Positions 1 through 42,707 of a stretch of DNA of 42,707 nucleotides are shown here, one piece after another; within the stretch, counting starts at the first letter, position 1; every line of letters starts with the position of its first letter. Where the stretch lies: NCBI GenBank assembly GCA_913044215.1, contig CAJWOT010000006.1, positions 1 to 42,707 on the forward strand, written 5' to 3'. The notes under the pieces were generated by a model that did not search any database, was not told the DNA's origin, and saw only the letters and a program-made list of their open reading frames with translations. The DNA is from an uncultured Rhodospirillaceae bacterium. GTDB taxonomy: Bacteria > Pseudomonadota > Alphaproteobacteria > UBA8366 > GCA-2717185. The position numbers and the translations under genes are program-made.

Positions 1-64
1 CCGTGTCGCCGCACGTTACAAATGCCGGCGACATGGGCGCAATCTTCCGATATTCTCGCCCTTC

Positions 65-528
65 CTACTTGCTGATATTATCGACCAGGAAATCCGAGAG
101 CGCGCCAATTCCAGCGCCGCGCCGCCGCCGAAGCAATAGCCCATGACAACTGCCTTGCCCGGCGAGGATTTTCGTGCGTCGCTAAGGCCGCCCAGGATTA
201 GGCTGCGCATCCGATCACGGTTTCTATAGAGTTTGCCCGTCTCGGCCTTTTTGGCTCCGGTTTCGACGGAACGGTTGCCCTTACCGTACAGATCGACGGC
301 GAACGCGTCGTAGCCCATCGAAGCCAGCATGTCGGCCCGCTTATGCTCGTACTCGGTCAGGCCGTCCCAGTCGTGAATAACCAGAACCAGCCCCTTCGAT
401 TGGCCGGCAGCCTTGGCCTTGTACCTCTCGAACGCTTCACCATTCACGGTGTAGTTCACAGTCTCGCCCGCCTGAGCAACGAACGGCATTGCCGCAACGA
501 TCATCGCGAAAGCCAGAGATCTCATCAT
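65..528 (-). pseudogene. Dienelactone hydrolase family protein with signal peptide, internally deleted
   Basis: Signal peptide MRSLAFAMIVAAMPFVAQA, then VIHDWDGLTEYEHKRADMLASMGYDAFAVDLYG and the nucleophile elbow GYCFGGGAALELARS. After that the open frame becomes nonsense. Another frame encodes a family-like C-terminus, ALSDFLVDNISK-stop (TAG at 65-67). About 90 aa carrying the remaining catalytic residues are missing. Confidence 0.75.
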
Positions 529-643
529 TGTTCTCCCTCGTTCATGCGCTTTATTGAAACAACCAAGCATCCACTCTCTTTTCCATAGGTTATTGTTTTC
601 GTTTTGCTGCGCCTAGTTCGGGGCAACATATGGGACGAGTCGA

Positions 644-925
644 CTACTGGATTGAAGTCGGCCGCTCGCCCGGACTTGATATCTCGCCAGCAAGGCGTTT
701 CAACATCATGACCACCCCGTCTGGTCCGTAAATCTGGACAAGCCGGGGCATCAACTCTGCCATGAGCGCCGCGAGGACCGTATCCGTCGGTATCCCCGCC
801 TTCTCCAAGCGCTCGATCAAGTCGCAAATTTGTTCGTGGGCTTCGGTAAAACGCGGCGGGAGGTCTTCGTCAGACACAGCGTCCACCGGATCCAACAGGT
901 CACTTTCAAGTTTTGGTGCAGGCAT
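644..925 (-). CDS. Conserved hypothetical protein, 93 aa
   Basis: MPAPKLESDLLDPVDAVSDEDLPPRFTEAHEQICDLIERLEKAGIP...; lies directly downstream of hisI on the same strand. The longer ORF (to 1264) overlaps hisI out of frame. Confidence 0.6.
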   Translation of the reverse strand: MPAPKLESDLLDPVDAVSDEDLPPRFTEAHEQICDLIERLEKAGIPTDTVLAALMAELMPRLVQIYGPDGVVMMLKRLAGEISSPGERPTSIQ

Positions 926-935
926 GGCTGCGATC

Positions 936-1439
936 TCAAAGCCGGGTAGGGTTCGGCGCATCGCCGTAGACTTCCGTCGGATCGAAGACCCGGTCTTTTT
1001 CCTCAAAAACCAGCCGGGCCGGCGCGTCGGAAGGACCGCCAAGCTCGATGGACCGGTAGAAGCAAGAGCGGTAGCCGACATGGCAGCTGGCGCCGTCGCC
1101 GGCGACACGCACGCGCAGCCAAACGGCATCCTGATCGTCGTCAATGCGGATTTCGACGACCTGTTGAACCAAGCCGCTTGTCGCACCCTTGTGCCAGAGA
1201 CATTCCCGGCTCCGGCTCCAGTAGTGCGCTTCGCCTGTCGCGATCGTCCGCTCGAGCGCAACACTATTCATATAGCCTAGCATCAGAACGTCGCCGGTCT
1301 GGGCGTCTGTCGTTACGCATGGGATTAGTCCGTTCCGGTCGAACTTCGGCGCCAGTGCGTTGCCTTCTTCGACTTGTTCGACCGTGCTGCGCGCCGCAAA
1401 GCGTGCCCCGCTTGCCTCGACATATTCTTTAGGATTCAT
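936..1439 (-). CDS. hisI: Phosphoribosyl-AMP cyclohydrolase (HisI family), variant zinc site
   Basis: [30 protein letters not shown] (canonical DCDxD) and [12 protein letters not shown]. Start taken at MNPKEY; the ORF extends upstream to 1463. Confidence 0.9.
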
Positions 1440-2100
1440 TTGCAGCGCTCCTAGGGTTGCCAATCATCGCCAGGAATTCCCGCCGCGTGGCCGTATCGTC
1501 GCGAAAAGCCCCCAACATACGGCTGGTCACCATGCTTACTCCGGGCTTTCGGATGCCCCGCGTTGTCATACATTGATGTGCGGCTTCGACGACCACGCCG
1601 ACGCCGCGCGGGTTCAGCACGTCCTGAATGGTGTCGGCAATTTGGGCGGTCAGCCGCTCTTGAATCTGCAAACGTTTGCCGAGAACATCGACGAGACGGG
1701 CGAGCTTGGAAATGCCGATGACGCGGCCGGCCGGCAGATATCCGATATGCACTTTGCCCAGGATGGGGACGATATGATGTTCGCAATGCGTTTCGAGCCG
1801 GATGTCGCGCAGGATGACGATTTCGTCATAGGCCGCGGTCTCCTCGAAAGTGGTCGTGAGCAGCTCAACAGGATCTTTGTCGTAACCGGCAAAGAACTCG
1901 TTATAGGCGCGGACGACCCGCTCGGGTGTTCCTCTCAGCCCCTCCCGGTCCGGATCGTCACCGGCCCATTCGATCAAAGTGCGGACCGCGGCCTCCGCTT
2001 CCGATTGGCTTGGCGGTGTGTGGCTGTCCGACTTTGAATGCGTTGCGGGCGTTTTTTGACGGTCCGCCACCGCTCCATCCATCACGAATCCTTCCCGCAA
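1429..2100 (-). CDS. folE: GTP cyclohydrolase I (type IA)
   Basis: [54 protein letters not shown]. Zinc ligands (C, H, C) are retained. Confidence 0.95.
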
Positions 2101-2145
2101 GACTTTGCCAACTGTCGCCAGCTGGAGGTTGTTGTGTTAGAAAAA

Positions 2146-2165
2146 TGTAATGTTATAACATTACA
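2146..2165. promoter_or_regulatory. Putative Zur box, perfect 20-bp palindrome
   Basis: TGTAATGTTATAACATTACA equals its own reverse complement. It lies between divergent folE (starts 2100) and the Zur-like gene (starts 2194). Confidence 0.8.
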
Positions 2166-2193
2166 AATAGAATAAGCAATTTGAGACGTAACC

Positions 2194-2694
2194 GTGACGG
2201 CCCACACGCCGCAACCCTGTATAGACCCAGAATGCCGAGGCCAACACGATCCCGATGAACGGCTCGCGTTGGCAATATCGATTTGCGAGGCACGCGGTGT
2301 GAGGCTGACCAAGAGTCGGCGGCTAATTTTGGAGCTGCTATGGAAATCAGGCAGACCGACAGGCGCGTACGAGCTCGTCAAATCAATGCAGCATACAGGG
2401 ATTGAATCGGTCGGACCGCCTACCGTCTATCGGGCCCTGGAATTCCTGATGAAGCAGGGACTCGTCTCGAAGATTGAAAGCCGTAACGCCTACATCCCTT
2501 GCACCCACCCGGAACGCAATCACATCTGCTTATTCTTCCTTTGTGGAAGTTGCGGGAATTCTGTCGAGTTTGAGGATCAGAGGCTGGAACGCTTGATTGC
2601 CGAGAACGCCGCGCAGCTGAAGTTTAAGGCGGCCCGCCGTGTTGTCGAGGTCGAGGGCATTTGCGAACGCTGCTTGACGGCAAGCGGAGCCTGA
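2194..2694 (+). CDS. zur: Fur family transcriptional regulator, Zur-like
   Basis: Winged-helix LTKSRRLILELLWKSGRPTGAYELVKSM...PPTVYRALEFLMKQGLV, CxxC pairs CGSC and CERC. GTG start. Zur rather than Fur inferred from neighbours and operator. Confidence 0.8.
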   Translation: MTAHTPQPCIDPECRGQHDPDERLALAISICEARGVRLTKSRRLILELLWKSGRPTGAYELVKSMQHTGIESVGPPTVYRALEFLMKQGLVSKIESRNAYIPCTHPERNHICLFFLCGSCGNSVEFEDQRLERLIAENAAQLKFKAARRVVEVEGICERCLTASGA

Positions 2695-2787
2695 GAAAAC
2701 AAGTGCTATGCCATCTGGAGACCTGTTTGTTTTGAATGTGCCTTTGACCGGTCCTGGATTGCCAGGACTACCCAAGAGTTAATTTAC

Positions 2788-2943
2788 TCAAGGCTCTGCG
2801 GCAGGGCTGTGACCAGCGACTAACGCTCCCAAATCGGAACCCCACTCCGCCAACGCTTCGAACAAGCGGTTCGAAGTTACTCCTATCGGGCGCGCCAGTA
2901 TTTCCCATGTAGAGCCGTTCGCCGCGGGCTTGTTGCCCGGGCG
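2788..2943 (-). pseudogene. Decayed C-terminal ORF fragment (copy A), unknown family
   Basis: Reads RPGNKPAANGSTWEILARPIGVTSNRLFEALAEWGSDLGALVAGHSPAAEP-stop with no start codon. Homologous to the fragment at 13906-14100. Confidence 0.55.
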
Positions 2944-3024
2944 TTACGCTGTTTCAAAGTAATTTCAATCTAATGCCGCGCGAGAGATTTGTTCTGCGAG
3001 AGATCGTTCGGTCCTTGCAATTTA

Positions 3025-3669
3025 TCAGGTGAGGTTCTGCCGCACCGTATCGTCTGGCAGCCCGCCCAATGAGACGATGAAGGCGGCGATATCCGACACG
3101 CCTTCACCCGCCTTCAGGTTCGTGAAGTAAAACGGTCGGTCGCCGCGCATCTTTTTCGCGTCCCGGTCCATCACGCTCAAATCGGCGCCGACCAGCGGCG
3201 CCAGATCGGTCTTGTTGATGATCAGCAGGTCCGACCGCGTTATGCCAGGCCCGCCCTTCCGCGGGATCTTGTCGCCGGCGGAAACGTCGATGACATAGAG
3301 CGTGATATCCGCCAGTTCCGGCGAGAAGGTCGCCGCCAGATTGTCGCCGCCGGACTCGATGAACACCAGCTCCAGCGCCGGGAAGCGCAGGTTCATATCG
3401 TCGATCGCGGCCAGGTTCATCGACGCGTCCTCGCGGATCGCGGTGTGCGGGCAGCCGCCCGTCTCTACGCCCATGATGCGGTCCGGCGTCAGTGCGCCGC
3501 TGCGGGTCAGGAATTCCGCGTCCTCGCGCGTGTAGATGTCGTTGGTGATGGCCGCGACCTCGTACCGGTCGCGCATCGTCTTGCACAAAGCGTCGGTCAG
3601 GGCGGTCTTGCCCGACCCGACAGGACCGCCGATGCCGACGCGAAGAGGGCCGTTGCTGCTCTCACTCAT
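3025..3669 (-). CDS. ureG: Urease accessory GTPase UreG
   Basis: P-loop [49 protein letters not shown]. Confidence 0.97.
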
Positions 3670-4355
3670 GATCTGAACAACCTCGTATGTTGGGTTTCAT
3701 GTTGGACGGATACCCAGTCGGCGACGGGGGTTGCCGCGCCGAGCGTTTCCAGGGATTGCGCTTGCGCCGCGATGGCGGTCTCGGCCAGTACCGGCTCGAG
3801 TGCCGCCGTGACCCGCTGGCCGTCGGTCTGGCCCAGCGGCACGGCGCGGACCGCGGCGGATATCAGATTGGCGGCCACCGCATGCAAGAAGGCGGTCAGT
3901 GCCGTCTCCAAGGCTAGACCGTGGATCCGGCAGACCGCGCCCACGGCGACCGCATAGGCCGGCTTGCGTCCTTTCTCGGCGGCTAGCGCGACCAAACGGT
4001 CGATCCCGTCATGCGGCCAGGCGGTTTTGACCGTCTTCAGAAACGCCTCGCCCTGCGAGGCGCTTTCCAGCAACAGTTCCGGCGTCGGGCGCATTGCATC
4101 CGCCCAGTCGAGACAGTCCGCGAGCGCGTCTTCATCCGGTGCGGCGCGATGAGCGAGGCAGAAAAACGCGCTGTCGATCGCGCCGGAGCCGAAGCGGAAC
4201 AGGCCATCGAGCCAATCCTGCAGGGATGCCGCATCGCGCACGAGACCGGCCTCGACCGCGTATTCCAGTCCCGAAGAATAGGTGTAGGCGCCCACGGGAA
4301 ACGCCGGCGAAAGCCAGGCCGACAGCCGATATATGTCGCGCGCCGCGTCAGTCAT
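3666..4355 (-). CDS. ureF: Urease accessory protein UreF
   Basis: [30 protein letters not shown]. Starts at ATG 4353-4355, inside the longer ORF to 4751. Confidence 0.93.
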
Positions 4356-4827
4356 GCGCGTGGTCATGGTCGTGATGATGGTGGTGGCCGCCGCCTTCAT
4401 AGGCGCCCCCTTCCGGGGTGAAGGGCGCCTGATGGCGTTTCGTCGTGCCGCCGAGACCCTGCACCATCGCCTCGATGACGTGGTCGTAGCGAAACCGGAT
4501 GCCGCCATCGTCGAGGATCTGGACCGGCAGGTGGCGGTTGCCGAGATGCCAGGCGAGGCGCACCGTCTCCCGTGCAGTCGCGCCATACACGTCGACAACA
4601 TCCTCCGGCGCCGCGGCCACGCGGACCCAGCTGTCATCTTCGAGCCGCAGCCCGTCGCCATCGCGCAGCAAGGTGGCCTTTTCGAGGTCGAGCAGGATCG
4701 CCTCGCCGCCATCGGTGGTGAGCCGCATGCGCCGGCGGTGCCTGTCGTCATAGGTCAGCGTCACCGAAGCGGCGGCGTTCTCGGCCGGCCAGGCGCCTGA
4801 ACTTTCGCTATGTATCGCCCGCTGCAT
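4348..4827 (-). CDS. ureE: Urease accessory metallochaperone UreE with His-rich tail
   Basis: WHLGNRHLPVQILDDGGIRFRYDHVIEAMVQGLG; C-terminal [15 protein letters not shown]. Confidence 0.93.
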   Translation of the reverse strand: MQRAIHSESSGAWPAENAAASVTLTYDDRHRRRMRLTTDGGEAILLDLEKATLLRDGDGLRLEDDSWVRVAAAPEDVVDVYGATARETVRLAWHLGNRHLPVQILDDGGIRFRYDHVIEAMVQGLGGTTKRHQAPFTPEGGAYEGGGHHHHHDHDHAHD

Positions 4828-4828
4828 C

Positions 4829-6538
4829 TCAGAACAGGAAGTAGCGTTGCGCCATAGGGAGCTCCGTCGCCGGCTCACAGGTCAGCAGCTCGCCGTCGGC
4901 GCGCACTTCGTAGGTCTCCGGGTCCACGGACATGTCCGGCATGGCGTTATTAAGGATCATATCCGCTTTGCCGATCTGGCGGATGTCTTTGACCGGCAGA
5001 ATCAGGCTCTCCAGCCCGAGTTGGTCCGCGACGCCGGCCTCGGCCGCCGCTTGCGAAACGAAGGTGACCCGGCTCTGCTGCAGCGACCGGCCGAGCGCGC
5101 CGAACATAGGCCGGTAATGCACCGGCTGCGGCGTCGGGATCGACGCGTTGGGATCGCCCATGGCCGCGGCGGCGATGGTACCGCATTTCAGCACCAGGTC
5201 CGGTTTGACGCCGAAGAACATCGGTTTCCAAAGCACCAGGTCCGCCAGCTTTCCGACCTCGATTGAGCCGACATAGTCGGCGACGCCGTGCGCGAGCGCT
5301 GGGTTGATGGTGTATTTGGCGATGTAGCGCTTGGCGCGGAAATTGTCGTTCTCGCCGGTTTCCTCCGGCAGACGGCCGCGTTGCTTGCGCATTTTGTCGG
5401 CGGTCTGCCAGGTACGGATGACGACTTCGCCGACCCGGCCCATCGCCTGGCTGTCGGACGCGATCATGCTGAAGGCGCCGATGTCATGCAGGATGTCTTC
5501 CGCCGCGATCGTCTCGCGCCGGATGCGGCTTTCCGCGAAGGCGACGTCTTCCGGGATGTTGGGGTCGAGATGGTGGCAGACCATCAGCATGTCGAGATGC
5601 TCGTCGACGGTGTTGACGGTGAAGGGCCGTGTCGGGTTAGTCGAAGAGGGCAGCACGTTCGCCTCGCCGCACACCTTGATGATGTCCGGCGCATGGCCGC
5701 CGCCCGCCCCTTCGGTGTGGAAGGCGTGAATATTGCGGCCCTTGAAGGCGGCGATGGTGTTCTCGACGAAGCCGGACTCGTTCAAGGTGTCGGTGTGAAT
5801 CGTCGCCGCGATGTCCGTATCGTCGCAGACCGACAGGCAGGTATCGATCGCGGCCGGAGTCGTGCCCCAATCCTCATGCAGTTTCAGCCCGCAGGCGCCG
5901 CCGCGCACCTGTTCAAGCAGCGCTTCCGGCGTGGCGGCGTTGCCCTTGCCGTGAAAGCCGAGGTTCATCGGCAGCCCTTCCGCGGCCTGCAGCATGCGGC
6001 CGATATGCCAGGGTCCCGGCGTGCAGGTCGTCGCGTTGGTCCCTTCCGCCGGACCGGTGCCACCGCCCATCATGGTCGTGACGCCGCTCATCAGCGCATC
6101 GTCGACCTGTTGCGGGGAGATGAAGTGGATATGCACGTCGAGCCCGCCGGCGGTCACGATGCGGCCCTCGCCGGCGATCGCTTCCGTGCCCGGGCCGATG
6201 ACGATATCGACATCGGGCTGCACGTCCGGATTGCCGGCCTTGCCGATCGCCGCGATCTTGCCGTCCTTGAGGCCGATATCCGCCTTGATGATTCCCCAAT
6301 AGTCGAGGATCATCGCGTTGGTGATAACCGTGTCCACGGCGCCTTCGCTGCGGCTGCGCTGCGACTGGCCCATGCCGTCGCGAATGACTTTGCCGCCGCC
6401 GAACTTCACCTCTTCGCCATAGGTCGTCCGGTCCTCCTCAACCTCGATGAACAGGTCGGTGTCGGCCAGGCGGACCTTGTCGCCCACGGTTGGGCCGAAC
6501 ATCGCGGCGTAGGCGCCGCGCTCGATTTCGAAAGCCAT
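4829..6538 (-). CDS. ureC: Urease subunit alpha
   Basis: [56 protein letters not shown]; 569 aa. Confidence 0.98.
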
Positions 6539-6541
6539 TGC

Positions 6542-6853
6542 TCAGTCTCCCAGCGCGCCGTTGACGAGGCCGTTGAAGCCGAACACTTTCCGGTCCCCGG
6601 CCAGTTTCACCAATGTGACTTCGCGGGCCTGGCCCGGTTCAAACCGCACCGCGGTACCGGCCGGGATGTCGAGCCTATAGCCCTTCGCGGCATCGCGGTC
6701 GAAATTCAGCGCGGTATTGGTTTCGTGGAAATGATAATGCGAGCCGACCTGCACTGGTCGGTCGCCGGTGTTGGATACGGTCAGGGTCAAGGTCTCGCGC
6801 CCTTCGTTGAGGGTCAGCGTCCCTTCCTTGCAAATGACTTCACCTGGAATCAT
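6542..6853 (-). CDS. ureB: Urease subunit beta
   Basis: [46 protein letters not shown]. Confidence 0.97.
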
Positions 6854-6864
6854 CGGGCGTTTCC

Positions 6865-7167
6865 TCAGCGGATCGGTTCGTGCACGGTGACGAGCTTTGT
6901 GCCGTCCGGGAAGGTCGCCTCGACCTGGATCTCATGCAGCATCTCGGCGATGCCCGGCATCACCTGATCGCGCCCGATCACGCCGGCGCCGTCTCGCATC
7001 AGCTCGGCGACCGTCCGGCCGTCACGCGCGCCCTCCACCACATAGTCGGAGATCAGGGCGATCGCTTCCGGATAGTTCAGCTTCACGCCGCGCTCCAACC
7101 GCTTGCGCGCGACCATGGCGGCCATGGCGACGAGCAGCTTGTCCTTTTCCCTCGGTGTAAGATTCAC
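6865..7167 (-). CDS. ureA: Urease subunit gamma
   Basis: (V/M)[39 protein letters not shown]...; GTG start at 7165-7167 inferred from the conserved N-terminus. Confidence 0.95.
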
Positions 7168-7184
7168 GTTTTCCTCCCCGATCC

Positions 7185-8054
7185 CTATACGTACCAGAGC
7201 CGCGGCAGGCTGGCCGGCAGACCGCCCGCGGTGCGGCGTATTTCTTTCCAAAACCGCTCGAACGCTCCCCGCAAGGCAAGCGGATCCGCGCTGAGCCAAC
7301 GTGCCACAAGAATATCGTGAAGGCAGGTCGCGCCGGCTCTCACCGTACCGCAATCCCCGGTCAGTTCCTTCGCGCGTTCAAGGTGCTCTGGCGCGTCCGG
7401 CCCGATATACAGCGCCGTCGCGTAAGCCCGGGCGCCGCCGAAACCGACCGGCGCGTCCAACTTTTCGATGATTTCGCCATCGACCTTCAGCGCGTCCGCC
7501 CAGACAAGGCGCCCGCCGCGCCGCACCGCCCAGCTGTCGCGCACGGAACCGCGCCGTATGACCTCGCCGCGCGCCAGCCGGCCGAAGACAACACATTCGC
7601 CTGCCATGATCCGCGCCGTCGGATCGGCCGCGATCCGGGTGCGGCGGGACAGGCGGGCGCCGTCGAACAGGATGGTTTCCTGCGGCAGCCATTCCAGCCA
7701 GCTATCGGGTCCCGCCTGCAAATCAATATCGACGACGCTGTCCGCCCCGGTCGAGCGATAGACTTTCTCCGCCGCCTGGCCAACCGCAACAGCCTTTGCG
7801 TTCGCCCCCAGCGTGACCGACATATCGAGCCGGTCGCCACCGACGAGGCCGCCGGAAATCGTCGTCACCGCCGCCAGCGGGGGCTCACCGGTTCCGCTGC
7901 GGGGAAACAGCACGCGCAACGGGCTCGCCTGATCCAAACCGGCCAGTCGAGTCGCACCTTCTTTGACGGCAAAGCGGACATGGGCATGACCCGTCATGCG
8001 CTGCAATCCGCCGGCCGATGGAGGTGCTTCAGACGGTGAGGTATCGACGTACAT
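7185..8054 (-). CDS. ureD: Urease accessory protein UreD
   Basis: [54 protein letters not shown]. Start could also be 7997. Confidence 0.92.
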
Positions 8055-8724
8055 CGCTTTCGACCATCTCTTCGCGCGTCCCCGAAAGTACGATCTCGCC
8101 GCGCTCCATGACAGCGAAAGCATCGGCCAGGTCGCGGGCGAACTCGAAATATTGTTCGACCAGCAGTATGGCCATATCCCCGCGGTCGCGCAGCAATCCG
8201 ATGACCCGTTCGATGTCCTTGATGATCGAAGGCTGAATGCCTTCGGTGGGTTCGTCGAGGATGAGCAGTTTCGGCCGCGTGACCAGCGCCCGCGCGATGG
8301 CCAGCTGCTGCTGCTGCCCGCCGGACAGGTCGCCGCCGCGGCGGTCGAGCATTTCGTACAGCACCGGGAACAGTTCGAAGATCTCGCCCGGGATGTTGCG
8401 CTCGGCACGCGGCAGGGGGGCGTAGCCGGTCTTGAGGTTCTCCATGACTGTCAGCAGTGGAAAGATCTCCCGCCCTTGCGGTACCGAGGCGATTCCCTTC
8501 CGTGTCCGCGCATGCGGCGGAAGGTTCGAGATCTCTTCGTCCTCCCACAGGATTTCGCCCTTGGCGATAGTCTGCTGCCCGACGACAGCGCGCAGCAAGC
8601 TGCTTTTGCCGACCCCGTTGCGGCCGAGAACGCAGGTCACGGCGCCACGGGCGGCCGACAGGGAAACATTCCGCAGCGCCTGGCTGGCGCCATAGAACAG
8701 ATCGAGGTGGGATACGGTCAGCAT
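8029..8724 (-). CDS. urtE: Urea ABC transporter ATP-binding subunit UrtE
   Basis: Walker A LGRNGVGKSSLLRAV, signature LSGGQQQQLAIARAL, Walker B LLILDEPTEGI; position in the urt operon. Confidence 0.95.
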   Translation of the reverse strand: MLTVSHLDLFYGASQALRNVSLSAARGAVTCVLGRNGVGKSSLLRAVVGQQTIAKGEILWEDEEISNLPPHARTRKGIASVPQGREIFPLLTVMENLKTGYAPLPRAERNIPGEIFELFPVLYEMLDRRGGDLSGGQQQQLAIARALVTRPKLLILDEPTEGIQPSIIKDIERVIGLLRDRGDMAILLVEQYFEFARDLADAFAVMERGEIVLSGTREEMVESDVRRYLTV

Positions 8725-8744
8725 CGTTGATTCAGATTGTCTCG

Positions 8745-9533
8745 TTAGCGTCCCAGATAGACTTCGATGACCCGCTCATCCTGCTGCACCGTGTCGAGCG
8801 CCCCTTCCGCCAGCACGGATCCTTCGTGCAGGACCGTGACTTTCGATTCCAGGGCGCGTACGAACTCCATATCGTGTTCGACCACGACGAGCGAATGGTT
8901 GACGGAAATCTCTTTCAGCAATTCAGCCGTCTGTTCGGTCTCGACATCGGTCATGCCGGCGGCGGGTTCGTCGACGAGCAGCAGCTCCGGGTCCTGAATG
9001 AGCAGCATGCCGATCTCGAGCCATTGCTTCTGGCCATGCGAAAGCGCGCCGGCGAGCGTGTCCTGCAGATTGGTCAGCGCGATCGTTTCGAGCACGGAGT
9101 CGATGCGCCTCAACTGGTCGTCCTTGAGGCGGAAGAACAGGGAGGCCCGCGCCGAACGGTCGCCGGCGAGCGCCAGTTCCAGATTTTCGAAGACGGTGTG
9201 GTTTTCGAAGACGGTTGGCTTTTGGAACTTGCGGCCGATCCCCAGCGTCGCGATTGCCGCCTCGTCCATCTTGGTCAAATCGACATCGCCGCGAAACAGG
9301 ACGGTGCCGGAATCCGGCTGCGTCTTGCCAGTGATGACATCCATCATCGTCGTCTTACCGGCCCCGTTCGGCCCGATGATCGCGCGCAGTTCGCCCGGTT
9401 CGACGTAGAAGCTCAGTTCGTTCAGCGCCTTGAAACCGTCGAACGCGACCGAGACGCCATCGAGATAGAGGATCGGCTCGAATTTTGTGTCGCCGCCGTC
9501 AACTTTCGGGCGCGCCCGCTGGATCTCGCTCAT
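8745..9533 (-). CDS. urtD: Urea ABC transporter ATP-binding subunit UrtD
   Basis: IGPNGAGKTTMMDVITGKTQPDSG, LSHGQKQWLEIGMLL, LLLVDEPAAGMT. Confidence 0.95.
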   Translation of the reverse strand: MSEIQRARPKVDGGDTKFEPILYLDGVSVAFDGFKALNELSFYVEPGELRAIIGPNGAGKTTMMDVITGKTQPDSGTVLFRGDVDLTKMDEAAIATLGIGRKFQKPTVFENHTVFENLELALAGDRSARASLFFRLKDDQLRRIDSVLETIALTNLQDTLAGALSHGQKQWLEIGMLLIQDPELLLVDEPAAGMTDVETEQTAELLKEISVNHSLVVVEHDMEFVRALESKVTVLHEGSVLAEGALDTVQQDERVIEVYLGR

Positions 9534-10693
9534 GGCGCCCTCCCCGGGAAGAGGCTGGAGAGTCGCGCGCCGATCTTGCTGAACGCCGTCCAGCTGTCCG
9601 GAGCGTTGCCGAGCAACCCAGCGATGCCCTTCGGCAGCAGGATGGTCACCAGGATGAACAAAGCGCCCAGGAAATAGAGCCAGAATTCTGGAGCTGCGCC
9701 GGTCAGATAGGTCTTTGCAAAATTGACCAGCACCGCGCCCAGCGCCGCCCCATGCAAGGTGCCGCGTCCCCCGAGCGCGACCCAGACGACGATCTCGATC
9801 GAGTTGGCGGGTGAGAATTCGCTCGGATTGATAATGCCGACCTGCGGGACGTACAGCGCGCCGGCGACGCCGGCCATCATGGCCGAGACGGTGAAGACGA
9901 AGAGCTTATAGTGTTCGACCCGATAGCCGAGGAACCGGGCGCGGCTTTCCGCGTCGCGGATCGCGACCAGGACGCGGCCGAGCTTCGACTTCACAATGAA
10001 CAGGCTGAGCAGATAACCGCCCGCCAGCGCGAGCGCGGAAGCGACGAACAGTCCGATCCGCGTGGCGTCGGATTGCAGATTGAAGCCGAGGATGTCCTTG
10101 AAATCCGTCAGGCCGTTATTGCCGCCGAACCCCATATCGTTGCGGAAGAAGGCGAGCAGCAGAGCGAAGGTCATCGCCTGGGTGATGATCGACAGATAGA
10201 CACCGGTGACCCGCGAGCGGAAGGCGAAAAAGCCGAAGACCAGGGCCAGCAGCCCGGGCGCGAGCAGGACCATCAGCATGGCGAAAGGAAAAGAATCGAA
10301 TCCGTACCAGTACCAGGGCAGTTCCTTCCAGTTCAGGAATACCATGAAGTCCGGGAGGATCGGGTCCTTGTAGACGCCGCGGTCGCCGATCTGGCGCATG
10401 AGATACATGCCCATCGCGTAACCGCCGAGCGAGAAGAACGCGCCGTGACCGAGGCTGAGGATACCGCAATAGCCCCAGATCAGATCGACACTAATCGCCA
10501 GCAACGCGAAGCAGAGATACTTGCCGACCAGCGCGACCACATAGGTCGGCACATGCAATGCCGACTCTGGTGGGAACGCCAGATTCAGAAAGGGGACCAG
10601 CACAGCCAGAAGCGCCAGCACGCCGAGCAGGATCCGGCCGCCCAGCGGTGCCGAGGTTAGGTAGGGCAGGATGAAGCCGCGGTGGGATGACAT
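9530..10693 (-). CDS. urtC: Urea ABC transporter permease UrtC
   Basis: LivM-type permease: ISVDLIWGYCGILSLGHGAFFSLGGYAMGMY, VALGGRGTLHGAALGAVLVN. Confidence 0.95.
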   Translation of the reverse strand: MSSHRGFILPYLTSAPLGGRILLGVLALLAVLVPFLNLAFPPESALHVPTYVVALVGKYLCFALLAISVDLIWGYCGILSLGHGAFFSLGGYAMGMYLMRQIGDRGVYKDPILPDFMVFLNWKELPWYWYGFDSFPFAMLMVLLAPGLLALVFGFFAFRSRVTGVYLSIITQAMTFALLLAFFRNDMGFGGNNGLTDFKDILGFNLQSDATRIGLFVASALALAGGYLLSLFIVKSKLGRVLVAIRDAESRARFLGYRVEHYKLFVFTVSAMMAGVAGALYVPQVGIINPSEFSPANSIEIVVWVALGGRGTLHGAALGAVLVNFAKTYLTGAAPEFWLYFLGALFILVTILLPKGIAGLLGNAPDSWTAFSKIGARLSSLFPGRAP

Positions 10694-10696
10694 CGA

Positions 10697-12334
10697 TCAG
10701 CTCTCCACCGCACGGCCCTTGAGCGCGAACAAGCCGCGCGGCCGCTTCTGGATGAACAGGATGACGACGACCAGGACGAAGATCTTGCCCAGCACGGCGC
10801 CGGCGTAAGGCTCCAGGAACTTGTTGACGACACCGAGCGACAGCGCACCGACCAGCGTGCCCCATAAGTTCCCGACCCCGCCGAAGACGACGACCAGGAA
10901 GGAATCAATGATGTAGCTTTGGCCGAGATTGGGGCTGACATTGTCGATCTGGCTGAGCGCCACCCCTGCGATACCGGCGATGCCGGAGCCCAGCCCGAAG
11001 GTCATCGCATCGACCCAGCCGGTGCGGATACCCATGGCGCTCGCCATCGGCCGGTTCTGCGTCACCGCGCGCATTTGCAGCCCGAACCAGGTCCGGCGCA
11101 GCACCAGCAGCAGAACGCCCATGACCATCAGGGAGAAGACGATGATGGCGATGCGGTTATAGGTCAGGGTGAGCCCTTCCGCGGTCTGGATCGCGCCCTG
11201 CATCCAAGACGGCGTGCCGACCTCGCGGTTGGTCGGTCCGAAGACGCTGCGCACGAATTGCTGCAGGACCAGGCTGATTCCCCAGGTCGCCAGCAAGGTC
11301 TCCAGCGGCCGGCCGTAGAGAAAGCGGATGACCCCGCGTTCGATCGCCACGCCGACTGCGCCGGCCACCAGAAAGGCCGCGGGGATCGCGATGAAGAGCG
11401 ACAGGTCGAACAGGCCGGGGGCGGTGGTGCGAATGATGTCCTGTACGACGAACGTCGTGTAGGCGCCCAGCATCACCATCTCGCCATGCGCCATGTTGAT
11501 CACGCCCATGACGCCGAAGGTGATCGCGAGCCCGATCGCGGCCAGCAGCAGGACCGATCCCAGACTGATGCCCTGGAAGAGATTCTGCACCGTTCCCCAG
11601 AAGGCGGCGCTGCGCTCAGCGGCTGTCAGGACTTCCTCGGCCGCAGCGCGAATCGTGACGTTGGCTTCCGCGTGGGATCCGTCGCCCCTTTTGACCAGCA
11701 GGCTGTTGAGGAGCCCGCGGACTTCCGGGTCGGCAAACTCGCCGAGCGTCTTGACCGCAGCAACGCGAACTTCAGGGTCACTCTTATGCACCAGCTGGAT
11801 GGCGCTTAGCGCGCGGCGCATCCGGTCCCGGACCGCGTCATCCGGCTCGGAGCTTAGTGCGGCTTCCAAGGGCGCCAGCATCCCCTTGGTGCGCGACTTG
11901 AACACCGCGTCGGCTGCGGCAATGCGTTTCACCGGATCCTTGTTTTGCAGGCTGAGGCTGCCGATCGCACCGCGCAGTTTTTTGCGCAGCTTATTGTTGA
12001 TCCGGACTTTCTTCAGTTTCGACGTCGTCTCGATAGCCGTTTTTGTCAGCGGATTTTGATAGACGGATTTTCCGTCTTTCTTGGTTTTGACCAAGATCGC
12101 ATTATCGGATTTTTGCTTGTACAGGTTGCGCGACAGCATCGCTTCGAGGATGGCGGCGACCCGGGGGTCGCCTGTCGCGAAGAGCGCGTCGATTGCCTTC
12201 GATTTTTTCGAGAAGCTTTTTTGACCGAGATCCGCGACCAGCTTGGTCAGGGTCGCGTCGTCGGTCTGGGCGGCGGCGGTAGAGGCCAACGCAGCGGCGA
12301 TGACAAGAGCGATTATTCGCAGAGCTGCGCGCAT
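10697..12334 (-). CDS. urtB: Urea ABC transporter permease UrtB (with N-terminal extension)
   Basis: LivH-type permease: LAITFGVMGVINMAHGEMVMLGAYTTFVVQ; about 240-aa HEAT-like N-terminal extension typical of UrtB. Confidence 0.94.
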   Translation of the reverse strand: MRAALRIIALVIAAALASTAAAQTDDATLTKLVADLGQKSFSKKSKAIDALFATGDPRVAAILEAMLSRNLYKQKSDNAILVKTKKDGKSVYQNPLTKTAIETTSKLKKVRINNKLRKKLRGAIGSLSLQNKDPVKRIAAADAVFKSRTKGMLAPLEAALSSEPDDAVRDRMRRALSAIQLVHKSDPEVRVAAVKTLGEFADPEVRGLLNSLLVKRGDGSHAEANVTIRAAAEEVLTAAERSAAFWGTVQNLFQGISLGSVLLLAAIGLAITFGVMGVINMAHGEMVMLGAYTTFVVQDIIRTTAPGLFDLSLFIAIPAAFLVAGAVGVAIERGVIRFLYGRPLETLLATWGISLVLQQFVRSVFGPTNREVGTPSWMQGAIQTAEGLTLTYNRIAIIVFSLMVMGVLLLVLRRTWFGLQMRAVTQNRPMASAMGIRTGWVDAMTFGLGSGIAGIAGVALSQIDNVSPNLGQSYIIDSFLVVVFGGVGNLWGTLVGALSLGVVNKFLEPYAGAVLGKIFVLVVVILFIQKRPRGLFALKGRAVES

Positions 12335-12378
12335 TGAAGGGTCCGCCGTGTTTGTATTGTTTTTCGAGCAGGGAAATC

Positions 12379-12406
12379 GGCCGGGTCCGCAGGTGCGTCC
12401 CCGGCC
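12379..12406 (-). promoter_or_regulatory. Intercistronic stem-loop between urtA and urtB
   Basis: Minus strand GGCCGGG-GA-CGCA-CC-TGCG-GA-CCCGGCC: perfect 7-bp outer stem, symmetric GA/GA internal loop, 4-bp inner stem. Confidence 0.6.
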
Positions 12407-12421
12407 TATGGAGGAACGACC

Positions 12422-13714
12422 TTAGTTGGTCATGTGGTTCGGTTTGACGCAGTTGCCGCAGACCCAGGGATAGGTCCAGTCGGCGGTCAGTTTTGCGCTC
12501 TCGGGGATGTAGTCGCTCCAAGCGTCACCGACGACGAGCCCATCCGTGCTCCAGACCGTGTCGAACTGGCCGTCTTCCTGCACTTCGCCGATCAGGACCG
12601 GCTTCGACAAATGGTGGTTGGTGTTCATGACAGAGATGCCGCCGGTCAGGTTCTTTACCTTCTGGCCGTACATCGCCTGGCGCACAGCATCGACGTCCGT
12701 AGTGCCGGCCTGCTTGACTGCCTGCACCCACATGTTGAAGCCAATATAGTGCGCTTCCATCGGATCGTTGGTGACCCGCTTCTCGTCTTTGATGAAGGCG
12801 TGCCACTTCTTGATGAAGGCTTCGTTCTCCGACGTCTCGACGCTCATGAAATAGTTCCAGGCGGCGAGATGGCCGACCAGGGGTTTGGTGTCGAGACCGG
12901 CGAGTTCCTCTTCACCGACCGAGAAGGCGACGACGGGGATATCTTCCGCCTTGATGCCCTGGTTGGCGAGTTCCTTGTAGAACGGCACGTTGGCGTCGCC
13001 ATTGATCGTCGAGACGACGGCGGTTTTTTTGCCGGCGCCGGCGAACTTCTTCACTTCCGCGACGATCGTCTGCCAGTCGGAGTGACCGAAGGGCGTGTAG
13101 TTCTCCATGATGTCTTCTTCCTTGACGCTTTTCGACTTCAGGAAGGCCCGCAGGATCTTGTTGGTCGTCCGCGGATAGACATAGTCGGTGCCGAGCAGCA
13201 CCCAGCGCTTGGCGGAACCGCCGTCTTCGCTCATCAGATATTCGACGGCCGGGATCGCCTGCTGGTTCGGCGCGGCGCCGGTGTAGAACACGTTGCGGGA
13301 GGACTCTTCTCCCTCATACTGGACGGGGTAGAACAGCATGCTGTTAAGCTCCTCAAAGACCGGCAGCACCGACTTGCGGGACACCGAGGTCCAGCAGCCG
13401 AAGACCACGTCGACCTTTTTGGCGGTGATCAATTCGCGCGCCTTCTCGGCGAACAGCGGCCAGTTCGAGGCCGGATCGACGACGACCGCTTCGACCTTCT
13501 TGCCGAGCAGCCCGCCCTTCTTGTTCAGGTCGTCGACCATCATCAGGACCGTGTCCTTCAGGGTCGTCTCGCTGATGGCCATGGTGCCGGACAGCGAATG
13601 CAGCACGCCGACCTTAATCGTATCGGCGGCCTGCACGGCGGAGGTCATCATCAGCCCTGCTGTTGCGCCCGCGATCGCCAAACCGCGCGCCACTTTTCCA
13701 AAAGGTTTCATCAA
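12422..13714 (-). CDS. urtA: Urea ABC transporter substrate-binding protein UrtA
   Basis: Signal peptide, DTIKVGVLHSLSGTMAISETTLKDTVLMMVDDLNKKGGLLGKKVEAVVVDPASNWPLFAEKARELI. Confidence 0.96.
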   Translation of the reverse strand: MMKPFGKVARGLAIAGATAGLMMTSAVQAADTIKVGVLHSLSGTMAISETTLKDTVLMMVDDLNKKGGLLGKKVEAVVVDPASNWPLFAEKARELITAKKVDVVFGCWTSVSRKSVLPVFEELNSMLFYPVQYEGEESSRNVFYTGAAPNQQAIPAVEYLMSEDGGSAKRWVLLGTDYVYPRTTNKILRAFLKSKSVKEEDIMENYTPFGHSDWQTIVAEVKKFAGAGKKTAVVSTINGDANVPFYKELANQGIKAEDIPVVAFSVGEEELAGLDTKPLVGHLAAWNYFMSVETSENEAFIKKWHAFIKDEKRVTNDPMEAHYIGFNMWVQAVKQAGTTDVDAVRQAMYGQKVKNLTGGISVMNTNHHLSKPVLIGEVQEDGQFDTVWSTDGLVVGDAWSDYIPESAKLTADWTYPWVCGNCVKPNHMTN

Positions 13715-13753
13715 TTGCTCCCAACGAATTATTCATTGCACACGAACGGTTAG

Positions 13754-13771
13754 AAGCAACGACCGTGCCAA
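13754..13771 (-). promoter_or_regulatory. sigma54 (RpoN) -24/-12 promoter for urtA
   Basis: Minus strand TTGGCACG-GTCG-TTGCTT matches TTGGCACG-N4-TTGCW exactly. Predicted TSS near 13744, about 30 nt before the urtA ATG. Confidence 0.9.
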
Positions 13772-13905
13772 TGCCCAAAAATTTCTTCTACCCTCTGATT
13801 TTATGGAGATATTTGAATGCCACTCGCAATGTGTTGCGGTTAAGGCTCTATGAATTTGATTAATTATTAGGCATTTGTGATGTAACGTCTAAAAATTAAT
13901 CAGTG

Positions 13906-14100
13906 CTAGAACTGCATATCGCGCAACGCCGCGCCCCTCTCTGCCAATTCATCAAGCAAACGGTTCGAAGTTTCTTCTACCGGGCACCCCAGCACTTTCC
14001 ATGTCGAACCGATCGCCGCGGGCTCGCTGCCTGGAACGTACCGCACTTCAATCAAGAATAAGATCTGTAGGAAGAATTCCCCATATGATGGCGTAATTAC
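13906..14100 (-). pseudogene. Decayed C-terminal ORF fragment (copy B), unknown family
   Basis: VITPSYGEFFLQILFLIEVRYVPGSEPAAIGSTWKVLGCPVEETSNRLLDELAERGAALRDMQF-stop, preceded in frame by TGA, no start codon; homologous to copy A. Confidence 0.6.
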
Positions 14101-14652
14101 TCAGTTTCTGCCAGCCAACAGGGAACTTTCTGCAACCGTATTCGAGGATGGTTTTTGGTCCCGGCGAGCGCACTGAACCCAGGACAATTTATTAGGGTGT
14201 AGAAATATGTATAGTTACAATATCGATAAATTTTGCGTTACTCTGTATTTAATCATTACAATCTGGGATAGCAACACCGACCCGCGATACAGGATAAGAA
14301 ATTCGGGTGTCAGAACGTAAATCACAGGGAGAGCGTCCGGTTCCGACCGAGACCGAAGCCGCTGACGCGACTTCGCGTTCAGGGGGGAGCTGACGACACC
14401 CAAAAACTACCCGGTCTCGCGAAATTGGGCGCGCCGCCCCTGTCGGCATGGGCATCCGACACTTTCGCATTTTCATCCGCACAAACCGAGATTGTGGTAA
14501 GCGCTTACGCGGCTTCGGCAGATCAGGCGGCGGAGATTACCGTCCAGTGCACACTCTCCGATCTAGAATTCTGCGGACAATTCGCTGCGTGGAACACCCT
14601 CCTTCGAGTGGCGCCGTCGTTTAATCTTTCCGGCTCGGGTCACCGTGCAGGC

Positions 14653-15783
14653 CTAACGGGATTTCGTTCTGTTGTCCGAACGGGTGGCATCGATCAATTC
14701 GGCCAGGACTCTGGCGACAACGCTATTCCCCAGGTCATTCAGATGCCCGTCACCGGCGTTGTAGAACGCTGTTGGCTCTTTTCCCAATTTTTGCGCTGCC
14801 TGACGCAGTACGGACCTGGTGTCGAGATAGGTTTGGTTGCGCGCCTGGAATTGCGACGCAATGAAATCGTGCCGCCAATTCCTTGATTTATAAAATGCCG
14901 CACGGGATACAAACAGAACCTAGAAAAATTCATGGCTATGAGAGTTGGCGCGGTCGATGATTGAATCGAACAGAAATGCACTTATCGCCGCTTTTTCGGA
15001 CTGGTTGCATGCGGATTCCGAGTGGTCAAATTGTGTCGTCACCAATTCGGCAATCGATCCGACCACCGCATAAGCGTAGCTGCCGACGGCGGCTGGTGCT
15101 TCCGCGAACGCCGTTTGCGATTCCTCCCTGGACGGGGGCGGGATCAGTTCGAATCCCGCATCCGATTGCCTGAAAATCGGCTTGAACCCAAAGAAGTACC
15201 GAAACACGGTGCGATCGAGATCGGCCCGCAGAATGCCGATGACGACAGTTTCTCCCGCCGGGATTACACCGCTCTGCTGTTTATAGCGAAGCCAAATCTG
15301 GTCAAGCCCATAGCCCGCAACCCCGAAATTGATCGATTGGCGGTTTGTCTTGAACGTCTCAAACTGTGCGGGCATCGACTCTTCTGGTTTAAAGACGCCC
15401 TCCATGAAGGAGTCGCCAAAAATCCAAGTTTTCGGCCGGTTATCGAACGCCGGCGGCCATGGAAGTTTGGATTGGTGTCCGTGCAGTCTTGAGGACGTCC
15501 AACCGAGGGTCGGGTGGTAATTTGCGCCGGATGCGACATTTTCGGGCGATTGAATCAGTCGGTAATACGTATCGTCGCAAGCAGGATTTACGAGGTATGT
15601 CAGATTGGAAAACGGCTTTAGATCGAGGGCGGAGACGATCCGGGTCAGCGCTTCCAACCCGATGAATCCGATCTCCAGCTGGACTGCCAAGACGCGGTTG
15701 ATCCGGAAAACGGAGGGGGAGGTACGCCGGCGCAAAGAATATGCCCCCAAACCACGGACGCGCCGCCGATGGCCAACAGACAC
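14653..15783 (-). pseudogene. SGNH hydrolase-like (AlgJ/AlgX-type) protein interrupted by an in-frame TAG
   Basis: TWIFGDSFMEGVFKPEESMPAQFE (block I), then TAG at 14920-14922. The same frame continues VLFVSRAAFYKSRNWRHDFIASQFQARNQTYLDTRSVLRQAAQKLGKEPTAFYNAGDGHLNDLGNSVVARVLAELIDATRSDNRTKSR-stop at 14653. Exact start uncertain. Confidence 0.75.
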
Positions 15784-15968
15784 ACGGACATAAGAAATTT
15801 TCCGGTAGGCGCGATGCCGCTAAAAAGCGACGGCAAGTCAACCATCGCCGCTTTGAACGCCGCCGGCTCTAGGAGCAGCGGGACCGTGTCGTACAACATC
15901 CAGATCCCAAGCAAGAGCCAGGAGAGGCCTGCCAGGAAATTAGCGAGTCGTGACACGCTGCTGTTCAT
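15645..15968 (-). CDS. Small hydrophobic protein, possibly degenerate at the C-terminus
   Basis: MNSSVSRLANFLAGLSWLLLGIWMLYDTVPLLLEP... GKFLMSVCLLAIGGASVVWGHILC; two to three TM segments. The C-terminal part overlaps the SGNH gene out of frame. Confidence 0.4.
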   Translation of the reverse strand: MNSSVSRLANFLAGLSWLLLGIWMLYDTVPLLLEPAAFKAAMVDLPSLFSGIAPTGKFLMSVCLLAIGGASVVWGHILCAGVPPPPFSGSTASWQSSWRSDSSGWKR

Positions 15969-16169
15969 CCATTCCAGAAGTTAGCGAGTGTGCCGCCAAA
16001 ACTATCACATGAACCGATCATCACTCGGTTTCACGGGACATTGATCATGGGATGAGTGATCCGCCGGAAGCTAGGGATCGTTCCGAGGCCCTTTTGAGCA
16101 GGGATTCGAGATTGGCGGAAAGTGTCTCGATCGGCTTGCAATCCGCGAAGGAGGGGGCGGATCGATGCG

Positions 16170-18515
16170 TCAGGCCTTTGGCGCCCGCTCCAGCGCGTCA
16201 AGAACGCGCCGCGGCGTGTACGGGGTCTCGTTGAATTCCGCGCCGATCGCGGCGAAGGCATCGCTGAGCGCGTTGCCGATCGCGGCCGGCGGAGCGATGG
16301 CGCCCCCTTCGCCCATGCCTTTCAGGCCGAACCGGGTGAATGTCGCAGGCGTCACCATGTGACCGATCTTGATATCGGGGATCTCCGTCGCGCCCGGGAG
16401 CAGATAATCGGCAAAGGTCGTGGAAAGGGGTTGGCCGTTCGTGTCATAGACGCTTTCCTCGTATAGCGCAGTGCCGATACCCTGCGCGACACCGCCGACG
16501 ATCTGGCCGTCGACGATCATCGGATTGACCACGTTGCCGCAATCCTCCACTACCGCGTAATCGACCAGCTCGACCGCGCCGGAATGCGGGTCGACTGCGA
16601 CCACCGCGGCATGGGTCGCGTAGGAAAAGACGCCGGTCGACTCGTCCGGCTCGTAGGTTGCCGTCGCATCGAGCGTGGGGTCGACGCCGTCCGGCAGCCC
16701 GTCCTGGCGCAGATGGGCGATGCGGGCAAGCTCCGCGATGGGGATCGAGCCGCCGTCGCTTTGCGCTTCGCCATCGGCGAACCGCACCTGTTCGGTGGTA
16801 CACTGCAAGTGGTGGGCGGCGATGGCCGCAAGCTTCTCTCGCAGGACGATACAGGCGTTGGAGACGGCGCCACCACTCATCACCATGGAGCGCGAGGCGA
16901 AGGTCCCGAAACCGAATGGCGAGATCGCCGTGTCGCCGAACTTCACCGTGATCGCATCGGGATGGATGCTCAGCTCCTCGTGCGCGACCTGGGCCAGGGT
17001 CGTTTCCATCCCCTGGCCGTGCGAATGGATACCAACCAGCAGGACCAGCGTGCCATCCGGATTGATCCGCGCCGTCGCGCTTTCGTAACCGGGAATGATC
17101 GGCGAGCCTCGCCGGGTCCATTCCGCCGCGCCATGCGCCGTCTGTTCCGTGTAGCTCGACAGGCCGACACCCCAGACCCGGCCGTCGACCGCCGTCCCAC
17201 CTTGCTGGGCGCGAATGTCGTCATACCCCACCATTTCTGCGGCACGGCGCACGCTTTCCGGATAGTCGCCATTGTCGAACTTCATGCCGCCAACCGCCTC
17301 GTAAGGCATCTGTTCGGCCGGCACCATGTTGGCCATGCGCACGTCCAACGGGTCGCGACCGACGGCGCGGGCGACCGCGTCGATGGTGCGTTCGATGGCG
17401 AAACAGGCGCCGGGTCGGGCAACGCCGCGATAGACGCCCAGGGGCGGCTTGTTGGTCGCCACCGTCCAGGTGCGGCAGCGCATATTCTCGATATGGTAGG
17501 GGCCCGTCAGGTTTCTTGCCGCCATGCCGGTTTCCATGAATGGGCCCGAATGCCACAGCGCGTAGGCGCCGGCATTGACGGTCAGTTCCGCATCGATACC
17601 CTGGATGATCCCGTCACTGTCGGCATAGGCTGTGACCCGGTAGATATGCTCGCGCGCCTGGGGCGCGGCCATCAGGTGTTCGCGCCGGTCTTCGAGCCAG
17701 CGGACCGGTTTGCCGGTATCGAGCGCGATGGCGCAGACGACGATCTCCTCCGGCATCAACCGCGCCTTGCCGCCGAACCCGCCGCCCACATCGGGCGCGA
17801 TGATGCGCAGTTGGTGGCTCGGCAGGTTCAGCATTTGCGACAGACCGGTGCGCATCAGGTGCGGAATCTGCGTCGATAGATAGACAACCAGCTCCTCCGC
17901 CCGCGCGTCCCAATGGGCCAACACCGCCCGGGGTTCCAAGGGAGCGATGGATTGCCGATTCATTCGGTAATCTCGCGTGACCACAATTGGCGCGTCGCGC
18001 ACGCTGTCGATGTCGCCGCCGGAAATGTCCAACTGGACGTAGACATTGTCGCCCCATTCCTCATGCAGCAGGGCAGGCGGGTCTTCCCGTGCCGCCACGG
18101 GGTCATGCAGGGCGGGCAGTTCCTCGATATCCGCGATCAGCGCATCGGCCAGATCTTCCGCTTCGGCCCGGTTGGCCCCCAAGCAGGCGGCGATGCATTC
18201 GCCGGCGAAGCGGACCTTGTCCGTAGCGAGCGGATGATGGTCGGCGGGCTTGAAGCCCGGCACCGACGGTTCGACCCGGACCGGATTGACGCGCGTCAGG
18301 TCGGCCGCGGTGTAGACCCGATCCTCCATACCTTCGGGTATCTCGATCCCGCCCAGCCGGCCATGCGCGTGGGCGCTGCGCAAAAAGGCGACGTCCAGGG
18401 TTCCCGGGATATCGACGTCGGCGACGTACATTCCCTTGCCGCGCAGCAACCGCTTGTCCTCCTTGCGCGGCAGGGCGGCGCCGACCCCGAATCCTTTATC
18501 TTCGGAATTGGCCAT
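16170..18515 (-). CDS. Xanthine dehydrogenase/CoxL family molybdopterin-binding subunit (1)
   Basis: PRKEDKRLLRGKGMYVADVDIPGTLDVAFLRSAHAHGRL, DVGGGFGGKARLMPEE, GVYRGVARPGACFAIER, GMGEGGAIAPPAAIGNAL; 781 aa. Confidence 0.93.
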   Translation of the reverse strand: MANSEDKGFGVGAALPRKEDKRLLRGKGMYVADVDIPGTLDVAFLRSAHAHGRLGGIEIPEGMEDRVYTAADLTRVNPVRVEPSVPGFKPADHHPLATDKVRFAGECIAACLGANRAEAEDLADALIADIEELPALHDPVAAREDPPALLHEEWGDNVYVQLDISGGDIDSVRDAPIVVTRDYRMNRQSIAPLEPRAVLAHWDARAEELVVYLSTQIPHLMRTGLSQMLNLPSHQLRIIAPDVGGGFGGKARLMPEEIVVCAIALDTGKPVRWLEDRREHLMAAPQAREHIYRVTAYADSDGIIQGIDAELTVNAGAYALWHSGPFMETGMAARNLTGPYHIENMRCRTWTVATNKPPLGVYRGVARPGACFAIERTIDAVARAVGRDPLDVRMANMVPAEQMPYEAVGGMKFDNGDYPESVRRAAEMVGYDDIRAQQGGTAVDGRVWGVGLSSYTEQTAHGAAEWTRRGSPIIPGYESATARINPDGTLVLLVGIHSHGQGMETTLAQVAHEELSIHPDAITVKFGDTAISPFGFGTFASRSMVMSGGAVSNACIVLREKLAAIAAHHLQCTTEQVRFADGEAQSDGGSIPIAELARIAHLRQDGLPDGVDPTLDATATYEPDESTGVFSYATHAAVVAVDPHSGAVELVDYAVVEDCGNVVNPMIVDGQIVGGVAQGIGTALYEESVYDTNGQPLSTTFADYLLPGATEIPDIKIGHMVTPATFTRFGLKGMGEGGAIAPPAAIGNALSDAFAAIGAEFNETPYTPRRVLDALERAPKA

Positions 18516-18523
18516 TCGATCGC

Positions 18524-19984
18524 TCACGTGCCGTCGGGCAGCACATGCGCCCATTTTTCCCGAATGCGGTCGTCGAGTTCCCGGCTGGAGCGGGCGACAA
18601 TGGGAAATTCATCCATCCGGTTCCAGGGCCGGCACGCGTCGATGACGAGGCGCGAATTGCGCTTGTCGGTATCACCGTCATAGCACATCGGGTCGAGCGA
18701 GGTGCTCCATGCTCCATCGATCTGTTCCATATCCATGCGCGGGTCGAAGCGGGTGCACATCGCCCACAGCACGTCGTTGGTGTTGGTCGGGTCGATATCG
18801 TCATCGACCACGATTACCCAGCGATTGGTGTAGCCGCCCGCATAGCATTGCGAGGCGATCAGGCCGGCCTGTTTGGAGTGACCGCCATAGCGCTGCTTGA
18901 TCGAAACGGTTAGCCACAGCCGGCTGCCACCCGCCTCGTGCGCGCAGACGCCTTTGACGTCCGGGATACCCGCCGCTTCCAGCTGATTCCACACCGCGCC
19001 GCTGCGATAGCTGCCGAGATAGTAGGTGTTGTCATTCGGCGGCACGGCGGGGATCACGCCCAGCAGAACCGGCTCGTCGCGATGCATGAAGGTCTCGATC
19101 CGGATGGCGGGCTGCATCCGTTTGCCGCCAGCATAGTAGCCCGTCCATTCGCCGAGCGGTCCTTCCTCGACCAGGTCGTCCTGGTGGATGTAGCCTTCGA
19201 AGGCGATCTCAGCGTTGGCCGGAACCGGGATGCCGGTGCGCGGCATCTCCAGGGTGCGCACGGGTTCGCCGAAGATGCCGCCAACCGCATCGTACTCGCT
19301 GACCCCCTGCGGGATCTCCAGGCCGGCGATCATCAATAGGGTCGGGTGCATGCCGGCGACGACTGCGACCGGGCAGGGTTCGCCCCTCGCATGGTACTTG
19401 TCCATGATCAGGCGGCCGTGCCGGCCCGGCGACATCATGACCGAGGCGGTCTTGGGCCCGTGCGTCTGCACACGATAGGCGCCGTAATTCACCCAGCCGT
19501 CATCCGGGTCCTTCATCACGACCATGCAGCCCGTGCCGATGAAGGGGCCGCCATCATGTTCGTGCCAGGTCGGGGTCGGGATCGAGGTGATGTCGATCGC
19601 ATCGCCCTCAACGACATTCTCCTGCAGCGCACCGGTGGCGACGGTCTCCGGCGCGAATTTCGGCGCGTGCTTCATATAGTCCCGCCACCACAGCACCAAA
19701 TCGCGTTCCGATCCGTCGGCCGGCAGACCGAGCGCGACGTTGATCCGCTGCACCGATGTCAGGACGTTGGCGAGAACCCGATGACCCTTCGGGAAGCCCG
19801 GCACCTCATCGAACAGGATCGCCGGATTGCCCATTTTCCGCTGGTAGAGATCGAGGATGCCGCCGATCTCCTCCGTTGTTTCGGCGCCGGTGATGGTCTT
19901 CAGCGCGCCTTCAGCGTCGACGGCCTCCATCCAATGCCGCAAATCCTGATCCCAGTTGCGTCCCGCGGGGTCCGCCATCGCCAT
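18524..19984 (-). CDS. UbiD family (prFMN-dependent) decarboxylase
   Basis: DLRHWMEAVDAEGALKTI, NPAILFDEVPGFPKGHRVLANVL, EYDAVGGIFGEPVRTLEMPRTGIPVPANAEIAFEGYI, EEGPLGEWTGYYAGGKRMQPAIRI (E-xxxx-E catalytic region); 486 aa. Confidence 0.93.
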   Translation of the reverse strand: MAMADPAGRNWDQDLRHWMEAVDAEGALKTITGAETTEEIGGILDLYQRKMGNPAILFDEVPGFPKGHRVLANVLTSVQRINVALGLPADGSERDLVLWWRDYMKHAPKFAPETVATGALQENVVEGDAIDITSIPTPTWHEHDGGPFIGTGCMVVMKDPDDGWVNYGAYRVQTHGPKTASVMMSPGRHGRLIMDKYHARGEPCPVAVVAGMHPTLLMIAGLEIPQGVSEYDAVGGIFGEPVRTLEMPRTGIPVPANAEIAFEGYIHQDDLVEEGPLGEWTGYYAGGKRMQPAIRIETFMHRDEPVLLGVIPAVPPNDNTYYLGSYRSGAVWNQLEAAGIPDVKGVCAHEAGGSRLWLTVSIKQRYGGHSKQAGLIASQCYAGGYTNRWVIVVDDDIDPTNTNDVLWAMCTRFDPRMDMEQIDGAWSTSLDPMCYDGDTDKRNSRLVIDACRPWNRMDEFPIVARSSRELDDRIREKWAHVLPDGT

Positions 19985-19988
19985 TCTC

Positions 19989-22376
19989 CTAGATTTTGCC
20001 CAGCGTCCGCAGGACGACTTCGGGCGTCATCGGCTGCGCCGTGACCGCCGCGCCAAACGGGCGAAGCGCGTTGTTGACCGCACACATCACGACGCCCGGT
20101 GCCGCACCCGTGCCGGATTCGCCGGCGCCTTTCGCACCGAGCTCCGACTCGCTGGTCGGCGTTTCGACATGGGCGACCTCGATGTCCGGCATTTCCGCCG
20201 CCATCGGCGTCAGATAGTCCGCCATCGAACCGTTCAACAGCTGGGCGTTCTCGTCGTACAGACAATGCTCATACAGCGCGCCGCCCAGCCCTTGGACGCA
20301 GCCGCCGCGCACCTGCTCGTCGGCGAGGTTCGGGTTGATGAGGCGGCCGCAGTCCTCGACCACCCAATGCTTCAACAGGCGGAGGAATCCGGTGTCGGTG
20401 TCGACCTCGACATAGGCGCCGTGGATGCCGTTGGTGAAGATGTAGGGCAGTTCGGTAAGCCGGAAACGCCGTGTCGCCGACAGGGTGGGCTGGTAGTCGT
20501 TCGGCAGTTCGCCGAGCTGGAAATGACCGATGCGGCCGATTTCCGACAAAGGCACGCGAATCTCGCCGCTGCCCGCGGTGACGACATTACCACCGACGAT
20601 ATCCAGGGTTTCGGCGTCGGACTGAAGCAGAATACCGGCCATGGTCAGGATTTCGCGCCGCAAATCGCAGCTCGCCTGATAGACCGCTTCGCCGCCGATG
20701 GCGGTGGCGCGCGACGCGTAGGTGCCGCCGCCATAAGGCACCGCATCCGTGTCACCCTCGATCACCCGAATCTGGTCCAGAGGGATGCCGAGCGCGGTGG
20801 CCGCAATCTGCCCCATCACCGTATCGACTCCCTGTCCCTGGTCGGTGACGCCGACGGTGCAGATGACGCCGCCGGACGGCTCCAGCTTGACGGTGCAGGC
20901 ATCCTGCGACGCGATCGGCGCACCGCCCGACCCGTAATAACCTTGCGGGCCGGGGGCGGTGCCTTTGATGAAACCGGCGATGCCGATGCCGCGATACACG
21001 CCTTGTTTGCGCAGGGCCGCCTGTTCCCGCAGCAGTCCCTCGTAATCCATCAGGCCGATCAACTTTTCCAGGCAGGCTTCATGGGACAGATCGTTGACCG
21101 GAACGCCCGAGGGCGCGACGCCCGGATAGGCGTCGTCCGGCATCACGTTGCGGCGGCGAAATTCCACCGGGTCCATGCCCAGGGTCTCGGCCGCACGGTC
21201 GACCATGTGTTCGCCGACGGAAATGCCGATCGGATGTCCGACGGACCTGTATTGCGATGTCGGAACCTTGTTGAGATAGACCACCGTGGTCTTGGCGCGG
21301 TAATTCTCGAACTTGTAAGGCCCGGCGGTGATGTTGAGCACCTGATTGGCCTCGAACACGCTGGTCCGCGGATAGGCGGAATAGGCGCCCACACCCGCCA
21401 GATCGTCGATCTCCAGCGCCTGAATGTCGCCCGCCTTGCTGACCGCGATGCGGGCGGAGATCTGGTGTTCGCGTGCGTGGATGTCGGAGACGAAGGATTC
21501 CAGCCGGTCGGCGATGAACTTCACCGGCCGGCCCAGCTCGATGGATGCCGCGGTGGCGGCGACTTCGTCGCCGAAGGTGTGAATTTTCAGGCCAAAGGAC
21601 CCCCCGACATCCGGCGCAATGACCCGGACATTGTGCTCCGGCACGCCGAGCGTCCGGGCGAACACGGCCTGGATCATGTGCGGCACTTGGTTGCTGGTAT
21701 GGATGGTCAGCCGCTCTGTGCCGGGATCGTAATCGGCGAGCAGTGCGCGCGGCTCCAGGCTTACCGCCGTGTGCCGGCCGAAGGAGAAAGATTCCTCGAG
21801 CACGATATCGGCCGACGCGAAGGCGTCGTCGACTGTTCCCCGGTCGATCGTCTTGGTGAAGGCGAGGTTGTCGCCGAGATCGGGGTGCAGAACCGGCGTG
21901 CCCGCGTCGAGAGCGGTTTCGGCCTCGGCCGTCGGCGAGATCACCTCCCAGTCGATGACGATCTGTTCGCAGGCATCCTCCGCCAGGGCGCGGCGTTCCG
22001 CCACGACCATGACGACGGGCTCGCCCTGCCAACAGGCTCGGTCCACGGCCATGGCATATTGTGGCGCCGACTTCATGCCTTCGAAGCAGGACAAGGTGCC
22101 GATCCAGGGGCCGGTGCTGCGCTCGGCCAGTTCCGCGCCGGTCATCACCAGCACGACACCCGGCATCGCTTCGGCATCCGCCGTATCGATCTTGAGAATT
22201 CGGGCATGGGCGTACGGGCTACGTACGAAGGCCGCATGCACGGTGCGCGGTAAGGTGATGTCGTCCGTGTAGCGGCCGCGCCCGGCCACGGTGCGCCGGG
22301 CGCTGGCCCGGGAGAGCGATCGGCCGATATGGCTGTTCGGCCCCTCGAAGACGCTGGAGGCTCCACTGTCGCTCAT
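19989..22376 (-). CDS. Xanthine dehydrogenase/CoxL family molybdopterin-binding subunit (2)
   Basis: IGRSLSRASARRTVAGRGRYTDDITLPRTVHAAFVRSPYAHARI, DVGGSFGLKIHTFGDE, SQYRSVGHPIGI, GAGESGTGAAPGVVMCAVNNAL; 795 aa. ATGA overlap with the upstream 2Fe-2S subunit gene. Confidence 0.93.
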   Translation of the reverse strand: MSDSGASSVFEGPNSHIGRSLSRASARRTVAGRGRYTDDITLPRTVHAAFVRSPYAHARILKIDTADAEAMPGVVLVMTGAELAERSTGPWIGTLSCFEGMKSAPQYAMAVDRACWQGEPVVMVVAERRALAEDACEQIVIDWEVISPTAEAETALDAGTPVLHPDLGDNLAFTKTIDRGTVDDAFASADIVLEESFSFGRHTAVSLEPRALLADYDPGTERLTIHTSNQVPHMIQAVFARTLGVPEHNVRVIAPDVGGSFGLKIHTFGDEVAATAASIELGRPVKFIADRLESFVSDIHAREHQISARIAVSKAGDIQALEIDDLAGVGAYSAYPRTSVFEANQVLNITAGPYKFENYRAKTTVVYLNKVPTSQYRSVGHPIGISVGEHMVDRAAETLGMDPVEFRRRNVMPDDAYPGVAPSGVPVNDLSHEACLEKLIGLMDYEGLLREQAALRKQGVYRGIGIAGFIKGTAPGPQGYYGSGGAPIASQDACTVKLEPSGGVICTVGVTDQGQGVDTVMGQIAATALGIPLDQIRVIEGDTDAVPYGGGTYASRATAIGGEAVYQASCDLRREILTMAGILLQSDAETLDIVGGNVVTAGSGEIRVPLSEIGRIGHFQLGELPNDYQPTLSATRRFRLTELPYIFTNGIHGAYVEVDTDTGFLRLLKHWVVEDCGRLINPNLADEQVRGGCVQGLGGALYEHCLYDENAQLLNGSMADYLTPMAAEMPDIEVAHVETPTSESELGAKGAGESGTGAAPGVVMCAVNNALRPFGAAVTAQPMTPEVVLRTLGKI

Positions 22377-22861
22377 GACGATTTCTCCAGGCGCTGGGTC
22401 AGGGTGGTTTCGACCGCGTCGACAATCGCGTGGTAGCCGGTGCAGCGGCAGTAGTTGCCGGAGAGAAATTCGCGAATCTCTTCGCGGGTTTTCGGCGCGG
22501 CCTCGCGCAGCAGTTCCGCTGCGGTGATCAGCATGCCGGGCGTGCAAAAACCGCATTGCAGCGCGTCGCGTTCGACGAAATTCTCCTGCAAATCGGCGAC
22601 CTCGCCGCTCGCCGTCAGCCCTTCGACCGTCTCGATGGAGGCGCCGTCGGCCTGGATGGCGAGCATCAGACAGCCCCGGACCACATCGCCATCCAAGCGC
22701 ACCGAGCAGGCGCCGCAAATCCCGTGTTCGCAGCCCAGATGGGACCCGGTCAGGCCGAGCTCGCCGCGCAGGAAATCCACCAGATGCGTGCGCGCATCGA
22801 CCAGCTTGGTGACACTCTCGCCATTCACCGTGAGCGTGATGGTCTTGGTCTCGTCGCTCAT
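22373..22861 (-). CDS. (2Fe-2S)-binding subunit, CoxS family (1)
   Basis: CEHGICGACSVRLDGDVVRGC, CGFCTPGMLITAAELL, GNYCRCTGYHAIVDAV. Confidence 0.94.
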   Translation of the reverse strand: MSDETKTITLTVNGESVTKLVDARTHLVDFLRGELGLTGSHLGCEHGICGACSVRLDGDVVRGCLMLAIQADGASIETVEGLTASGEVADLQENFVERDALQCGFCTPGMLITAAELLREAAPKTREEIREFLSGNYCRCTGYHAIVDAVETTLTQRLEKSS

Positions 22862-23727
22862 GCCGCCCTCGCCCGTTCGATCGCCTGGTCCAGTACGCGA
22901 CCGGTTAGGACGCGCTGCAGATGCAGTTTGAAGGCGGCGCTGCCCTGCAGATTGTCCATCGGATCCAGATCTTCGGATAGGGCCGCCATCGCCGCCGACC
23001 GGCTCTCGTCCGACCAGACCTTGCCGGCGATCGCCGCCACGGCGTTCGCAGCCAGCGTCGGCCGGTCTTCGCTGGCGAAATAGACCAGCTTCGCATCCGT
23101 CACCGTTTCGCCATCGGTTTCCGCGGCGCAGGCGACCCCCGCAATGGCGAAATCCCCTTGCCGGCGGCTCAGCTCCATGAAGGCGTGCACGGTACCCGGG
23201 CGCTGGCAGGGGATGCGGATTTCGATGAGCAGCTCGTCCGGCTGCCGCTCGGTCTCGAACAGTCCCTTGAAAAAATCCGCCGCCGCGATGTCACGGCGGC
23301 CGCGCACGCTCTCGACCGTGATGGTCGCGCCGAGCGCCAGGATACAGGCGGGCAGTTCCGCGGCGGGATCGGCCAGTGCGATGCTGCCGCCGAAGGTGCC
23401 GCGGTTGCGGACGGCGACATGGGCCACATGCGGCATGGCTTCCGCGATCAGGGGCAGATGCTCGGCCACGATCGGCGACCGCTGGACCGCGGCGTGCCGG
23501 GTCAGCGCACCGATGCGCACCGCATCGTCCTCGACCGAGATACCGGCGAGGTCCTCCAGCCGATTGATATCGATGAGAAGGTCGGGCTTCGACAGCCGCA
23601 TGTTCAGGGTCGGCATCAGGCTCTGACCGCCGGCGAGGACGTTCGCGCCGTCGCCATGTTCCGCCAAAAGCGCTAACGCCTGCGCCACGCTGTCCGCGCG
23701 CGCGTAGGTCATTTTCGGCGCCTTCAT
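22858..23727 (-). CDS. FAD-binding subunit, CoxM family (1)
   Basis: VLAGGQSLMPTLNMRLSKPDLLIDINRL, AHVAVRNRGTFGGSIALADPAAELPA. Confidence 0.94.
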   Translation of the reverse strand: MKAPKMTYARADSVAQALALLAEHGDGANVLAGGQSLMPTLNMRLSKPDLLIDINRLEDLAGISVEDDAVRIGALTRHAAVQRSPIVAEHLPLIAEAMPHVAHVAVRNRGTFGGSIALADPAAELPACILALGATITVESVRGRRDIAAADFFKGLFETERQPDELLIEIRIPCQRPGTVHAFMELSRRQGDFAIAGVACAAETDGETVTDAKLVYFASEDRPTLAANAVAAIAGKVWSDESRSAAMAALSEDLDPMDNLQGSAAFKLHLQRVLTGRVLDQAIERARAA

Positions 23728-23736
23728 AACCCCCCT

Positions 23737-24213
23737 CTATTCGTTTTTGGCCCGGCGGTCATGCAACACCGCCATGATGGCGCGGACGATGCCGGCATAA
23801 CCGGTGCAGCGGCAGATGTTACCCGCCAGTTCGAGACGCACCCGGTCTTCATCCGCGTCCGGCAACCGGGTCACGATATCGCGTGCGGTAAACAGCATCG
23901 CTGGAGTGCAATAGCCGCATTGCAGCCCATGATGCGCGGTGAACGAAGCCTGCAGCGCCACGATGACCGGGTCTGTGTCGCTACCTTCGATGGTCTGAAT
24001 ATGGGCGCCGTCGCAGCTGACCGCGTAAAGAATGCACGACCGCACCGGCTCGCCGTCGACCATGATCGTGCACGCGCCGCAGACCCCATGCTCGCAGCCG
24101 AGATGGATGCCGGTCAGCCGCCGCTGTTCGCGCAGGAAATCGGCGAGCGTCGTTCGCGGTTCGACGGTCGCAGTGATCGACTCACCGTTGATCGTGAGAG
24201 TCGTTTCCATCAT
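23737..24213 (-). CDS. (2Fe-2S)-binding subunit, CoxS family (2)
   Basis: CEHGVCGACTIMVDGEPVRSC, CGYCTPAMLFTARDIV, GNICRCTGYAGIVRAI. Confidence 0.94.
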   Translation of the reverse strand: MMETTLTINGESITATVEPRTTLADFLREQRRLTGIHLGCEHGVCGACTIMVDGEPVRSCILYAVSCDGAHIQTIEGSDTDPVIVALQASFTAHHGLQCGYCTPAMLFTARDIVTRLPDADEDRVRLELAGNICRCTGYAGIVRAIMAVLHDRRAKNE

Positions 24214-25040
24214 GCGCCGTAGGCCTGCGCGACAGCGCGGTGCAGTGCTACCGCGTGCATTCGCAGCTTGAAGGGGTCGAATGTCTCACCGGTTTCCGTC
24301 AGCGCCATGCGCGCGGCATCAAGATCGAACTTGGCGCCATCGTTCTGCGCGATTGCGGCCGCGGCGGTATCGAGCTGCAGCGGCGCATCCTCGGTTGCCG
24401 CGAGAACCAGCCGGGCGATGCCGGATTCGGGATCGCAGACATAGGCGCCGATCGATTCCGCGAATTCCCCGGGTTTGCGGCAGATCTTGTGATAGCCCCA
24501 GCGAGCCGAGCCGGAGAGGGCGGGCACGCGGACTCCGCGCACGATTTCATCTTCTTCGAGGGCTACGGTGAATGCGCCGAGCTGAAACGTATCGATCGCA
24601 GCCTCCCGTGTGCCCGCCGGTCCGTCGATGACGATCTGCGCGCCCAGCGCCCGTAGCGCCGCCGGCCAGTCGCCGGCCGGATCCGCATGGACGAGGCTGC
24701 CACCGATGGTGCCGCGGTTGCGCACGGCGCGATAGGCGATTCCGGCGGCGACATGCTGGATCATGCCACGAGTCACGTCGGGCAGGATGCCGTCTTCGAT
24801 AGCGGCGTGTGTCACCAGTGCGCCGACGAACAGATGGTCGGGTGCTTGCGTCACGGCCTTCAAAGCGTCGAGGGCTCGGATGTCGATCAGCCGGTCCGGC
24901 CGCGCCAGGCGCAGATTCATCATCGGGCCGAGCGACTGGCTGCCCGCCAGGACCTTACTGTCGCCGTCTTCCGCTGTCAGCACGGACAGGGCTTCGGCCA
25001 CATCGTTCGTTTTCGTGTAGTCGAACTTCGCCGCTTTCAT
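24210..25040 (-). CDS. FAD-binding subunit, CoxM family (2)
   Basis: VLAGSQSLGPMMNLRLARPDRLIDIRAL, AYRAVRNRGTIGGSLVHADPAGDWPA. Start at MKAAKFDYTK. Confidence 0.93.
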   Translation of the reverse strand: MKAAKFDYTKTNDVAEALSVLTAEDGDSKVLAGSQSLGPMMNLRLARPDRLIDIRALDALKAVTQAPDHLFVGALVTHAAIEDGILPDVTRGMIQHVAAGIAYRAVRNRGTIGGSLVHADPAGDWPAALRALGAQIVIDGPAGTREAAIDTFQLGAFTVALEEDEIVRGVRVPALSGSARWGYHKICRKPGEFAESIGAYVCDPESGIARLVLAATEDAPLQLDTAAAAIAQNDGAKFDLDAARMALTETGETFDPFKLRMHAVALHRAVAQAYGA

Positions 25041-25073
25041 CGCGCTGTGCCGCACTTGCCCCGTCAGCTTCCA

Positions 25074-25094
25074 ACCATAACCGCATGCTATGGT
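25074..25094. promoter_or_regulatory. Candidate operator between divergent operons
   Basis: Inverted repeat ACCATA-N9-TATGGT in the 84-bp gap between the minus-strand Mo-hydroxylase operon and the plus-strand CoA-transferase. Confidence 0.35.
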
Positions 25095-25123
25095 ATCGGA
25101 GGAAGAGACCGCAATGGTGAGCG

Positions 25124-26452
25124 GTGGCACGGTCGACTTATTTGGACGGGTGTAAAGCGCAGCCTAGTATACCGGCGCCCCTCCTTCCGGTTTCCAAAAA
25201 GGCTGCGCCGTTGTCCAAAGCTGAATCTCAGGAAAGACAGGTCGCCCGTCCCGGTCCTCTTTCGGGTGTGCGGGTGCTCGATCTCAGCCGGGTACTGACC
25301 GGACCGTTTTGCTCGATGATCCTTGCCGATCTCGGGGCCGAGGTGTGGAAGGTAGAGGAATTGAAGCGTGGCGATCAGACGCGCTCCATCCCGCCTTATG
25401 TCAATGGCGAGAGCCATTATTACCTGGCGATAAACCGCAACAAATCGAGCCTCGCACTCGACCTCAAGAGCGACGAGGGGCGCGAGGTTGCACTTGGTCT
25501 CGCCGCCAAGGCAGACATCGTTCTGGAGAATTTCCGGCCCGGCGTAATGGACCGGTTGGGGCTCGGGCGCGAACGGCTGCGCCAGGACAATCCGGGGCTG
25601 ATCATCTGTTCGATCACCGGTTTCGGTCAGTCCGGCCCGATGTCCGACAAACCCTCTTTTGATCTCGTCACCCAGGCGATGAGCGGCGTCATGAGCATCA
25701 ATGGCGAACCGGACGGGCCGCCGACCAAGCTCGGCATCCCGATGGGCGACGTCGGCGGCGGGCTGTGGGGCGCGATCGCCGTACTGTCGGCACTGCAGCA
25801 CCGCAACGCCACGGGGGAGGGGTTGGATATCGACCTCAGCCTGCTCGACGGGCTGATCGGTCTGCTCGGTTATCTCGGCCAGATTCATATCGTCACCGGC
25901 GAGAGCCCGGGCCGGGTCGGCAGCAGCCATCATTCGATCGTCCCTTATGGCCGCTATCCGGTGAAAGGCGGCTACATCGTGCTGGCGCTGCATGTCGGCA
26001 ATTTCTGGCGGAACTTTTGCCGCGCGGTGGGCCGGCCGGAACTGATCGAGCAGCCGGAGTTCCGCACCACCGCCGACCGGCACGCCAACCGGGATATATT
26101 GGAGCCGCTGGTGATCAAGATCCTGTCGGCAAAGACCATGGAAGAATGGCACGAAATCTTCGATTCGGGCGACGTGCCGCACGCACCGGTCTATTCCGTC
26201 GGCGAGGCGCTGCACCAGCCTGCCGTCGCCGCCCGCAACCTGCTGCGCACCGCGGACCATCCGACGGCCGGGCCGGTCGGCATTGTCGACACGCCTATCA
26301 AATTCCTCGACCGGTTTACGGATGCGCCGGTCCGCGCCGCGCCGCGGCTGGGCGAACAGTCGCGCGATATCTTGCAGAATATATTGGGCTATGCGCCGGA
26401 ACGGATCGACGCGCTGCGCGATGCCGGCGTGATCGAGACACCGGAGGATTAA
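25124..26452 (+). CDS. CaiB/BaiF (family III) CoA-transferase
   Basis: GVRVLDLSRVLTGPFCSMILADLGAEVWKVE, ENFRPGVMDRLGLG, CSITGFGQSGPMSDKPSFDLVTQAMSG, PMGDVGGGLWGAIAVLSAL. True start may be further downstream. Confidence 0.93.
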   Translation: MARSTYLDGCKAQPSIPAPLLPVSKKAAPLSKAESQERQVARPGPLSGVRVLDLSRVLTGPFCSMILADLGAEVWKVEELKRGDQTRSIPPYVNGESHYYLAINRNKSSLALDLKSDEGREVALGLAAKADIVLENFRPGVMDRLGLGRERLRQDNPGLIICSITGFGQSGPMSDKPSFDLVTQAMSGVMSINGEPDGPPTKLGIPMGDVGGGLWGAIAVLSALQHRNATGEGLDIDLSLLDGLIGLLGYLGQIHIVTGESPGRVGSSHHSIVPYGRYPVKGGYIVLALHVGNFWRNFCRAVGRPELIEQPEFRTTADRHANRDILEPLVIKILSAKTMEEWHEIFDSGDVPHAPVYSVGEALHQPAVAARNLLRTADHPTAGPVGIVDTPIKFLDRFTDAPVRAAPRLGEQSRDILQNILGYAPERIDALRDAGVIETPED

Positions 26453-26456
26453 TTCA

Positions 26457-27566
26457 ATGGCCGATGGCAAAGTCACCGATGAAGAGCTGGAACGGCTGCG
26501 CGCTAAGATCGGGGAGCGGGTGACGATCAGCGAGCCGCCGCACCTGACCGAGGTGACGCGCGATGCGATCCGCCATTGGGCGCAGGCGACCGGCGACCGC
26601 AATCCGCTCTATCTCGACGACGCGCACGCGGCGCAGGGCCCCTATGGCGAGATCGTCGGGCCGCCCTGCATGCTGTACGCCTTCAGCCGCATCTCGATCG
26701 GCTATCGCGGCGGGCTGCCCGGCATCCATTCCATGTTCGGCGGCAGCTGGTGGCGCTTTAAACAGCCGCTGCGGTTGGGCCAGCGCATCGATGTCGATGT
26801 GACCTTCCAGGGGTTGGACGAGATGCGCAGCCGTTTCTCCGGCCGCATGTTCAAGCAGACCTCCAATGTCCGTTTCGTTACCAGTGATGGTGTCGAAATC
26901 GCGGATTCGGAAAGCTGGGGGATGCGCACCGAACGCACGACAGCGAAGAAGAAGGGCAAGTACAAGACCCTGCGGCCGGAACCCATGGCGGACGGGCTAC
27001 TGGAGGAAGTCTTCGATGCCTACGAAAAGGAGGTGCCGCGCGGTGTAGAACCGCTGCATTGGGAGGATATCGCCGTAGGCGACACGATCCCGTCCATCGT
27101 GCGCGGGCCTTATTCGGCGACGACGGCGGTGTGTTTCGAGCAGGCCTGGGGCGGGCTGTTCGTCAAGGCGCATGGCTACTGGTACGACTATCTGCGCCGC
27201 CATCCGGCGGCCGGCATCGCCAACCCTTACGGCGTGCCCGAACCGCCCGAGGCGGTGCATTGGGACGGTGAGCTGGCGCGCAGCGTTGGCGTGCCGGAGG
27301 CCTACGATTACGGCCCGGAACGCATCGCCTGGATCGCCACCATGCTGACCAACTGGATCGGCGACCGCGGGTTCCTGGAAGAACTCTACTGCGAGGTCCG
27401 CCGCTTTAACCTGGTCGGCGACGTGACCAATTGTACGGGCACGGTGACCGAGTGCGAGGCGATCGACGGCGCGACGGGACGTATCAAGCTCGACGTCCAG
27501 GCGACAGATCAGCGCGGACAGGTCACCGCGCTGGGCTGGGCGAAGGTGCGCTTGCCGCGGCGTTAG
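26457..27566 (+). CDS. MaoC/FAS1-type acyl dehydratase family protein
   Basis: DAIRHWAQATGDRNPLYLDDAHAAQGPYGEIVGPPCMLYAF (hot-dog hydratase-like), second half EDIAVGDTIPSIVRGPYS; 369 aa. Confidence 0.8.
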   Translation: MADGKVTDEELERLRAKIGERVTISEPPHLTEVTRDAIRHWAQATGDRNPLYLDDAHAAQGPYGEIVGPPCMLYAFSRISIGYRGGLPGIHSMFGGSWWRFKQPLRLGQRIDVDVTFQGLDEMRSRFSGRMFKQTSNVRFVTSDGVEIADSESWGMRTERTTAKKKGKYKTLRPEPMADGLLEEVFDAYEKEVPRGVEPLHWEDIAVGDTIPSIVRGPYSATTAVCFEQAWGGLFVKAHGYWYDYLRRHPAAGIANPYGVPEPPEAVHWDGELARSVGVPEAYDYGPERIAWIATMLTNWIGDRGFLEELYCEVRRFNLVGDVTNCTGTVTECEAIDGATGRIKLDVQATDQRGQVTALGWAKVRLPRR

Positions 27567-27569
27567 ACG

Positions 27570-28421
27570 CTAAACCGGCCGTGTGCCGTTCACCGTGACC
27601 CGGTTCATGTAGCGCTTGTGGCCGGGATAATCGTTCAGCGCCTTGTGCATGACGCAGCGATTGTCCCAGAAGGCGATCGAGCCCTTCTCCCAGCGGAAGC
27701 GGCAGGTGAATTCCGGGCGGTGGCTATGCTCGAACAGGTATTCGAGCAGCGGCTTGCTCTCCGCCTCGGTCATCCCCTTGAAGCGGTGCGTGCGCGGGCG
27801 GCAGACGAATAGCGCCTTGCGGCCGGTATCCGGGTGGGTGCGCACTACCGGGTGCTCCATCTCGGGCTCGTCTTTCTCGTCCGGATCGTCGCGTACCTTG
27901 CTGGTGAAATTGGCGTTCCGTTCGGCCGCGATGCTCGGCGCCTGGATCCGGTTGTCATGCACCGCGACCAGCCCGTCGAGCAAATCCTTCATGCCGTCCG
28001 ACAGCGCCTCATAGGCGAGGTACTGGTTGGCGAACAAGGTATCGCCGCCGACCGGCGGGACGTCCAGCGCGTAGAGAATCGAGCCCAGGGGCGGCTTTTC
28101 CAAATGGGTCAAATCCTGGTGCCAGCTCGCGCCGACTATCTTCTTGTCCTCCGGATCCTTGCGGATCGGAAAGATTTCCGGATGGCCGTTAAGCGGCACG
28201 TAGCGCGGATGCACATTCAGGCTGCCGAAGCGGCGGCCGAACGCCTTGTGCTGCTCCTCGTTGATATCCTGGTCACGGAAGAAGATGACGAGGTTCTCGT
28301 GGAAGGCGCGCTGCACCTCCGCGAAGGTCTCGTTGCCGAGATCCTCCGATAGATCGACCCCGAAAATTTCCGCGCCGCAGGTGCCGGAAAGCGGTTTCAC
28401 TTCGATGCGGTTGTAGGTCAC
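27570..28421 (-). CDS. TauD/TfdA family Fe(II)/2-oxoglutarate dioxygenase
   Basis: VEVKPLSGTCGAEIFGVDL-type N-terminus, IFFRDQDINEEQHKAFGRRFGSL, SWHQDLTHLEKPPLGSILYA (HxD), DNRCVMHKALNDY. GTG start. Confidence 0.92.
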   Translation of the reverse strand: MTYNRIEVKPLSGTCGAEIFGVDLSEDLGNETFAEVQRAFHENLVIFFRDQDINEEQHKAFGRRFGSLNVHPRYVPLNGHPEIFPIRKDPEDKKIVGASWHQDLTHLEKPPLGSILYALDVPPVGGDTLFANQYLAYEALSDGMKDLLDGLVAVHDNRIQAPSIAAERNANFTSKVRDDPDEKDEPEMEHPVVRTHPDTGRKALFVCRPRTHRFKGMTEAESKPLLEYLFEHSHRPEFTCRFRWEKGSIAFWDNRCVMHKALNDYPGHKRYMNRVTVNGTRPV

Positions 28422-28501
28422 GCGGTTTCCTTTCCTTGATCGCCGAGTGCGGTGCGCATGATGGTATCCCAAACGCCAGGTATCCCAAAATCGAACAGCC
28501 G

Positions 28502-29290
28502 TTAGAGGCCCGCCCGTTCCGGCGTTCCCGTTACCATGCGCAGCACGTGATAGGTCGCAATGGCGGCGGCCAGATGTTTCAGGCTGTGCCCGCTCACCGC
28601 GCCGCCGAGCAGAGCCAGTACGGGGCCGTCGAAATGCTCGAGCACTTTGGCGATTCCATACCAGACGATAACCCAGATCAGCTGGCCGCCGCCGGTATAG
28701 TGCGATTTGGGAAACAGCCAGCAGATCACCGGAAGGGCCAACATCGGATAGAACTGCACCATCGCGTACCAGCGCAGATCGCCGCGCCCTTGACCTTCGG
28801 ACCAATTCCAGTACAGCAGACTGGCGATGCCGATGGCGACCAGGATTGGCAGAAGCCAGCGGTTGCCGAAAGGGCGGTCTATACGGTCAGCTACGATGGC
28901 AGCGAACAGCGCCATGAAGGCAACTGTCATCGGCAGCCGGTCCCAGAACAGACGATCCGTATCCGGCAGCAGATGATAATAGGCTGACCCGACGGCAACG
29001 AGCCCAACGCCGGTAAAGAAGACTGCGTAGGGCGTGGCGTCCGGCCCTTCGGTGAAAATTACCCGGCGGCGCGATCCCAGCAGGGACCAGAGGCCCATCA
29101 GGCTGACCACCAGAAATCCGGCATTGGAGATCGTGTCTCCGAAATTCGGGATACCCCACAGCGGCCGCATGTCGGCAAACTGATGGTAGTCCGGATCCTG
29201 TGGGATCGGTGGAACGAAGCTGGCACCGACCAAGGTGACGGCGAACAGGGCGAGAAGGATCGCGATCCGTTGTTGTTTGGTCAGCGTCAT
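28502..29290 (-). CDS. CREST superfamily / alkaline ceramidase-like 7-TM membrane protein
   Basis: DTISNAGFLVVSLMGLWSLL, GSAYYHLLPDTDRLFWDRLPMTVAFMALF, VSGHSLKHLAAAIATYHVLRM: the Ser / HxxxxD / HxxxH pattern of CREST metal-dependent membrane hydrolases. Confidence 0.75.
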   Translation of the reverse strand: MTLTKQQRIAILLALFAVTLVGASFVPPIPQDPDYHQFADMRPLWGIPNFGDTISNAGFLVVSLMGLWSLLGSRRRVIFTEGPDATPYAVFFTGVGLVAVGSAYYHLLPDTDRLFWDRLPMTVAFMALFAAIVADRIDRPFGNRWLLPILVAIGIASLLYWNWSEGQGRGDLRWYAMVQFYPMLALPVICWLFPKSHYTGGGQLIWVIVWYGIAKVLEHFDGPVLALLGGAVSGHSLKHLAAAIATYHVLRMVTGTPERAGL

Positions 29291-30177
29291 GTCGTTCCCC
29301 CTTGCTGTAAGGCCCTCCGTTTTGCCAGGCGCAGATGATAGTGCAGTTGCTCGGCGGCAAGTCCATGCAGCATCAGTCGGAATCCCGCATTCAATGTGGA
29401 CAGGGGCAGCATCGGATGCGCGTTTCGGGCGAGAAACAGATGTTCCCCGCTACCGAGCAGCCGCGCGACATAGATCGCGATGGTTTCGTCGAGCTGCAGC
29501 GAGTTGCTGGCGCGCCAGAAATCGTTGTCGGTCAGGAACAGTTGGTAAACCGGCGTGTAGGCAATGACCGCCGTCTGAAGATCGATCACGTTGAGTGATC
29601 CTTCCGGCATCGATTCCAAGGCTATTTCACCATCGGTGATCGCATCGAAATTGAGCGTCGCTGGCGGCTCAATTCTTCGGCCTGTTTTCTCCAACCCGGT
29701 ATTCAAGCCGATTACGAAGTTGAAGATGTTCAAATCGTGCTGCAGGAACACATTGTCCTTAAGCGCGTCGATCGTCGTCGGTCGCAGAGGCACCGTCTCG
29801 ACTTCCGCGTCCGGTACATTGTCCTTGATGAAGTTGAGCAGTTCGGTACCGATGTGGAAATGACGCAGGATCAGACGGTTGGCCTCCGGCGACGCGAAGT
29901 TGCGCAGTCCCCAGCAAATAAGGCGATGCAATGTCCCAGGCGCGCCGAGATTGTTCGGGACCAGCAACCGCAATGCGCTGAAAAACAGGATCGACAACCC
30001 GGCCAACGGCCGCAGGAAGGGCAGCAGTGCCTTGCGCGAAACGCGCCGCATGCCGCGCATCAGATCGAGCTTCGCTTGCGGGTCGATCGGGATGCTCTTG
30101 TCGACGTAGAGCGCCAACCAGGGGTCCGGGTCGCGCGGATCGCTGGTCCCTGGGTCGAAATCCGCCGGGTAGGTCAT
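29287..30177 (-). CDS. Conserved hypothetical protein, 296 aa
   Basis: MTYPADFDPGTSDPRDPDPWLALYVDKSIPIDPQAKLDLMRGMRRVSRK...; His-bearing motifs RHFHIG, LQHDLNIFNF, LHYHLRL. Overlaps both neighbouring genes by 4 nt. Confidence 0.75.
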   Translation of the reverse strand: MTYPADFDPGTSDPRDPDPWLALYVDKSIPIDPQAKLDLMRGMRRVSRKALLPFLRPLAGLSILFFSALRLLVPNNLGAPGTLHRLICWGLRNFASPEANRLILRHFHIGTELLNFIKDNVPDAEVETVPLRPTTIDALKDNVFLQHDLNIFNFVIGLNTGLEKTGRRIEPPATLNFDAITDGEIALESMPEGSLNVIDLQTAVIAYTPVYQLFLTDNDFWRASNSLQLDETIAIYVARLLGSGEHLFLARNAHPMLPLSTLNAGFRLMLHGLAAEQLHYHLRLAKRRALQQGGTT

Positions 30178-32027
30178 ATGTTGTCGAGCTCCTCCAGTTG
30201 CAGCCGGTAGAGACGGGCGGTTACTTTCGCCGTCTTGACGATCTCGTCGACCAGCTTCGGTGTCAGGTCGAGCCGGTCGAGCACTTCCCAAAACCGGTCC
30301 ATGTGCGTCGCGTCATTGTCGCCATGATAAAGCAGGAAGCGGAGCTGATCCGGGGCCAGCGCGAGCTGTTTTTGGATCGCACCGCCCCATTGCGCAGCGA
30401 CACGCTGGCCCAACCCCTCGATGATGAACATCGCGCCCAGCAGGTCGATCGGATTCTCGCGGCTCGCCTTGTGGAACATCCAAGCGGATAGCGCTTCCGA
30501 TCCGATATTTTTCTCGGCCGCAAGGATTTCCTGACGCGTCCCCCCGGCGGCGACATAGTCGCTTTCCAGCAGCTTGAAATCGCGATGTTCATCATGCGCA
30601 TGGGTCAGGAAAGTGGAGCGTAAATCGAATGCCTCGACCGTGATATTAGATGCTGCCCGGGCGATCCATCGCGCACCATCTACGACCTGCTGGCGCAAGT
30701 TACGCAGCAGCATGCGGTAGTCGCTGATGGTAAACCGTCCGCGCTGCAGCTTGTCGATCAACGGTACGCGCTGCAGTTGGCGTTCGAATTCCAGCCATTC
30801 GATCGTCAGTTTGCGGACCAAAGCGGATTTCAGGTCATCGACGGGCGCCAAGTCGAACCCTGGCCTATCCGGTTCCGCTTCCGGGGTCGGCAAACTCACG
30901 ACGCGAGCCTCACCTGCGACCGAGAGAAGCATGTAGGATACGATGAAGCGTCCGCTCTCCGGGACCATGCACAGGACTTTCTCCGTGTCGCTCAGGACGC
31001 CGCCGTTAAACAACTCCTCCAACATCAGGTAGATGGACGCGGAGCCCGTATTGCCCTTCTCATAAAGGTTGGTGAAGATCTTGTTTGCGTTGATTGGCGT
31101 GCCGGCGCGTTCAGCGGCATCTAGCAGTTCCTTGCGGAAATGATCCGAAGAGAAGTGATAAAGCGCCCAGTCGATCTTGTGCGGATTGATTTTTCCGGAG
31201 TCAATCAGCTCCATGTAGCGCTGCAGGCCGACCGGCACGATGTTCTTGAGTAGGCGAAAATCCTGCCGCAAATGGAAGGCGCCGTCGCGTACCGCCGCGT
31301 CGAGAGTCGAGTAGTTCGACCAGGGCCGCTCGATCTCACCGTCGGCACCTTTCAATCCGCCGGCGTACATGCAGGTGTCGTAGCTGTCGGCGTAGGAGAC
31401 CAGGTCCACGAAGTCGATGCGGATCGACTGACCTTTCGCGTTCGGACGGTTTTCAAGCAACAGTGCCCCCGCCCCATCGGAGAGTGTCCAGCGCAGAAAC
31501 TCCGTGTCCGGGGTCGCTGTGGCACCTTCCAGGTAGCCGGCGCGCAGGAAGCGACTGGCGAACTCGCTGGCGCAAACCAAGGTATTTTTCTTTTCGCCGC
31601 TCCGGATCGCCGATATCGCCGACTTGAGGGCCATCATTCCGCTGGCACAGAAGCTGGTAAAACTGGCAATTTCGGTCGCTTTTGTACCCAGTTCGGCATG
31701 AACCATGCTAGCGAACCCTGGTGCCAGCAAATCCCCTTGTGAGGCTGCGGCGGCAATGTATTCCACATCGTCCGCAGCCAGTTCGCTGCGCGCCAATGCG
31801 TCGCGGCAAGCCAGTGCCGCCATTTCCGCATTGGTGTGCTGTGGCTCGCCGTTTCGATCGATGGCGTAATGACGCGTCTTGATACCGTTTGCCTCAAGCG
31901 CGGATAGCCGAAGGCGTTCCTGTTTCGCGCTGAGCGGCCCAAGGAAGGCTGCGACCTCGTCATTACCGATGGGGTCCCCCGGCAGGAATGAACCGATAGC
32001 GGTTATATAGACAGGCTGCATATTCAT
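30174..32027 (-). CDS. Beta-ketoacyl-ACP synthase III-like domain fused to a heme-oxygenase-like diiron (iron-containing redox enzyme) domain
   Basis: N-terminal KASIII: SFTSFCASGMMALKSAI (Cys), ALYHFSSDHF (His), LYEKGNTGSASIYLML (Asn). C-terminal HDO: RGRFTISDYRMLLRNLRQQVVDGARW, THAHDEHRDFKLLESDY, LLYHGDNDATHMDRFWEVL; 617 aa in one frame. Confidence 0.85.
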   Translation of the reverse strand: MNMQPVYITAIGSFLPGDPIGNDEVAAFLGPLSAKQERLRLSALEANGIKTRHYAIDRNGEPQHTNAEMAALACRDALARSELAADDVEYIAAAASQGDLLAPGFASMVHAELGTKATEIASFTSFCASGMMALKSAISAIRSGEKKNTLVCASEFASRFLRAGYLEGATATPDTEFLRWTLSDGAGALLLENRPNAKGQSIRIDFVDLVSYADSYDTCMYAGGLKGADGEIERPWSNYSTLDAAVRDGAFHLRQDFRLLKNIVPVGLQRYMELIDSGKINPHKIDWALYHFSSDHFRKELLDAAERAGTPINANKIFTNLYEKGNTGSASIYLMLEELFNGGVLSDTEKVLCMVPESGRFIVSYMLLSVAGEARVVSLPTPEAEPDRPGFDLAPVDDLKSALVRKLTIEWLEFERQLQRVPLIDKLQRGRFTISDYRMLLRNLRQQVVDGARWIARAASNITVEAFDLRSTFLTHAHDEHRDFKLLESDYVAAGGTRQEILAAEKNIGSEALSAWMFHKASRENPIDLLGAMFIIEGLGQRVAAQWGGAIQKQLALAPDQLRFLLYHGDNDATHMDRFWEVLDRLDLTPKLVDEIVKTAKVTARLYRLQLEELDNI

Positions 32028-32043
32028 CTCCTTCGCGTGCGTA

Positions 32044-35000
32044 TTACGAGGTCGCGGAAGCCGTGATTGCGACATAGTCGACTTTTCCCGTGCCCAGCAC
32101 CGGGACCGCGTCGACCGGGCGCACGGTCGCGGGCACGGTGAGTTCCGAGATGCCGTCGGCCCGCGCCTGTTCCGAAAGCGCCGCGCGATCCGCGTCCGGG
32201 TATTCGGTGAGCAGGATGATCTGCTCGCCCTTGCGGGCGTTGGGAATGCTGATCGCGGCGTGCATATGGTCGGGCCAGACGGCGGCGGCCAGCGCCTCGA
32301 CCGCGGTCAGGGAGACCATCTCACCGGCGATCTTGGCGAAGCGCTTGGCGCGGCCTTGGATGGTGATGAAGCCCTCCCGGTCTACGGTAACGATATCGCC
32401 CGTGTCGTAGCTATTGTTCTCTGTTGCTTCGAGCACCCCAGGATTCTCCGCGCGCAGATAGCCGAGCATCACGTTCGGACCGGTGACGACCAGCTTGCCG
32501 CCCTCGTTGATACCCGGCACGGGCTCCAGCTCGTAGGTGATGCCCGGCATCGTCCGGCCAACCGTGCCGGCCTTGAAGTGCATCGGGGTGTTGGCGGCGA
32601 TGACCGGCGCGGTCTCCGTTGCGCCGTAGCCTTCCAGCACGCGCAGGCCGAACTTGTCCGACCAGACCCGACGCGTCTCGTCCTTCACCTTCTCCGCACC
32701 GGCGAACACGTAGCGCAGGCTGTAGAAATCGTAGGGATGCGCGACCTTGGCGTAACCGGTCAGGAAGGTATCGGTGCCGAACATGATGGTCGCGTTGGTG
32801 TCGTAGACCAGCGCGGGGACGATCCGGTAGTGCAGCGGGGAGGGATACAAAAAGGTCTTCACGCCCGACAGTACGGGCAGCAGGGTGCCACCGGTCAGGC
32901 CGAAGGAGTGGAAGATCGGCAGCGCATTGAACACGATGTCCGTCGGGTTGAAATCGATGCGCGCGGCCAGCTGGTGCCGGTTGGAAAGCAGGTTGGCGTG
33001 GCTGAGCACCACGCCCTTCGGTGTGCCCTCCGAGCCGGAGGTGAACAGGATCACCGCGGCCTCATCCGGTGACGTTGCATGACAGTCATGAACCGCGTGG
33101 GCGAAATGCCGCGAGAACAGACCGGCCAGCTTGTCGAGGAGACCGATTTCCTGACGCAGATCCTCCAGATAGATGATCTCCGCCTGTTCCGCGAGCGCGG
33201 CAACCGCCTCTTCCAAGTTGCCGAGGGCAATGAACCGGCGCGACGTCACGACGGTGTCGACTTGGGCAGCCATCAGCGCCGCGCGCATACTCTTCGTCCC
33301 GGTCGAGAAGTTCAGCATCGCCGGTACCCGTCCGAAGGCCTGCAGGGCAAAGAAGGTCACCACGCCGCCGACGGAGTTCGGCAAAAGGAACCCGACCGGC
33401 CGGTCCGCCTGTGTCATCGCGGCCAGTTTGCGGCCCAGCACGAGAGCGCCGGTGACAAGGCGGCCATAGCCGATGGGCTTGCGCTCGATATCCTCGGCGA
33501 TCGGGTGTTTGCGGCCGTGAACCGCCTGCGCGTCGAGCAGCGCCTGGAACAGGGTCCGGTCGCAATCCTCGGTCTCGAAGATCATCTGGCTCATCACATC
33601 GTAGAGTTTCGTGCCGGCCAGCTGGCGGCGCTCGCGCCCGACCATCTCTGCCGGTATCTCGAAACGGCGCGGCGGCAGAACGGTCATCGTGATTTTGGGG
33701 AACCAGCGAATGCGAACCTTGTCCTTCACGCGCGAGAAGGGGGTGTATTGCGCACCGTCGATGCGGACCGGTACCAGCATCGCGTCCGCCTTGTCGGCGA
33801 TCATGCCGGGCCCTTCATAGACCTTCATCAGGGCGCCCGTAACGGTGATCCGACCCTCCGGGAAGATGACGCAATGCCGGTCTTCCTTCACCGCCTTGAT
33901 CAGACCCTTGGTCGACATGGGATTGGTCGGGTCCACGGCGAAGAAATCCACAAGCCGTAGCATCGGTTTCATCCACCAGTGCTGGGCGATATGCGTGTTC
34001 ACGGCGAACATCGGTTTGATAGGCAGAAAGGCGGCCAGGATGATCGCATCGAGAAACGAAATGTGATTGACGACGATGACCGCGCGCTTGCCGGCCTGGG
34101 CGTAATGTTTCATGCCCTTGATCTCGACCCGGTACAGCAGTTTCAGCAGCGAGATGGCCAGGCCTTTGATCAAGGTGTCCGGCAGCAGGCCGCAGACATA
34201 GATCGCGACGATGCCGTTGCCTATCGCCAGCGCGAGGAAGATAGCGGGTACCGAGCAGCCTAACGTCAGCAGGAGAGCCGCGGTGGCGGCCCCGGCCACC
34301 ATGAACAGGGCGTTGAGAATGTTGTTGGCGGCAATGATCCGCGAGCGGAACGTTTCCTCGCTGCGGGTCTGCAAAATGGCGTACAGGGGCACGATGAAAA
34401 GGCCGCCGCAGATAGCGATCGCGAGCAGGTCGAAAACGATTCGCCAGTGTGCGGCGGCGCTGACGAAGGACACCGCGTCCGTCAGTTCGGCTGACGGCAC
34501 ACGCCCGGTGCTGGCGAAGAACAGGTCGGCGATGAAGACGGTCATGCCGATCGCGGCGAGCGGCACGTAACGTGCCGTGACCTCACCGTCGAGTAGCCGG
34601 TTGCAGAGCAGCGAGCCCGCGCCGATCCCGACCGAGAAAAGGGTCAGGAACAGGGTCACGACGGTTTCGTCGCCGCCCAACACGTCCTTGGCGAAGGCAG
34701 GGAACTGCGCCAGGAAGGTGGCCCCGACAAGCCAGAACCAGGAGATGCCGAGGATCGACAGGAAGATGCCGCGCTGCGCGCCCGCCTTGCGCACGATCGA
34801 CCAGGTTTCCGCCAGGATATTCGGATTGAGTTTCATATCCGGTGCCGGGGCGGGTGCTTTCGGGATGGCGAAACTGCTCGCCAGCCCGGCCAGGGCGACG
34901 AGCATGACGCCGGACGCGACGATGACGGTGCCGTTGTCCTGCAGAATCAGCAGGCCGCCCGCGATCGTGCCGGTCAGGATCGCGAGGAAGGTCCCGGCCT

Positions 35001-35451
35001 CGATCAGGCCGTTGCCGCCGACGAGTTCGTCCTCGGACAGGTGGTCCGGCAGGATGCTGTACTTGACCGGCCCGAAAAAGGCGGACTGCATCCCCATCAG
35101 GAACAGCACGGTCATCAGGTAGGTGACGTTGCCGAAGATCAGCCCTGCGGCGCCGAGTCCCATGATGGCCACTTCGGCCACTTTGATGGTCCGGATCAGT
35201 CGGGATTTCTCGAACTTGTCGGCGATCTGACCGGCGGTTGCCGAAAACAAGAAGAAGGGCAGGATGAATAGACCTGCGGCAGTGGTCACCATGAGCTGGC
35301 CATCGATCTCCGCCATCTCCGCGATGCGGAAGATGATCAGCAGGGCGAGCGCGTTCTTGAACAGATTGTCGTTCAAGGCGCCCAGCGCCTGCGTGACGAA
35401 CAGCGGCAGGAACCGCTTTGTGGCCAAGAGATGGGTCTGGGTTTCAGACAT
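32044..35451 (-). CDS. MFS (LplT-like) - PlsC acyltransferase - acyl-[ACP] synthetase (Aas-like) fusion
   Basis: MFS N-terminus (LGALNDNLFKNALALLIIFR), PlsC motifs VNHISFLDAI and FPEGRITVTGALMKVYEGPGMIA, ANL ligase motifs ILFTSGSEGTPKGVVLSHANLLSN, LEGYGATETAPVIAANTP, YDTGDIVTVDREGFITIQGRAKRFAKIAGEMVSL. Confidence 0.93.
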   Translation of the reverse strand: MSETQTHLLATKRFLPLFVTQALGALNDNLFKNALALLIIFRIAEMAEIDGQLMVTTAAGLFILPFFLFSATAGQIADKFEKSRLIRTIKVAEVAIMGLGAAGLIFGNVTYLMTVLFLMGMQSAFFGPVKYSILPDHLSEDELVGGNGLIEAGTFLAILTGTIAGGLLILQDNGTVIVASGVMLVALAGLASSFAIPKAPAPAPDMKLNPNILAETWSIVRKAGAQRGIFLSILGISWFWLVGATFLAQFPAFAKDVLGGDETVVTLFLTLFSVGIGAGSLLCNRLLDGEVTARYVPLAAIGMTVFIADLFFASTGRVPSAELTDAVSFVSAAAHWRIVFDLLAIAICGGLFIVPLYAILQTRSEETFRSRIIAANNILNALFMVAGAATAALLLTLGCSVPAIFLALAIGNGIVAIYVCGLLPDTLIKGLAISLLKLLYRVEIKGMKHYAQAGKRAVIVVNHISFLDAIILAAFLPIKPMFAVNTHIAQHWWMKPMLRLVDFFAVDPTNPMSTKGLIKAVKEDRHCVIFPEGRITVTGALMKVYEGPGMIADKADAMLVPVRIDGAQYTPFSRVKDKVRIRWFPKITMTVLPPRRFEIPAEMVGRERRQLAGTKLYDVMSQMIFETEDCDRTLFQALLDAQAVHGRKHPIAEDIERKPIGYGRLVTGALVLGRKLAAMTQADRPVGFLLPNSVGGVVTFFALQAFGRVPAMLNFSTGTKSMRAALMAAQVDTVVTSRRFIALGNLEEAVAALAEQAEIIYLEDLRQEIGLLDKLAGLFSRHFAHAVHDCHATSPDEAAVILFTSGSEGTPKGVVLSHANLLSNRHQLAARIDFNPTDIVFNALPIFHSFGLTGGTLLPVLSGVKTFLYPSPLHYRIVPALVYDTNATIMFGTDTFLTGYAKVAHPYDFYSLRYVFAGAEKVKDETRRVWSDKFGLRVLEGYGATETAPVIAANTPMHFKAGTVGRTMPGITYELEPVPGINEGGKLVVTGPNVMLGYLRAENPGVLEATENNSYDTGDIVTVDREGFITIQGRAKRFAKIAGEMVSLTAVEALAAAVWPDHMHAAISIPNARKGEQIILLTEYPDADRAALSEQARADGISELTVPATVRPVDAVPVLGTGKVDYVAITASATS

Positions 35452-35468
35452 TTCGTTCTCCTCGGCGA

Positions 35469-36332
35469 TCAATCGCCGTTCGGGGATTCTTCGGGTTTAT
35501 CCGGCGTCCGATCCACGCGCCGGTAGGGGCCGGAGACGGTGATGGTTTCCGCGGCATCTCCCGTGAATTGCAGATAGTCGACGACTGACTTCACGGACAC
35601 GACCTCGTAGCGACCGTCACGGTGACTGGATGGCGGTTGGTCGTCGAACCGAATATTCGTTGCCGACAATTTCGCCAGCGAGCGTCGCAGCGACGAAATC
35701 CGAATAACCGAATCCTGGAAACCCCGTTGCCGGTAATGGCGGTGGGTCTCGTCACGCGTATGGAAAGACTTGCCATCCGCCTTGGCCTGTGCAAGCGCGA
35801 TCAACTTCAGCACCCATTGGTTCGAGTCCTGATACTTCGCCGGACTGCCGAGGTAGGAGATCATGTTGTAGCGGGGGTCATAGAACCTTCTCGGCGCCCG
35901 GTCCTTGGACACCGCTTCTACATGGGTCGCCAATGGTTTGCCAAATGTGAGGACCAAAACGTCGTGGGTCAGCGGGTTGTCCAGCATGAAGGAGCCAAGA
36001 CCCTGAACATTCAGTCCCGAACCGCTTTTACCGCACGAGGTCAGCTGATGCACGACGACCCATGCGCCGTCCTTGTCGCGCTTCCTGGCGAAACCGGCAT
36101 GGGTGAATCGCCAGCCGTGCTCGGATATGTCGCTGCCGAACCGCGCGATGAATGCGAACCGCGCGGATTGTCGTTGCAAGACCTGTTTTACATCGCTGGC
36201 GACTTGCAGCGCGGACTGTAATTCCGCTCGGGTCACCTGGTGGTCGATGCAGCCGCGTCCCGCTTGGGCACCGATCGATGCGAAGACGGTAAGACACGCG
36301 GTTGCCAGGAGCAGGATGGGTCTGAGCCGCAT
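35469..36332 (-). CDS. DUF2145-like secreted protein
   Basis: Signal peptide MRLRPILLLATACLTVFASIGAQAGRGC; YDPRYNMISYLGSPAKYQDSNQWVLKLIALAQAKADG. Confidence 0.6.
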   Translation of the reverse strand: MRLRPILLLATACLTVFASIGAQAGRGCIDHQVTRAELQSALQVASDVKQVLQRQSARFAFIARFGSDISEHGWRFTHAGFARKRDKDGAWVVVHQLTSCGKSGSGLNVQGLGSFMLDNPLTHDVLVLTFGKPLATHVEAVSKDRAPRRFYDPRYNMISYLGSPAKYQDSNQWVLKLIALAQAKADGKSFHTRDETHRHYRQRGFQDSVIRISSLRRSLAKLSATNIRFDDQPPSSHRDGRYEVVSVKSVVDYLQFTGDAAETITVSGPYRRVDRTPDKPEESPNGD

Positions 36333-36333
36333 G

Positions 36334-36567
36334 CTATTGCTCTTGATACTCGGACGCCTCAAACAAAGCGCGACCGGCTTGTGTCGGAATGAAAAGAACC
36401 ACTTTTGCACTGTCACCGACCAGTTTTGCGGATTCGACGATCAGCTTTCCACCGTTGACCAGTGTATAGGCGCTGCCATGCACGGCGACTCCGATGCCGG
36501 AGAGGATGATGCTGGGTCCGGCAAGCGAAACCTCGGCAGGGTGAGGGTGACGGTATTCATCGTTCAC
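36334..36567 (-). CDS. Small hypothetical protein, 77 aa
   Basis: VNDEYRHPHPAEVSLAGPSIILSGIGVAVHGSAYTLVNGGKLIVESAKLVGDSAKVVLFIPTQAG...; GTG start overlapping the 3' end of the TetR gene. Confidence 0.5.
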   Translation of the reverse strand: MNDEYRHPHPAEVSLAGPSIILSGIGVAVHGSAYTLVNGGKLIVESAKLVGDSAKVVLFIPTQAGRALFEASEYQEQ

Positions 36568-37243
36568 CCCTGTTGACGCGCAGCCCCGCGACGTAGTTAG
36601 CGACCAGTCCTTCCGCCATGGTGCGCACCGACTGGGATGAGACCACTTGCAGCTTGCCACTGCCCGACAGCGAGCAGATACCATGCAGTCCGGCCCAAAG
36701 CGTGCGCGCGGCGTCTGAGCGAGCGTCGTCTTGATTGGCATCGAATAAGGGGGCGAGCGCATCTCCCAGCAGACCCAGCACGCGCTCGACCTTGCGGCCA
36801 TACCATTCCGGGGGCGTCTGGCCTTCCGGCAGGGAATATTCGAACAGCATGTTCCACAGACGCGGGTTCTCGGCCAGGAATCCGAGATAGCCGCCGAGCA
36901 GTTGCGCGAGCCGCGCTTCGGTCGTTTCTGGGATCGCGCCGCCGTTTAGCCGGTCATGCAGCGCGTCCAAGGTGCGGCCGTTCAGATGCAGGATCATTTC
37001 GTCAAGGTTGGCGAACAGATTGTAGAGCGTGCCCGGGGAGTAACCGATCGCGTCCGCGACGTTGCGCGCGGTGAGGGACCGAAAACCGTCCGTCTCGACG
37101 ATATTCTGCGCCGCGGCAAGGGCGTTCTCGTAAAGCTCTTCGCGACTATGGTCTGTTCTGCGGGCCAATGATTTTGCTTTTTGTTCCGGTTTATTTTGAA
37201 CATTGTTCAGAATATATAATTGAACGTTGTTCAAAATCAACAA
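36557..37243 (-). CDS. TetR/AcrR family transcriptional regulator
   Basis: HTH REELYENALAAAQNIVETDGFRSLTARNVADAIGYSPGTLYNLFANLDEMILHLNG. Upstream TTG start at 37243 is doubtful. Confidence 0.85.
   Translation of the reverse strand: MLILNNVQLYILNNVQNKPEQKAKSLARRTDHSREELYENALAAAQNIVETDGFRSLTARNVADAIGYSPGTLYNLFANLDEMILHLNGRTLDALHDRLNGGAIPETTEARLAQLLGGYLGFLAENPRLWNMLFEYSLPEGQTPPEWYGRKVERVLGLLGDALAPLFDANQDDARSDAARTLWAGLHGICSLSGSGKLQVVSSQSVRTMAEGLVANYVAGLRVNRGER
37196..37234. promoter_or_regulatory. Tandem operator-like palindromes for the TetR regulator
   Basis: TTGAACATTGTTCAG (37196-37210) and TTGAACGTTGTTCAA (37220-37234), start-to-start spacing 24 bp. Confidence 0.65.
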
Positions 37244-37290
37244 TTATTTTTCATGTCTGCTATGGTTTTTGAAATCGCAGGAGAGCACCG

Positions 37291-40020
37291 TTGGATAGCT
37301 TCTACGTTTTGATTGTCATTGCCGCGCTGGCCTTCTTGGTCCTCTCACCGGTGATTGCGGTGATTGCCGCACGGCGTGTCGGCCGGGTGGAGCGTCGCCT
37401 TCGTTTGCTTGAGAGGCGCCTACGGATACTCGAAGGCGACGACGTTAAACCTGAGGTGCCTGAGGCGGCGGCGGAGCCTGCCGCGACACCGGCGGCGCCC
37501 ATCGACCCGTGGACTGTGCCTGAAAGTGCAGAGCCGGAAGCGATAACGGCGTCGGCCCGTCAATCCTATGTCGAATCGGCAGCAACGGCGGACAAGGTAC
37601 CGTCAGCGACCAAAACCATCGAGGAGCGTGTTGCGTCGCAATGGCTGGTGTGGCTTGGCGGGCTTACTATCGCGCTCGCCGGCATTTTCCTCGTGAAGTA
37701 CGGTATCGAACACCAGCTGCTCTCGCCGGCGGTACGGGTCGTCCTAGGGTTCCTGCTGGGCCTTGTTTTGGTATGCGGCGGTGAATGGCTGCGCCAGCGG
37801 CCGCTTCAGCGCGTGATCGCGAGTACAGAACCCGATTATGTGCCACCGGCGCTCACCGGGGCCGGCGTGCTGGTCTGCTTTGGCAGCGTCTATGCCAGTT
37901 ACGCGTTCCTCGGATTGCTGGCGCCGCTCATCAGCTTCGTTGTGCTCGCCGCGATCGCGGTGGGAGCCATGGCGCTTTCGCTCTTGCAGGGACCGTATAT
38001 CGGCGCGCTCGGCATTCTCGGTGCGTTCGCGGTACCGCTGATGGTCAGTACCGATTCGGGGTCGGCTTGGGCCCTTTTTCCCTATCTGCTGGTAATTGCC
38101 ACCAGCGCGATTGCGGTCGTGCGCTACAAGGTGTGGTGGTGGCTCGCCTGGGCGGCGTTGGCGGGGGCGGCGTTCTGGGATGCCTTCTGGCTCTTCGCAA
38201 TGTGGCGTGCGGGCGACCTGATCCCGACATCAATCCACCTGTTGGGTATGTTCGCGCTCGCCTTGGGGGCGTCCAACACTCTTTTCTCCGAGGCAGACGA
38301 AGCCTTGTCTTGGCCGTTCGAAACAGCGGGGATGACATCGTATGAGCGCTTTGTCGCCGGTGCGGCACTGGTCCTCGTAATTTTGGTCTTTGCGATGGTG
38401 CGGATCGATGGATACAGCGTTGGATCGCTCCTCGTCGTTGGAATCGTTGGAGGGCTGCTGACCGTGATCGCTTGGCGAATTCACCGCCTTGAAAGCGTTG
38501 CCGCCATTGCCGCCGCCTTACCCATCCTCCTGCTCGTGACCTGGCATCTGCCGGACATCGTGACCCTGCCGGAACAGATCGTGCTCGGCGGCCGTGTTCT
38601 CGGTGCCTTGCCGGTGCCGGTCGTGCCGCCGGAATTCTCGACATTCGCGCTCGTGGCGGGTTTGGCCTCGCTTTGGTTCGGAGGTGCCGGTTTCGTCGTC
38701 GTCCGCCGCGGTGGCGCTGCTGTCTACTGGGCGACGATTTCAGCTGCTGTGCCGCTTCTCGCACTGTCGGTTGCCTTCTGGCGGATCGCCGGGGCCGGCG
38801 TCGAACTGGTCTGGGCGGTGGTGGCGATGGGGTTGGCATCCGTGGCGACATTAGCGGCGGTTCGCCTCGGCAACCGCCCGGGAGACGACCCAGTTGATCC
38901 GGCGGTCGGTATTTACGCGCTAGCCGTCATCGCTGCGATCAGCCTGGCCGCCTCGATGACCCTAGAGAATGCTTGGCTTACCGTCGCTTTGGCGGCGCAA
39001 ATCCCGGCCGCGGCCTGGGTGCATAATCGGGTCGGCATTCCGGCACTGCGCTGGGTCGCCTTTGTGATCGCCGCGATCGTGGGCGCGAGGCTACTGCTGG
39101 CCCATCAATTACCTGGGTTCAATTGGGGGGTGCCCAAGGACCCGCTTTGGGTGCTGTATGGCTATGGCCTGCCCGCGGTTGCCTTCGCTCTGGCCGCGCA
39201 TTGGTTCCGGAAATCGCGAGACGACCGGTTAGTCTTGACCCTGGAATCCGGTGCGATCGCGATTGCGGTGGCGACAATCAGCATGGAGATCCGGCAGTTT
39301 CTCGACGGTATGGAATGGACGTCTGGGCGGTACACGCTTCTGGAGCAAAGCCTGCACTCGATATCGTGGCTGGTAAGCGGTTACGCCCTGTACCGTCGAA
39401 ACCGAATTGAACGGCGGTTGTCCACCGAGTGGGGGGCAAAGATTCTGATCGGTTTGGCGGCACTGCAGGTCGTGCTCCTGCAGTTGCTGACGTCCAACCC
39501 CGTGCGCACGGGCGAGAATATCGGTTCCTGGCCGATAGTCGATGTCCTGGCGTTGGCCTATTTCGTGCCGGCCCTTTTAGCCACGGCGATCTTCTTCGAA
39601 GCGAAACGCCAAGGGCATAAGCTTGTCGGGATCGGTGCTGGTATTGCGGCAGGGCTGCTGCTGTTCAGCTACATAACGCTGGAGGTCCGGCACATCTTCC
39701 ACGGGTCGCAGCTGGACGCCGGCGCGATCGGCAACGCGGAAGGCTACAGCTATTCGGTCGCCTGGCTGCTCTACGCCGCCGCCCTTTTCGCCGTCGGTTT
39801 CCTGTGGCGTGTCGCGGCAATACGTCACGCCGCATTGGCTCTGACGATTCTCATCATCGCCAAAGTCTTTCTGTGGGATATGTCGGGCCTGACCGGGCTG
39901 TATCGGGTGGCTTCGTTCCTGGGTCTGGGGTTGAGCCTGGTTGCGATCGGTTTCTTCTATCAACGCTACATGTTCGGCGACCGTGGTGAGCCCGATGACA
40001 AAGTTGTGGAAACAGAATGA
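37291..40020 (+). CDS. DUF2339-like multi-pass membrane protein
   Basis: 909 aa, more than 20 hydrophobic segments; N-terminal TM plus coiled-coil, then ERVASQWLVWLGGLTIALAGIFLVKYGIE. TTG start with upstream AGGAGA. Confidence 0.8.
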   Translation: MDSFYVLIVIAALAFLVLSPVIAVIAARRVGRVERRLRLLERRLRILEGDDVKPEVPEAAAEPAATPAAPIDPWTVPESAEPEAITASARQSYVESAATADKVPSATKTIEERVASQWLVWLGGLTIALAGIFLVKYGIEHQLLSPAVRVVLGFLLGLVLVCGGEWLRQRPLQRVIASTEPDYVPPALTGAGVLVCFGSVYASYAFLGLLAPLISFVVLAAIAVGAMALSLLQGPYIGALGILGAFAVPLMVSTDSGSAWALFPYLLVIATSAIAVVRYKVWWWLAWAALAGAAFWDAFWLFAMWRAGDLIPTSIHLLGMFALALGASNTLFSEADEALSWPFETAGMTSYERFVAGAALVLVILVFAMVRIDGYSVGSLLVVGIVGGLLTVIAWRIHRLESVAAIAAALPILLLVTWHLPDIVTLPEQIVLGGRVLGALPVPVVPPEFSTFALVAGLASLWFGGAGFVVVRRGGAAVYWATISAAVPLLALSVAFWRIAGAGVELVWAVVAMGLASVATLAAVRLGNRPGDDPVDPAVGIYALAVIAAISLAASMTLENAWLTVALAAQIPAAAWVHNRVGIPALRWVAFVIAAIVGARLLLAHQLPGFNWGVPKDPLWVLYGYGLPAVAFALAAHWFRKSRDDRLVLTLESGAIAIAVATISMEIRQFLDGMEWTSGRYTLLEQSLHSISWLVSGYALYRRNRIERRLSTEWGAKILIGLAALQVVLLQLLTSNPVRTGENIGSWPIVDVLALAYFVPALLATAIFFEAKRQGHKLVGIGAGIAAGLLLFSYITLEVRHIFHGSQLDAGAIGNAEGYSYSVAWLLYAAALFAVGFLWRVAAIRHAALALTILIIAKVFLWDMSGLTGLYRVASFLGLGLSLVAIGFFYQRYMFGDRGEPDDKVVETE

Positions 40021-40024
40021 TCCG

Positions 40025-41467
40025 TCAGGTCTCCTTCGCCTCCCGCATTGCATTGTAGGCGGCGAGGGCGCGCTGTCGGCTTGCGCGCAAATCGACAATC
40101 GGCCGCGGGTAATCGTAACCCAGCATCACGCCCGCTTCCGACAGGACCGCCTCCGGCGCTTCCCAGGGTGCATGGATATGCCTGTCCGGCAGCCGGCCCA
40201 GTTCCGGGACGAAGCGGCGGACATAGGCGCCGTCCGGGTCGAACTTGCGGCCCTGCAGCACCGGATTGAAGATCCGAAAATACGGTGCTGCATCGGCACC
40301 CGATCCGGCGACCCATTGCCAGCTCGCCGCGTTGTTCGCCAGGTCGGCGTCGACCAGCGTGTCCCAAAACCAGGCTTCGCCCTCTCGCCAGTCGATCTGC
40401 AGGTTTTTGATCAGCAATGACGCGACGATCATGCGCACCCGGTTGTGCATCCAGCCGGTTTGCCACAACTCGCGCATGCCGGCATCGACGATCGGGATAC
40501 CGGTCCGGCCTTGTTTCCAGGCATGTAGGCTGTCCGGATCGTTGGCCCACCTCATTGCGGTGAATTTCGGTTGAAACGGTTCCTCCGGCAAGGCCGGCCA
40601 GTTAAACAGGAGGTGGTTCGAGAATTCGCGCCACGCCAGTTCGCGCAGGAACGATTGCGCACCGCCTGCCGTCTTCGGTGAGGCCTCGATTTTGGCCCGC
40701 ACCGCATGCCAGCACTGATGCGGGCTGATTTCGCCAAAATGCAGATGAGGGGACAGGCGGGAGGTGCCGATGCGATCCGGCCGGTCGCGCATCGACGCGT
40801 AATCTGCGACCGCGCCGTCCAGGAATTCGATCGCCTTGGTTTGAGCCCCCGCCTCGCCGGGCTGCCAGCCTTTTCGCAAGCCGCCGGCCCAATCCGGTGC
40901 CGTTGGCAGTAACCGCCACGCTGCAAGCGATTCGCCGGCGGGGATGGATTCCGGCCTGACGATTGATTGGGGGCGCGGCAGCGGCGGTTTTGGTGGCGGC
41001 GCGGCCTGGCACGCTTTCCAGAACGGCGTGAAGACGCGGTACGGCGTTCCGGATTGTGTCCGTAGCGCTTCCGGCTCGAAAAGCAGATTGCCGGCAAACC
41101 GCTTTATCTCGACGCCCGCATCGGAAAGCGCAGTTTCCGCGTTTCGCGCCCAGGGTTCGTAGGCTCTGGTGCAGTAAAGCGCCGTGGCTCCGGTCTCGGT
41201 AATCAACGCCTGCAGTACGGACGGCGCGGCACCGCGGCGCAGGACCAGCGGGCATCCAAGCTGTGCCAAATCATCCGCCAAGGCGGTCAGACTGTGATGC
41301 AGCCACCAACGGCTTGCCCCGCCCATCCGCCACGCGCCCGGCGACTCGTCGTCCAGTACATAGACCGGCAGCACCGCTTGACCCGTGTCGCAGGCAGCGG
41401 CAAGCGCACGATTGTCGGTCAGGCGGAGATCCTGTCGGAACCAGAAGAGTATCGGGGTAGTGGCCAT
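40025..41467 (-). CDS. phr: Deoxyribodipyrimidine photolyase (cryptochrome/photolyase family)
   Basis: ILFWFRQDLRLTDNRALAAA, LREFSNHLLFNWP-type region (ELAWREFSNHLLFNWP), GRTGIPIVDAGMRELWQTGWMHNRVRMIVASLLIKNLQIDWR. Confidence 0.96.
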   Translation of the reverse strand: MATTPILFWFRQDLRLTDNRALAAACDTGQAVLPVYVLDDESPGAWRMGGASRWWLHHSLTALADDLAQLGCPLVLRRGAAPSVLQALITETGATALYCTRAYEPWARNAETALSDAGVEIKRFAGNLLFEPEALRTQSGTPYRVFTPFWKACQAAPPPKPPLPRPQSIVRPESIPAGESLAAWRLLPTAPDWAGGLRKGWQPGEAGAQTKAIEFLDGAVADYASMRDRPDRIGTSRLSPHLHFGEISPHQCWHAVRAKIEASPKTAGGAQSFLRELAWREFSNHLLFNWPALPEEPFQPKFTAMRWANDPDSLHAWKQGRTGIPIVDAGMRELWQTGWMHNRVRMIVASLLIKNLQIDWREGEAWFWDTLVDADLANNAASWQWVAGSGADAAPYFRIFNPVLQGRKFDPDGAYVRRFVPELGRLPDRHIHAPWEAPEAVLSEAGVMLGYDYPRPIVDLRASRQRALAAYNAMREAKET

Positions 41468-41545
41468 GGCGTCTTTCGGGCGACGGGTCGTGAATTCTAC
41501 GCAGCGGTGCGATGTGCGGATCATCTGCGTTTGCGCCTGTGGCGG

Positions 41546-41560
41546 CAATCGATACGATTG
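41546..41560. promoter_or_regulatory. Candidate operator, inverted repeat CAATCG-ATA-CGATTG
   Basis: Perfect 6-3-6 inverted repeat between divergent phr (starts 41467) and the enolase-superfamily gene (starts 41597). Confidence 0.4.
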
Positions 41561-41596
41561 TAACCGGTGGGACGCGCGGATACGGGAGACAGCAGC

Positions 41597-42707
41597 ATGA
41601 AAATCGGGCGCATCGAAACCTTTCAGGTACAGTGGTCGCCGGATGATACGCCCGCGCAGCGCAGCGCTTTCGTGCGCGTCTGGATCGATGACGGGCTGTA
41701 TGGCATCGGCGAAGCGTCGCCCATGCAGGGCGGCATCGCCTCGTTGCTGATGATCCAGCACGATATCGCACCGGCGCTGATCGGTGCCGATCCGCTGGAC
41801 TATGCGGTGCTGCAGGACCGTCTGTCGCACAAGTTGGTCAAGCTCGGTCCGGAAGGCGCCTTGACCGGCGCGCTCGCCGCCATCGATATCGCGCTTTGGG
41901 ACATCAAGGGCAAGATGTTCGGACAGCCGATCTATAAGCTGATGGGCGGCGGCTGGCGCACGGAACTGCCCTTCTACGCCTCTATCGGCGGCAACGGCAT
42001 TGAGCGCAGCCTCGACGACGTGCTGCGCCATGTCGAGACGCGCATGAAGGACCAGCCGGCGGCGATCAAGATCCGCTTCGACAATGGCCGCGTCGATCTC
42101 GACAGCCAGATCCCCGACCATATCGAAAAGGCCCGCGCTGTGCGCAAACAGGTCGGCGACAAGTTCCCACTCGCTTTCGATTCCAACAATGGCTACTCGA
42201 CCGGCAGCGCTATGCGGGTCGGCCGCGTGCTGGAGGAGCTCGACTATTGGTGGTTCGAGGAACCCGTGCAGCACTATCACATCCAGGCGACGGGCGAGGT
42301 GGCGCAGCGCCTGTCCATCACCGTATCCGCCGGCGAGCAGACCTATACGTTGGGCGGGCTGGCCGAGTTGATTGATGCGGGCGTGCGCATGATCCAGCCG
42401 GACATCGTGAAGATGGGCGGCATCACCGGGTTGCAACGTTGCGCCGCTCTGGCACATGCGCACGGGGTGGAGCTTGTCTCGCACCAAACGCAGCCGACCG
42501 TCGGTCACCTGGCCAACATGCATGTGGTGGCCGCGCAACTGCACGCCACGAAGCCGATCGAATGGAATGATCCGTCGGACCGCATGCACGCCGTCTTCGA
42601 CGAGGTGCCGAAGCCGTTGAACGGGCTGTTCAAGCTGCCTGACCGCCCTGGCCTCGGCATGGATTTCGTTGAGGACAAGCTCGCCGAACGGCGCATCGAC
42701 GTCACCG
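41597..42707 (+). CDS. Mandelate racemase/muconate lactonizing enzyme family protein, truncated by window end
   Basis: MKIGRIETFQVQWSPDDTPAQRSAFVRVWIDDGLYGIGEASPMQGG, AAIDIALWDIKGKMFGQPIYKLMGG, AAIKIRFDNGR, LAFDSNNGYS, WFEEPV, SAGEQTYT. Absent from the ORF track because it runs off the end. Confidence 0.93.
   Translation, partial: MKIGRIETFQVQWSPDDTPAQRSAFVRVWIDDGLYGIGEASPMQGGIASLLMIQHDIAPALIGADPLDYAVLQDRLSHKLVKLGPEGALTGALAAIDIALWDIKGKMFGQPIYKLMGGGWRTELPFYASIGGNGIERSLDDVLRHVETRMKDQPAAIKIRFDNGRVDLDSQIPDHIEKARAVRKQVGDKFPLAFDSNNGYSTGSAMRVGRVLEELDYWWFEEPVQHYHIQATGEVAQRLSITVSAGEQTYTLGGLAELIDAGVRMIQPDIVKMGGITGLQRCAALAHAHGVELVSHQTQPTVGHLANMHVVAAQLHATKPIEWNDPSDRMHAVFDEVPKPLNGLFKLPDRPGLGMDFVEDKLAERRIDVT

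Follow-up and report, generated by a model that had tools for sequence, protein, structure and literature searches.

The minus strand of the window, the 42,707-nt stretch of contig from an uncultured Rhodospirillaceae bacterium that was analysed here, carries a conserved three-part module made up of a StlD/DarB-like ketosynthase (KS), a domain of the heme-oxygenase-like diiron oxidase (HDO) superfamily on the same chain, and a DUF6999 protein. The module is real, and its parts, their conservation and linkage and the intact KS triad are established. Our tentative reading, which we place somewhat short of an even chance, is that the module serves lipid biosynthesis and that the HDO acts on the KS product in place of DarA; the module probably makes an undescribed lipid. 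As far as our searches show the module is itself undescribed: literature searches for DUF6999 or for a KS-HDO protein found nothing, in line with the first-pass annotation, which had suggested an undescribed product, and the word "ketosynthase" is absent from a 2026 review of HDOs (PMC13108848).

The KS-HDO fusion gene (30174-32027) was placed on the minus strand, the first-pass annotation having given no strand. Its frame is free of internal stops and comprises 633 codons from ATG 32075 and 617 from ATG 32027. An AAGGAG sequence abuts ATG 32027, yet it sits 6 nt 5' of ATG 32021, and on account of this spacing the 615-aa protein that begins MQPVYITAIG at ATG 32021 is the likelier product. Residue numbers used here run from ATG 32075; those of the 617-aa form are lower by 16. 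A Pfam scan of the fusion protein, proposed earlier as a check, found ACP_syn_III (2.5e-7) and ACP_syn_III_C (3.1e-6) in the N-terminal part and Haem_oxygenas_2 (1.5e-8) in the second, all above their cut-offs, which together with the uninterrupted frame confirms the earlier claim that both domains lie on one chain. The AF2 model that had also been called for is confident over the whole chain (pLDDT 90.5, pTM 0.89) and shows two folded domains with about 18 disordered residues between them; it bears on the domain layout. The interdomain linker (30846-30917, minus strand) is mostly disordered in the model, with pLDDT below 50 at ORF residues 392-409.

By sequence and fold, the KS domain (residues 20-386; 30918-32018, minus strand) is StlD/DarB-like and belongs to a clade of its own below the family cut-off. 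In a fold search it matched StlD (5GK0) at 38% identity, with a TM score of 0.91 of the target and an E value of 8.9e-35, and StlD was also the nearest solved protein in a sequence search of the PDB (2.3e-76). The Cys-His-Asn triad noted at first pass was borne out. Cys143 (FCASG, 31647-31649), His307 (YHFSS, 31155-31157), aligned to the His that carries the mutation in StlD 5GK2, and Asn342 (GNTGSAS, 31050-31052) are invariant in all 25 aligned proteins (20/20 KS-HDO ketosynthases and 5/5 DarB proteins), and about 40 further positions are common to the KS-HDO ketosynthases and DarB. On NF005293, the NCBI StlD/DarB model, the KS scored 372-373 bits against a cut-off of 450; for this reason it is called StlD/DarB-like rather than a member, and it may do different chemistry. 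Consistent with its separate standing, the KS-HDO ketosynthases form one clade opposite DarB in a tree of 25 sequences (support 100/100) and are not nested inside DarB. An ordinary FabH fused to an oxidase was ruled out, as StlD scored far above FabH. Ketosynthases of the StlD/DarB type build cyclohexanediones and resorcinols by joining two acyl thioesters. The KS type points first to a cyclohexanedione- or resorcinol-like condensation.

The HDO domain (residues 411-633; 30177-30845, minus strand) matches PF14518 with 39.2 bits against a cut-off of 28.9 (8.2e-10), as did 15 of 16 family members overall, and a PDB search with the HDO profile returned 3DDE as the sole significant match (9e-14) and nearest solved structure by sequence. 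The domain is homologous to the HDO superfamily by sequence; its cofactor type is uncertain because the helix-1 ligand has changed. Candidate ligands are H492, E496 and D499 on core helix 1 (30579-30602; HxxxExxD instead of YxxxExxH), E553 on core helix 2 (30417-30419), and H584, D588 and H591 on core helix 3 (30303-30326; HxxxDxxH), all on the minus strand. These seven and E527 are kept in all 19 HDO domains compared, in each of which residue 466, in the preceding helix, is Asp or Glu. At positions 492/496/499 the KS-HDO clade has H/E/D in 19/19, as against Y/E/H in 28/28 other PF14518 proteins, a comparison set from the same phylum, mostly of one subfamily, whose members were picked for having that canonical pattern on the right strand. 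The canonical ligand motif, E-H-E-H-(D/E)-H, is reported for about 85% of HDO groups (PMC11363339). The KS-HDO pattern departs from it, being E-D-E-H-D-H with an extra His at 492 in 19/19: the helix-1 His has become Asp (D499), and a new His (H492) lies seven residues upstream. The first-pass annotation had read both stretches as HDO ligand patterns; HxxxDxxH is indeed canonical, but DEHRDFKLLES is not a canonical ExxH, since E496 is kept, D499 takes the place of the His, and the helix has its invariant His at 492 instead. We infer a metal site formed by the seven candidates. Their spacing within both triplets (i, i+4, i+7) is compatible with convergence, and their number and kind (three His, four carboxylates) equal those of SznF-type sites (PMC13108848), with the fourth carboxylate drawn from another source. 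A widespread stand-alone HDO subfamily (L083-L110; motifs EEEMGH, VLEGTS and HGSLDVGH) accounts for most PF14518 matches, which occur in 39 of 150 sampled genomes.

DUF6999 (PF22523; 29287-30177, minus strand; 384 bits) overlaps the fusion gene by ATGA and is the obligate third part of the module; the earlier account of the locus had missed both this partner and the altered ligand pattern. Wherever a locus extends far enough to show it, DUF6999 comes right after KS-HDO. Two overlapping samples, of 385 and 399 genomes, yielded 6 and 9 genomes with DUF6999, 14 different ones in all, and every one of the 14 had KS and HDO with DUF6999 adjoining. Its model (pLDDT 88) is all-helical, and a fold search against the PDB gave no match (best E 0.99). 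Its invariant residues in the alignment include R106, H107, H148, D149, D231, H272 and E277, so that a metal site is conceivable. In Caulobacter vibrioides DUF6999 scores above cut-off and the KS and HDO models match too, a KS match that may be FabH.

Fused KS-HDO genes were found in the window, in five loci from Kiloniellales, an Acidobacteria MAG, Caenispirillum and Inquilinus (L003-L006, L008) and in six more distant Pseudomonadota loci (L048-L053). In eight loci (L041-L047 and that of Pseudoalteromonas sp. THAF3, L064) KS and HDO are adjacent but separate genes. Two loci that end inside the KS (L007, G064) were excluded from this scoring. The tree implies at least two changes between the fused and split states. 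A chance or frameshift fusion was ruled out because the pair recurs across lineages in both states, and the split pairs argue that the link between KS and HDO is functional. The proposed coupling of chain formation to oxidation gained support. The eight split loci also indicate that fusion is not essential, so that tethering, which had been put forward as the point of the architecture, cannot be the whole of it. KS-HDO was absent from the 29 genomes most closely related to that of the window, and its distribution is therefore patchy; within the window, the locus does not stand out in GC content.

The neighbours of the module suggest lipid substrates. Downstream on the minus strand, a gene for a ceramidase-like membrane protein (28502-29290; PF05875, just under cut-off) overlaps DUF6999 by ATGA. 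Upstream on the same strand lies an Aas-type fusion of lysophospholipid transporter, PlsC acyltransferase and acyl-ACP synthetase (32044-35451; NF005291/PRK06814, 1690 bits against a cut-off of 1349), followed by a DUF2145 protein (35469-36416), the probable operon head from Pfam and gene spacing, and a TetR-family regulator (36557-37243), relatives of which are also next to KS in L046 and L007. An Aas-type gene is upstream of KS-HDO in four loci (the window, L003, L004 and L046); a fatty-acid desaturase-like gene takes its place at six others, three of which add a fatty-acid hydroxylase, and the Inquilinus locus has a P450 downstream. The lipid setting named in the first-pass annotation is borne out by these genes. 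In Pseudoalteromonas-type loci (L064, 11454-12011; L047, 10841-11407) the gene immediately upstream of the split KS encodes a small membrane protein with the conserved motifs DWCCHR, HExxAHxDV and WEMHAH; the L047 copy had no Pfam match.

Elsewhere in the window, a region of molybdenum hydroxylase subunits (16170-25130, minus strand), two of them large (16170-18554 and 19989-22718) with a UbiD-type decarboxylase between (18524-19984), adjoins CoA-transferase and MaoC genes and is possibly an aromatic degradation cluster. A tRNA-Ser called by ARAGORN within the molybdopterin-dehydrogenase gene, on the opposite strand (18217-18290, plus; gene 16170-18554, minus), is just 74 nt long and likely false. 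An Rfam match to 5_ureB_sRNA (6097-6386, plus; 133 bits), on the strand opposite the urease alpha gene (4829-6538, minus), is probably due to conservation of the urease coding sequence rather than to an RNA gene.

The main ground for regarding the HDO as an oxidative partner that replaces DarA is the distribution of DarA itself. DarA, darA and darB being given as DAR-aromatase and DAR-cyclase in PMC3949708, adjoins DarB in 10/10 DarB-only genomes tested. It was not found in 12 of 13 KS-HDO genomes (the window's genome and 11 others), in a search whose query was assigned from its neighbours, DarB and DarH, and is recognised by neither Pfam nor NCBIfam; the thirteenth, G726, has a separate DarB locus with DarA alongside. 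The window's genome, having no DarA, does not show the DarA-beside-DarB arrangement of a dialkylresorcinol pathway. The KS-HDO neighbours examined included no recognisable ACP or DarH-type gene. The absence of DarA could also mean a different product rather than a replaced enzyme. On the favoured reading, the KS would, like StlD and DarB, join a pair of acyl thioesters, probably beta-ketoacyl ones, to yield a beta-diketone of the 1,3-cyclohexanedione type or a related one. The HDO would then oxidise this product in an O2-dependent reaction, at the place of DarA in dialkylresorcinol loci; the reaction might be an aromatisation, an oxidative decarboxylation or a hydroxylation. DUF6999 would perform or assist a further step that is obligatory, and the acyl chains would be supplied or tailored by lineage-specific genes (Aas; desaturase and hydroxylase; P450).

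One alternative is an UndA-like route, in which the KS would make a beta-keto acyl intermediate or a beta-keto acid and the HDO would cleave it oxidatively to an alkene, a ketone or a shortened chain. Fatty-acid decarboxylation is the reaction of UndA, the founding HDO, and the substrates of characterised HDOs are mostly fatty or amino acids (PMC13108848). The lipid-type neighbours would suit such a route, which is close to the product suggested at first pass. We consider it rather unlikely: the KS is nearest to StlD/DarB, with OleA-type enzymes not among its nearest matches, the canonical helix-1 ExxH is ExxD, no hydrocarbon-pathway genes were recognised at KS-HDO loci, and an UndA-type product, while possible, gained no specific support. 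StlD requires an unsaturated acyl partner (a Michael acceptor), and the HDO might instead act before the KS and prepare that partner, for example by introducing a double bond or a hydroxyl group into an acyl thioester. Desaturations are among the HDO reactions (PMC13108848), and desaturase and hydroxylase genes stand next to some KS-HDO loci; this order of events would nevertheless leave the missing DarA unexplained, and DarB-type loci work without an HDO next to the KS, so we hold it unlikely.

A pathway without a ring, in which a long-chain KS product is made into a membrane lipid with DUF6999 and Aas and the HDO acts as a hydroxylase, would account for the adjoining Aas genes, the ceramidase-like gene coupled to DUF6999, the desaturase and hydroxylase genes of other lineages and the KS score below the StlD/DarB cut-off. 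The invariant residues that KS and DarB have in common throughout the domain speak against it, and we hold it unlikely as well. It is very improbable that the HDO domain is non-catalytic or independent of metal (structural, or TenA/PqqC-like). The canonical helix-1 His is lost in all members and PqqC functions without a metal (PMC11363339), but the helix-2 Glu and HxxxDxxH are fully kept and the three helix-1 candidates are invariant.

In its widest form, which we regard as doubtful, the replacement of DarA would make this a new pathway dependent on O2: an HDO whose His ligand has been relocated would oxidise a StlD/DarB-type cyclic product, DUF6999 would be a new enzyme family, and an undescribed lipid class would extend across Pseudomonadota and Acidobacteriota. 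The module links two well-studied enzyme types that, as far as we found, have never been described together, and it offers a first functional handle on DUF6999. An HDO clade whose putative metal site is systematically altered allows a direct test of ligand-set variation in HDOs, and since DUF6999 occurs in C. vibrioides, a genetically tractable model, the pathway is probably testable there.

Set against known systems, the DUF6999 protein is a full member of PF22523, a family without an assigned function. The HDO domain resembles UndA, CADD, SznF, BesC and AetD in its PF14518 match, its helix-1 and helix-2 Glu and its helix-3 HxxxDxxH; it differs from them in helix 1, where 19/19 members have Asp for the ligand His and a further His seven positions earlier, and in sharing a chain with a ketosynthase. 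Its nearest structure, 3DDE, has the HDO fold, a record without assigned function and, in the alignment, a His where KS-HDO has D499. The KS shares its fold, its triad, the CM..G motif and the LSDGAGA and PESG regions with StlD, the Photorhabdus stilbene ketosynthase, and DarB, the dialkylresorcinol ketosynthase. In contrast to these, it falls in a clade separate from DarB and below the NF005293 cut-off, its partners are HDO and DUF6999 rather than DarA, and about half of the lineages seen carry it fused to its oxidase.
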